DNA of 64,000 nt, taken from assembly GCA_037783545.1 (NCBI GenBank), contig JBBELK010000635.1, positions 186,001 to 250,000 on the forward strand, given 5' to 3'. The position numbers and the translations under genes are program-made. The notes beneath the pieces were generated by a model. That model was not told the origin of the DNA and searched no databases. It saw nothing but the letters and a program-made list of their open reading frames with translations. Positions 1-64,000 of the stretch are shown here, one piece after another; position 1 is the first letter of the stretch, and each line of letters opens with the position of its first letter. The DNA is from Henricia sp. BOLD:AAB3569. Its lineage: Eukaryota > Echinodermata > Asteroidea > Spinulosida > Echinasteridae.

Positions 1-13
1 TTTGATAAAAATT

Positions 14-2483
14 GATGGACTAACCCCTTGTGATTTTTTTAATTTTTGGCCAAAAATGTTATGATTTAGATTTTCCTTACAATTGCAGGAAATGTTGCTT
101 AGGACCCATAGATGATATTCCTTGAATTTGACATTGACTGGTCATCTAGAAAATAAAATATGAAATTTGAAAATGTTTTACATTTTGAGAAAATTTGTTG
201 TTTTTTTGCCAAATTGTCCATTTTTCCTAGAAATACGGTTCCAGACAGGCTAAATTTTCATTATGAGTCATTTCTAAGACATTTTAAAAAACGTCAATTT
301 TTGGCCAATTTTGATAAAAATTGATGGACTAACCCCTTGTGATTTTTTTAATTTTTGGCCAAAAATGTTATGATTTAGATTTTCCTTACAATTGCAGGAA
401 ATGTTGCTTAGGACCCATAGATGATATTCCTTGAATTTAACATTGACTGGTCATCCAGAAAATAAAATATGAAATTTGGAAAATTTTACATTTTAAGAAA
501 ATTTGTTGAATTTTTGCCAAATTGTCAATTTTTCCTAGAAATACGGTTCCAGACAGGCTAAATTTTCATTATGAGTCATTTCTAAGACATTTTAAAAAAC
601 GTCAATTTTTTGCCAATTTTGATAAAAATTGATGGACTAACCCCTTGTGATTTCTTTAATTTTTTGCAAAAAATGTTATGATTTAGATTTTTCTTAAAAT
701 TGCAGGAAATGTTGCTTAGGACCCATAGATGATATTCCTTGAATTTAACATTGACTGGTCATCCAGAAAATAAAATATGAAATTTGGAATATTTATAGAT
801 TTTGAGAAAATTTGTTGTTTTTTTGCCAAATTGTCCATTTTTCCTAGAAATACGGTTCCAGACAGGTTAAATTTTCGTTATGAGTCATTTCTAAGACATT
901 TTAAAAAACGTCAATTTTTAGCCAATTTTGATAAAAATTGATAGACTAACCCCTTGTGATTTTTTTAATTTTTGGCCAAAAATGTTATGATTTAGATTTT
1001 CCTTACAATTGCAGGAAATGTTGCTTAGGACCCATAGATGATATTCCTTGAATTTAACATTGACTGGTCATCCAGAAAATAAAATATGAAATTTGGAAAT
1101 TTTTTAGATTTTGAGAAAATTTGTTGAATTTTTGTCAAATTGTCCACTTTTCTTAGAAATAAGGTTCCAGACAGGTTAAATTTTCATTATGAGTCATTTC
1201 TAAGACATTTTTAAAAACGTCAATTTTTTGCCAATTTTGATAAAAATTGATGGACTAACCCCTTGTGATTTTTTTAATTTTTGTCCAAAAATGTTATGAT
1301 TTAGATTTTCCTTAAAATTGCAGGAAATGTTGCTTAGGACCCATAGATGATATTCCTTGAATTTAACATTGACTGGTCATCTAGAAAATAAAATATGAAA
1401 TTTGAAAATGTTTTACATTTTGAGAAAATTTGTTGTTTTTTTGCCAAATTGTCCATTTTTCCTAGAAATACGGTTCCAGACAGGCTAAATTTTCATTATG
1501 AGTCATTTCTAAGACATTTTAAAAAACGTCAATTTTTGGCCAATTTTGATAAAAATTGATGGACTAACCCCTTGTGATTTTTTTAATTTTTGGCCAAAAA
1601 TGTTATGATTTAGATTTTCCTTACAATTGCAGGAAATGTTGCTTAGGACCCATAGATGATATTCCTTGAATTTAACATTGACTGGTCATCCAGAAAATAA
1701 AATATGAAATTTGGAAAATTTTACATTTTAAGAAAATTTGTTGAATTTTTGCCAAATTGTCAATTTTTCCTAGAAATACGGTTCCAGACAGGCTAAATTT
1801 TCATTATGAGTCATTTCTAAGACATTTTAAAAAACGTCAATTTTTTGCCAATTTTGATAAAAATTGATGGACTAACCCCTTGTGATTTCTTTAATTTTTT
1901 GCAAAAAATGTTATGATTTAGATTTTTCTTAAAATTGCAGGAAATGTTGCTTAGGACCCATAGATGATATTCCTTGAATTTAACATTGACTGGTCATCCA
2001 GAAAATAAAATATGAAATTTGGAATATTTATAGATTTTGAGAAAATTTGTTGTTTTTTTGCCAAATTGTCCATTTTTCCTAGAAATACGGTTCCAGACAG
2101 GTTAAATTTTCGTTATGAGTCATTTCTAAGACATTTTAAAAAACGTCAATTTTTAGCCAATTTTGATAAAAATTGATGGACTAACCCCTTGTGATTTTTT
2201 TAATTTTTGGCCAAAAATGTTATGATTTAGATTTTCCTTACAATTGCAGGAAATGTTGCTTAGGACCCATAGATGATATTCCTTGAATTTAACATTGACT
2301 GGTCATCCAAAAAATAAAATATGAAATTTGGAAATTTTTTAGATTTTGAGAAAATTTGTTGAATTTTTGTCAAATTGTCCACTTTTCTTAGAAATAAGGT
2401 TCCAGACAGGTTAAATTTTCATTATGAGTCATTTCTAAGACATTTTTAAAAACGTCAATTTTTGCCAATTTTGATAAAAATTG
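14..2483. repeat. Two copies of a four-monomer higher-order repeat (~1,235 bp)
   Basis: Monomers 1-4 (14-1248) and 5-8 (1249-2483) match each other in order far better than neighbouring monomers do. The segment GAAAATGTTTTACATTTTG occurs in monomers 1 and 5, AATTTTACATTTTAAG in 2 and 6, ATATTTATAGATTTTGAG in 3 and 7, and the CCACTTTTCTTAG variant in 4 and 8. Differences between the two copies are isolated bases. This is a homogenised higher-order unit, as in primate alpha satellite. Later parts of the array reuse the same monomer types in other orders. Confidence 0.88.
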
Positions 2484-5400
2484 ATGGACTAACCCCTTGT
2501 GATTTTTTTAATTTTTGTCCAAAAATGTTATGATTTAGATTTTCCTTAAAATTGCAGGAAATGTTGCTTAGGACCCATAGATGATATTCCTTGAATTTAA
2601 CATTGACTGGTCATCCAGAAAATAAAATATGAAATTTGGAATATTTTTAAATTTTGAGAAAATTTGTTGTTTTTTTGCCAAATTGTCAATTTTTCTTAGA
2701 AATAAGGTTCCAGACAGGCTAAGTTTTCATTATGAGTCATTTCTATGACATTTAAAAAAACGTCAATTTTTAGCCAATTTTGATAAAAATTGATGGACTA
2801 ACCCCTTGTGATTTGTTTAATTTTTGGCCAAAAATTTTATGATTTAGATTTTCCTTAAAATTACAGGAAATGTTGCTGAGGACCCTTAGATGATATTCCT
2901 TGAATTTAACCTCGATTGGTCATCCAGAAAATAAAATATGAAATTTGGAATATTTTTAGATTTTGAGAAAATTTGTTGAATTTTTGCCAAATTGTAAATT
3001 TTTCTTAGAAATAAGGTTCCAGACAGGCTAAGTTTTCATTATGAGTCATTTCTAAGACATTTTAAAAAACGTCAATTTTTGGCCAATTTTGATAAAAATT
3101 GATGGACTAACCCCTTGTGATTTTTTTAATTTTTGTCCAAAAATGTTATGATTTAGATTTTCCTTAAAATTGCAGGAAATGTTGCTTAGGACCCATAGAT
3201 GATATTCCTTGAATTTAAAATTGACTGGTCATCCAGAAAATAAAATATGAAATTTTGAATATTTTTAGATTTTGAGAAAATTTGTTGTTTTTTTGCCAAA
3301 TTGTCAATTTTTCTTAGAAATACGGTTCCAGACAGGCTAAATTTTAATTATGAGTCATTTCTAAGACATTTTAAAAAACGTCAATTGTTTGCCAATTTTG
3401 ATAAAAATTGATGGACTAACCCCTTGTGATTTTTTTAATTTTTGGCCAAAAATGTTATGATTTAGATTTTCCTTAAAATTGCAGGAAATGTTGCTTAGGA
3501 CCCATAGATGATATTCCTTGAATTTGACATTGACTGGTCATCTAGAAAATAAAATATGAAATTTGAAAATGTTTTACATTTTGAGAAAATTTGTTGTTTT
3601 TTTGCCAAATTGTCCATTTTTCCTAGAAATACGGTTCCAGACAGGCTAAATTTTCATTATGAGTCATTTCTAAGACATTTTAAAAAACGTCAATTTTTGG
3701 CCAATTTTGATAAAAATTGATGGACTAACCCCTTGTGATTTTTTTAATTTTTGGCCAAAAATGTTATGATTTAGATTTTCCTTAAAATTGCAGGAAATGT
3801 TGCTTAGGACCCTTAGATGATATTCCTTGAATTTAACATTGACTGGTCATCTAGAAAATAAAATATGAAATTTGGAATTTTTTTAGATTTTGAGAAAATT
3901 TGTTGAATTTTTGTCAAATTGTCCACTTTTCTTAGAAATAAGGTTCCAGACAGGTTAAATTTTCATTATGAGTCATTTCTAAGACATTTTAAAAAACGTC
4001 AATTTTTTGCCAATTTTGATAAAAATTGATGGACTAACCCCTTGTGATTTTTTTAATTTTTGGCCAAAAATGTTATGATTTAGATTTTCCTTACAATTGC
4101 AGGAAATGTTGCTTAGGACCCATAGATGATATTCCTTAAATTTAACATTGACTGGTCATCCAGAAAATAAAATATGAAATTTGGAAAATTTTAGATTTTA
4201 AGAAAATTTGTTGAATTTTTGCCAAATTGTCAATTTTTCCTAGAAATACGGTTCCAGACAGGCTAAATTTTCATTATGAGTCATTTCTAAGACATTTTAA
4301 AAAACGTCAATTTTTTGCCAATTTTGATAAAAATTGATGGACTAACCCCTTGTGATTTTTTTAATTTTTGGCCAAAAATGTTATGATTTAGATTTTCCTT
4401 AAAATTGCAGGAAATGTTGCTTAGGACCCATAGATGATATTCCTTGAATTTAACATTGACTGGTCATCCAGAAAATAAAATATGAAATTTGGAATATTTT
4501 TAGATTTTGAGAAAATTTGTTGTTTTTTTGCCAAATTGTCCATTTTTCCTAGAAATACGTTTCCAGACAGGTTAAATTTTCGTTATGAGTCATTTCTAAG
4601 ACATTTTAAAAAACGTCAATTTTTAGCCAATTTTGATAAAAATTGATGGACTAACCCCTTGTGATTTTTTTAATTTTTGGCCAAAAATGTTATGATTTAG
4701 ATTTTCCTTACAATTGCAGGAAATGTTGCTTAGGACCCATAGATGATATTCCTTGAATTTAACATTGACTGGTCATCCAGAAAATAAAATATGAAATTTG
4801 GAATATTTTTAAATTTTGAGAAAATTTGTTGTTTTTTTGCCAAATTGTCAATTTTTCTTAGAAATAAGGTTCCAGACAGGCTAAGTTTTCATTATGAGTC
4901 ATTTCTAAGACATTTTCAAAAACGTCAATTTTTGGCCAATTTTGATAAAAATTGATGGACTAACCCCTTGTGATTTTTTTAATTTTTGGCCAAAAATGTT
5001 ATGATTTAGATTTTCCTTAAAATTACAGGAAATGTTGCTTAGGACCCTTAGATGATATTCCTTGAATTTAACCTCGATTGGTCATCCAGAAAATAAAATA
5101 TGAAATTTGGAATATTTTTAGATTTTGAGAAAATTTGTTGAATTTTTGCCAAATTGTAAATTTTTCTTAGAAATAAGGTTCCAGACAGGCTAAGTTTTCA
5201 TTATGAGTCATTTCTATGACATTAAAAAAAACGTCAATTTTTAGCCAATTTTGATAAAAATTGATGGACTAACCCCTTGTGATTTTTTTAATTTTTGGCC
5301 AAAAATGTTATGATTTAGATTTTCCTTAAAATTGCAGGAAATGTTGCTTAGGACCCTTAGATGATATTCCTTGAATTTAACATTGACTGGTCATCTAGAA

Positions 5401-6849
5401 AATAAAATATGAAATTTGGAAATTTTTTAGATTTTGAGAAAATTTGTTGAATTTTTGTCAAATTGTCCACTTTTCTTAGAAATAAGGTTCCAGACAGGTT
5501 AAATTTTCATTATGAGTCATTTCTAAGACATTTTAAAAAACGTCAATTTTTTGCCAATTTTGATAAAAATTGATGGACTAACCCCTTGTGATTTTTTTAA
5601 TTTTTGGCCAAAAATGTTATGATTTAGATTTTCCTTACAATTGCAGGAAATGTTGCTTAGGACCCATAGATGATATTCCTTGAATTTAACATTGACTGGT
5701 CATCCAGAAAATAAAATATGAAATTTGGAAAATTTTAGATTTTAAGAAAATTTGTTGAATTTTTGCCAAATTGTCAATTTTTCCTAGAAATACGGTTCCA
5801 GACAGGCTAAATTTTCATTATGAGTCATTTCTAAGACATTTTAAAAAACGTCAATTTTTTGCCAATTTTGATAAAAATTGATGGACTAACCCCTTGTGAT
5901 TTTTTTAATTTTTGGCCAAAAATGTTATGATTTAGATTTTCCTTAAAATTGCAGGAAATGTTGCTTAGGACCCATAGATGATATTCCTTGAATTTAACAT
6001 TGACTGGTCATCCAGAAAATAAAATATGAAATTTGGAATATTTTTAAATTTTGAGAAAATTTGTTGTTTTTTTGCCAAATTGTAAATTTTTCTTAGAAAT
6101 AAGGTTCCAGACAGGCTAAGTTTTCATTATGAGTCATTTCTATGACATTAAAAAAAACGTCAATTTTTAGCCAATTTTGATAAAAATTGATGGACTAACC
6201 CCTTGTGATTTTTTTAATTTTTGGCCAAAAATGTTATGATTTAGATTTTCCTTAAAATTGCAGGAAATGTTGCTTAGGACCCTTAGATGATATTCCTTCA
6301 ATTTAACATTGACTGGTCATCTAGAAAATAAAATATGAAATTTGGAATTTTTTTAGATTTTGAGAAAATTTGTTGAATTTTTGTCAAATTGTCCACTTTT
6401 CTTAGAAATAAGGTTCCAGACAGGTTCAATTTTCATTATGAGTCATTTCTAAGACATTTTCAAAAACGTCAATTTTTGGCCAATTTTGATAAAAATTGAT
6501 GGACTAACCCCCTTGTGATTTTTTTAATTTTTGGCCAAAAATTTTATGATTTAGATTTTCCTTAAAATTACAGGAAATGTTGCTTAGGACCCTTAGATGA
6601 TATTCCTTGAATTTAACCTCGATTGGTCATCCAGAAAATAAAATATGAAATTTGGAATATTTTTAGATTTGAGAAAATTTGTTGAATTTTTGCCAAATTG
6701 TAAATTTTTCTTAGAAATAAGGTTCCAGACAGGCTAAGTTTTCATTATGAATCATTTCTATGACATTTTAAAAAACGTAAATTTTTAGCCAATTTTGATA
6801 AAAATTGATGGACTAACCCCTTGTGATTTTTTTAATTTTTGGCCAAAAA

Positions 6850-9800
6850 TGTTATGATTTAGATTTTCCTTAAAATTACAGGAAATGTTGCTGAGGACCC
6901 TTAGATGATATTCCTTGAATTTAACCTCGATTGGTCATCCAGAAAATAAAATATGAAATTTTGAATATTTTTAGATTTTGAGAACATTTTTTGAATTTTT
7001 GCCAAATTGTAAATTTTTCTTAGAAATAAGGTTCCAGACAGGCTAAGTTTTCATTATGAGTCATTTCTAAGACATTTTAAAAAACGTCAATTTTTAGCCA
7101 ATTTTGATAAAAATTGATGGACTAACCCCTTGTGAATTTTTTAATTTTTGGCCAAAAATGTTATGATTTAGATTTTCCTTAAAATTGCAGGAAATGTTGC
7201 TTAGGACCCTTAGATGATATTCCTTCAATTTAACATTGACTGGTCATCTAGAAAATAAAATATGAAATTTGGAAATTTTTTAGATTTTGAGAAAATTTGT
7301 TGAATTTTTGTCAAATTGTCCACTTTTCTTAGAAATAAGGTTCCAGACAGGTTCAATTTTCATTATGAGTCATTTCTAAGACATTTTCAAAAACGTCAAT
7401 TTTTGGCCAATTTTGATAAAAATTGATGGACTAACCCCTTGTGATTTTTTTAATTTTTGGCCAAAAATTTTATGATTTAGATTTTCCTTAAAATTACAGG
7501 AAATGTTGCTTAGGACCCTTAGATGATATTCCTTGAATTTAACCTCGATTGGTCATCCAGAAAATAAAATATGAAATTTGGAATATTTTTAGATTTTGAG
7601 AAAATTTGTTGAATTTTTGCCAAATTGTAAATTTTTCTTAGAAATAAGGTTCCAGACAGGCTAAGTTTTCATTATGAATCATTTCTATGACATTTTAAAA
7701 AACGTAAATTTTTAGCCAATTTTGATAAAAATTGATGGACTAATTCCTTGTGATTTTTTTAATTTTTGGCCAAAAATGTTATGATTTAGATTTTCCTTAA
7801 AATTACAGGAAATGTTGCTGAGGACCCTTAGATGATATTCCTTGAATTTAACCTCGATTGGTCATCCAGAAAATAAAATATGAAATTTTGAATATTTTTA
7901 GATTTTGAGAAAATTTTTTGAATTTTTGCCAAATTGTAAATTTTTCTTAGAAATAAGGTTCCAGACAGGCTAAGTTTTCATTATGAGTCATTTCTAAGAC
8001 ATTTTAAAAAACGTCAATTTTTAGCCAATTTTGATAAAAATTGATGGACTAACCCCTTGTGAATTTTTTAGTTTTTGGCCAAAAATGTTATGATTTAGAT
8101 TTTCCTTAAAATTGCAGGAAATGTTGCTTAGGACCCATAGATGATATTCCTTGAATTTAACATTGACTGGTCATCTAGAAAATAAAATATGAAATTTGGA
8201 AAATTTTAGATTTTGGGAAAATTTGGATAATTTTTGCCAAATTGTCCACTTTTCTTAGAAATAAGGTTCCAGACAGGTTAAATTTTCATTATGAGTCATT
8301 TCTAAGACATTTTCAAAAACGTTAATTTTTGGCCAATTTTGATAAAAATTGATGGACTAACCCCTTGTGATTTTTTTAATTTTTGGCCAAAAATGTTATG
8401 ATTTAGATTTTCCTTAAAATTGCAGGAAATGTTGCTTAGGACCCATAGATGATATTCCTTGAATTTAACCTCGATTGGTCATCCAGAAAATAAAATATGA
8501 AATTTGGAATATTTTTAGATTTTGAGAAAATTTGTTGAATTTTTGCCAAATTGTAAATTTTTCTTAGAAATAAGGTTCCAGACAGGCTAAGTTTTCACTA
8601 TGAATCAATTCTATGACATTTAAAAAAACGTCAATTTTTAGCCAATTTTGATAAAAATTGATGGACTAACCCCTTGTGATTTTTTTAATTTTTGGCCAAA
8701 AATTTTATGATTTAGATTTTCCTTAAAATTACAGGAAATGTTGCTGAGGACCCTTAGATGATATTCCTTGAATTTAACCTCGATTGGTCATCCAGAAAAT
8801 AAAATATGAAATTTGGAATATTTTTAGATTTTGAGAAAATTTGTTGAATTTTTGCCAAATTGTAAATTTTTCTTAGAAATAAGGTTCCAGACAGGCTAAG
8901 TTTTCATTATGAGTCATTTCTAAGACATTTTAAAAAACGTCAATATTTTGCCAATTTTGAAAAAAATTGATGGACTAACCCCTTGTGATTTTTTTAATTT
9001 TTGGCCAAAAATTTTATGATTTAGATTTTCCTTAAAATTGCAGGAAATGTTGCTTAGGACCCATAGATGATATTCCTTGAATTTAAAATTGACTGGTCAT
9101 CCAGAAAATAAAATATGAAATTTTGAATATTTTTAGATTTTGAGAAAATTTGTTATTTTTTTGCCAAATTGTCAATTTTTCTTAGAAATACGGTTCCAGA
9201 CAGGCTAAGTTTTCATTATGAGTCATTTCTATGACATTTAAAAAAACGTCAATTTTTGGCAAATTTTGATAAAAATTGATGGACTAACCCCTTGTGATTT
9301 TTTTAATTTTTGGCCAAAAATGTTATGATTTAGATTTTCCTTACAATTGCAGGAAATGTTGCTTAGGACCCATAGATGATATTCCTTGAATTTGACATTG
9401 ACTGGTCATCTAGAAAATAAAATATGAAATTTGAAAATGTTTTACATTTTGAGAAAATTTGTTGTTTTTTTGCCAAATTGTCCATTTTTCCTAGAAATAC
9501 GGTTCCAGACAGGCTAAATTTTCATTATGAGTCATTTCTAAGACATTTTAAAAAACGTCTATTTTTTGCCAATTTTGATAAAAATTGATGGACTAACCCC
9601 TTGTGATTTTTTTATTTTTTGGCCAAAAATGTTATGATTTAGATTTTCCTTAAAATTGCAGGAAATGTTGCTTAGGACCCATAGATGATATTCCTTGAAT
9701 TTAACATTGACTGGTCATCTAGAAAATAAAATATGAAATTTGGAAAATTTTAGATTTTGGGAAAATTTGTTAAATTTTTGCCAAATTGTCCACTTTTCTT

Positions 9801-11110
9801 AGAAATAAGGTTCCAGACAGGTTAAATTTTCATTATGAGTCATTTCTAAGACATTTTCAAAAACGTCAATTTTTGGCCAATTTTGATAAAAATTGATGGA
9901 CTAACCCCTTGTGATTTTTTTAATTTTTGGCCAAAAATGTTATGATTTAGATTTTCCTTAAAATTACAGGAAATGTTGCTGAGGACCCTTAGATGATATT
10001 CCTTGAATTTAACCTCGATTGGTCATCCAGAAAATAAAATATGAAATTTTGAATATTTTTAGATTTTGAGAACATTTTTTGAATTTTTGCCAAATTGTAA
10101 ATTTTTCTTAGAAATAAGGTTCCAGACAGGCTAAGTTTTCATTATGAGTCATTTCTAAGACATTTTAAAAAACGTCAATTTTTAGCCAATTTTGATAAAA
10201 ATTGATGGACTAACCCCTTGTGAATTTTTTAATTTTTGGCCAAAAATGTTATGATTTAGATTTTCCCTAAAATTGCAGGAAATGTTGCTTAGGACCCTTA
10301 GATGATATTCCTTCAATTTAACATTGACTGGTCATCTAGAAAATAAAATATGAAATTTGGAAATTTTTTAGATTTTGAGAAAATTTGTTGAATTTTTGTC
10401 AAATTGTCCACTTTTCTTAGAAATAAGGTTCCAGACAGGTTCAATTTTCATTATGAGTCATTTCTAAGACATTTTCAAAAACGTCAATTTTTGGCCAATT
10501 TTGATAAAAATTGATGGACTAACCCCTTGTGATTTTTTTAATTTTTGGCCAAAAATTTTATGATTTAGATTTTCCTTAAAATTACAGGAAATGTTGCTTA
10601 GGACCCTTAGATGATATTCCTTGAATTTAACCTCGATTGGTCATCCAGAAAATAAAATATGAAATTTGGAATATTTTTAGATTTTGAGAAAATTTGTTGA
10701 ATTTTTGCCAAATTGTAAATTTTTCTTAGAAATAAGGTTCCAGACAGGCTAAGTTTTCATTATGAATCATTTCTATGACATTTTAAAAAACGTAAATTTT
10801 TAGCCAATTTTGATAAAAATTGATGGACTAACCCCTTGTGATTTTTTTAATTTTTGGCCAAAAATGTTATGATTTAGATTTTCCTTAAAATTACAGGAAA
10901 TGTTGCTGAGGACCCTTAGATGATATTCCTTGAATTTAACCTCGATTGGTCATCCAGAAAATAAAATATGAAATTTTGAATATTTTTAGATTTTGAGAAA
11001 ATTTTTTGAATTTTTGCCAAATTGTAAATTTTTCTTAGAAATAAGGTTCCAGACAGGCTAAGTTTTCATTATGAGTCATTTCTAAGACATTTTAAAAAAC
11101 GTCAATTTTT
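6850..11110. repeat. Second-scale duplication inside the satellite (offset about ten monomers)
   Basis: A rare variant with GAACATTTTTTGAATTTTT occurs near 6,983 and again near 10,072. Each time it is followed one monomer later by the equally rare CCTTCAATTTAACATTG (7,224 and 10,313) and then by TATGAATCATTTCTATGAC. The block of about four monomers starting near 6,850 therefore recurs at about 9,935, roughly 3,087 bp (ten monomers) away. This shows that segmental exchange in the array acts on blocks of several monomers. Exact block ends need a self dot plot. Confidence 0.6.
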
Positions 11111-12059
11111 AGCCAATTTTGATAAAAATTGATGGACTAACCCCTTGTGATTTTTTTATTTTTTGGCCAAAAATGTTATGATTTAGATTTTCCTTAAAAT
11201 TGCAGGAAATGTTGCTTAGGACCCATAGATGATATTCCTTGAATTTAACATTGACTGGTCATCTAGAAAATAAAATATGAAATTTGGAAAATTTTAGATT
11301 TTGGGAAAATTTGTTAAATTTTTGCCAAATTGTCCACTTTTCTTAGAAATAAGGTTCCAGACAGGTTAAATTTTCATTATGAGTCATTTCTAAGACATTT
11401 TCAAAAACGTCAATTTTTGGCCAATTTTGATAAAAATTGATGGACTAACCCCTTGTGATTTTTTTAATTTTTGGCCAAAAATTTTATGATTTAGATTTTC
11501 CTTAAAATTACAGGAAATGTTGCTTAGGACCCTTAGATGATATTCCTTGAATTTAACCTCGATTGGTCATCCAGAAAATAAAATATGAAATTTGGAATAT
11601 TTTTAGATTTTGAGAAAATTTGTTGAATTTTTGCCAAATTGTAAATTTTTCCTAGAAATAAGGTTCCAGACAGGCTAAGTTTTCATTATGAATCATTTCT
11701 ATGACATTTAAAAAAACGTCAATTTTTAGCCAATTTTGATAAAAATTGATGGACTAACCCCTTGTGATTTTTTTAATTTTTGGCCAAAAATGTTATGATT
11801 TAGATTTTCCTTAAAATTGCAGGAAATGTTGCTTAGGACCCATAAATGATATTCCTTGAATTTAACCTCGATTGGTCATCTAGAAAATAAAATATGAAAT
11901 TTGGAAAATTTTAGATTTTTGGGAAAATTTGTTGTTTTTTTGCCAAATTGTCAATTTTTCTTAGAAATACGGTTCCAGACAGGCTAAATTTTAATTATGA
12001 GTCATTTCTAAGACTTTTAAAAAAACGTCAATTGTTTGCCAATTTTGATAAAAATTGAT

Positions 12060-12325
12060 GGACTAACCCCTTGTGATTTGTTAAATTTTTGGCCAAAAAT
12101 GTTATGATTTAGATTTTCCTTAAAATTGCAGGAAATGTTGCTTAGGACCCATAGATGATATTCCTTGAATTTAACCTCGATTGGTCATCCAGAAAATAAA
12201 ATATGAAATTTGGAATATTTTTAGATTTTGAGAAAATTTGTTGAATTTTTGCCAAATTGTAAATTTTTCTTAGAAATAAGGTTCCAGACAGGCTAAGTTT
12301 TCATTATGAATCAATTTTGATAAAA
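12060..12325. repeat. Satellite monomer with internal ~48 bp deletion
   Basis: At 12,306-12,320 the sequence passes directly from TCATTATGAATCA to ATTTTGATAAAAATTG. All other monomers have about 48 further bases there, including the GACATTT(T)AAAAAACGTCAA block. It is the only clearly shortened monomer I found and breaks the 309 bp phase once. Confidence 0.85.
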
Positions 12326-13499
12326 ATTGATGGACTAACCCCTTGTGATTTTTTTAATTTTTGGCCAAAAATGTTATGATTTAGATTTTCCTTAAAATTA
12401 TAGGAAATGTTGCTTAGGACCCTTAGATGATATTCCTTGAATGTAACCTCGATTGGTCATCCAGAAAATAAAATATGAAATTTTGAATATTTTTAGATTT
12501 TGAGAAAATTTTTTGAATTTTTGCCAAATTGTAAATTTTTCTTAGAAATAAGGTTCCAGACAGGCTAAGTTTTCATTATGAGTCATTTCTAAGACATTTT
12601 AAAAAACGTCAATTTTTAGCCAATTTTGATAAAAATTGATGGACTAACCCCTTGTGAATTTTTTAGTTTTTGGCCAAAAATGTTATGATTTAGATTTTCC
12701 TTAAAATTGCAGGAAATGTTGCTTAGGACCCATAGATGATATTCCTTGAATTTAACATTGACTGGTCATCTAGAAAATAAAATATGAAATTTTGAAAATT
12801 TTAGATTTTGGGAAAATTTGTTGTTTTTTTGCCAAATTGTCCATTTTTCCTAGAAATACGTTTCCAGACAGGTTAAATTTTCGTTATGAGTCATTTCTAA
12901 GACATTTTAAAAAACGTCAATTTTTGGCCAATTTTGATAAAAATTGATGGACTAACCCCTTGTGATTTTTTTAATTTTTGGCCAAAAATGTTATGATTTA
13001 GATTTTCCTTAAAATTACAGGAAATGTTGCTTAGGACCCATAGATGATATTCCTTAAATTTAACCTCGATTGGTCATCCAGAAAATAAAATTTGAAATTT
13101 GGAATATTTTTAGATTTTGAGAAAATTTGTTGAATTTTTGCTAAATTTTAAATTTTTCTTAGAAATAAGGTTCCAGACAGGCTAAGTTTTCATTATGAGT
13201 CATTTCTAAGACATTTTAAAAAACGTCAATTTTTAGCCAATTTTGATAAAAATTGATGGACTAACCCCTTGTGATTTTTTTAGTTTTTGGCCAAAAATGT
13301 TATGATTTAGATTTTCCTCAAAATTGCAGGAAATGTTGCTTAGGACCCATAGATGATATTCCTTTAATTTAACATTGACTGGTCATCCAGAAAAACAAAT
13401 ATGAAATTTGGAATATTTTTAGATTTTGAGAAAATTTGTTGAATTTTTGCCAAATTGTCCATTTTTCTTTGAAATAAGGTTCCAGACAGGCTAAATTTT

Positions 13500-13930
13500 T
13501 ATTATGAGTCATTTCTAAGACATTTTGAAAAAAGTCAATTTGTGGCCAATTTTTGCAACTGGAATAATTGATGCAACTGGAATAATTGATGCAACTGGAA
13601 TAATTGATGCAACTGGAAAATGTTCAATTTTCTCAGAAATTAGCTTGGAAAACTGCCAAAATATGTTAAAACGGAGTAAATTTTCGTTAGAAGTCGTTTC
13701 TAAGACATTTCCAAAAAAGGTCAATTTGTGGCCAATGTTTTAAATTTTTTGCAAAAAATTGTTTGATTCAGATTTTCTCCAAAAATGCAGGAAAGGTGTT
13801 TAGAAACTCGTCTAGATGATATTCCTTGAATTTGACCTCATCCAGGAAATAAAATATCACATTTTTGTCCAAAATTCCATTTTTCTCAGAAATTTGCTTG
13901 GAAAACTGCCAAAATATGTAAAATCATAGA
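13500..13930. repeat. Diverged satellite monomers at the array edge
   Basis: From about 13,500 the monomer pattern is still recognisable (GAGTCATTTCTAAGACATT, GATGATATTCCTTGAATTTGAC, AAATAAAATAT) but heavily mutated. It shares GCTTGGAAAACTGCCAAAAT twice (near 13,645 and 13,898), so at least one and a half old monomers remain. Decay at the boundary next to a homogeneous core is the usual pattern for satellites. Confidence 0.8.
13555..13617. repeat. 18-bp microsatellite (3.5 copies) inside an edge monomer
   Basis: The unit GCAACTGGAATAATTGAT is repeated three times without a mismatch and followed by a half unit. It interrupts the diverged satellite monomer between GGCCAATTTTT and the following TTCTCAGAAATTAGC. 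It is open in both directions but is not evidence of a gene. Confidence 0.97.
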
Positions 13931-13940
13931 AAAAAGTAAC

Positions 13941-14080
13941 TAAAGTGGGCGTACGCCAAAATTTAGCTACTTGATTGGTTGAATGAGTTTCTTACCGTTT
14001 CTCAACGTTTGCACACACAAACCATAGATACTACGTTGTATTTGTGGCTAGACTATCTGTACAAGCTAGGATACATTATG
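13941..14080. repeat. Dispersed repeat R, copy 1 (diverged)
   Basis: The stretch from AAGTGGGCGTACGCCAAAAT through TCTCAACGTTTGCACAC and ACAAACCATAGATACTACG to TTGTGGCTAGACTA matches the repeats at 14,554-15,062 and 15,490-15,640. The family is unnamed here. It contains no coding potential. Confidence 0.7.
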
Positions 14081-14340
14081 GATATATAGGGCGGTCGGGT
14101 TAATTGGCGTAGTGGTTCTTTCTGCTGGCCTGCCTGTAATGACCGCTTTCCAATGGACTACCCTTGCACATTGGTAGTTTGGAGGATGTTTTCTCGCGGA
14201 ATTCCGTGCGATGTCTTGGAACGTTGCTCAATGATGGAGTACCCCACTGGGAAAGCCGGTAAAATTTTGGAACACGATTAGATCCGTGTCTGCGGTCTTG
14301 ATAATGGCTCGACCTGGACTGGTGATGATAGTGGATATTG

Positions 14341-14528
14341 ACCTGGAGCCAATGAGTAAATAGTCAAAGTTGCATGTCAACTTGCGTTTTTCACAAGAAT
14401 ATCTGCTATTCTTGCTAAAAACACAAGTTGACGTAAAATGTTCAATATTAACCCATTTTTATAAAGCAAACAAATTTTTGATTAAGCAAATTTTGTTGCT
14501 TAACTGCTTTATGAAATTGGCCCCAGGA
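14341..14528. mobile_element. Foldback MITE family C, copy 1
   Basis: It begins ACCTGGAGCCAAT and ends ATGAAATTGGCCCCAGG, so the ends are inverted. Inside are CACAAGAATATCTGCTATTC and TTAACCCATTTTTATAAAGC, also found at 18,311-18,551. The copy at 18,311 is longer and better preserved. A non-autonomous inverted-repeat element is the best reading. Confidence 0.7.
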
Positions 14529-14553
14529 CTGGCAACGACAATGATTGAGGAAC

Positions 14554-15062
14554 TGGTTAGTGCGCATGCGCCGAAATCCAGTTAGTTGATTGCACAATTA
14601 ACCATAGCAATTACGCTGTATTTGTGACTATAGACTACCGGCTCGCGATATTTTTTTCCGTACCACTGTTTAGCGAACATTGCTTCTGATTGGTTTAACC
14701 CCTATGCATATGTTGCATACTGATGTGTTTTGTCGATAACTACCTCAACATAACCCCACACCATACCACACTCTTTCCTCAATTAATAGTTAAAAAAATT
14801 TAATACGACTCTGAGGAGATTCGATCCTGCCATCTCTCGATTGATAGCACTACGTCTTAACCACTAGACTACCGAACGACTCGACAAACTCCTGAATTTT
14901 CTTTCTTATATCCTTTTATTTAATAACTCTTGGAGGCGCTATATAGAAAATATGAATATTCATTTACAATGCACCAATCGATGAAGCCCCATAGCGAATA
15001 TGTGGTACGGAAAAAAAAATCGCTACCGGCTCAGGATTTTGACCGGTAACAAATGTTAGAGT
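14554..15062. repeat. Dispersed repeat R, copy 2, split by a transposon insertion
   Basis: Left half 14,554-14,644 (TAGTGCGCATGCGCCGAAAT up to TACCGGCTC) and right half 15,024-15,062 (TACCGGCTC then AGGATTTTGACCGGTAA) together equal the uninterrupted copy at 15,490-15,640. The 379 bp in between is the inserted element at 14,645-15,023. TACCGGCTC on both sides is the target duplication. Confidence 0.8.
14645..15023 (-). mobile_element. 379-bp TIR element with embedded tRNA-like sequence and 9-bp TSD
   Basis: The ends are inverted repeats: left GCGATATTTTTTTCCGTACC, right end complementary GCGATTTTTTTTTCCGTACC. Direct repeats TACCGGCTC (9 bp) flank it. On the minus strand around 14,800-14,880 there is a tRNA-like stretch with an A-box-like TAGTCTAGTGGTTAAGACG and a B-box-like GGATCGAATC. 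A 9-bp duplication is typical of Mutator-like (MULE) elements; hAT elements give 8 bp. No transposase is present, so it is non-autonomous. Related copies lie at 21,411-21,800 and, much diverged, at 20,945-21,165. Confidence 0.78.
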
Positions 15063-15230
15063 GGTAAAATTAATACCCGAGGTTTTTGTAGGGTGTTGGG
15101 TGAGCAGTCAAAATCAAGGAAAGTGTCAGCTCTGGGCTCTATAACCACATTTTCTGCACTTTTGAAGAAAGTCTGAATCATGAAAAAAAAGTAATATCTC
15201 GTTCGCACAGTCCCGCGACCTTACGAAGAC

Positions 15231-15405
15231 CATTAGCCTATGTCATATCACTCAAGCGTGACCAGTGCGCTTGCGCATTGAGGACCGAGAGCGGACAAAT
15301 GTCAATATGGCGAATGGAACAAAGGGTTTAGCGTTTGTGTTCGGGCGCCATGTTGACAATTGTCCGCTTTAGTCGGTCACGCTTGAGTGTGTGACAGAGC
15401 TAATG
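15231..15405. mobile_element. Foldback element (imperfect palindrome)
   Basis: Left arm CATTAGCCTATGTCATATCA then CTCAAGCGTGACC. Right arm GGTCACGCTTGAG then TGTGTGACAGAGCTAATG. The arms continue inward with GCGGACAAATGTCAATATGG against CCATGTTGACAATTGTCCGC. The whole 175 bp could form one hairpin. No copies elsewhere in the window and no clear target duplication. Confidence 0.75.
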
Positions 15406-15489
15406 CCGATCACCCCCCATCTGAAAAAGTTATCAAATCGGGGCAGTAAGCAATTTCTCTCAAAACGTGGCCGTGTTAAAAAGTCACAC

Positions 15490-15640
15490 TTAGTGCGCAT
15501 GCGCCAAAATCCGGCTAGATGATTGGCTACAGGCGTTTCTTAACGTCTCTCAACGTTTGCACCGCACAAACCATAGCCATTACGCTGTATTTGTAACTAG
15601 ACTAGCCTGGATTTTAACCGGTAAAATTTTTTAGAGGGTT
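15490..15640. repeat. Dispersed repeat R, copy 3 (uninterrupted, empty-site paralogue)
   Basis: It reads from TAGTGCGCATGCGCCAAAAT to ACTAGACTAGCCTGGATTTT and AACCGGTAAAATTTTTTAG without any insertion. It therefore shows what the target of the 14,645 element looked like before insertion. Confidence 0.75.
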
Positions 15641-15999
15641 GTTGGAAGTTGAAACAAAATTAAATACAATCTACACCTGATATGAAAGTTTTATTTTGCT
15701 CACTTTATTAGTTAATCTGTTTAGGTTTGCCGTAGAGGCACGTTGCTAAATTGTACTGTTTTGAGCTGTAGGCCTACGCTTGTTCTTTCTATGATTAACT
15801 TGTTACAAGACTAAATGAAATTTAAAGCGCGGACCGGGCCGTTGACTATTTATTAGGGTACCTGGGTCGTCATCACGTCACAAGAGGGCGCTCTTCATAT
15901 CACGAGAGGGCGCCCTTTACGGTGCTCCCATTTGGGTGCAGTTAATGCTAAATTCTCGTTCTAATATTCATCAGGTCCAAAATTCTTAACCTGGTGTGG

Positions 16000-16070
16000 T
16001 CGCCGCGGTGGTCTAGTGGAGAGAGCAGAGGACTCGAGATCAGAGGACCCCGGTTCAACTCCCGCGGCGA
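16000..16070 (+). other. Degenerate tRNA-like sequence (not a functional tRNA)
   Basis: Seventy-one bases are bounded by a perfect 7-bp acceptor-like stem (TCGCCGC with GCGGCGA) and hold an A-box-like TGGTCTAGTGG and a B-box-like GGTTCAACTCC. The anticodon and T arms do not pair properly, so a working tRNA is unlikely. A SINE head or tRNA pseudogene fits better; the closest ordinary pattern is Glu/Asp-type. No recognised SINE body follows. Confidence 0.45.
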
Positions 16071-17300
16071 ACATGTACTAACCCCATGATTGATATACTA
16101 ACCCAATGATTTATATATACTAACCACTGATAATATGTATAATATGTACTAACCACTAATCCATGAATAAAGACAGAGACGGAAACAACGCAAAGGAGAC
16201 GACACCGGAAGGAGTCAGCAAGGGGAGGAGACAGAGAGGGAGGAGACGGGGAGGGGAGCACACACTTTTTTGGGGGGGGGGGAAGGGTGCAGAATTGATT
16301 TTTTCGTGCACCATATCTTTATTTTTTTTGGCGCATGTGGACCAAGTTAACGGTCTCACACGCACCATGATAATACACTCAACTACAATGGCGAGTACAA
16401 ATGATGGAGCGCCAAAGAGACAAAATATCAAAATATCCGATAAAAAGGCTAAAAATTAAAAAACTACAATAGATGAGCTAAAAATGAAAAAAATTACAAT
16501 AAATCATGGGGCGCCAAAATGACAAAATTAAAATAAATGTGCTAAAAATCCAATAAATTACAAAATAAATGATGGAGCGCCAAAATGACAAACTTACAAT
16601 AAATGTGATTAAAAGGCTAACAATTACAAAATTACAATAGATTGGCTATTATAAGGCGAAGAATGAAAAGAAAATTACAATAAATTAACTAAAAATGACA
16701 AATAGCTTAAAAGTGCAGATCCCGTAAGGGCCCGACTCAATTCCAAAAACATTTATTATTTCATTCCCTGATCGAAATACTTTTCGTTTCCTCGATATAT
16801 TACTTCGTTTCCTATAAAAATATTATTTTGTTCCCTCCAAATAGTTATTTTGAGGGAACAAAACCTATTTCGAGGGAACAAAACTTATTTTGAGGGAACA
16901 AAAAAAACCATGTTTTTGGAATTGAGTCCCCTTACGAGCTCCGTAAAAAGCAATAACACAACTATGACAGAAACACAATTTATAATGGGGCCAAAAGACC
17001 ATACATGATGAAATAAAAACTTTGAAAGGTGCACTCTGCCAGAGATTAAGCCAAAAAAGACCTCAAAATTGATTGAATGTGAAAAAGATGGTCCAAAAGT
17101 AAGCAGGATAAATTTTTCACAGAGATTATGCATTTCAGGAGTTAATTTAAGGTACACAGTTTCGAAAAATTTTGAGGCAGAATGATCTTTAAATGAAGAT
17201 CTACTCTAAAATTAACACTTTTTCAAGCACATTACATTGGAAAATTGCTATAACGGACTCCATAATAAGGCCAAAAACATCCCCCGTGATAGTTGTGAGG
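16071..17300. other. Gene-free interval with low-complexity AT repeats
   Basis: 16,080-16,160 repeats TACTAACC(A/C) about six times. About 16,380-16,700 is a degenerate tandem repeat built on GGCGCCAAAATGACAAAATT and AATAAATGTGCTAAAAAT. 16,800-16,910 holds three or four copies of GAGGGAACAAAA(C)TTATTTT. The open frames here are low-complexity and show no protein family. Confidence 0.6.
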
Positions 17301-17582
17301 CACTGATCCACCAGGGTTGTAGTCGAGTCCATTACAAGTCTTTCACGAGTCTAGAGCCGATCAAATCACAAGTCCGTCCAAACTTAAGCCCCGCACAAGT
17401 CCATCACAAGTCCAGTAACAAGAAGCAACGGATGAACACGCACAAAGAATGCCTTTGTTGGAGTTCATGTGAATAGCTTGTTACTTAAATTAAGACCCAG
17501 AGACTTGTGGTGGACATATGGAGGCTAGTGCAGGACTGGTGGTGGACTTGTGATGGACTCGACTACAACCCTGTGATCCACT
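17301..17582. mobile_element. Inverted-repeat element, ~282 bp
   Basis: Left arm CACTGATCCACCAGGGTTGT continuing AGTCGAGTCCATTACAAGT. Right arm ACTTGTGATGGACTCGACTA continuing CAACCCTGTGATCCACT. The arms pair over about 40 bp with few mismatches. The interior is rich in CAAGTCC/ACAAGTC. A MITE or foldback element; no transposase. Confidence 0.75.
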
Positions 17583-18310
17583 AATCACTTTGGAATCGCT
17601 TTAAAGACTGTTCGGTTTCAGTGATTTCTTCCAGGTCCAAGGATCAGGAGACCTGGTTAAACAACTTTAACGACTCTCACAGTAATAAAATGTGCCCATT
17701 TCCTTTTCTGGGAGAATCCTATTGTCATGGGCTCTCAGAAAGCCAAGTTTGTTTAGTCATCAACCTGATGAATGACCTGTGTGTGGTGAGCTACAATACT
17801 TGTTGTCGATGCCATGATGTTGGCTATAACAACTTTCCACTGGAAGGCTACCAACTTCTTTAAACAAAAAAACAATGCCACGTGCTTTAATGTGGCTTTT
17901 TTGCCTCTGATCGTTGCAAATGTATACTGACAGTCAATGAAAACCAATTACCCTGAAGATTTGAAAATATTTTAATAAATGTTGTAAAAAGAAATAAGAA
18001 ACAAAGTTATTGAAGCATGAAATTCACTGGTCTGAGTACTCGGACTATTGTGTCAAGACTCAATGAATACAGCTGAATGCATTATACATCACAAAATTGC
18101 CGAGGCAAGTTTATTAAACAAATGCATTTTCATTGACTGTCAGTGTATTTAAATTTCACAGAATGAATCAAACATCAAGAAGAAGTCAGGGCCTTCTGAT
18201 TTAAACAAAATAAAGTTTCACATTAACCACTTGATGCAGGAGGATGTGTCATTTTGGCAATTAATGTATAGTCACAGGGGCGGTTGACGAGTTAGTATTT
18301 GTGGTGCTTG
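17583..18310. other. Gene-free interval
   Basis: Unique-looking AT-rich sequence. CATTGACTGTCAGT near 18,130 is the inverse of ACTGACAGTCAATG near 17,927, forming weak inverted repeats around a 200-bp centre. No supported exon, RNA gene or repeat family otherwise. Confidence 0.5.
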
Positions 18311-18551
18311 ACCTGGGGCCAATTTCATCAAGCTGTTTAGCAGACAAATTTGCTTAATCCAATATTTGTTGGCTTTATAAAATTGAGTTAATAGTTGAAA
18401 TTGAGTGTCAACTTGTGTTTGTCACAAGAATATCTGCTATTCTTACACAAGTTCACTTACAATTTTTACTATTAACCCATTTTTATAAAGCAAACAAATG
18501 TTTGATTAAGCAATTTTTCTGCTAAACAGCTTGATGAAATTGGCCCCAGGT
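18311..18551. mobile_element. Foldback MITE family C, copy 2
   Basis: It starts ACCTGGGGCCAATTTCATCA and ends TGATGAAATTGGCCCCAGGT, perfect terminal inverted repeats of about 20 bp. Arms continue inward (AGCTGTTTAGCAGACAAATT against AATTTTTCTGCTAAACAGCT). The centre carries CAAGAATATCTGCTATTCTT. It is the better preserved relative of 14,341-14,528. Confidence 0.85.
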
Positions 18552-18839
18552 CCTAACTTCTGGCCAATTATTTGCCTTTAAAAAAAGGTATTTTTTGCCA
18601 AAAATAATTCCGGCGTCAGGTGGTTATTAGTCTAACCTTTTTGAAAGTAACAAAATAATTATATATACATATATATTAACCCTGTAGCTAAAATCAGGCT
18701 AATGTTACAACTACAGCTAATAGTTTTAGCCCGTTGTGTGTTTGGATATTATAGAATATAGGTGCATATGAGGTAAATAACAAACCCTTTGGACTTTTTG
18801 CATATACTTCTCTATCAACTGGGGTAATTGAAACATTCC

Positions 18840-19150
18840 CTTAGCTACTTTTCGACATCTCATGGTGTGTCCTTAGCTACTTTGAATAACCTCTAGCTAA
18901 CTTTGGATACCCCTTCTGTTATTTGGGACATTATCTGGGCTACTTTGTACACCCACCTGGGCTACTTTGGACACCCCCCTGGGTAGCTACTTTAGACATC
19001 CCCTGACTCCCTTAGTTACTTTGTCATTACCAGTGGTTACATTTGTGTGTCTTACATTAAACACCGCCTAGGCTACTTATTTGGACAGCCTCTGCATTTT
19101 GGACAGTGGGCTACTTAAACACCCCTTGGATACTTTGAATGCTTTCTTAG
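18840..19150. repeat. Degenerate minisatellite, unit about 24 bp
   Basis: A dozen or so imperfect copies of a unit like GCTACTTTGGACACCCCCTG run through this stretch, with units missing or stretched. No coding sense. Probably an old tandem array. Confidence 0.7.
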
Positions 19151-19974
19151 CTAATTATGTGTGTCAGAAATGCATACTACCCAAACACCCCTCTGGCTAA
19201 AACATTGGTCTACAAAAATAAAACCGTTGCTCATACCCCCCTCCTGTTACATTCAGTCCCTTCTTCGTCTTGGTCATGCATTGGCACAAATCCTTGAGAT
19301 GAATTTAACCTGTCAAATAAAGAAACAGATAACTGTATTAAATTATAGAACAATTTGTAATTACTAATTTATTTGTTATGATCAGGCACTTGTGTTCCTT
19401 AAAAACAACTTCACTGCACTTGCTTAATTGTTCCCTATGTGGGGGTACTAACAAGGGCAGAGGCAATTTGTTTGTCAACCTCACAGCTAGTTGACAAGTT
19501 GCACTTAAAGTTTTAGCCTTCGTTATTTTTGGTGCATGAGATGCTGTTTTCCTATACTTGAAAACTTCTGCAATCTCCCACACTTATTGAGAATAGCATC
19601 AATCTTTTCCTGAATTAAACTTCCATCAAGGATGTGCCTTCCAAAGTTGCCAACATTTTTACGGTTCTACACTACAAAGCATCAAAAGGGGAGTTGGTGT
19701 CGAGGGCAGTGTATGACTTTACAATACATGCACTGTAAAATGCTGACATTTCATAGTATAACAAAGAAAATGTTGATATTATTTCGGGGGGAAGGAATGT
19801 TGTGAAAATGTTGACAAATTTTGACGGCTCCTTCCTGAAGAACATTATACGTGTTTAGAATTTAATAACTTTAATACGTGAGGTGAACTGGAGGGGCATG
19901 CTGGCCATTTTTTTTCCAAATGTGGGTAAGATAGTCCAAGTTGGCACAGTTGGACATCAATATATTTCTCCTTA
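19151..19974. other. Gene-free interval
   Basis: No repeat family, exon or RNA gene that I can support. Short open frames on both strands have no recognisable domain. Confidence 0.5.
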
Positions 19975-20178
19975 AAATGACGGTAAGACTTGAGAAGTTG
20001 ACCATGACTTTAAAATTACTTATTACGCAGCACCAGTTAAGTGCAGATTTGATTAAAAAAACACACATTTATTTAGGAGTGGGAAAAATGATAGATTTTC
20101 TTAAAAAGTACTTGGAAAATTTTACCCATTTCCATATGTTTTGTGCACAAGGTCTGAATCCATGATCAACTTCTCAAT
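19975..20178. repeat. Dispersed foldback repeat R2, copy 1
   Basis: It starts with GACTTGAGAAGTTGACCATG, contains AAGTGCAGATTTGATTAAAA and ATTTAGGAGTGGGA, and ends ACAAGGTCTGAATCCATGAT then CAACTTCTCAA. The end is the inverse of the start. The same order occurs at 42,862-43,063. Confidence 0.75.
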
Positions 20179-20528
20179 GTTTTCCGTGTATAAAAATAAC
20201 ATAAACGACAACGTACCTGACTATATAGACACTCGGCTCGGCTATAGGCTGCGAAAGGGGAGTGCACAGCCACAGGCGCCGACTTTCAATATCCTGGAGA
20301 ATAGGAACGCGACGTCGTTGACGAAGATGAACGAATGCGAGCAAAATCAATCGTGCCAACTTGTTGTTGTCTTTGGTGTTAGCAGACGAGAATCTTGTTC
20401 AAAGTCAAAAAAAGCAAAGAGAACAAACACGTGCGTTTGTTTACACATCTTGATCAAGACTGCAGAATGCAGCTTTTTTATTTGTTATGCTAGTCGATTT
20501 TGTTCAGCGCCCTCAAGATAAGAGTTAA

Positions 20529-20733
20529 GACTGGTTTCCGGACCTCATATACATGTATAGATTGGTTCCCGATCCCTATAGATTGGTTCGCGAAAATATA
20601 TTCTCCTGTGTGGAATATGTGGACGGGAACCAGTCTAATACATGTATACACTGTACACAATGATCGTGTTTTTATGTGGAATATATGAGTTCCGGAAACA
20701 ACTCTATAGCAACGACTACCAGACTGGTTTCGA
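20529..20733. repeat. Imperfect inverted repeat
   Basis: GACTGGTTTCCGGACCTCAT is partly inverted by ATGAGTTCCGGAAAC near 20,687, while GACTGGTTTC(C/G) and GATTGGTTC(C/G)CG recur directly. Likely a degraded element; boundaries uncertain. Confidence 0.45.
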
Positions 20734-20944
20734 GTCCATGTATTATTATCCAACGTCTAAAAAGAAACACAATATGTTCATTGCGTGACCCTTAAACGGC
20801 CAGCGTTTTTTTTTTTTTCTCAAGGAGGGTCGAGGGCACATTGCTCCTGATTGGCCTATAACCACATGCGTATGTATTGCAGAAACCATGTATTTTGTTG
20901 ATATACATTGTGTAGCTGTCACTGTACACAACTGCACGCTGTGT

Positions 20945-21165
20945 TTCGAGAGTTAGGTCTTCCTCATTTAATGAAAATAAATTGTGTAAGAGAGCAGATT
21001 CGAACTCGCAACTCTTGATTGATAGCCCTACGTACGTTTTACCAGTAGACCACTACCAATCAACTCGCTAAACCCACACATTTTCTTCCTTGTATCCTTC
21101 CTTAACGACTCCTGAGGGCGCTGCAGTATATAGAGAATATTAATATTCACCACTTGACTAGCAAA
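20945..21165 (-). repeat. Diverged tRNA-like element related to the 14,645 element
   Basis: The stretch contains GATTCGAACTCGCAACTCTT, GATTGATAGCCCTACG, ACCAGTAGACCAC and TTTTCTTCCTTGTATCC in the order found in the elements at 14,645 and 21,411. The terminal inverted repeats are not recognisable. Confidence 0.55.
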
Positions 21166-21216
21166 TTTCTACAGGAAAACAAATACGCATGCGGCAACGC
21201 CCTCTCTATTCGAAGC

Positions 21217-22285
21217 CACCGTCTGTCATCTTAGTACTCCAAAAACATATTGCCTTGCCTAGACTAGTCTCGTACCCAGACCTTCTGTGGATGCTCGCAC
21301 ATCAGGTCTGGATCATGATGAGAGCTATCACTGATTGGTTGAGGCCCGCACTGAATTTCGGTGCGGGACCCCTGCGAAGCTTTTGTCTACTATCATAAGC
21401 ACCGCGGGTAGCGATATTGTTTTCCGTACCGCATTTTAGCGAACATTGCTTCTGACTGGTTTAACCCCCCATGCATATGTTGCATACTGATGTGTTTTGT
21501 CGATAACTACCTCAACATAACCCCACACCATACCACACTCTTTCCTCAATTAATCGTGAAAAAAATCAATACGACTCAAGGGAGATTCGAACCTGCAATC
21601 TCTCGATTGATAGTCTTACGTCTTAACCACTAGACTACCAAACGACACGACAACCCCTTACATTTTCTTCCTTATATCCTTTTATTTAATAACTCTTGAA
21701 AGCCTATATAGAAAATACATGTATGAACATTCATTTACAATGCACCAATCAGACACCTCGATGAAGCCCCATAGCAAATATGTGGTACGGAAAGAAATAT
21801 AAGGCTGCCCACAAATCAGTACCTTAACACACCCCATATATGGTATTTACAAGAAACATGACACATTTACACTATGAGCAAGAACATGTACTGTTCATTG
21901 TAACCCCATTGTTAGTAACAATGGTGTGTGCCCAATTTCCATTGTTAGATGTTCATAGTGTTAGTTGTTCATAGTGTTAGGCCTAGTAGCTGGCACTTCT
22001 TTATGACGTTGTCTCGGTCAAATTCAATCACAACAGGTACCGCATAGCATTTGAAACACTGACGAATAGCCGCTCACGTGCTATCAACGACGGCTCACGA
22101 ATAGGTAATGGCCGGCATTTAACCTATCAGCGATGAGCTTTCACCGTGATTCCCCAGACCTGATGTGCGAGCATCCACAGCAGGTCGGGGTACGAGTGTC
22201 TAGACATGTATCTTCACTAGTGATCGTATGGACTGGGGACCAGTCTAGGCAAAGCATCGTCTTGGGAGTACTAAGATGGCGAGCG
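21217..22285. mobile_element. ~1.07-kb element with ~100-bp terminal inverted repeats, containing a nested element
   Basis: The left end (from CATCTTAGTACTCC, then GCCTTGCCTAGACTAGTC, TCGTACCCAGACC and GTGGATGCTCGCACATCAGG) is repeated in inverse order at the right end (CCTGATGTGCGAGCATCCAC, GGTACGAGTGTCTAGAC, CAGTCTAGGC, GGAGTACTAAGATGG). No transposase frame exists between them. Part of the middle (21,411-21,800) is a separate inserted element. It is an unnamed non-autonomous DNA transposon. Confidence 0.75.
21411..21800 (-). mobile_element. Second copy of the tRNA-like TIR element, nested
   Basis: Left end GCGATATTGTTTTCCGTACC, right end TGTGGTACGGAAAGAAATAT. The interior matches 14,645-15,023 over GAACATTGCTTCTGA, TGCATATGTTGCATACTGAT, the tRNA-like block near 21,590-21,660 and AATGCACCAATC. 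The right TIR is more eroded and no target duplication is evident. It lies between the inverted arms of 21,217-22,285 and so was inserted later. Confidence 0.75.
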
Positions 22286-22613
22286 CGTCACTGCTGTTGC
22301 ATGATTAGTTCAGTGGGTACGACCCAACTTTTCACCCCGAAAAGTCTATTTTTAGTTCTTAATGACTGATATTTCTCAAGTGGTATTCCGTGAAATGTTC
22401 GGAACTCCAGTCTCACTATGAACTACTGAAACATGACGTTAGTTGTCAGGGCAACTGGGTCTACACATTTGATGGTGTGGTTAGTCTTGGTGCAAGACGG
22501 TTCGCCGTGAATCATGTGAATTGTTCACTAAGCCGTAAGCGCCAAGAGCGGGCGCCATCCAGTTACCTCGGCAACTGACGTCACACTTTAAGACTTCCTT
22601 GTAAGTTGTAGTG

Positions 22614-22742
22614 GACAGTATCGAATAGCTGCCATCTTGTAGGACATTTTCTTTATTCCTTGAGGACACGCATGGTTGCACATTATGGACAATTTAAATG
22701 TCAAAAGATGCCCTACAAGATAGCAGCTATTCGATACGGTCT
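22614..22742. mobile_element. Foldback family E, copy 1 (intact hairpin)
   Basis: Arms: ACAGTATCGAATAGCTGCCA then TCTTGTAGG on the left, CCTACAAGATAGCAGCTATT then CGATACGGTCTGT on the right. The loop holds TTGAGGACACGCATGGTTGC. A second copy, interrupted, lies at 23,106-23,815. Confidence 0.8.
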
Positions 22743-22799
22743 GTGGTAAATTTATCAAACGTTGGAGGAGAAAACCAATCATACTCACTTAGCTTATCG

Positions 22800-23040
22800 G
22801 GATTGAAACGTAAGACCTCTCGCAAACGCTTTACCAGTTAAGCTATACAAGGCACAGTGGTATAGTCCTCAGGTTTTCTCCAAGACCTGCGACACACTAG
22901 GCAGATGTTTGACCAGCTGAGCTATGAGGTATAGTGGTATACTCCCTCAAGTTTTACCCAAGACTTTTAACACACCGGCCAGATTTTCTATCAGATGAGC
23001 TACGAGGCAAGGTGGTGTACTCCAATTTTGTTAAGAACCA
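22800..23040 (-). repeat. Tandem tRNA-like array (3 units of ~75 bp)
   Basis: Three imperfect units each contain, on the plus strand, a sequence like ACCAGCTGAGCTATGAGG then AGTGGTATACTCC and AAGACC. On the minus strand this reads as TAGCTCAGCTGGTAGAGCA, a canonical tRNA A box and D arm. The same unit is tandem at 45,990-46,290 and single at 58,625-58,720. Units do not fold into full tRNAs. Confidence 0.7.
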
Positions 23041-23105
23041 AAGCTCTCTGTTGCATCATTAACCACTTATCCATAACCAAGTTAACAAACGCGATACATG
23101 TATCC

Positions 23106-23815
23106 CCGTATCGAATAGCCACCATTTCGTGGGGCACCTTTTGTTACTTAAAGGGCCTGTGACGTCCTAAACAACTTTATGCCTAAGCTTTGCTTCATAA
23201 TGACAGATTACTTGTTCTGCAAGACATACTATTGTTCGTTTGGATGTAAAATCAATAAAAGGTGGCATTTTTCAACTTTGAAGATTTCATTGCAATAAAT
23301 CACAGACAGAGGGCGCTGTTTTGAGTGCATCACATAAGGAAGACAGAAGGGAAAAGTTAAGAAAAAACATAAGACTTCAAGTTGGACTTGTGGCAAATTG
23401 CTGCAGTTTCTACCCCAAGTTTTGTCAAGGCTCACAGCAGGCAACATGTAAAACAAACTCAAACAGCCATGGATTACATAAGTTTCAGGAAAATTGAGAA
23501 AAAAGTGGAATCTTTTGTGCACAGGTCAATGTGATTTTCCTGTGTTTGCCTCTTGTGACGTCGTGACCTTGGTCATGAATATGCATATTTTCATTAGCAT
23601 AAAAACTAGAAACCTTTGTTTTAACCCCCAAAGCAAGCTCCAAAAACTTTAACTGAGTAAAGTGGTTTTAAAGCATAGATTTCATTGATAAAAATCCTAA
23701 ATAAGGGGCCCTTTAAACCGTTCAACAATGGAAGCACAATATGTGCAACCATGCATGTCCTCAAGGAACAAAGGAAACTGCCCCACGGCGGCTATTCGAT
23801 ACGGTCTGTTTGGTA
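23106..23815. mobile_element. Foldback family E, copy 2, split by a TTAA element
   Basis: Left arm CCGTATCGAATAGCCACCAT then TTCGTGGGGCA; right arm TGCCCCACGGCGGCTATTCG then ATACGGTCTGT. Between them lies the whole 23,148-23,716 element and then the loop sequence GTGCAACCATGCATGTCCTC, which is the inverse of the loop in copy 1. The host hairpin is therefore older than the insertion. Confidence 0.8.
23148..23716. mobile_element. TTAA-flanked MITE family F, copy 1 (569 bp)
   Basis: The ends read TTAAAGGGCC and GGCCCTTTAA, so TTAA is the probable duplicated target. The interior (including ACAGAGGGCGCTGTTTTGAG and AACAAACTCAAACAGCCATG) is matched in inverse orientation at 27,722-28,295 with high identity. 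It has no transposase. TTAA targets are typical of piggyBac and Kolobok superfamilies. Confidence 0.85.
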
Positions 23816-24118
23816 CGATACCTAAATCACCGGGTCCGTGAAAATAAAATAACCAAACATCGGGATTCGAACACAAGACCTCTGGCACACCGAGCAGATA
23901 CTGTATTAAAAACCGAGCTATGCAACAGTGGTTTTGGCTCCAAAAACGGGATGAATTTCTGATCTCAGTCCCGTTAAAGAAAGCTTGGAAGGGAGCAAGT
24001 CTAAGCTTAGGGCAGTGCCCCAAAGAAGCAACAGCAGTTAGTCGTTCCACTCCATATCGCTATTTCCCAAAGCAACTTGTAACGAATGTGCTGAAGGAAT
24101 CCATCCAATAGATTTTCC

Positions 24119-24450
24119 TTAAAAGTTGTGACCCAGCCTTATCCAGATCACATTCTTGACCCACCCATTTTTACTGTGGGTGTTGAGATTTTCGATATCA
24201 ATTCTCTTATTTTTCTCATCACCATTCTAAAATTTCATGTTCTCAATCCGTATATTTCCAATGTTATCGTTAAAAAACCACAGATGTTTTGTAAACTAAT
24301 TTATCTGGTAGCATGCAGTGCAGTAATTACGCCAACCTTTTAACTTCCACATCCAAATTGCAGATTGCAATTGGAGATTGATTTTGGGAAGGTATTTTAT
24401 ATGATTGATAGGTTCAAATGATATCCATTTTTCTGAACACGCTCCTTTAA
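24119..24450 (-). mobile_element. TTAA-flanked MITE family B, copy 1
   Basis: It ends at CACGCTCCTTTAA (24,450) and begins with TTAA at 24,119. Internal landmarks (TTTCATGTTCTCAATCCGTA, GATTGCAATTGGAGATTG, AAGGTATTT) are found in inverse orientation at 38,130-38,425 and 52,346-52,697. Its last TTAA is shared with the next element. Confidence 0.75.
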
Positions 24451-24544
24451 AAGCACAGGCTCGTCTTTACGCAGCTCTATGCCTTTGCTATAGAGCTGCG
24501 TATTTAATTGGCATTACACGCGCATTGACGAGCCTCTGCCTTTA
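24447..24544. mobile_element. MITE family A, copy 1
   Basis: It opens TTAAAAGCACAGGCTCGTC and closes GACGAGCCTCTGCCTTTAC. The middle is an inverted pair CGCAGCTCTATGCC(TTTGC)TATAGAGCTGCG. Its left TTAA is also the right TTAA of family B copy 1. Confidence 0.85.
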
Positions 24545-24634
24545 CGACCACCCATGTGACGGTTTATCCGCCAATAGGAATGCTCAAACTGACCCAAGGT
24601 GCCATGAAATTAATAGCAGTACATGTACATAGAC

Positions 24635-24790
24635 CTGGTCAAACAAGTTTTGTGAGTTAGTCCAAAAGAGTCAACTAGCCACTGAGACCCGGTCAAACAG
24701 GTTTGGGGAGTTAGTCCAAAGTGTCAACTAGCCACTTAGACCTGGCAAACAGGTTTCACCAGTTAGTCCAAAAGTGTCAACAGGTCGGCA
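24635..24790. repeat. Tandem repeat, ~53 bp x 3
   Basis: Three consecutive units begin AGACC(T/C)GG(T)CAAACA(A/G)GTTT and end GTCAACTAGCCACT. No coding sense. Confidence 0.85.
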
Positions 24791-24834
24791 GCCATTAAAT
24801 ACGGTCTATACTACACATGCAGCATGATATGACA

Positions 24835-24975
24835 AAGGATACCCCCTTCCACTGTTCTCCTTTTTGTCTCAAACATCCAAGGAATTTTAAAAGAATTCCT
24901 TTAAGGTTTTAGGGGAAGTTGGTTGGTTAACAAAAGGGAAGTGTGTGTTGAGGTGAAGATGCAGCAGGGGGAGTC
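24835..24975. repeat. Dispersed repeat, related to 50,275-50,390
   Basis: Shared order: TACCCCCTTCCACTGTTCTC, TTTGTCTCAAACATCCAAGG, GAATTCCTTTAAGGTTTTAG. The copy near 50,275 has TGTGTCTCAAACATCAAAGG and GAATTCCTTTCAATTTTTAG. Identity moderate; type unknown. Confidence 0.5.
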
Positions 24976-25008
24976 CTTTGTCATATATGGTGCTTTGTAT
25001 ACTACATA

Positions 25009-25250
25009 GGGGTCTTTCCATAAATTAGGGGTCCAGAGGTGTGACATTTAGTGTCCCCGTTACACCTGATATGTGTTATTTTTAGTACAAAAATCATTAA
25101 AATGGCTTTTAAACCATTTTGTATGAATTGTACTTTATGTACTCACTCTTTGAGATGGAAAATAATTTAAGGTGTCCTGAATTTACAAAAACAAGATGTA
25201 AAATGTAACGGGGGACACAAAAATTGGACCCCTAATTTATAGAAAGACCC
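25009..25250. mobile_element. Inverted-repeat MITE family D, copy 1
   Basis: Left end GGGTCTTTCCATAAATTAGG then GGTCCA; right end TGGACCCCTAATTTATAGAA then AGACCC. Inner arms GGTGTGACATTTAGTGTCCC and GGGGGACACAAAAATTGG. Related copy at 48,452-48,888. Confidence 0.8.
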
Positions 25251-25413
25251 ATATATACAGTACATGTGTACAAATGTATACCGTTCTTTTATTTGTAAAT
25301 GCCAATGCAGGCAGTATTTGCAACAAGGTCTGTTGTATGTTTTCAAATTCTGTTGAGTTGATGAACAACAAATTAACACACATGGACAAAATAGTTACTT
25401 TGAGAGTATTGTC

Positions 25414-25419
25414 TTTAAT
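25414..25419 (-). promoter_or_regulatory. Probable poly(A) signal of RPLP1 (ATTAAA)
   Basis: On the minus strand ATTAAA lies 120 bp past the RPLP1 stop codon. It is the commonest variant of AATAAA and no better signal is nearer. Confidence 0.5.
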
Positions 25420-25538
25420 ACATCACAAAACCTTCTAGACCTGTACACTTGTGATGAATAGCGCCCTCACTTGACAGAAAAGTGCATTGTATGTACCGTC
25501 GGCAGAAAACACCAAAGTCTGGGATGAGTTTGAACGAT

Positions 25539-28500
25539 TTAGTCGAACAGACCTGTGGATATAAAAAAGGAAAATAAACAAAAACGTATAAACTTTTAAG
25601 TTTTTAAACTTTTTGTTTTGTTTTTGAACAGTTAAAAGGCACAGGCTCGTCACCAATGCGCGTGCGCACAGCTCCATAGCAAAGGCATGGAGCTGCGTAT
25701 TTTGTGGTACGAATTCGGCGTGCACGCATTGCTGACGAGCCTGTGCCTTTAACTAAAATGTGCATTTCTTATGAGCTGAACAATGGTTTGAACCCATTTA
25801 AACTGACAAGTGAGCTGTATTTGTAATGTTTAATGTTTTAAATAAATGTAGTAGTGTTGTGTTTGCTTTTAATGTGTATTTCTATGTATATTTTAGTGCA
25901 GAGACCACTGAATTTCCCTTTGATGGGACAATCAAGTTCTTAAGAGACACTGAGGCAGAGTGTGCCACTGTCTGAAGTGCCTCCCTGCGATCCTGCACTT
26001 CTGGGGCTGTTTGGGAGATGTGCGGGATTCAGATGTCAGTTCATCCCATGCAGGTTTAATCAGTTCTCAAAAATCAAACAAAATTGGTGTTCTGAGAGCC
26101 TTTATTAACTACGTCATGATTCTCCGAGTAACAGGAATTATCGTATTCCCTTACCGAGGGAATCACTGTTCAAACGGGTCATCATGGACCTGGAGGAAAT
26201 CACTGAATTGGAACAGTCTTGAAAGCGATTCCAAAGTTGATCAGTTCCTTGTTATTCCAGGGCTGCCAACCCTTCCTAATTTTGGAACATTTCCTGGACA
26301 AATTGCTGATTTTGTGACTCCTGACAAAGTAAAAACCCTCCCTGGGTTGTCAGTTAACAACTTCAGAGATTTTGAGATGCATCTCAAGTTGGGAGCTCAA
26401 CCTATTTTCTGGGCGTCTTCTCCAAAATCAGGGAGGGTTGGCAGCCCTGTTTTCCACACATTCACTGTACATGTATTCGACAAACGTCTGTTCTGGTCAA
26501 GAACTGATATTTGAGGAAAATTTGAAAACTGAGCGTAACTCACCAAATCCCATGTCATCGTCCGATTCCTCTTCCGATTCTTCCTTCTTTTCTTCTTTCT
26601 TCTCTTCGGCTGAAGATGAAAATAAAGAAATGTCGTTAGATGACTTAGGAACTCAAATACACAAATCAAACAGTACACAATTTCTATAAGCTGGTCAATA
26701 CTTGTATCTTAAAAAGCCCATCGACCACCAAAACACATTAATCTGCTTAAGAAACCGTAAGAATTGAGAAGCTTATTATTCTATTTTTTTAATACGACTT
26801 ATATTAAGCATCAGTAAGTGCAGATTTGAAAGAAAAATCTCAAATTTAGGAGTGGGAACGAATAAAGATTTAAAAAAAAAAACATTTTCAGTCTCATGTT
26901 CTTGAATTTTTTCTGCATCATGTTTTTATAAGAGGGTTTTGTTTTATTATTTGGCAAAACGTGGGAAAAGATACCGCACACGTTCGCTAGTTGAGACTTC
27001 ATGCACTAAGTCTATGAAGCATGACATACATCTCCAAAGTGTTTAAAGAAAAACTTGACATTTTCCCATTGCTAAAAATCATGTTTTTTACCAAATTAAC
27101 CCTTTCTGGGGCATTATTTTATTTTAGGAAGAATTGGTGTCGAACGTATATATGGTATTGATACAAAAACTTGTGAACTTTTTGTTTTTTAGTTTAACAA
27201 TGCAAAGAAGTGTTTTTTCTATTAAATCTGCACTTCCTGATGCTCAATTCTTATAGAAAAATATAGAATTTTAACTGTATAAAAAGACCGAATTTGTCCC
27301 ATCTAACGTAAATGTCCGTGACCTTGCCACCCTATTGATGAACAATGGCTGATGAATAGGGTGGCGACCTCACAGACCTGGCAACTATGCCGACATTTAC
27401 ATTGGATAGACAATACATTACCAGGTGCTTCCTTGGCCCCGCCTGCACCGCCGCCCCCTCCACCAACTGCCGGTCCCGCTGAAGGGCTCCCAACGTTGGA
27501 CAGAAGGGAGCTGATGTCCTGGGCTTCCAAAGCTTTGGCAAACAGACCAGGCCAGAAGGGTTCCACGGTGACACCAGCTGCCTTGACAAGTTGGTTGATC
27601 TTGTCCGCCTGTATGAAAAAATACAAATGGGTATTTTGTACACCTTTTTTAAGGAATTGAGCATTTGACCAGGAGCAGGGCGGTAAGACTGGAAGTAGAT
27701 CAGAATTTTTTTTCTTTAAATTTAAAGGGCCCCTTATTTAGGATTTTTATCAATGAAATCTATGCTTTAAAACCACTCTACTCAGTTAACATGGTTAAAG
27801 TCACAAAATCCTATTTGGAGCTTGCTTTGGGGGTTAAAACAAAGTTTTTAGTTTTTATGCTAATGAAAATATGTATATTCATGACCCAGGTCACGATGTC
27901 ACAAGAGGCAAACACATGAAAATCACAAGAAAAGATTCCACTTTTTCTCAATTTTTCTGAAACTTTTGTAATCCATGGCTGTTTGAGTTTGTTTTACATG
28001 TTGCCTGCTGTAAGCCATGACAAAACTGGGGTAGAAACTGCAGCAATTTGCCACAAGTCCAACTTGAAGTCTTATGTTTTTTCTTAACTTTTTCCTTCCG
28101 TCTTCCTTATGTGATGCACTCAAAACAGCGCCCTCTGTCTGTGATTTATTGCAATAAAATCTTAAGTTGCAAAAGGCCACCTTTTATTGATTTTACATCC
28201 AAACCAACAATAGTATGTCTTGCTGAACAAGTAATCCGTCATTATGAAGCAAAGCTTAAAAGCACAAAGTTGTTTAGCATGTCACAGGCCTTTAACTTTT
28301 TGACTGGCCCGTTGGCCATGTTGGCGTTTCAACTTCCTGACTTGTACTTCAAGTTCAAGTGGCCCGGTTCAAATTTCAATTCTGGTGTTTATTTTACACA
28401 CATTTGAGTGAATAAACTAGGACAATTTTATAGTTATTAGGTTCTCCCCAGTACAAGTTTGAAAATGTGTGGTGAATTTTTTAACTATTCTAGCGTGCAG

Positions 28501-29052
28501 TATGCATGCTTTAGTGAACTACTATACAAATATTGACTGCTCATGAGGGTGATGGTGCAAACTATCGTCCCGAGGTTATTTTGAGACGGCAGGCCTGCTA
28601 TTTTCCCGAGGCCGTAGGCCGAGGGAAAATAGCAGGCCTGCCGTCTCAAAATAACCGAGGGACGATAGTTTGCTCCATAACCCGAATAAAGAGCAGTCAA
28701 TATTTGTTTTATATACCTCATACATTGATTTTATGTGTCAAAATTATTGGTATTTTTGACCTATGACGCAGAGGTCAAACAATAGTACTTTTTCAGTTGC
28801 CCAAAATTGTACTATCCTTTGACCTATGACGCAAAGGTCAAACAATAGTACTTTTTTTAGTTGCCGTCGGAAATGGTTAAACTATTCCATGTCAGGTGAT
28901 CTGCTTTTAACCAATCAGTTAACGAGACTCAATGTATGAGGTATAAAAACAATATTATATGGACACGGAAACTTTCTCACCGTAATTGCTACGTCGTCAT
29001 CGTGAAGGATCAGCGCGCTGTACACGCAGGCCAGCTCAGAAGTAGAAGCCAT
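25539..29052 (-). CDS. RPLP1: Large ribosomal subunit acidic stalk protein P1
   Basis: P1 pairs with P2 on P0 to form the lateral stalk of the cytosolic 60S subunit and recruits translation GTPases. Four coding exons on the minus strand: 29052-28981, 27608-27422, 26609-26544 and a 14-nt last exon 25552-25539. All introns are GT-AG and phases close (72+187+66+14 = 339 nt, 112 aa; human P1 has 114). The start gives [14 protein letters not shown], followed by helices, a glycine/alanine hinge (GGGGGGAGG) and an acidic tail ending [11 protein letters not shown], the stalk signature that binds elongation factors. The last exon encodes only the end of that tail (GLFD). Intron 1 carries MITE F copy 2, intron 3 MITE A copy 2. 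It is divergent with OAF. A minus-strand pyrimidine tract near 29,195 could be a TOP-type start, and an untranslated-exon acceptor may lie at 29,075. P2 is excluded by the N-terminus. Confidence 0.97.
25632..25752. mobile_element. MITE family A, copy 2 (RPLP1 intron 3)
   Basis: TTAA plus AAGGCACAGGCTCGTCA at the left, TGACGAGCCTGTGCCTT plus TTAA at the right. Inner arms contain AATGCGCGTGCG, CAGCTCCATAGC and ATGGAGCTGCG. It is one of the best preserved copies and sits 79 bp upstream of the 14-nt terminal exon. Confidence 0.92.
26760..27275. repeat. Long foldback in RPLP1 intron 2
   Basis: AATTGAGAAGCTTATTATTC(TATTTTT) and AAGCATCAGTAAGTGCAGAT at the left are inverted at the right as ATCTGCACTTCCTGATGCTC then AATTCTTATAG. 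The left part shares AGTGCAGATTTGA and TTTAGGAGTGGGA with repeat R2. It appears to be a longer member of that family. Confidence 0.65.
27722..28295. mobile_element. TTAA-flanked MITE family F, copy 2 (574 bp, RPLP1 intron 1)
   Basis: TTAAAGGGCC at the left and AGGCCTTTAA at the right. The interior is the inverse of 23,148-23,716, including CATGGCTGTTTGAGTTTGTT and CTCAAAACAGCGCCCTCTGT. The high identity of the two copies suggests fairly recent spread. Confidence 0.85.
28521..28714. mobile_element. Near-perfect palindrome (foldback) in RPLP1 intron 1
   Basis: Arms of about 90 bp. Outer pair TACAAATATTGACTGCTC / GAGCAGTCAATATTTG; inner pair GAGACGGCAGGCCTGCTATT / AATAGCAGGCCTGCCGTCTC; centre CCGAGGCCGTAGGCCGAGG. 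Just to its right, GACCTATGACGCA(G/A)AGGTCA with AACAATAGTACTTTTT occurs twice (28,759 and 28,820). Confidence 0.88.
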
Positions 29053-29487
29053 TTCGGTTAGATGGAGTATTCAGCTGCAATATGATACAAAAGCAAACTC
29101 TGGATGGTGTCTAGAACGGGTACACGTCGCCGGATTTCGGCCTTAGCTCTGACGAGAACTGTGCACCTTCGCAGACGATTTCGTAAAGAGAGAATGTGCA
29201 GGTTTGACTCTTCCATTATTTGTAGGGGTGGACAAGTTAATACGTCACCACTGTGAGAATTATTTTGGCTTTTACAGGAAAGCAAAACAAAACCAGTTCT
29301 CTTGAAAGATCGGCAGAAATGTTATTACAATCTTCCTTTAGTTATACAGCTTCAGAATGAATGATTATTGTCAATTAAATAAAAATGTTAAAGTCATTCA
29401 AATCAAACATACCTAATAATGAAATAGTCTCGTCTAATGGAGCGCCATTTTTTTCTCGACAATGCAACATATTAACAACAGTACAAA
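29053..29487. promoter_or_regulatory. Bidirectional promoter interval between RPLP1 and OAF
   Basis: The two start codons face away from each other across 435 bp. A YY1-like sequence is present on the minus strand at 29,442-29,453 (AAAAAATGGCGC) and another on the plus strand at 29,485-29,496 overlapping the OAF start (AAAATGGCTGCC). No TATA box is obvious at a suitable place. Transcription start sites are not visible from sequence. Confidence 0.55.
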
Positions 29488-32400
29488 ATGGCTGCCAAAC
29501 ACGACAGGAATGCGCTTGATATGCGGATTAAACACTTCTTTTCAACGATTTCAAGAACACTTTTCATAGCAATCTTTTGCTCAAGTCTTGTCTCAACACA
29601 GCTGGTCATCAATGTGAAGAACAAAGGCGGTGATATGATACAAGAATCGCTACACGGCGACCCCGTCAAAAACACAATCAGACTGAAATTCCAAAAACTC
29701 GATGGGATAATGTTGGACATGTTGATCGACTTCAAATCGGTACATAAGTACAGTCAGTGACGTCACACTTTGTTTACACGTGTGCCTTGCCAGGGTGGCT
29801 CGTAGGATCTTTTAGTGCCACTCGGTGCCAATAATTGGGTCGTCATCGGCACAATAAGTATTATCTTCAAGCAAACTTGAATCCGTGGTTTTGTGATAAT
29901 AATAATAATAATGAAAATTTATAATGCGCCGGTATCCATCAAAAAAGATGCTCATGGCGCATAATGTTTCATACTCTTCCGATTCTCATCATATTGCACT
30001 CTCTGTCTCTGCGTAAAATGCGCCATTGGTATTCCAAGATAACTGCGTCCATATGCGTATGAGCGGGGTGGTACTTAAATCGCGCGCAGAGTGCGCGCGT
30101 TATTAGTGCGTCAAGTTTGCTTGAAGATAAAATTTGTTATCCCACTTCGGCCTCGTGGGATATGGGACGCAGACACTACATAATGCCGTATTCCTCTTGC
30201 GCTCGTGGGATAACTAATACTAGTATCGTCGATGTACATGTACATAAACACGCTCATTTACCTATTAAAAATGCTCAGTACATGTATATTTAATGTTTTC
30301 CCGCAAAAATGGAATCGCGATTCTTTGTTGGAATCGGAGTCGACTCTGAAAATGCTGGAGTCGCCCAAGCCTATACCAGCAACAATCTTTAGTGTCGGCC
30401 GAACATTTATTTGGTTAACCATGTTAACCGACACTTGAAAGAATTGCAAACCGATTTATGAATTAACCTTCAATTCCCATCTTACAAGAAGCCTAGATGC
30501 TGCATAATGCCTGTCCAAATGTTAAAAAGGCAATTTGCAGGGTCCAAGTTGATGAGATCAAGCTTGCATGATGCCCAAATACCAACTCTTAATGCATTTA
30601 ACATGTTTAATTCCAACAGGAAGTGCAGATTTTCAAGATGATTGTGTTGGGAGAGGAGGAGAGAGCAGACGACAACTTGTACCAAACCATGTGCTTCATC
30701 TTCAAGTTTGCAAAGACGGAGTTCATTTCAGCTGATGCTATGTCCAAACTAAGACAGGTATAATGTGTACTTGGTCGCAAAATTATATGAATGCCAAATG
30801 TTTGGCTCAGTTCATTTTTTATGTATTTTTAACCTGTGCAATGTTGCGTCTTGTTACAGAAGCAGGACAAAGCCAGTTTCTTTTAAAACAAAGGTTTCCA
30901 CAAAAAAGACCCCAAAAAAGACCAAAAAAAGGAAAGAATTCTGTTTTCTGGTCGACACTATTCTTCTTACAATGACTTGATATAAACCAGAAAAATGTGT
31001 AAATATTTTAAAGGGATGTGATTTTAGGATTGAAAAATATTCAACAATTTCCTTGAAAAGACAAACTTTTTCTACCCTGTTCCATAGACTTTAAAGATGC
31101 AGGCTCGTCAATGCGCGACAGACAAATTTCACAGCGCTCTATACCTTGCCCTGGCAGCCGCTCTTACGGTCCCAGAGGGTGTGATAGCCTCATCCATTCT
31201 GCAAATAGGGTGTGTATCTTTTCAAAATCAAATATTTATCACAGCAGAAAACATACCCTTTGTAAATTCATGACATTTAGTTTCAGCCATATTCACATTA
31301 TATTACAGATATTGTCACATTTGTATCAAGAATGGTTTAATTGATGGTTTAATTGACTGTATATGGGAACTCTTTGGTACAAATGACATACAACAACACT
31401 CAACAAGGCGCGCGTCATTCGATTAGCCTAGCAACGCATAAATACACTGTGGCGAGCTTGCACAAATAATGAGCCCTCTGGAATTGTAAGAGCAGCTGCC
31501 CTACTCGGGCAAGGTATGGAGCACGGTGAAATTCGTGTCACGAATTTGTTCGTGGTGTATTGACGAGCCTGCGTCTTAAACACGCAGTGTCTCAGTGGCA
31601 ACCAGTAAATGGAATTCATACCAAAATAGATGTGGAATAACATGGCTGACCAGTTTGGTTCACTTGTAAAAAACTCAGGTGGAAGTACCTTGAGACTTAA
31701 TGACTTGCGCTCTCGTGCAAACTTGTACGTGCTACATCCTGTGGATGGGATGCAGTTGAAAGTGCAGTGTTTAGTGCAATACATGTAAAAGATCACAGAC
31801 TGAGCTTCCTAGACTGAGGGATAAATGTGTAGTTTATGCCAGTTATGCAGATATGAATGGGACAAGGTTAATCCTTGGACTCAACTCAAGTTATTCAATG
31901 TACACTGAATAAAAATATTGGCAAAACTGTCAAATTTGCAGAAAAACCCAGGAACGATTCGGAATCCGGAAGAGGACAAGGGAGAGGAACGACTGATCAT
32001 GAACCTTGGTGTGAACTTAGATCTGGCCTCGGGGTTCAGACCCTGGGTCCTGAACATGTGCTCTGAAGCCAAAGGTCGTATCTTCACGAGAGAGTCTGAT
32101 GTGAAAGCCTGGGCTGCAGGTATGAACTTTAAATCTTAATACTGGGGGTTCATTTCACTAGACTGAAAAAAATGTCTCCGATAGTTATTCTAAACTTGTC
32201 ATGTGCTTGGACGTTTTAAAGATACATACATTACTTGTAGGATATTTGTGAAACTATGCGTATAAATTTAATTTAATTCTCATTTTTTCCCAAAATCAAA
32301 TCTGTGAAATTGATATCAAAGATAACCTCCTATTGACCCCTTGCATAGACGTCATTTGGGAGTCAAAATATGACGTGTCAATGTTGACTCCATGTGTAGC

Positions 32401-32996
32401 ACGTTTTATGCCTCGGGCAGGCGTAACCTGGTTTATTTTACCATTGGGAACCCTAGTACAGTGCATTACGCGTGCAAGAGATGCATCACTTCATCAATGA
32501 CGCGGCATTATTTCATTGATTTTGGAAGCTTAAGTTCAGTCTTTTGACACAAGACTTGAGTTGAGTCAAAGCTAAAAATTGTGATTGTCGTGACGGAAGA
32601 AAAACCCTTTACAAAATCCGGAAACAAAACAACTTTTGAGAAATTATTCCATTAAATGTTTGTCACGTCGTCAGTGCTTGGGATGGTTTCAATCTTTTGT
32701 CGTTACTCCCTACAGGAAGTAACTTCACCCACACGGCTCTTCTAGAAGCCACGTACAGTCTTCCATTATTTACGACGTCCCGTTGCGATAAAATCAGGGA
32801 CATGAACGTGGCCTGCATTTGTCGGTTACCAATCTGCATTGGCTGGTACCCATGTGGACTAAAATACTGCCGAGGTCGGGATTCTGCTGGGAAGACCGTC
32901 AGCTACCGTTGCGGAATTAAGACGTGTAGAAAGTGTCGCGTATTTGACTTTTATGTGGAACAGAAGCGGAACTGTATGTGGGATGCAGCTTATTAA
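29488..32996 (+). CDS. OAF: Out at first (OAF) homologue, secreted protein
   Basis: OAF proteins are secreted, conserved from insects to mammals, and poorly understood biochemically. Four coding exons: 29488-29739, 30620-30757, 31942-32119, 32716-32996. GT-AG introns, phases 0, 0, 1, total 849 nt, 282 aa (human 273). The N-terminus has a hydrophobic segment TLFIAIFCSSLVSTQ (residues ~24-38), so a signal peptide or signal anchor; a second Met at residue 12 gives a more usual signal peptide length. Exon 2 encodes MIVLGEEE and TMCFIFKF, exon 3 begins KNPGTIRNPEE, and the C-terminus is cysteine-rich with IGWYPCGLKYCRGRD, YRCGIKTCRK and VFDFYVEQ, which is the diagnostic OAF end. The ATG at 29,488 has a good context (AAAATGG). 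Intron 2 carries a long MITE A copy. Confidence 0.95.
31091..31579. mobile_element. MITE family A, copy 3, enlarged (489 bp, OAF intron 2)
   Basis: TTAAAGATGCAGGCTCGTCA at the left, TGACGAGCCTGCGTCTTAA at the right. Unlike other copies, the arms continue inward (TATACCTTGCCCTGGCAGC, GCTCTTAC / GTAAGAGCAGCTGCCCTACT, CAAGGTATGGA) and enclose a 200-bp unrelated core. It may be a longer ancestor or hold an insertion. Confidence 0.8.
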
Positions 32997-33168
32997 AAGA
33001 GCCAGGACCAGTGCCTAAGGTCTGGCAAGGCCCTGCTGGTGTAAAGACCAACCTTGCCCAGGCCATCAGGCCTGATATCAATTGTACTTGTATTTAGATG
33101 TCCTGCCCGTATTTTACACCTTTGTATTTTTTAACATTAAACTAACTTAAAAATGAAATACTTTTGTA

Positions 33169-33174
33169 AATAAA
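33169..33174 (+). promoter_or_regulatory. Poly(A) signal of OAF (AATAAA)
   Basis: AATAAA lies 173 bp past the OAF stop, the first canonical signal, followed by a GT/T-rich stretch. Confidence 0.75.
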
Positions 33175-33648
33175 GTGCGTACTGCTGAACAATATTTTAA
33201 CTGTTTTGTTTTTTATTGTCAAAGCTGCATTTTTACAATTGGAAGCTTAGAAAGCTCATTTACATTGGAGTACAACTGTCAACAATTTTATGAACGCCTA
33301 CCAAGTTTTGTGAAATGATACACCAGAGGCATAGTAAAACGTAGTACTCTGCAGCGAAAGCTGTAAAACGCACTTTTATCTAATTTAAATATATTTACAT
33401 GTAATTTACAAATTCACGAAGAATGAAATTTAAGACACTTTCTTACTACATGTATCCCTATTTCAGGATTTGGTGCAGATGTAATTTTGTAACCATCCTT
33501 GACCTTAGGTGAAGTTCTTATTTCGTACACTAATTCCCATGGCAATGTCCAAAGATAAGAAGAGTGCCCCTTCCTAAGATGCGTCTTAGCACTTTGAGAA
33601 ATCGGCACCTGGTCACCCAAATGTTTCTGAAATTATGGCAGAAAACCA

Positions 33649-33654
33649 TTTATT
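33649..33654 (-). promoter_or_regulatory. Probable poly(A) signal of RBBP5 (AATAAA)
   Basis: On the minus strand AATAAA lies about 280 bp past the RBBP5 stop codon. It leaves roughly 475 bp between the convergent ends of OAF and RBBP5. Confidence 0.6.
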
Positions 33655-33669
33655 TGGAATTTTAAACCT

Positions 33670-33843
33670 GACTGAACCCGTGTTGGATGAGCTGACCTCT
33701 GGAGTCTTCCGAACAGCCCCAGAAATTCAAGAGCTCAGGGAGGCACTTTAGGCAGAGTGGCGCACCCTGCCTCAGTGGCACCTACGGAAGCTGGTGCAGT
33801 CAGCCTTGCCACAAGAGGTGGTCATACACATTACTGACCATTA
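33670..33843 (+). pseudogene. Possible transposase C-terminal remnant (Tc1/IS630-like)
   Basis: A plus-strand frame reads ELREAL, a stop, then AEWRTLPQWHLRKLVQSA. This resembles the C-terminal end of Tc1/mariner transposases, where an EEW...IPQ...LI.S pattern is common. It has an internal stop and no catalytic domain. It overlaps the likely RBBP5 3' UTR on the opposite strand. The match is from memory of the family pattern and is weak. Confidence 0.35.
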
Positions 33844-33934
33844 AAGTATGTTACATCTCTGAGCCTCGATCTTTCGGTGAGAGCATGATTTGTGGGTTTT
33901 TTGGAAGCGTATACAATGTGAACGCAAACTTGTT

Positions 33935-36900
33935 TCAATCATCCTGGGTCCTGTTCCTGTGTTTGGCTTTCCCTCTTCTACCGTCTTGGCTTTTCTGCCT
34001 TCCGGGCGGCGGGCCTCTCCGTTTTCCTTTTCCGTCGCTCTTGTTGGAAAGCAGGGGATGGAGTTCTGTGGTGCAAAATTGAGAAAACAAGCAACATGGA
34101 CATTATTTTCAAAAAATATGATAGATCAACTAGAGTTTAAATCTGGAACCCTGTTCCGGGAAAATTGCTTTGATCAACAAGGATTTGATGATTTCCTGAT
34201 GAAGAGATTTCCTGATGTGAACGCACACCTCTTCAATCAACGAAGAGGGATGCCAGTGGCTTTTCAGGGCCGGAAAAAAATCCACTATCATAACTGCATG
34301 TATGTGTGCACATGGACTTGCCAGCACAGTATGTACATGTATATTGACAGTCCGAATGCAATGGATATGTCAGTATGTATGTGATCTAACCACTGCTGTA
34401 TGGATACAGCACCCTCTATGTACTTCTGATCAATAGTCTAGTTTCGTGGTACTTTAGTCGTGAATGATTATGGCCGGGATACAGACATACTACATGTGTG
34501 CAAATCATGTACATAGGCTGTACATACATGACAAATCCGGAAATCGTTAATCAGTAAGTGCGACAATTTCCCTGGTTATTTTTTTACTTGAAGAGTTGAA
34601 AATACACTCTGCTTATATTTCCGGCCGTTTACTTTTCCGCCCTGGAAAAAAGGCTTTGCCGGATTTTTTTCTCCAAAAAAAGGTCCTTGCTCATTCAAAT
34701 ACAAAAACACAATGCAAATTCCTGGCGGTGCTCAGATACTGCCTGAATTGTCAGTGTTCCGCCAGGAATGTCGATTGTGGTTTTGTATTTTAATGAGCGT
34801 GGATCTGCTGCTGATTTCTTCTTATGGTTGCGACTAAAGGGCCTTTTTTGCAGAGCGGGTCACACATGGCGCTCGAAACCACGCAGATCGTCCGATGCTT
34901 GACGCGCTAGGCCATTGCGGCATCCCACGGTTTTATTTTATCTTTATTGGCGGTTGCTTCATGTGAACGGTACCACTCTTCAATCGATCTTTGTTAAATG
35001 AGATATGAATGCACACTTCATGAACTAACAATGATTAACTAATCTTCATTGAAAGATTAGTGAACGGGGTGAAGAGAAGTGGATATTCTTAGCTATTGTT
35101 ATAAATGAATTTACGAAAATGCAGTCATGACTAATACTTTCATACCATCCATTTGTGTAACCATTCTTACCATCTGCAGCATCTCCCTGAAGTTCTATGT
35201 CCACAACTTTGACCTTTTTCTTCTTGGGCGAAAGAAGCGTTGATTCCTTTGGTGCCTGGCGCTTCTGGGTTTCTGCTTGCGGAGGTTCGTCGGTCTGAAA
35301 AGGGAAGATGTTTAAAGCCAGTGTCCAGGATTTGTAATGTCGCAAAATTTTAATTAACCATTTGACGATAAGAAATATTACTGTGCTCAAATGGAAGATA
35401 TAATTCTTACTGGGTCTATTGTTGGTGCCCACGTTGGCTCTTCAGGTTCGTCAACTTCGGGTGAAATTGGGAGAAAAAGTAGTGCTTTCTCGTCTTCTTC
35501 CTCCTCATCACTAAATGACAAAATAGAAAACCAAGCGTCCCAGAAACGCTCCATAGATACAGCAATGTTTAAGAACGTCTAAGGTTGAGCAAAAACCATC
35601 TTCCATCAGATGAATGGTAAAACAAAATGTGTGAGCATACTGTTTTTATAAACCACCTTTATGTGTACGGGTTAGCGGTAGCACCATGTGAACATCTCTT
35701 GTATGTGTGGTTTTGAAAAGAACCGGTGAGTGAACTCAATGTTCCTGGAGATGAACACAGCACACTGTTCGAAACATTGAGTTCACACTCACCGGTTCAT
35801 TTCAGAACCACGCATATTTACAAAAGGGATATTCACATGGTGCTACTGCAAACCACGTACGCTTGATTTCCACCATGCATAGCTTTAACTCTTACAAAAC
35901 CACCTTCAGTTGTTATTTTCATTTCGGACAAACAAAATCCAAATAGCGTTTTGCTATCAACACTCTTGAGTTTAGTTTTTCACGTAAACGCACAAAGTAA
36001 AATTTATGGGCCATTGCAAAGATGTTAATAAATAAACTACCTGCTTAAGAATGCTGCAATTGGTTCCACCGTGAGAACGTCTACCTCCTCATCTTCAAAG
36101 GCAACATCTGGGGTCAAGAAAAATTATATTTTATCCATCAAATTTCTGGGAATGTCTGAATGGATTCAAGCCCGTACACATTTAAGTTGCCAAAGCCTAG
36201 TGTGGGATTGCATCCCACCTTTGCCACCAAAACTCTGAAAACCATAAATATTCATGCATACTTGTCAGAGTTACTACTGTGTATCGCTTGTAAGACCATA
36301 GTCTTTGTGTTCGTGTTTGTACTTGCAAGTGAGTTTGTCGTAGGGACTGGAAACTTGTCTGTTTTTCAGCGCTTCAGAGCGACAGAACCCCTTTGCACAT
36401 CACGCGAGACCAAGAATATTTACCTACAGTGATTTAAAAGTTACATAGGCTTATTCAAACAAAGGTCAATCTGGAAACACGCAAACAGAAAACTATATTT
36501 TTTCGTAAATAATGATCATAAGACTGACCAAGGTGCATGGTATACAAATGTATGCGTGGAATGTGCTCGGAATTTTCTGGGCACTTCTCACAAGTTTCCA
36601 AAGACATTCCAAAAGTCCCTATGGTGAAATGTCGCGTGTACGTACACGAACGGTTAGAACGTCTTTTACAAAGACTAGTAAGACAAGTGTAGGATTGCAT
36701 TCCACCTCTGCCACCAACATTCTGAAACGAATATTCATTCATGGTAAAATGCCTTGCCCAAGGGCACACTTGCACTATGGATAAGGTCTTTACCAATGGG
36801 AGCTTACCAATAGGGTCTTCGACAGACTTGTCCTCATCCTCGATATCAAATTCACTCTCCCTCTCGTCATATTCTACATTTTCGTCTAATTCCTTGAAGT

Positions 36901-39900
36901 CGGGTGCATAGGCGCTCCAGTTTTCCTGAAAAATAAAGGAGTGAAGTGTCACATATACATTTCTCAACTAATTTTAGGAGTATGAATTAGTTATTTTTTG
37001 GGTTAATAACTGAGGGACTGTCACAAATGTGGACAAATATCCATCTTGAACTTGGCTCCACCGAGATTCAAACCACGGACCTTCTGCTTAATGTGCAAAC
37101 GACCTACCAATTGAGCTATTTTAGGATGTGGCGAGAACCCTTGAACTTTTTAGGTATCGTCATTTTCTGCACAATGCTGCCAATGTTTTATGAGGACATG
37201 GTGGTCTATTTGATAGCGCAATGGTTCTTTGTCCAGACTTTTTTCATAAGATATGACAAGCGCCATTAGATACAATATCACCAGTACATCTTTCGTTTTC
37301 GTAGAAATATTATCAAATCGAAACTAACCACTTGATTTTGGGCCCATACTGAAACGACTCCACTCGATACGGACGCTATGATTGGTCGAACTGGATGCCA
37401 CACAACATCCAATAGCAGTTCTCCTCTCGTACCTTGCAGGATTTTAACAAGGTTTCCGTATTTCTTCTCCCATATGTACAACGCATGTTGTCTGGCAGAT
37501 CCTTAAAAAAAAAATTTAAAAAAAAGGAAAATTTCGAACTTATTTTGTAAAAATAACAGGGCAAAATTTAGGAAAATAGGTTTTTTTTTTATACAACGTT
37601 CTGTTACAAGAAGGTATGGATAGGGGCTACTGACGAGAGGTCTTGAAAAAGTCTCGAGTTCTCAGAGAGGTTTTGACAAATTCTCTGAAAGGTCTCGACA
37701 ATGTATTGTCCAAGTTTTAAAAAGGTCTTGATTGACAAAGTCTCAAGTTTTCTGAGAGGTGTCGACAAAGTCTAAGACAGAGGTGAAGAAGATCTTGAAA
37801 GGTCTTGGAAAAGTTTTAAGAAGGTCTTGACGACTTTTTGAAAAGGTTTCAACAAGGTCTAGGAAAAAATCTGACTACATGAAAAATGGAGAGTAGAGTT
37901 AGATTAAGAGATAAATGAGAGTAACTTACCTGCCACAATGTATTCTCCGTCCCCAGAGAAGCAGCATTTCTTCCACGGCGTTCTGTTGACCAAATCTTGC
38001 AGTTTCTGTATGGGTTCCGGCTCGCCGTCTTTACCACAAGCAAGCACCTCACCGCTCTCGTAGACACGGATAATGCGGTCGGCTGTGTTCACGAGGAAAC
38101 AGCTGTGTGAAATACGAGAAAGATTGGTGTCACAACAATCATATAAAATACCTTCCCAAAATAATATTCATGGGAAGAAAACAGGCAATTTGCAATCTCC
38201 AATTTGGATGTAGAAGCAAAAAAGGTTGGTGTAATTACTCACTGCTTTATGGAACAAATAAATTAGTTTACAAAACATGAGTTGTTTTTTTTACGATATC
38301 CTTGAAAATATACGGATTGAGAACGTGAAATTTCAAAAAATTTGAAAAATGATATGGTTCCAAAATCTCAACGCCTATTGAAAAAATGTGGAGTCAAAGT
38401 GCGATCTGGACGCACCTTTATCCCATAAAGTCACAATTCCCAGAAACCAGTTTTGACTTACTTTCCCCTCCTTGCAAACTCTATGGACTTGATTGCTGTC
38501 GTATTGCTAGTTCCCGTCGTTACTTTGAAAGATGCAACTAGTTTCAGGTCGTCTGTGGACACGACCAAAACCTGTACATCAAAAAGGGAAAGTTTAAAAA
38601 CATTTTGAATTGTAATGGCACAAAAAAGCAAGTCTAATTTTTAAAAAAATCTTTCTGAAGATCATAAAAGTCCAAGTCAAGTCTTAAAGATAGTATACAT
38701 GATTGGTAAACTGTTACAAATAGTTTTATCCCCCTGTGTGATTGAAGATATGCATGATTAAAACCAACCTGAGCAAAAACCAGCTCCGTACTTCGTCTAA
38801 CTTTTGAGAAAACAGTCAAAACAAAATTTGCAGTCATTTCGCCCTAAAACCACTTCGCCCTGAACCACGGCCTGTGCACAAAGTGGTTTTGGGGCGAAGT
38901 GGCATTTGGGCGATGTAGTGTTTGGATGAAGTAATTTGGGGCGAAATGGCACTCGGGCGAAGTGGTTTAGGGCGAAATGGCACTTGGGCGAAATGGTTTT
39001 GGGGCGAATTGACTTTTCGTCTCATGAGACGAAAACTAATTGTTTTACTCATTTCTCAAAGACTATAGCACTTCAGACAAAAACGTTTCAGGGGAAGTTT
39101 TCTACTGTCATCGAGTTTATATTGTGTAAGTTAGGCGTAAATCTGTGAACATTTGTGATTTTCGAGATTACCAAAGATGTATACTGCCTTTCAGTCCCAA
39201 ACGTTTGAGACTTGAATCTCCAATTATCTTACTTTTCCTTTCGCATTCCCTGTGTAGATGAATTTTCCTCGTCTGTCAAATGACGCCACGATATTGAGAT
39301 CGAACTGAAAGAAAAAAGATAACAGAACACTTATATGGGTACAGGTGGAGTAATATTAACCCTGGCGGGCTTTTGACAGACTTGGAGAGGCCCTTTTTAT
39401 ATATGGCAACACACAGTATTTTAAATCAACTTACGTCATCATCTGTTGGTACTACCGAGTAGCTGCCGTCAATGTTGAGAATAATTGGTGCATGCTTCAT
39501 GGGACAAACAAGTATTTTGGACCTATGGAAAACAAATATAAAAATTGATTTGATTTTGACAGTTATAATTTTGTTTAATTAATGCACCAATTTCACGGAG
39601 GTGTTTAAGCACATAATTCTGTTCAGCATAAAAGAATTGTGTCAACTGGCAAAAACCGGTTACCAGCTGAAATGTATCATCTTTACTTCTGACTGGTACT
39701 TTTGCAAAGTAGAAAAAATAGTATTTCTGTTTAAAAGCAGCTCCATTAAATTGGGTCCTTCCCTGGGAAATCTGGGCCTCTCGCCAAGCCCCATTCATTT
39801 GATTATCCTGCATAACCGAAACCATAAATCATCCTCCTTCCGGCCCAGTGACACAATGTAAACAACAGCCGTTTGCAACCAGTGGCCCGACAGAGAAATA

Positions 39901-41738
39901 GCCCCAGGGTATAGTGTTTCCGGAGTCTCCCCTATGGTCTCCATGTAATTTTATGTACAGTGTATGTATTTAGAATTTTAACTTACTCCTTCCGTGGGTG
40001 GAACTGTACTTTAAGAACCGGTGAGGGAAAGCGGTACCGCTGATCACAATCGCTGCTCATAACGTCCCAAATGGATATCATGTTGTCTGTGGAAGCACTG
40101 AGGAGTTTATGACCGTTGCGACTCCAGCTGAAGTTTGAAAAAATTAAAAAATTGACTCGGATATAAAATAGACACTGTACCCCAATTTTATTTGGTCTAA
40201 CAGATTGACATGTTTTCAATACGTGGTTTGCTGTTTGGAAGATTTATTGGAGAAAACCGATTATTGCACATAATTCTTGAAAGGAGAACGACCTGCGTAG
40301 TGTACTTTTCAAAGTTTGATTTTGACAGTAACGCGATATTTCTGACACAAGTAAACTAACTAAAGATGAGAATCAAACACTGATTTGATGGCGGCCGTTA
40401 GGTTTCTGCAATCCACTGAAAGTACTTAGTCGGTATTTTTTCCGTAAACATTGAACAAAGAGTTGAATGAAATTACCTCCTGGAATCAACAGATAATCTA
40501 ATTTTGTCGCAAATGTTGCTTTTGTGTAGAAAAATCACTCTCCAAAAATTGCATTCAGTTAGTGCACAAGATAACCACTTCCGCACACACGCAGCATCAT
40601 TTATTTATCTCAGAAATGCAACATTTGCGACAAAAGTGCAAGTGTGAAGTATATCTTAAAATTGGATGATCTGTTGATTCCAGGAGGTAATTTCATTCAA
40701 ATCTTTGTTCAATGTATAAGGAAAAAATACCAAAAAAGTCATTTTGAACACCCCTCTGAAAGTATCACACATTATGACAATCTCCTTTTGCAGCCACCTT
40801 TGACAGACTAGAACAAACCTGACTGAGCAGACAGGATGGACGTGCGCGCTGATGATCTTGGCGATTCCTCGCGTCAGGAAATCCCAGATGACAACTCGGC
40901 CATCGTTGCAGCCCACAGCAAGCAGCGTGCCTCGTTTGTTGAATGCGCATGTCAGTGCCATGCTGATGCAATCAAGCGTTCCATCACTTTCCTGAAAGTG
41001 GTGTTACTGGAGCATTAGTCGGTTTTAAATTTCGAAAAAGTTAAATTAATGACTATAGCGCCCTCAGGTCAAAATGAGAAGAAGCCCTGCACCCGGTTTC
41101 ACGAAAAATTGCATAGTATGCACAACTTTTGAAAATGGCATAAGCCCCATAGGCTTGTGCGTAATTTATCACAGGAATGTTGCGCAGCATACGCAATAAA
41201 AAAAGTTGCTTAAGCGGACTTACGCAGTGCATAAAACGGTAAGGATTCGTGAAATTGGCTGTGCTATTTTAACCCTGGCAGAATATTAAAATAACAGAAA
41301 AATTTACTTTTAAATCTTGCTTACCTCTGGAAAGTTCTGGCCGAATGTTTCTGAAAATATAAATAAAAATACAACAAAGAATTAATATTAATAATATATG
41401 GACATGATGAATGGAATTTTAAATTTGTCTTTTTTAATAGGCCTACTTAATAGTTTAAGCAGAACAAGTTATTTGGAGAAAAATTTTTCTGTTTGCACGA
41501 TTTGCAGTTACTGGCCGGGGGGAAGTGGCAACCTAGCCAGCGCGGCGAGGTGGCGACCATGTACAGTACAGGCGCGGCGGGGGTAAGGAGGTGGCGACCG
41601 GGTACCGGTGGGGGCGCGGGGGCGAAGTGGCAACCGACCGGGCGCGGCGGGGTTGAAGTGGCAACGGGGTACCGAGGGCGAAGCTTAAAAACAGGGCCTT
41701 GGCTACGAAAAAAACTCACCTAGAAGCTCTAAATTCAT
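33935..41738 (-). CDS. RBBP5: RBBP5, WD40 subunit of COMPASS/MLL H3K4 methyltransferase complexes
   Basis: RBBP5 is a core nuclear scaffold that, with WDR5, ASH2L and DPY30, activates MLL/SET1 methyltransferases. Fourteen coding exons: 41738-41720, 41350-41325, 40991-40819, 40127-39987, 39522-39435, 39304-39233, 38571-38462, 38102-37930, 37501-37329, 36925-36808, 36107-36041, 35510-35411, 35294-35171, 34065-33935. All GT-AG, phases close, 1,515 nt, 504 aa (human 538). It starts MNLELLETFGQNFPE, then WD40 repeats to residue ~325 (DGRVVIWDFLTRG, GHKLLSASTDN, NRTPWKKCCFSGDGEY). The acidic ASH2L-contact box (EYDERESEFDIEDED, ~343-357) and WDR5-contact motif (EDEEVDVLTVEPI, ~369-381) are present, then a basic PKKKKVK (~443-449). 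The C-terminal exon has ELHPLLSNKSDGKGKRRG; the tail is shorter than in vertebrates. Exons 1 and 2 are only 19 and 26 nt. Divergent with GABPA. Confidence 0.97.
34682..34804. repeat. Inverted repeat next to RBBP5 exon 14 (intron 13)
   Basis: Arms GGTCCTTGCTCATTCAAATA / TATTTTAATGAGCGTGGATC and inner AATTCCTGGCGG / CCGCCAGGAATG, about 45 bp each. Confidence 0.75.
35665..35860. repeat. Inverted repeat in RBBP5 intron 11
   Basis: Arms of about 80 bp: GTAGCACCATGTGAA / TTCACATGGTGCTAC, then GAACCGGTGAGTGAACTCAA / TTGAGTTCACACTCACCGGT. One hairpin of 196 bp. No second copy seen. Confidence 0.8.
36730..36790 (-). repeat. SINE fragment (conserved GTGCCCTTGGGCAAGGCA motif), RBBP5 intron 10
   Basis: On the minus strand GTGCCCTTGGGCAAGGCAT is present, a motif also at 46,400-46,430. 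The same intron and intron 11 also share GATTGCAT(C/T)CCACCT and TTTGCCACCAA(A/C) near 36,210 and 36,690. Confidence 0.5.
37620..37870. repeat. Degenerate short tandem repeat, RBBP5 intron 8
   Basis: About fifteen loose copies of AGGTCTTGAAAAAGTCT-like units, with variants GGTTTTGACAAA and GGTCTCGACAA. Confidence 0.65.
38130..38425 (+). mobile_element. MITE family B, copy 3 (RBBP5 intron 7)
   Basis: It contains AAATACCTTCCCAAAATAAT, GCAATCTCCAATTTGGATGT, TACGGATTGAGAACGTGAAA and CGATCTGGACGCACCTTTAT, in the order of 52,346-52,697. The left TTAA end is eroded. Confidence 0.7.
38838..39015. repeat. Minisatellite with inverted half, RBBP5 intron 6
   Basis: Units like GGGCGAAGTGGCACTT occur about eight times. 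The left end CGCCCTAAAACCACTTCGCC is their inverse, so the block has a foldback end. Confidence 0.75.
41094..41264. repeat. Foldback repeat, RBBP5 intron 2
   Basis: Ends CCGGTTTCACGAAAAATTGC and GGATTCGTGAAATTGGC are inverted. The interior has GCATAGTATGCACAACTTTT and GTTGCGCAGCATACGCAA. Similar in style to family C but different in sequence. Confidence 0.55.
41515..41690. repeat. GC-rich minisatellite in RBBP5 intron 1
   Basis: In an otherwise AT-rich locus, units such as GAAGTGGCAACC followed by GGGCGCGGCGGGG recur about four to five times. It lies close to the first exon. Its base composition is exceptional for the window. Confidence 0.8.
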
Positions 41739-42747
41739 ATTTGGATTTGGACTAACAGACCACAGTAAAATTTAACAAATCTTGTCAATTATTGTTGGCG
41801 AAAACAACAAAAACATCCTTTTTTTTCGACGTCTCGCACGCAGTGCAATCAAAAAATGGCGGCTGTTGTAGGCTTTTACAAAACTTTCAATTTATTAACA
41901 AAGTAATAAAATTATCTTTTCATCTACATAAGTTTTGTTAAAAAAGAATAATATTTTCATAAATAAAAAAATATTTACAGTTTAGAAATGTGTTTCAATT
42001 TTTTCAAATAACTAAAATATTGCGACAAAGTTTAATCTTTTTTGCACATCCGGTAAAAATTGGGAAAGGTCTTGTTTATCTTCCGTTTTGTCATTGTTCA
42101 ATCGTTAACGAAAAAACACAGAAAAATCTGCAAAAATTGGACATGCTTACCTTTTTTTATCTCTCAATGTTTCAACAGAGAGCCGAGGAGTAGTATAATC
42201 GGTATTTGACTTCATCGGAAAGGTAAAATTTCCAAAAACGGGCGCAAAGTAAAGGTGAAAAAAGTGCTGAATTTTGCCTAACATTACAAATGCCTAACCA
42301 TGCTAACTGTACACAAAAGTACCAAACCTGGCTGACAAGTTTTCTTAATCTCATGCCTAATAATACTACGGTATTTTTTTTCCATAAATGACTTTCAACA
42401 TGTTAAAGCATGCAGTATACGGAGATTTGATGGAAACACTCAAATTTAAGAGTGATAACATTGAAGTTTCTCTTCGAAAAACTGAAGCAATTCTGTCGGT
42501 CGCCGCAACGTCACTTCCACTAGTAGGGCTGGAGTGAAAACAACGGTGAGCCCATGGTGACAAGTGAAGGAACAAAGCTGTTGTCTACACAAAATGTACA
42601 CGTATCTAGTAGAAGCATGAACGAATTTGTTTTCACTCCAGTCATGGTGCTTAACCTGTATACAAAGGCTATGACACCGGGTCAACTACTCAAAAAGTCA
42701 ATTTCTGCCAATTTTCTTTGTATTATAACAGGAGCAAAGAAACGAAA
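41739..42747. promoter_or_regulatory. Bidirectional promoter interval between RBBP5 and GABPA
   Basis: About 1 kb separates the divergent start codons. A YY1-type site (AAAATGGCGGC) lies at 41,853-41,863, 115 bp upstream of the RBBP5 ATG. An untranslated GABPA exon probably ends at 42,545 (AACAACG followed by GTGAGC) and is spliced to an acceptor whose exon starts at 42,732. An ETS core is at 42,513-42,518. Start sites are inferred only. Confidence 0.5.
42513..42518 (-). promoter_or_regulatory. ETS/GABP-type core motif (GGAAGT) upstream of GABPA
   Basis: On the minus strand TAGTGGAAGTGACG contains the GGAAGTG core bound by GABP-type ETS factors. It lies within the probable 5' untranslated exon of the gene for that factor, so autoregulation is possible. 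A single short site is weak evidence. Confidence 0.35.
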
Positions 42748-45700
42748 ATGGATCAGCACGATCAAGAAAATGGAAAAGAGACGGTAGAAGCAGAACTTGA
42801 CGAAACTCAAGATGAAAAACTTGACAACAAACGAGAGGTGCTAGTGCTACCAAAGTAAGACTGGAATGATAAGAGTTGAGAAGTTGATCAAAATTGTTTT
42901 CTTTAAAATGACTCATCAAGCCTATGTAAGTGCAGATTTGATGGAAAACCCACATTTTTGAGTGAGACAATTTTAAGATTTTGTAAGGAAACAATTTTTT
43001 CAGCCTGTCTTATATGTTTTGGACACAAGGTCTGAAGCTATGATCAACTTATCAATTATTTCCAAATATTCAAATTTCTAGATCTTTAGTATTAAATTCC
43101 CAACCCTATTTTGTGAAGTAAATTGACATTTTCTAATAAAAAAGACTGACAATTTGTTTATTTTTACATTTGTCAGACCAGACACCTCTAAAACGATTCC
43201 CAATCCGAGCATCGTTTGCCACATGATGGACATCGCCGAACCCCTGACCAGCCTAAAGAGGGCGCTGCAGCAACGATTACAGTGCAGCCTCCAAGACCAC
43301 GAAATCTACCTTCAGAATGAAAAACTGGTGATGATTCTTAAAACCTGTCATTGTCTATTATTACACCGTCATTTATGCGCAAACAGTCCGAGTCCGCAAA
43401 CAGTCCGAGGTTCTAGGAACCTTGTATTATCAATTTGTCGCCATGTTCCAAGAGTGGTGTCTGAGGTCTGTCCCAGGACCTGCAGCCTTGAAAGGAGACT
43501 AGTGTCAAGTAGATGAAACATTGCAAGCAGCTAGATTTGGTTTCATGAAACGTTTGATCAGAGTTTGCAACAAGAATGTATCTTTAATGTATCTGCATTT
43601 AATCATACTATTGATCATGTCATATTGATCATGTCATATTGATCATGTCATATTGATAGATGGATGAGGACAAGAGTTTGTTGGAACAAGGCATCAACGC
43701 AGAAGGAACGTTGCAGTTCAACGTCGAAGTCGTCTCAGCTCAAGGTACAAAAAAAGAGGGGAAAACTTACTCCCAAAAATATGCCTTTTGTGAATGAATC
43801 ATGTGGGTTTATTTTAATTGATTGTAAATTTATATACTTTATATACACCCAGTTGTAGTTGAAGTTTCATATAGTCCATGTTTTGTACCAAATAAACCAG
43901 GCACTCTATTGGTTTACCTCTTGAAATTTCAACGGTCTGGAATGGGAAATAAACACAAGACAATGTAAGTTGTTTGTTAGCTTTGGCTCCCACCATTAGC
44001 CTTATACTATTGTCGATTAGCGTCATATGACGCCATTCTTGCGTTTTGCTCTGATGTCAGCGCAAGTCGAAAAGTGCTTTAGCATGTCTTTGTCGTTACT
44101 TAATTATATTTTCCAAATGCATTTCTCTTGCAGGAGTAAATCCTAGGATGAACATTGTGGATGTAATCAAGCCAATTACAGTTGAGGTTGCGGTGAATCC
44201 ACCCACAGGTATGGCATGATGAAAGCTAATATTTTGGGGTCGAGACTTAAAAATATTTGATCTTGATTTCAGAAAATGAAATACGTGTAGTAAAGAAAAC
44301 AAATTGATCCTCCATTTTCAACTGGAAGTGATATTAATTTTTTTAAATGTGTTGAGCTGTATGATGTGTGTTAACGCAGTTCACAGTTTTAATCTATTTA
44401 ATTAGCAGAACTATCACTTAAATATGCAGGCTCGTCAATGCGTGCATGTGGAACAAATTTGTGCCACAAAATTCACCGCTCCATGACTTGCTATGGAGCT
44501 GTGAATTTCGTGGCACAGATTTGTTCCTTGTGTGCGCATTGACGAGCCTGTGTCTTTAACAATAAATAAATTTGCCAAACTTCCCTGTGCTTGCAGAACT
44601 GGCATCTAAAAATAAAATTAAAAAGACATTACTAACCACTGTCTTTTATTGCAAACATGAGATTCCTTCAAAGTTTACTGCTTACTTACCAGGAATCTAA
44701 ATGTTAAATCTGACTTTTGTTGTTTTTCTTCAGAAGTTGACCAAACTGGTAAAAGCAAATGGGTCGTGTGCAATAGTTACAGGCAGGTGCAGGAGAAAAT
44801 GGGAATTCCAATCGGTAAGTTCTCCAATCCAAAACAGGGAACATCATTTGGTGTAAAACTTACAAAAATCCTTGTGAACTTAAAGCCTGTGTACAGGATT
44901 TACAATGTCCCAAAATTTCAATCAAGCATTTGACAGGAAAACCTTACTCAAATGGAAGATAGAAGTGGTTCCAACTGTCCAATGCAATGATTCCGTCCGA
45001 GATGATATCTTTTCATAAGAAAACGATAAAGAAAAATTTATATAAATGTGTGTGCGCGCACTTTTTTTCAAGAGCGCCCCCATGTGAACGAAACTAAGTC
45101 CCTGACTACCGTGGTATTATGGCTGTGTATTCTGTGCAGTATAGCCAGGGAACTAGCCTAAAACTCGACTACAACACTGCTTTTAATACTTTCAGACCCA
45201 AGGCAATGGAGTAAAGAACACACCCTACACTGGTTAAGGTGGGCTGTCAACGAATTCAAAATCGTGGAACTGGTAGTTCCAGTTTCGCTCCAAGTCGCCG
45301 GAAAACAACTCTGTTCCTTTACTAAGGACGACTTTGTTGGCAAAATGCCAAAGTATGCCGGGGAGCTGATCTGGTACCATTTAGAACTCCTCAAGAAAAG
45401 TAAGTCAATTTTTTTTTTATATGCTTGTGCACTATAAGATCTTGTTTCAAGTCCTAGGTAAAACTGTTAGTGGAAAGCATCATGCTTTGAAAGTAGGAGT
45501 TAAAATATTAATTTTGTTATAGTGAATCACAGTGAAACCTTAAGTTTCTAAAAAAAAAAATTGTTTTTCCTTTCATGTTAAAATAATGTTTCAGCGTTCG
45601 AATTAGCACTGGTCCGTTGGCCAAATCGTCTCGGGCCATGTAAGAAAGCCTCCCCAAATGGTCCGGCTGTCCGGTTTAAATCAAACAGACCCACGCCATA

Positions 45701-48256
45701 CAAAAAGTTTCTTTCGTAAAAAGGACCACGCAAAGGATCTTTGATCGTTCTTCAGACTCTCACGGCCATAAGTACCGCTTTCGATACGGTCCTCCGTTCA
45801 TCCGTGCAATGTTGCAGTCAGTTGACGAAGTGACTCCACTTTGTTTCAAACTGAAATATTTGTCGTTTATCTGTAATGTGCAGACAATGAGGGTCGCGCA
45901 AGGCCGCTGGACCGCCCCCTGCGGATTACCCCATTTGGGTCGGACGACAAGGTGAATTCCCACGGCAACAGAACAGGTATGTGCCTCGTTGGGATTCAAA
46001 CCCAAGACCAACGACACAACTGGCAGATGCTCTACCAGCTGAGCTATGAGGCACAGTGGTATACTCCCCAGAGTTTCCCCTAAGACCTCCGACATACCTG
46101 GCAGATGCTCTACCAGCTGAGCTATGAGGAACAGTGGCATACTCGGGTTTTCCCCAAGACCTCTGATGCACCCGGCAGATGCTATACCAGCTGAGCTATA
46201 TAGGCAAAGTGATATACTCCCTCGGGATTCCCCAAGGCCTCTGACATACCTGGCAGATGCTCAACCAGTTGAGCTACGATGCACAGTGCTTATAAATGTC
46301 TTCTGGTATTCAACTTGACATTCGCACATTGAGTATCTGAAACAAATAAAAGACTTAATTGTACAGGTTATGTGTTCGAATCCAGGCTGAGCCATAGTAG
46401 TGCACGTGCCCTTGGGCAAGGCACTTTGCCATAAATTGCCTCTTTCCACCCAGAATCAATGCATAGTCCTGAGATTGCCCAATTAACCCCGCCCCCTTGG
46501 ATATTGTTGATATGCCTCACGTACAGCCTATTGTAAAAATGTCCACACACTGCACAAACCAATGGGACTTTCAACGGAAAGCACAGATTCATTGGAGAAA
46601 ACTCAAAGGTATTCATGTTTCAGGGTCGACAGTTACCGTAGCACGCACTTAGTAAATGGCCAGTGATACAGAGATGTCATATATTCATAACAATTCGCTT
46701 TCTTACCTTTGAAGAGTAAATCGCCCGGCCTTGAAACCAAACATTCACCCCGAACACAACATACAACGTATGGGCAGAAAATCCCGTGATGTTGGTTTGT
46801 GAGGCAATGCACTTTGACCTATGTCGGCGCTGTCTGCTAGCCCTGTTAGTCGGTGGGTTCTGTTGAATGACAAGTCAGAACTATGCATTGGGTACCTGCG
46901 AGGGTAGTGAAGATGCTATGTGTTTGATTAGCTCATGAGTGCCTAACAGGCAGCCAGGGCTGCATGCTCACCAGAAATTTGAGAAGATTTAATGGAATTT
47001 AATGGAATTATATCATGAGCCAGGCATGCAACTGTGTCATTAAAAAAAAAAAAAACAATGCCAAAAATCTCCAACTTTGTACAGTGTTTTTTAAATTTTC
47101 AATGGGACAGATGAGAAAACAAAAAAGAGGAAATTGGCTGATCCGGTGAAAAGTTGCATGCCTGATGAGCCCAGTGACCAGGGGTTATGATGCGAGTGCC
47201 AGGAGCACCTTGCTGGACAGATTTGTGTGTGATATAAGAACTTACATTAATATTTTTAAATTACATTATTTTTACAAATAGGTTATTAGGGAGACCCCTT
47301 TTTAGGGGTAAAAAAGGGGTATTAGGGACACATTTCGAATTAGGGAGACACTTTCGGTGTCTCCCTAATTTTAAGAAATTCATTAAAAAAATTAGGGTGC
47401 AAACCTGACTTTTTAGGGCAAAAACCTGACATATTAGGGCACAAACCATTAATGTTTCAAATTCCAGTTTGTTTGCTTCAGGTAAAACAAAGATAATTGT
47501 CTTCAAGTTTTGTACACGTTCCTATAGAAATGTCTCCCTATGTACCCATTACCGGGAATTATTATTATTATTATTTTCAGGAAACAACGGCCAGATCCAA
47601 TTGTGGCAGTTCCTCCTTGAACTACTAACGGACCCAAGGATGCAACATTGCATCACGTGGGTTGGGACGGAGGGAGAATTCAAACTTTTAGATTCCGAAC
47701 TTGTATCACAGAAATGGGGCGATCGGAAAAACAAGCCTACTATGAATTATGAAAAGTTGAGCCGAGCTCTCAGGCAAGTACTCCTAATTTCTCCAATAAC
47801 GAATAAAATTTATTTTTTTCGATTCCTTCACTTACCAATAAAGTTGCTACATGTACTAACTTTGTATATGTATTTTTTAAAAAGTACTAAAAAATGTTAT
47901 TCTTTAATTGCCCAGTTTTCGGACAATCTGGCAGAGCCTATAATACAAGGCATCACTGTATGATATAAAGCATGATTATAACTACTTTTTTACCACATAT
48001 TTTCTGCTCCTAAAGGTATTACTACGATGGCGACATGATAGCCAAAGTCCATGGGAAACGCTTCGTATACCAGTTTGTATGTGATCTTCGCCATCTTCTT
48101 GGCTATAGCGCAGCTGAAATATCAGAACGTGTCTTATCATGCACCAAATACAAGCCCACGAAACATGCGGAAGAAAAGAAAACGAACACTAGAGACTCTA
48201 ATACACAGAAATACTTCATCGAGAAAGTAATGTCCAGTCTGTGTAAAAAGCTTTGA
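42748..48256 (+). CDS. GABPA: GA-binding protein alpha, ETS-family transcription factor
   Basis: GABPA binds GGAA sites in nuclear promoters, often of mitochondrial and ribosomal genes, as a partner of GABPB. Eight coding exons: 42748-42854, 43177-43327, 43660-43744, 44134-44208, 44734-44814, 45196-45399, 47581-47773, 48016-48256; 1,137 nt, 378 aa (human 454). The OST domain is at ~49-125 ([17 protein letters not shown]), the pointed domain at ~158-235 ([18 protein letters not shown]) and the ETS domain at ~238-325 ([31 protein letters not shown]). The alpha type is set by the OST domain and by [13 protein letters not shown]. The intron after exon 7 begins GC (CTCAG then GCAAGT); using the nearby GT would break the frame. 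The PNT-to-ETS linker is almost absent, so a small phase-1 exon may be missing between 45,400 and 47,580. The true 5' end is non-coding. Confidence 0.95.
42862..43063. repeat. Dispersed foldback repeat R2, copy 2 (GABPA intron 1)
   Basis: It opens GAATGATAAGAGTTGAGAAG, contains GTAAGTGCAGATTTGATGGA and ends ACACAAGGTCTGAAGCTATG then ATCAACTTATCAAT, as at 19,975-20,178. A shorter relative of its middle lies at 42,405-42,460. Confidence 0.75.
44418..44559. mobile_element. MITE family A, copy 4 (GABPA intron 4)
   Basis: TTAAATATGCAGGCTCGTCA at the left and TGACGAGCCTGTGTCTTTAA at the right. Inner arms GAACAAATTTGTGCCAC / GTGGCACAGATTTGTTC and GCTCCATGACTTGC / GCTATGGAGC. Confidence 0.92.
45990..46290 (-). 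repeat. Tandem tRNA-like array (4 units of ~75 bp), GABPA intron 6
   Basis: Four units each carry GGCAGATGCT(C/A)(T/A)ACCAG(C/T)TGAGCTA(T/C) followed by AGTG(G/A)(T/C)ATACTC and CC(T)AAGACC. On the minus strand each contains an A-box-like TAGCTCAGCTGGTAGAGCA. A B-box-like region (ATTCAAACCCAAG on the plus strand) is kept only at the left end. It is the same unit as at 22,800-23,040. Confidence 0.75.
46355..46480 (+). repeat. SINE fragment, GABPA intron 6
   Basis: A B-box-like GTGTTCGAATCCAGGC is followed by GTGCCCTTGGGCAAGGCACT. Both are common in tRNA-derived SINE bodies. It follows the tRNA-like array at 45,990-46,290. Confidence 0.5.
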
Positions 48257-48368
48257 TGACGTCATCAAGAACAAACTGTAGAGGCACAGAAGATGGAACT
48301 TGAATTGAAATCGACTTTTGCGTACAACTTTTGCACTATCGCTTGTGCCCTGAAATTCTTCACTTTCA

Positions 48369-48374
48369 AATAAA
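48369..48374 (+). promoter_or_regulatory. Poly(A) signal of GABPA (AATAAA)
   Basis: AATAAA 113 bp past the GABPA stop codon in TTTCAAATAAAGTCC. Confidence 0.75.
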
Positions 48375-48451
48375 GTCCACATAAGCGTTACAATGTCTTT
48401 GGATGTTGGCCATCAATTTTTACCATTACAATTAGCATCACGTGCCCATAT

Positions 48452-48888
48452 GGGTAATTCCAAAAATTAGGGGTCCAAGAGTGTGACATGCTTTTAAAGA
48501 TTTTAAAGTGTTTAGTGATTGGAATTGGTTTTCCAGTAGAAACTATTTTTAAATTTCCGTAAACGCCACTTAAATTTAATGTTTGTGTGTGGATAAGCCA
48601 CCATGGGATAAGACACCAAGGTTAATGAAAATTCATTCTACAGCTAGTTTTCATTGGCGTAGGTAACCCGGGAAACCAAATTCCTATCCAATATAATGGA
48701 ACAAATTATGAGCCTTTATGGTCTTTTGTTTCATATATTTGTCAAGAAATTGGTGCCGTCTCTGGTAATCACAGGCCACAGTCTATTACTGAGAATATGT
48801 GATCATGAGTGGTAATTTTTGATACACAGGGTGTCGTACATTAACTGGGACACCAAACGTTTTGGACCCCTAATTTGGGGAATTACCG
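48452..48888. mobile_element. Inverted-repeat MITE family D, copy 2
   Basis: Left end GGGTAATTCCAAAAATTAGG then GGTCCA; right end TTGGACCCCTAATTTGGGGA then ATTACC. It shares AATTAGGGGTCCA with copy 1 at 25,009-25,250 but has a longer unrelated interior. Confidence 0.75.
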
Positions 48889-49517
48889 GTACTAATTAAA
48901 GCAGGTAATTTTTTTAAAAGAAAAAACGTGCGGCATGGTCTCCACGTGTATGAATTTTGAAGAAACACTGTACATACATTACTTTTTCTACTACATGTAT
49001 ATATTTTTGATTTTATTTTTACTTTGATAACGGAGAACCTGTAATTTCATTGGTTAAATATGTGCGCGCTTCTTTTAATAAAGGTAGCATTCAGTACAGC
49101 GCGAGCAACAATTTTGGCATAAGGCCATGCACTTCCTGGTCGTCCGAATTGTTTTTGCGCTCGAATTGCGTCTACGGCCACCGCAAACGTTTATGTCGTA
49201 TTCCTTGTTTTTATCATTCCCGGTTAAATTTACATTAATATCCATTTTACAAATTTAATTAATTTAAATACATGTGTGTGTATACTTTGAAATGATTTGT
49301 GTTTGAAACTCAAAAATTAGTCTGTTGTCGCATACGCGCACAGACTGGGTCGAGATTTCGCCATCATAACCAGAAATATGTTGCTGACGTTTCATTAAGT
49401 TGACCAATGATGAAGCTTGAAAATCTGACAACTGATTCAATATTAAACATAACTTTAGCCATGGTAGCGAAAACTCGCCCAAGAGTTGTGCGACATCAAA
49501 ATAATTTCTCCAGAGGG
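48889..49517. other. Gene-free interval
   Basis: AT-rich sequence with no supported exon, RNA or repeat family. Confidence 0.5.
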
Positions 49518-49599
49518 GGTCGTCAGCAATGCGCGCGGCTAAATTCGTGCCACGAATTTGACGCGCGCGCATTGCTAGCTGACGAGCCTCTGCCTTTAA
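49518..49599. mobile_element. MITE family A, copy 5 (left end truncated)
   Basis: Starts GGTCGTCAGCAATGCGCGCG, ends GCTGACGAGCCTCTGCCTTT AA. The centre is reduced to AATTCGTGCCACGAATT, a perfect palindrome. Confidence 0.85.
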
Positions 49600-52345
49600 G
49601 TTTTCTGGATAATGATGCAATCTATAATTGTCTCCATACAGTTATGATATACACAGTCATATTTTTCTCATGAAGTTGATGGTGACATTAACCAGTTAAC
49701 GCCGGGATTATTTCAAACATTGCTGTACGTAGGCGCGGGTTTATTTTTAGTTAAAGCATGGAGGAAGGAAAACTGAACCCATTAACCATGTGCAGTGAAG
49801 TATTGTTGCTATGTTGATGCACCGTCATTGTACACCCTAATGTAATTTTGTTATAAATTTTTGTTGGCCATCCGCTACACCGATGTGGAAATATTGGCGT
49901 TTTTACAGGGCCTTCGGCGTCAACTGGTTAATGTCAATGTTGTTTGTGGTCAGCTCAAGAACCATAATGTTATCTGCGCTGATGGGAAAATATGCCAGTG
50001 ACCTTAAACATAATTATTTCAGAAAAATGCGTGCAAATTTGAAACTTGTATTGATAAAATGTAGACAATATTATTGGTGGATTTTGTTGACCGATATTAA
50101 TTCAAAAGCTTTTAACTTGGGAAAACCATACCGGTTACATAATGTGTATTTATGTTTCAAGATAACATGGGCTGTGAACACACATAAACATTTATATATT
50201 ATATTAATGTTGCCTATAATGTTTCTTAGGGAAAATCGGAATTGGTTTCTTAGATTTCAAGGTCGTATGCAGCACGATATGGGGCCATGCACCCTACCAT
50301 TGTCCCCCATTGTGTCTCAAACATCAAAGGAATTCCTTTCAATTTTTAGGGGAGTCCTTGGGCCCCAAATCGGGCTGGTATATTCAAGGACACTATAGGA
50401 GGATGCACTTTTCAAGTTAGTTTGTACAGTATGGGTATAAGCCTACATTCAAAGCTCGAAAAAGCATGTACAACTTACTATTTTATTTGTTTATTTACGT
50501 TCTGTCTCTTGAACATAAAAATACCAGGTAAATCATGTTTTTATGAGGAAATACATTTTTACTAAGTCATGTAAATGTTGCGCCTTTTCCTTTTGTTGAA
50601 GCATGGAGATTGAAGCCATGCATCAGGGTGCCAAGTTTTATAGGGCCGCGATCGTCCGTGTTGGAGATTGAATTTTTTTACTTGTCATGCAAATTTAATA
50701 ATACTTATTCGCCGAGGGCGCTGAGCAAAAGTCACAAACGTTCGATCCCATCGTGATACAAAACAACTTCAGTCGGGTCGCCGCCACCAGTAGTCCCAAT
50801 GGTTGGACTATGACCAAGTTATTCATTGTTGCGAAACCAGCCTGCTGACGCCGTTGAATTGAAAAAAAAATGCTTTTGAAAACGCCCATTCATGGTAAAA
50901 GCGTCCTTTGAATAGTACATGTACAAGTATTTTACAGATTGGCGTTGGACTGTGCGTGCATTCGTCCGTTGTATGCAACTATATACTGCTTCGACTGGGA
51001 TATACAGATTCCGACCCTTTCTACATTGTTTCAAGAAACACCTGTTTTGACAAGACAGCCAAATTGGTAAGTGATACATTTTGAAGAAAGGATGGCATAT
51101 TTACATCATAGCTTTGGTTCGGTTGGGAGAGTTCGGAACACTGTCAGGTACACTATGTACCGTTGTAAATGAATGGGAAATGCTTTCCGCAGGTTGAACA
51201 CCTGTCAGTGGCGTCCCTAAATAATGTGCGTGCATATTTCAGTTGTGTACCGTTCAGCGCCTGCTTGGAAAAACTAGTTATTAGGATATACATATATATG
51301 TACATGTACTGGTAAATTTATACAGATAGCATTTAATTACGATAATCATCCGAATTACGCACTGTATAAAACAACGCTTTAAAAAGCAACTTAACCAGTT
51401 AACGCCGAAATTATTTCAAACGTTGCTTTACGCGTTTAGAAATGTGAGGCGAGGTTACTTTAATTAAGCACTCCTAAATTGCTTAGCAACTTCGAAAAAC
51501 TTTTAAAACATAACAATACCATGCATATAAACGATAAAACAGCAAATCGAAATGCACTACAAACGTTTATTTTATTTATTTATTTATTTTTATTTAATTT
51601 TTGTGACAACTTCTTTTTCTTTTAGTTTTACACTTTTTGTGTATCCACAGATTTGGTGGGATTTTATGTTAGACATCGTGCTTAGTTGTATTAACCAGTT
51701 CACATTCTTGACATTGCAACATTTGGAAACATATTCGGGGTCTGAACGTTAAATTCATTCACCTAATATGGTCAGTTATCTTGCATTGTAAAGTTTACTA
51801 CAAGTAAACTTTGATATCTTTTGCAAACACTACAACATATATAGGGTAATGGCACACGTGGGCGCAATAACAGTCGTATTATATGGTACATGTATAATAT
51901 ACCAAACGAGAAAATAAATCATGATGTATATATACAAACTAATAATTCCACACATACAGAATTGTCATTCTGGTTTTTTTTTTAATTTAATGTCTTCATG
52001 TACAACTATATGCCCTAGCATGCATGGTTTGTCGTAATTTTCCAGTTTGACAAGTATACTTTCACGCAGACCGGACCGGGTCCACGGTATACGGTAAAGG
52101 CACACCACTGCGTCTAATATAACGCATTTGTTTTAATCAAATTGATCCACAGCAAATGATATGTAAATGTTATTGATTACCAATCAAATCAATGTTTTAT
52201 ATGTCCAAAAAATAAGCAGAACACGAACGACGAGTATTGACTATATATTCGGCAAAAATATTGTGGCATTTGTAGCTTGTACATGACTGTATGCACTGCT
52301 TTCATATATAGGATGCACTACGTATAAAGGTATAATTCTGAAGTT
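49600..52345. other. Gene-free interval with short dispersed repeats
   Basis: CCAGTTAACGCCG(G/A)(G/A)ATTATTTC recurs near 49,692 and 51,394 with GTTAA(A)GCA(T/C) after it. 50,275-50,390 matches 24,835-24,975. 51,570-51,600 is (TTTA)n. One 171-codon open frame (49,883-50,398) runs across the repeat and has no recognisable domain, so I do not call it a gene. Confidence 0.55.
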
Positions 52346-52697
52346 TTAAAGGAGCGTGTTAAGATTTTTCCAGAAAATGGATTTCGTTTTAACCTAATAA
52401 TCATATCAAATACCTTCCCAAAAATACTACCCATGAGGAAAAAACAGGAAATTTGCAATCTCCAATTTAGATGCGGAAGAAAACAGGTTGCCGTTGTAAT
52501 TACTGCATGGAACGAGATAATAGTTGATCGGCGGTTTTTAAACGATATCGTTAAAAATATAGTACGGATTGAGAGCGCGAAATTTCAGAATGGTAGGGCC
52601 TAATGAGAACAATACGACACATGATATGGTATCAAAATTGTAAAAGCCGTGGGAAAAAATGGGGGTTCAAAAATGTGATCTGGTTACGCTCATATGC
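52346..52697 (+). mobile_element. MITE family B, copy 2
   Basis: Left end TTAAAGGAGCGTGTTAAGAT; interior AAATACCTTCCCAAAAATAC, GCAATCTCCAATTTAGATGC, TACGGATTGAGAGCGCGAAA; right end TGATCTGGTTACGCTC. The right TTAA is not kept. Confidence 0.75.
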
Positions 52698-53151
52698 GCT
52701 TTTTAGTTGTTTCTGTTCTGTATGAAAGTTTCCATGTATGAAAGTTTCCATGCAGAAAAGCAAGAAAAGAAATTTTGTTTTCATTCTGCGACAGGCGTGA
52801 CGTGAAGTACAAAAGGAATATACAGCAAAAAAAACCCCGGTTCTTTGACTCATAGGCCTAATGAAATCAACCACTGAAACATTCCATTCCGCTGACTATT
52901 GTATAATGATGATATATACATCAGTCATTTTGTCACCGTGAATTCCGGGACACTATGGCATGCAGAAGTATTTCCTCCATAACAGGCGGACGTATTAAAT
53001 TATACGTATTCTATATATGAAAGAGAACAAAAGTTTCACTTCAAATATCGCATTGTTTTTAACTTGGTTCAGACTAAACAAGTATATATTTTAAAGGCCC
53101 TATATGTAAGATTTGCAAGATATTACTTTTTGCAGATTCGTGGAATAAGAT

Positions 53152-53315
53152 CTAAAGCGGGCCTCCCACTGTGCGATTTGTGCCACGAATTAGGTACGAT
53201 TAGCTACGATTTGGTTACGATTGTGTACAGAGTATACACAATCGTAACCAAATCGTAGCGAATCGTACCTATAATTCGTGGCCAAAATCGCACAGTGCAC
53301 GGGAGGCCCGTTTAA
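53152..53315. mobile_element. Near-perfect palindrome, 164 bp
   Basis: Arms of about 75 bp: outer TAAAGCGGGCCTCCC / GGGAGGCCCGTTTA, then TGTGCGATTTTG-like pairs, inner GATTTGGTTACGATTGTGTA / TACACAATCGTAACCAAATC. The spacer is only a few bases. It shares GTGCCACGAATT with MITE A but has its own ends. Confidence 0.88.
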
Positions 53316-53467
53316 GGAAGAATGTTGTAGACTAGCCTAAAGAAAGTTTAGGCTTCAGAAAACCTTGAAAATCTAAATATTTTTCCAGCATGAAATACCA
53401 TTTTGGACGGAAATAAATTAATTTGGTGTTTGTTACCATTGCTATCAACACTTTGAGTAAGGTTTTA

Positions 53468-53614
53468 CTTGTCAGCATGCGCGCGCGCCAAATTCGTGCC
53501 ACGAAATACGCAGCTCCATACCTTGTATACCTTTGTTGTGGAGCTGTGTATTTCGTGGCACGAATGTGGCACGAATGTGGCGCGCGCGCATTGCTGACGA
53601 GCCTGTGTCTTTAA
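53468..53614. mobile_element. MITE family A, copy 6
   Basis: Left TTGTCAGCATGCGCGCGCG (outermost bases lost), right ATTGCTGACGAGCCTGTGTC then TTTAA. Inner arms CCAAATTCGTGCCACGAAAT and ATTTCGTGGCACGAATGTGG, the latter with GGCACGAATGT duplicated. Confidence 0.88.
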
Positions 53615-54779
53615 TTTATGAAATGACTATGCCTATAGCCTACCAGTTTTTATATGCATGACCAATAAAACATCTACTGAAATATACGGATTCAAGGCGC
53701 AAAGTTGCTATCTTCCTCCATGTTATAACAAACTACTGAGTCGAAATAATATTCAAGTAAATCAAGTCATCCCATTCAGTTTCTTCCGCCGTCCCATTCA
53801 GTTTCTACCGCCCGAAATTGCCAACAGTTTTAATGGTTTGTTTAGAAAGAAATGTATACAATAGACTCATTCTGCATGCCGCACAATAGGCTAATACACC
53901 GAATCACCGATCAGTGAACAGCCTTGGCATTGCCCGTAACTAGCCTATAGGCCTATAGCTTTCACCACCGTCTTTCATCCGCTGTGGGAATATGAAAATG
54001 GGAAATAAAATAAACATACTTCAAAAGATAAGGTGACCTCTGGTTCTATGGATTTGACCTCATAAATTTGCTCACCGGGGAAACTGGTCCCCAGCAGTGT
54101 GGTTAGTGGGAAACACGTACTGGTTGCCGCGTTGGGAGTTTAGAATTCATATCCTGGGGATTTTTGTGGAATGCTTGTTAAACCAGCTCCATGGTTAAAC
54201 CACGTCAAATTTATGATCGTGAAGTGAAGTTTGTGGCATTGGCAATAATCGCACACTTGTCTTATGGAGTTTTGCCAATAAATACGAGGAAACGATGCGT
54301 ACTCGCGCGCATGTACACAAAGTGACGTCATCTATGACGCAATTTCAAGTTTCTTATTCCGCTGTCTTTTTCTATATAACTTTCAATAAATGGATTAAAT
54401 TATACCACTTTATAATTCCAAAGCTATAAATAATACAGATCCGATAAACGTACCGCTTTTTTATTTTAATATTTAGAGTTATTTCCGACGGCACATATAT
54501 GCATCTTTAAAGTCTTTGAATCTAGAATCATGATCACGGAAGCGAAAATCATATATGCTAATGTGAAACAAAGTTGTAGATGTACCAATTAAAACTAATT
54601 CATTAGATGCAAATTTTAATTCTCCACTTTATAAAATGATGTCTTCCCCATAACTTGTTTGATTGGTGACTCAAACGTGCGCAGACTGCTGAACAACTAC
54701 TAAACTATGCGTCCTTGTGCCGTGTGTATGAACGTCCATGACTAAATACAGGGTCCACCCTTTACAGGTTACTCACTCA
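53615..54779. other. Gene-free interval
   Basis: No supported exon. CATTCAGTTTCT(T/A)CCGCC is repeated twice at 53,772-53,812. Otherwise unique AT-rich sequence. Confidence 0.5.
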
Positions 54780-55080
54780 TTCGCTTTCAAATGGCGGGCC
54801 GACCAAAGGTCAATGGATGAATAGAACAGCGGACGAAAGGCAGCGTGCATTCCGCACATTCCATTCATCATTGAGCGATTGTGCCATGTACACACGCCCC
54901 CGGCGGCTGTTTACGGTTATCGCCACCTGATCGCGCGCGCTTGGCCAACCAGAAGGCAGGATTGAGGGGGTGATGCACACGACAGGTGTACGTGTGCATT
55001 TTGTGCTATGCCATTCTGCTGGTCGACATTTTGGGACGCGCGTGCGTAACCTGCACCTGCTAATTTGAGACAAACCGCAA
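54780..55080. promoter_or_regulatory. CpG-rich stretch, possible promoter or first untranslated exon
   Basis: Unlike its AT-rich surroundings, this stretch is rich in CG dinucleotides (for example TGATCGCGCGCGCTTGG and GGGACGCGCGTGCG) and starts with AAATGGCGGGCC, similar to a YY1 site. It lies 2.7 kb upstream of the NHL gene start codon. Coding potential is weak on both strands. A promoter is only a guess. Confidence 0.3.
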
Positions 55081-55472
55081 TTAGTTCATCGATCAAGCGT
55101 TTATTGGCAACACCGTTATATGCAAGTGGTGGATTACATAACCGTGGTATGTTGTTTTGGGTTCGTTCTTTAATGGAAAAATAACGGAGCATCTGTGTCG
55201 AAATAGTGCAGTTTATTGGGTAGGCATTAATATGTTCAGAATGTGTGTGGTCTGTGCGCATGTGGCGAATATAATAGGAAAAGAACAACAAAATATGTGT
55301 TCTGCATATGGTTGCGGCGTTGACGCGTTGTTGTGTTTGGTTTTTGGTAAGCGCCGTCATTTGCATGATTTGGTATGCTTGTGGATATGATAAATTTACC
55401 AAAGACCATCTACTAACTGTTGATACTGCCTACACTATTTTTTTGTGAATGCTGGGGGTAGGCTCAACATGC

Positions 55473-55591
55473 TTAAAGGCACAGGCTCGTCAATGCGTGC
55501 GTGAGGCCAAATTCGTGCCATGAAATACGCAGGCCGTCCATACCTTTGCTATTCGTGGCACGAATTTGGCCTCACACGCGCAAGATGTTAA
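55473..55591. mobile_element. MITE family A, copy 7 (right end damaged)
   Basis: TTAAAGGCACAGGCTCGTCA at the left, an exact family end. The inner pair GAGGCCAAATTCGTGCCATG / GTGGCACGAATTTGGCCTC is preserved. At the right only CACACGCGCAAGATGTTAA remains; the GACGAGCC end is lost. Confidence 0.88.
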
Positions 55592-55742
55592 CAGTAATGT
55601 TTTGTAATAAATCCATCTTTGGGAATTTAATATTTGCCTAGAGTTTTAATGTTTATGAAAATTTATATTCGTGATCCTTTGCAAAATTTGGAGTCTTTTA
55701 GTTATACTGTACAATCATGACAATAGCCGTTTCTTCCATATT

Positions 55743-56109
55743 TTAAAGGAGTGTGACCAGATCACTTTTTTTTACCCATAACTCCCCGGGACTTACCTTA
55801 TGGGTCATGAGATTTTTATATCATAACATCCGTTATATTTTTCTGATTACGAAACTGAAACTCCCGTGCTTCTAGGCCGCATATTTCCGAGGATATCGTC
55901 GAAAATCCACCGATTATTTGTAAACTAATTTTCCAGTATCAATGTTTATCCACTGAAAGTCGACTCGATAGTTTTGTTCAATTTTTTACTGGAAATCGCG
56001 AATGTTTTCGGGTTTTTGGGACATGGGAGGTGTGTATGGGAGTTACTTGATAATATTGGTAAGTTACATCGAAAACTATTTTCCAGAAACTCTGGTCATG
56101 CTCCTTTAA
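55743..56109. mobile_element. TTAA-flanked MITE family B-like, copy 4 (367 bp)
   Basis: TTAAAGGAGTGTGACCAGA at the left and TCTGGTCATGCTCCTTTAA at the right, good terminal inverted repeats. The interior differs from the other family B copies but the ends agree with TTAAAGGAGCGTG at 52,346. Confidence 0.85.
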
Positions 56110-56589
56110 GTAGCCACATTTTAATTATGAAAGAATTAGCTTACAAGGACCGGTCGGACCCTACTTAAAACTTTGTCTTCAAAACCCGTGGGTTTCCTTT
56201 AAAAATGTTTTGCCTTACATAATTGGGTTTTTTTAATCGCATTTGCATTTAATGATATAGAGCTTCTGCACCGGCGGCCATAACAGGGGGCAGGTTTTCT
56301 TATTTAAATGATGCAACAATAGAACCACAAAGCACGTACTCATGCATGACACACGGTGACAATGTGACTGCCCCCTGTCATGGCCTCCGTGCAAAGGCTC
56401 TATAGTTGACATGTCACAAAGAGGAAAATTAGTGTAACTGTAAGCCAGCAATAAAACTCCTAAAAATGTAAATATTGAAATACATCTATGAGCAAAAAAT
56501 GACCGGAATTAAACCTCAACAATATGCACAACATTTTCCACTCTGTAACTAAAACCATCACCCTATCCTCTAAACCATAAAGCATGGGA
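56110..56589. other. Gene-free interval
   Basis: Contains a weak inverted pair GGCGGCCATAACAGGGGGCA / TGCCCCCTGTCATGGCCTCC (56,271 and 56,370), possibly another foldback element of about 130 bp with outer ATATAGAGC / GCTCTATAG. Nothing else supported. Confidence 0.55.
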
Positions 56590-56942
56590 TGTTATGGCCG
56601 AGCGTCGAACTCAAGTTCCTTTGCCAGTATTAGAATGTGGGTTCGATTCCGGGCCGTGACGGGTTGTGGCTCTTGAGCACTTAATCACACTTGTTCCGTC
56701 CTTCGGAAGGGATGTAAAGCCGTTGGTCCAGTGTGTTGGTTTCGGTAACGCACTTTAAAGATCCCAGAGCATTCTTTCGTGAAGAGCAAGGGGAGGGATT
56801 CCCCGGTGTCTCTGGCTGTTTCTAATTCAACTTAGAAGTTAATAGCTATTCCAATACCTGTGTTAATTGATCCCATTCCTGTAATTGGCGGTCCTTTCGC
56901 TGTTGGATGTGGTGAATAAATAAATAAATAAATAAATAAAAA
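56590..56942 (+). mobile_element. tRNA-derived SINE, family S, copy 1
   Basis: The head holds an A-box-like TGGCCGAGCGTCGAACTC and a B-box-like GGGTTCGATTCC, closest to Leu/Ser-type tRNA. The body has CCTTCGGAAGGGATGTAAAG, TCCAGTGTGTTGG, AACGCACTTTAAAGATCCCA and TTCGTGAAGAGCAAGGGGA. The tail is an (AAAT)n run ending near 56,942. Copies at 60,030-60,352 and 62,815-62,935 share the body. Confidence 0.85.
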
Positions 56943-57731
56943 ATCATTGACTGACCGTTATAAACAAAGTAAAGTACTTATCTATCTTTAACATACAGCT
57001 TTGGCTAGCATGCCATCACGTCCAGCAGCAGAGAAATGTTTTACTTAGTTGCTCCTTGCTGGATGATTTATTTCACTCCACTTCATGTATCTGAACTTGG
57101 CCCTTTCAGGTCCACTGAAAACACCTGTTATTACCAGTGAGCCAATATCAAATAAACAGAGTTAAGAGCCTGATTTATGACTTCTGGTGCACTGCAAAAG
57201 CCCATGAGGGTAGAAAATTTCCCTGCTAACTTTGTTGTAGATCATATATCTAGCATACAAAATCAAATAATAGATGTTAACAATGTACAGATGTACATGT
57301 ACATTTTTGGTCTACATGAAGAGTAGCACTAGTAGAATTAGCTGGCAGTTTTTATGGGGGAGGAGGGAACACAAAACATGTTGCTTTAAGGGCTTTATGT
57401 TGAATTTAGGAAACACTATGTGTATTAATTATCCTCTTCTAGAGGTGACTTCCATTACAAAACACCATCTTAAAAATGCTCTCACCCATGCAGATAAGAA
57501 AACAAAAGAGGGGGAAAAGGACAGTTGCAGAGGAGTGTACATCTCAGAAACTTTTTGGGAGGTGGTGAGGTCCAGTATATCAGGATTTTAAGTGGAGATG
57601 CACCTTAGGGGTACTTGAAATTTATTAGAGGGAGGGGGATACACATGCCTGCTTATCACCTCCCCCTTAAATTGTGTGCAATTGTGGCATGTTGTAAAGA
57701 TATATCCCTAATTCCAATTATTCCTCTACAG
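56943..57731 (+). other. Gene-free interval upstream of the NHL gene
   Basis: No supported coding exon. The last 14 bases (ATTATTCCTCTACAG) look like a polypyrimidine tract and acceptor, so the coding exon starts at 57,732 and an upstream non-coding exon is implied but not located. Confidence 0.5.
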
Positions 57732-57770
57732 ATTGTGTTGAACGTAGAAGAACTAAGAACAGCTAGGAAG

Positions 57771-60700
57771 ATGACGTCTTCGTTGCTCAAGAGTGCGATC
57801 AGCACTGTACTGAACAAAGTTAGTGTGGATGCACTGAAATGTGGCTTGTGCAAGAATTTCCTCTTCAAGCCCAAGATCATGGACTGTGTCCATACCTTCT
57901 GCGAAGATTGCCTCGTCAAGTACCACGCCTCCAAGTACTCCAAGAGCACGCATATGCCCTGTCCAGTCTGTGGTGATGACACGGAGCTACCCGTCGGCGG
58001 AGTCGCGGGCTTGAAGTCTAACCTCCACTTGAGTGGCGTGGTGGAGGAGATGGTTTTGCATGATCAGCTCGTAGCCGGGAAAGGGAAGAAGCTCGAATGC
58101 GGAGGTTGCGACGAGAATAAGGAATCGGTCGCCCGTTGCATGGATTGCGACCACTTTCTCTGCCAGGGGTGTGTGGAGGCCCACAAGCGCTTCGCAATGA
58201 TTCGCAACCACACCATCGCGTCTCTGGATGAGCTGCGTACGGGGAAGATTGAGTTGAAGAGTCCCGCTCGGAAACAGGCTCCTGAGTGCGAGAATCATCC
58301 TGGGGAGAAAATCCGCTGCTTCTGCGAGACCTGCAGCGAGCTCATTTGCTTGGAGTGTGCCTTCTTGGGGCATGCTCGTCCGCAGCACGAGTCTGTCAGC
58401 ATTCGGGAAGCTGCCAACCGTCGCCGGCAAAGCATGCGAGACTTCTTGCCGAAAACAGAAGAGGTCTGTTTGTTTTTCTATTGGTTTTAGGTTGTTACAA
58501 GTCTTTACCAGATCACTTGACTCTCCCATGTACAATACTGCGCAATATTTGGAAGGGTGCCTAATCACCATTGAAATGAAAAAGTCAAACATAGTTGAGA
58601 GAAGAATTATACATGGGCCTCATCCTGATTTGAACCTGTGACCATCGACTCTCCAAGCAAATGCTCTACCAGCTGAGCTATGAGGCACAATGGTTTACTC
58701 TCTTTCCCGAGAAACCCTGTAAACATTGATGTGGTTTGTGCAGGTTTTTCTGCATGGCAAACACGGGAAAGTTAATCTGTAACAACTGAAAAACAACTCA
58801 ACAGTCGGAGAACATTGTAACTTTTGGGGATGTATCTGTTAGTGAGCTTAAAATTGGGGATGAAATATGCTTTCACGATTATAATTCAGAACAGAAGGTA
58901 CAGTAAACAGGTTCGCCATCAACTAGTTATGATCCAGACTTCATCGGATGTGGCTCCAATTTCGTAAAAACTGAAAATAATATATTTGCTACGATTCCTT
59001 CTCTTTACAGGTGGTTGCAGAGTTTCAACAGGTGCAGAAATCACTGAATACAGTCAAGAATGATCTCAAGATTAATGCTAGTGATGCAAGGAAGAGTGTG
59101 CTGGAGCTTGTAGCCTCAAAGATCTCAGAACTGAAACGGAAGGAAAAGGTAAGAAACAGTCAATTTTGCGGGGGAATTAAGCATTTCATTGTATATTAAG
59201 AGTGCGCTTACACATTGTGACCAGTCCTTACTGGTCATGACCGAATACGACTAGCATGACCAAGTTACGACTGGTCTTGACCAATAGTTACGACTGGTCT
59301 TGACCAATAGTTACGACTGGTCTTGACTAAGTCAATTTTTAAAATTTCCATTCACACATATGGCAGCACATCCCGAGATCTCAGGGAATTTCCACTCAAC
59401 TTAGAAGCGCCGTTTAATACATTCCCTGAGGAAATGCACGCAAATCTGTGAAGTTAGGCGGCTGTTACGGTCGAGTCATTTTGATGTACATTGTAATTTA
59501 ATCAATTTTGTTATGTTATGCTGAAAATTTGGATTGGGTTTTTGTTCATGACTATCCCTTCCTACCGAAATTCCCAGCAACATTTTATTTACTCCGCAGT
59601 TTTTAAAATTAATAACAGGGATGCAAGACGACAAACGTGAATTGAACAAATTCCTTAAATAGCAGCCAATTGCCGACACGGACACTGCCGACATGGACAC
59701 GGCCAGCGCTACTGAGTATCACACTGTACCGTGTAAACTTACATACATCTGCGTGCGTGTATTTGAACGCCCGCATTGTACTGCCAAGCGTCCTCATTGG
59801 CCATGAGCTGCGACAAGATTTCTGTCGCTGCTTCCACAGCAAAATGAGGCCACAATGTCAACAGGGCCTGATCGGGACACACGAGTAGGGGAGTGCGTTA
59901 AAGCTACAAACTGTTGCAAGAGGATGATGGCAGCAAAGCATGACTACATATTCATAGTCATGACCGAGACACCCACATATCGAGCGACTCATCTGCCAAC
60001 TTCTGAAATTGGCTTTAGTCATGGTTTGGGCCACTGACTTGCAACACTCTAGTGAAAACTTTGGGTTGCAAGTTTGATACCCGGTTCCTTGGCCCTTAAG
60101 CAAGACACTTAAACACACTTGCTCCATCCTTCGGAAGGGATGGAAAGCCATTTGTCCAGTGTGTGTTCTGTAACGCACTTAAAAGATCCCAGGGACACTT
60201 TCGTGAAGAGTAAGGGGATTCCCGGTGTGTCTGGCCGTCGGCTGCCAATGGCGCCACCCATGTATCTCGATGTTTAGGTGGAGTATTAGCTTCGTAAAAA
60301 AAAATTATCATGTGAACACATCTATAGGGAATATGCGCTATATAAATGTAATAATAACTTTTGAGTTCAAACTTTAGTTTAGTCTCAACAGAGTCATTAC
60401 TGTTATGACTGATCAGTCAAGATGCCAAATGGAGGCTCATGTGTGAACATGTTCCGACACCAGTACACATTCTTCTACTTGCAATAACTTAGTGAACAGT
60501 TTAACCTCGGCTCATAAAAACTATGAATTTGAACTGTTGCAACTTGGACGAAATTGGGCTCTATAGTATGTCTCATAATTTGTCTGCTTTCACTCTGTGT
60601 GGTACCCAGACTCTCCTTGATGAGATAGAGCACATCGAGAAGCAGCGTGCCCAGACCATGCAGCAGAGTGAACAGACTGTGGGTAACTTCATCAACAAGG

Positions 60701-63700
60701 CTCGCCACTCGCTGCAGGTGGCCCGTAACGCTATTGAGACAGCCACGGATCCTGACTTCCTCTCCCTGCATCCTACTGTGGAGAGAGAACTCCAAAACTT
60801 GACGGAAAAGTCGCCTCCACAGGTACCGCCAAATTTGTTTTGCCAAGAATCAATTCTGATTCATAATAGGAGTTAGTTTTGTTAATCGATTGCAAATGCA
60901 TAAGACCATGGGTCTCAGTGCTGTAGTCAAGGCTTTCACTAGGCCATCGCAAGGCCCTGCAAGTTCTCACAACTCCATGGGTGTCTGTGTTGTAGTCAAG
61001 GCTTTCACAAGGCCATCACAATTAGGCCCTGCAAGTCCTCACAATTAACTCCATGCGGGTCTCTGTGCTGTAGCCTCTAAGCCATCGCAAGGCCCTGCAA
61101 GTCCCCAGAAATCCATCAGTCTAGACTTGGAGAGGCAATAGCACACAAGCTCTTTAAATGAACTGGGCTGTTAACTCCGCAGTTGAGAAATTATAAGTAA
61201 TAAGATGATATAATTGAGCCAATTAACGCCTCAAGCACCCTGTCTGATGTTCATGTGGTATTCTGTTAATGAACAGGTGCATCAGAAGCTGTCCTTCCTG
61301 AAGTTCACCGGAATGGCTAAGGAGGCCACCGACCAGGTCACCCTGGGTCAGGTCGTCAAGAAGGGCGAGTGGGACCTGCATTTGCAATTTGGCAAGGAAG
61401 GCACCGGGGAAGGCGAGTTTAAGTGGGCCCGTGGAATCACAGCTTGTCCCAACGGGGACATCGCTGTGGCTGATCGCAACAACAATCGTGTTGCTGTTTG
61501 CTCAGCTGAGGGCAAACCGAAGGTTAACATTCCGGCATCAAGTGGTGAGCATGAAGCATTGTATTCTTATTTTGGACTATTCATTTGATAATTGTTTAAT
61601 TCTTTAATGGGGAGACGTGGTGGTCTCGTGGATACCACATCAGACTTTCAAATGGTTCAAGGCCTCGTCGCTGATATAATGTTGTGTCCTTGGACTATAC
61701 ACTTGGACTATGTTTCTCCATCCAAATTAAATGGGTACCAGCAAATACTGATTGGAAAACCCAACCAACTGCTTGAATATGTATATCTGCGATGGACTGG
61801 CATCCCATCCAGGGGGAGTAGCAATATGCTAACCCAACTAACTGCTTGTGGTAAACCTGCGATGGACTGGCATCCCATCCAGGGAGAGTAGCAATACTCC
61901 GAGTCACTCCATGCCATGGAAACTAACAACCTGTTGGGGTAAGTAACCCAACTTACTGCTGGGGGTAAACCTGTGAGGGACTGGCATTCCATCCAGGGGA
62001 GAGTAGCAATGCTCCTATCACTCCATGCCATGGAAACTAACAACCTGTTGGGTCATATACCTGCGATAGACTAGTATTCCATTTAGGGGAAGTAGCAGTG
62101 CTCCTATAGTCACTCCATGCCATAGAAACAAAAGATGAGTAGGCCTTTACCATATAATTTGCCTACAGGCACTCATTCTACCGACTTGGCTTAGGAACTC
62201 ACTTTTAGCATGCCACGCCACAAGGCCACTGCAGAGGAAAGGTTCAACCTTCTGTTTCCCTAAATAGCGAATGACCATACCATTCCTCTTTGCAGCTCGA
62301 AATGTTGCTTCCGATTCCAAGAACCGCCTGGTGGTAATTGATCGCTCGGGATTCGTTAGCGTGTACGACGCCAGTCGCAAGCAAGTCCTGCAGTTCCCTG
62401 TGGCTCCAAATGAGCCCAACGTTGTGGTGGATCCACGCTGCGTCGCTATCGACAAAGAAGACCGAATCTACATTGGTAAGTTGTCGTAGCAGAATTTATG
62501 CTAAATAGCAGTAAATGGTTAGGAGGGGGAGAGTTGTACAAATTTCAAAAATAACTCCAGACCTAACCAAGAAAGTTTGGTTATCTTAGCTGCCGCTACA
62601 GCACGCATGCACTCACAGAAACTTGAGAAATCTACGTTTCACCGGAAAGCTGCTGCCAGTGGCTCGTTGTAAACATAAACGAATCTGGCTATAGTTGTTT
62701 AATAACATCGCAGATCTTGAAAAATTATATAGTTAAAGAGTTAAAAACACCATTAGGTTGAGGTTCCTCGATCACTTGTACCATGAGCTAGCTCTGGAGT
62801 AAATTGCTGTTGGCTCTAAGCTTAACCACACTTTTTCAATCCTTCGATTAGGATGTAAAGCTGTGGGTCCATTGTGTTCTGTAAAACACTCAAAGGGATT
62901 CCAGAGCACTTGCTTGATCATAAGCACTTTGCCAGATCATAACCAGTTATGCAGTTAGTACGTCAAGCAGTCTACTCGGCGCAGACATTTCTCAGAGCAG
63001 GTCAAACATTATACATGAACTATCATAGTTTTTAATTGAGCACAAAATGCTTCGGTACTGCTATCCATCCAGTAGTAGAAACAGCCTTTGCCGGTGCAAA
63101 CAAAAACCTGCATGGAGAAAGATTATTTTGCATGCAGCCATATTTTGGCAGTAGCAACGGACAATACTGTTTTAATGAAGCATGTCACTCCAATTGGCAT
63201 GTGCATGACTTCATGTGTGGAGCGCCAATTCCAGTATTTTGCTTGCAGTAGAAACAGAAAAGATGAAACCCGCTGGCATTGCCGTCGACACCAATGATGA
63301 GATTTACATAACTGGGTACATAGGCTACATCAACACAGGCCAGAAACAACCACTACACCAGCCGTGGGAAACGCATCACCAAAACCGTGATGCTCACTGT
63401 AAAAGCACGCTTTATAATTGTAACATATTTATCTTGGCTGCTGCAGGTGACTTCACTCGTCAGGTGATCAGCATTTACAACCCCCATGACGGAAAGCTGG
63501 AGCGCAGCATGCAGGCCACCATCAAGCCCGAGTTCATCTGGGTCACCGGCAAAAACCTTGTCCTGATCAGCAACTCGGAGGAGGCCCGAGTGATAGCTGT
63601 GGACCCCTTCGGCGTGAAGGGCAACGAAGCATTCGCCATCGACACCATCTACGAGGGGGAAAAGATGAAACCCGCTGGTATTGCCGTCGATGCCAATGAC

Positions 63701-63886
63701 GAGATTTACGTAGCTGGGTACATGGGCTACATCAACACGGGCCAGGTACACCACTACACCAGCCGTGGGAAACACGTCAAGTGCATCAGCGATAAGCAGT
63801 ACATGCCGCAAGGTATCTGCTTCAACAACAAAGGTATGATGGTCATGGCTAATTATCATTCTGTCAGGATCCTCAACATGGCTTAG
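57771..63886 (+). CDS. TRIM-NHL protein (RING, two B-boxes, coiled coil, NHL repeats), probable E3 ubiquitin ligase
   Basis: Six coding exons: 57771-58463, 59011-59148, 60610-60822, 61277-61544, 62296-62475, 63447-63886; GT-AG, phases 0,0,0,1,1; 1,932 nt, 643 aa. The RING is C24-C27-C39-H41-C44-C47-C64-C67. B-box 1 (~110-147) has CGGC, CMDC and CQGC pairs; B-box 2 (~173-206) starts CENHPGEKIRCFCETC. Exons 2 and 3 are a coiled coil (to ~348). NHL repeats fill the rest, for example GEGEFKWARGITACPNGDIA, VADRNNNRVAVC and RIYIGDFTRQVISIYN. There is no filamin domain, unlike TRIM2/3/71, so I give no orthologue symbol; it belongs to the broad TRIM-NHL group that is expanded in several invertebrates. 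The ATG at 57,771 (GGAAGATGA) is the first in frame after the acceptor at 57,731 that precedes a complete RING. Expected role: substrate ubiquitination, or RNA or protein binding through the NHL propeller. The stop is 114 bp from the window end and no poly(A) signal is visible. Confidence 0.93.
58625..58720 (-). repeat. Single tRNA-like unit, NHL gene intron 1
   Basis: TTTGAACCTGTGACCATCG and AAATGCTCTACCAGCTGAGC then TATGAGGCACAATGGTTTAC. On the minus strand these are an A box, a D arm and a B box in tRNA order. It matches the units of the two tandem arrays and keeps a B-box-like sequence, so it is closest to the ancestral unit. Confidence 0.65.
59220..59335. repeat. Tandem repeat, ~23 bp x 4, NHL gene intron 2
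   Basis: Units like AATAGTTACGACTGGTCTTG; the first two are degenerate, the last two identical. Confidence 0.85.
60030..60352 (+). mobile_element. SINE family S, copy 2 (NHL gene intron 2)
   Basis: GGGTTGCAAGTTTGATACCC (B-box-like), AAGCAAGACACTTAAACACA, CCTTCGGAAGGGATGGAAAG, TAACGCACTTAAAAGATCCC, TTCGTGAAGAGTAAGGGGAT and the 3' end GCGCTATATAAATGTAATAA. The A-box part is lost or diverged. Confidence 0.8.
60900..61105. repeat. Tandem repeat, ~70 bp x 3, NHL gene intron 3
   Basis: Each unit has CCATG(C)GGTCT(C)(T)GTG(C)TGTAG followed by GGCCATC(G/A)CAAGGCCCTGCAAG. Lengths vary by small deletions. Confidence 0.85.
61610..62125 (-). repeat. SINE-like repeat with ~110-bp tandem units, NHL gene intron 4
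   Basis: A first part carries GTGGTCTCGTGGATACCA, similar to a tRNA A box. From 61,770 three to four units follow with ACCTGCGATGGACTGGCATC and CCATCCAGGG(G)GAGTAGCA and, in most, TCACTCCATGCCATGGAAAC. The (C)GATGGACTGGC..CCATCCAGGG core is common in SINE/LINE tails of animals. Confidence 0.7.
62815..62935 (+). mobile_element. SINE family S, copy 3, partial (NHL gene intron 5)
   Basis: AAGCTTAACCACACTTTTTC, ATCCTTCGATTAGGATGTAA, AGCTGTGGGTCCATTGTGTT and AGGGATTCCAGAGCACTTGC align with the body of copy 1. Head and tail are missing. Confidence 0.7.
63257..63379 (+). pseudogene. Duplicated fragment of the last NHL exon, frameshifted, in intron 5
   Basis: About 123 bp (GAAAAGATGAAACCCGCTGG to CGTGGGAAACGCATCA) repeats the coding stretch 63,659-63,780 at high identity. 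Translated it begins EKMKPAGIAVDTNDEIY against EKMKPAGIAVDANDEIY. After GGCCAG one extra base (AAACAACCAC against GTACACCAC) shifts the frame relative to the functional copy. It is not required for the gene: exon 5 joins exon 6 directly as RIYIGDFTRQ. The open frame continues to the real exon by chance, so a retained-intron isoform is conceivable but unlikely. Confidence 0.82.
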
Positions 63887-64000
63887 ATCTCAAGTTCACA
63901 CCATTTAAAATTGCACACATATCTAAATTAGTCTCTGATGCCCTGGCAGGAAAAAAAAAACTAAAGCCATGTCCGCATTGGACTTGTTTTCTGGGAGGTT

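What the first reader, a model, noticed from the sequence alone, without database searches (positions are those of the whole stretch)
1..13520. Satellite with higher-order repeat structure in an invertebrate locus
Monomers of ~309 bp form at least two near-identical four-monomer units (14-1248, 1249-2483). Elsewhere the same monomer types occur in other orders, and a ~3.09-kb offset duplication exists. Higher-order structure means recent homogenisation by multi-monomer exchange, as at centromeres. A gene-bearing region starts only 12 kb from its edge, so this may be a pericentromeric boundary.
Basis: partly seen in the sequence, partly recalled or inferred. Interest (0 to 1): 0.72.

Follow-up and report, generated by a model that had tools for sequence, protein, structure and literature searches.

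The report
AT-rich satellite array with block duplications
This is a run of 44 tandem copies of a 309-base AT-rich repeat next to ordinary animal genes, reshuffled by recent copying of several repeats at a time; it looks like an ordinary kind of satellite DNA and nothing here shows that it is a centromere.

Summary
The array is real: 44 head-to-tail monomers, nearly all 308-309 bp, fill 1-13553 (26.9% GC consensus; flank about 40%), with a degenerate tail to about 13936, so the stated end is short. The two four-monomer units (1229 of 1236 columns identical) and the 3.09-kb offset duplication (99.65%) are confirmed, and monomer order is not random. It is not a regular higher-order repeat: duplicated blocks sit at 3-, 4-, 5-, 10- and 13-monomer offsets and no lag dominates. 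Best account: local copying of multi-monomer blocks, weakening at the array edge. A mild surprise: no monomer is at least 98% identical to its first or second neighbour (0 of 85 pairs, about 5.8 expected), though 16 of 120 pairs at lags 3-5 are; this weakens at a 97% cut, and my rough simulations did not reproduce the whole picture. The pericentromere reading is untested: no CENP-B-like box was found and gene-like ORFs begin about 13 kb away. Dispersed euchromatic satellites are well described. The left end, genome-wide copy number and species could not be reached.

The parts
1..13553 (.). Satellite array of 44 tandem monomers, consensus 309 bp, 26.9% GC; runs off the left end of the window
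14..2483 (.). Two adjacent four-monomer units (14-1248 and 1249-2483); best-matching core 131-1228 ~ 1366-2463, 99.8%
3700..6046 (.). Block duplication at lag 5: 3700-4502 ~ 5244-6046, 99.75%
6210..8136 (.). Adjacent block duplication at lag 3: 6210-7209 ~ 7137-8136, 99.4%; at a 97% cut two monomers of it recur once more three monomers on (m25-26 ~ m28-29)
6788..11313 (.). Block duplication at lag 10 (about 3.09 kb): 6788-8225 ~ 9876-11313, 99.65%
6253..11150 (.). Block duplication at lag 13: 6253-7135 ~ 10268-11150, 99.66% (overlaps the lag-3 and lag-10 blocks)
12044..12315 (.). Short monomer of 272 bp that lacks about the last 37 bases of the consensus
13554..13618 (.). 18-bp minisatellite, 3.6 perfect copies, at the end of the last intact monomer
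13617..13936 (.). Degenerate tail: monomer pieces about 75% and 85% like the consensus, alternating with a 54-bp segment present twice at 90.7% (13617-13670, 13871-13923)
13944..14055 (.). Dispersed repeat directly beside the array; further copies at 15492-15604 (79.6%) and, shortened, at about 14555-14637
   Evidence: the third copy was seen by eye and aligned

Best explanation
An ordinary AT-rich satellite array whose monomers have been copied and rearranged in blocks of roughly three to five monomers (about 0.8-1.4 kb) by local recombination within the array, such as unequal exchange, gene conversion or break-induced replication. Shown: the array, the block duplications at several offsets, the fall of similarity with distance, and the extra private changes near the right edge. 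Inferred: the recombination process. In this stretch it is not a regular higher-order repeat. Its position on the chromosome is not known; a satellite array in or beside gene-bearing chromatin is my first guess, and no function needs to be supposed.
For: Five high-identity segments of 0.8-1.4 kb at lags 3, 4, 5, 10 and 13; the best score is 1134 against a maximum of 909 in 60 order shuffles. Similarity falls with distance: Mantel r -0.18, P 0.001 over 44 monomers and 0.0016 over m1-m38. Private changes average 3.3 in the last six monomers and 0.39 in the other 38, P 0.0005. Pairs at >=98%: 0 of 85 at lags 1-2 (P 0.00075) and 16 of 120 at lags 3-5 (P 0.004). The degenerate tail aligns to a doubled consensus with score 215 against a maximum of 55 in 200 single-base shuffles. 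ORFs matching a 60S acidic ribosomal protein, OAF, RBBP5, GABP-alpha/ETS and RING/B-box/NHL domains follow from 27.3 kb on.
Against: None of the fifteen turnover settings that I simulated (seven with 60 runs each, eight with 16 runs each) reproduced the picture in full: the medians of near-identical pairs were 134-420 against 64 observed; only blocks of exactly four gave none at lags 1-2 in every run, but then with a median longest run of 39.5 monomers against 6. So the process is not modelled correctly yet. The lack at lags 1-2 depends on the cut: P 0.07 at 97%, 0.002 at 97.5%, 0.03 at 98.5%, 0.05 at 99%. The number of high-identity segments, 5, only equals the shuffle maximum (mean 2.2), the longest exact run is below the shuffle maximum, and the number of collinear runs of two or more is within chance.
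Confidence: 0.72

Rival explanations
1. The window holds the edge of a centromeric or pericentromeric satellite domain, with a regular higher-order repeat further left. The irregular, decaying part seen here would be its outer margin.
For: The array runs off the left end, and homogenisation falls towards the right edge, as at the margins of large satellite domains (recalled for alpha satellite). The monomer is AT-rich and about two nucleosomes long (inference).
Against: No regular unit in 13.5 kb; no CENP-B-box-like site with up to 2 mismatches, although many centromeres lack it (recalled); gene-like ORFs at normal GC from about 13 kb on. Edge decay is expected of any tandem array (inference).
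Confidence: 0.25
2. The array is carried by, or derived from, a transposable element such as a Helitron or MITE with internal tandem repeats, and spreads with it.
For: The tail alternates monomer pieces with a repeated segment, somewhat like the fragmented monomers reported in flanks of Helitron-linked satellites of molluscs (PMC5139131, abstract and first part of the Results seen). A dispersed repeat starts about 8 bp beyond the tail.
Against: No Helitron-like 3' end (hairpin plus CTRRT) in 13200-16500 on either strand by a simple scan of my own, while the same scan gave 11 lines over 13554-64000. The other copies of the dispersed repeat have no satellite beside them (the monomer was found nowhere else). 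The repeated segment may itself be diverged monomer. That paper reports abrupt junctions and, for Cg170, arrays of up to 17 monomers; here there are 44 and the junction is a graded tail.
Confidence: 0.1
3. The repeated blocks are partly an assembly error in a collapsed or mis-joined array.
For: Perfect stretches of up to 813 columns are hard to place with short reads; no reads could be seen.
Against: Monomers differ by about 6% on average, the blocks overlap at several offsets with their own mismatches, and there are no Ns.
Confidence: 0.06

Closest known systems
Dispersed euchromatic satellite DNAs of invertebrates (oyster Cg170, Tribolium TCAST families)
   Same: Tandem monomers in or near gene-bearing DNA, often with dispersed elements nearby (PMC10048060, 12 of 24 passages seen; PMC5844308, 12 of 16 passages seen; PMC5139131, abstract and first part of the Results)
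   Different: Their sequences were not compared with this one. More copies in this array than the up to 17 described there for Cg170; the genome-wide spread of this one is unknown
Higher-order repeats of Meloidogyne satellites
   Same: Simple and multi-monomer organisation side by side, with shuffling between them (PMC3694981, 12 of 37 passages seen)
   Different: There the HOR unit recurs and its neighbouring monomers range from 32% to 86% identity; here the monomers are about 94% alike on average and no unit recurs regularly
Human alpha-satellite HOR arrays
   Same: Multi-monomer block copying and divergent array edges (recalled)
   Different: No fixed unit, no CENP-B box with up to 2 mismatches, monomer of 309 rather than 171 bp, centromere function untested

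Membership tests
Satellite DNA (tandem non-coding repeat) | Head-to-tail array of many similar monomers | tested here: met
   44 monomers, mean identity 93.9%
Satellite DNA (tandem non-coding repeat) | Non-coding | tested here: met
   No frame open for 100 aa in 1-13553 (shorter frames not examined); no Rfam family at gathering score in the array; four sub-threshold matches, E 0.63-4, in 2400-3450
Satellite DNA (tandem non-coding repeat) | Abundant in the genome | not testable with these tools
   Six identical requests to the genome search did not complete
Higher-order repeat array | A fixed multi-monomer unit repeated many times, much more alike than the monomers within it | tested here: not met
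   At >=98% two blocks have one adjacent copy each (lags 4 and 3) and others lie at lags 5, 10 and 13; at 97% two monomers recur a third time at lag 3. Mean identity by lag is nearly flat, 0.937-0.950 for lags 1-13. Only 13.5 kb of the array can be seen.
Centromeric or pericentromeric satellite | CENP-A or heterochromatin marks, position at the primary constriction | not testable with these tools
   Needs ChIP and FISH
Centromeric or pericentromeric satellite | CENP-B box (present in some only; consensus recalled) | tested here: not met
   No match with 0-2 mismatches in 1-13950, both strands; 60 and 22 at up to 3 mismatches, without a chance estimate
Helitron-borne tandem repeat | Helitron 3' end (hairpin and CTRRT, recalled) beside the array | tested here: inconclusive
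   None by a simple scan of 13200-16500; the left end is outside the window

The most novel reading that the evidence does not exclude
In this array recent copies never land one or two monomers away: the shift between near-identical copies is always at least three monomers (about 0.93 kb). That would mean a lower length limit on satellite exchange, which models of single-monomer slippage or unequal crossing-over do not contain (models recalled).
Probability: 0.25. Interest if true: 0.45.

Novelty: new member of a known kind. Interest (0 to 1): 0.24.

Why it matters
A satellite array edge joined to genes in one sequence lets one see how turnover of monomer blocks fades at the margin. If the lack of one- and two-monomer shifts holds in a longer stretch, it sets a lower length limit on the exchange process. 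As it stands the array is one more satellite, with no sign of an unusual function.

Tried and rejected
Function in the monomer: conserved blocks are not longer than chance (longest invariant run 16, P 0.38; 30-bp window minimum P 0.11, variance P 0.20). Single-strand DNA folding is ordinary (z -1.07 and -0.63, one of the 44 monomers, both strands). The longest perfect palindrome is 16 bp (no chance estimate for it). Within the consensus only short, weak internal repeats were found, so no clear dimer of two halves. No RNA family reached its gathering score in the array, and a permissive search of 2400-3450 gave four sub-threshold matches.

Relatives elsewhere: none in viral contigs (three patterns), genome contigs (two patterns) or phages (distant blastn). 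The patterns ask for exact matches, and these collections hold viruses and prokaryotes, so this says little. Six strings of the consensus or near it were in 0 papers of the library. Five more paper searches were seen as listings only: 15 of 209, 20 of 25, 15 of 176, 15 of 2,800 and 12 of 62; no title or opening of an abstract shown there names this satellite. Four papers were opened (with 43, 39, 48), none as a whole.

Turnover simulations: seven settings with 44 monomers and eight with 200; none fitted in full. They use pairwise Poisson counts scaled to one mean, so they are rough.

Species: not identified. The RING/B-box/NHL gene and the look of the dispersed repeats made me think of a marine deuterostome such as an echinoderm; this is recall, not a result.

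Full report
Observation. The window begins inside a tandem array. TRF covers 1-13553 in three overlapping rows, two of period 309 and one of 272 at a short monomer. Cutting at a shared anchor gives 44 monomers, 308-309 bp apart except one of 272 bp (the last interval is 312 bp by my cut). The mean of 946 pairwise identities is 93.9%. The consensus is 309 bp with 26.9% GC and one CpG where 5.5 would be expected; the DNA beyond 14 kb is 33-48% GC per kilobase. Apart from the array and its tail, blastn with the consensus finds no copy in the window.

Higher-order structure. Units 14-1248 and 1249-2483 agree in 1229 of 1236 columns. The best-matching core is 131-1228 ~ 1366-2463. The offset duplication of about 3.09 kb is 6788-8225 ~ 9876-11313, ten monomers apart. 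Three more high-identity segments lie at lags 3, 5 and 13; the one at lag 3 is adjacent to its copy, and at a 97% cut two of its monomers recur a third time. In the monomer tree m2/m6 and m3/m7 are identical and m4/m8 are sisters; m1 and m5 share a clade with m12 and m31, with m1 nearer to those. Clustering at 2% gives 20 types whose order varies along the array. A run of six collinear monomers at >=98% came up in 0 of 2000 shuffles. Other measures are less striking: the count of runs of two or more is within chance, the longest exact run is below the shuffle maximum, and the number of high-identity segments equals the shuffle maximum. Mean identity by lag is nearly flat, 0.937 to 0.950 for lags 1-13, highest at lag 10. 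So there is multi-monomer copying, but no regular higher-order repeat in this stretch.

Process. Similarity falls with distance (Mantel r -0.18, P about 0.001), so copying is mostly local. The last six monomers carry more private changes (mean 3.3 against 0.39), and beyond 13553 only degenerate pieces remain up to about 13936: homogenisation fades at the edge. No pair at lag 1 or 2 reaches 98% (0 of 85; 5.75 expected; P 0.00075), while lags 3-5 hold 16 of 120 (8.1 expected; P 0.004). The cut-off matters: at 97% the lack at lags 1-2 is only P 0.07, at 97.5% 0.002, at 98.5% 0.03 and at 99% 0.05. Simple copying models did not give the whole picture. I therefore take local copying of multi-monomer blocks as the best account and leave its exact mechanism open.

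Surroundings. A 54-bp segment occurs twice between monomer pieces in the tail; in a gapped alignment it can also be read as diverged monomer. A dispersed repeat follows at 13944, and other repeats with two or more copies lie in the flank. Of 43 ORFs of 100 aa or more, 20 were scanned against Pfam and 8 matched: 6 of 10 (E up to 0.001) and 2 of 10 (E up to 0.01). Read as genes these suggest a 60S acidic ribosomal protein (27303-27737, -), OAF (32640-32996, +), RBBP5 (40656-41003, -; named by the best solved-structure matches), GABP-alpha (43127-43516, with an ETS domain at 47430-47963, +) and one or more RING/B-box/NHL proteins (57609-63886, +). These are single-ORF matches, not gene models. 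The first ORF begins about 13.4 kb beyond the tail.

Location and function. Nothing here tests the centromere idea directly. There is no CENP-B box with up to two mismatches. Satellites and satellite-like arrays are described as a common part of euchromatin (PMC10048060, passages), and TCAST repeats of Tribolium lie partly in euchromatin (PMC5844308, passages). Multi-monomer organisation is also known in nematode satellites (PMC3694981, passages). I put the pericentromeric reading at about one in four.

Limits. The collections that did answer hold viruses and prokaryotes.

Noticed in passing
45980-46288 and 22819-23023: A tRNA-Asn-like match overlaps a 78-bp tandem repeat (3.8 copies); a related 78-bp repeat (2.3 copies, about 76% alike) lies at 22846-23023. 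It looks like tandem copies of a tRNA-derived SINE head (inference).
   Followed up: partly
23148-23717 and 27721-28295: Inverted pair of a repeat of about 590 bp, 89% identical; one copy adjoins the ORF that matches a 60S acidic ribosomal protein.
   Followed up: no
14639-15020 and 21405-21800: Two copies, 87% identical, of an element of about 390 bp; the first seems by eye to have inverted ends, as a MITE would.
   Followed up: no
14351-14527, 18312-18550: Another dispersed repeat with direct (84%) and inverted (79%) matches, by eye like a foldback or MITE.
   Followed up: no
63257-63378 and 63659-63779: A stretch of about 122 bp inside an NHL-repeat ORF is duplicated at 89% identity.
   Followed up: no
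13554-13618: An 18-bp minisatellite (3.6 perfect copies) starts where the last intact monomer ends.
   Followed up: partly
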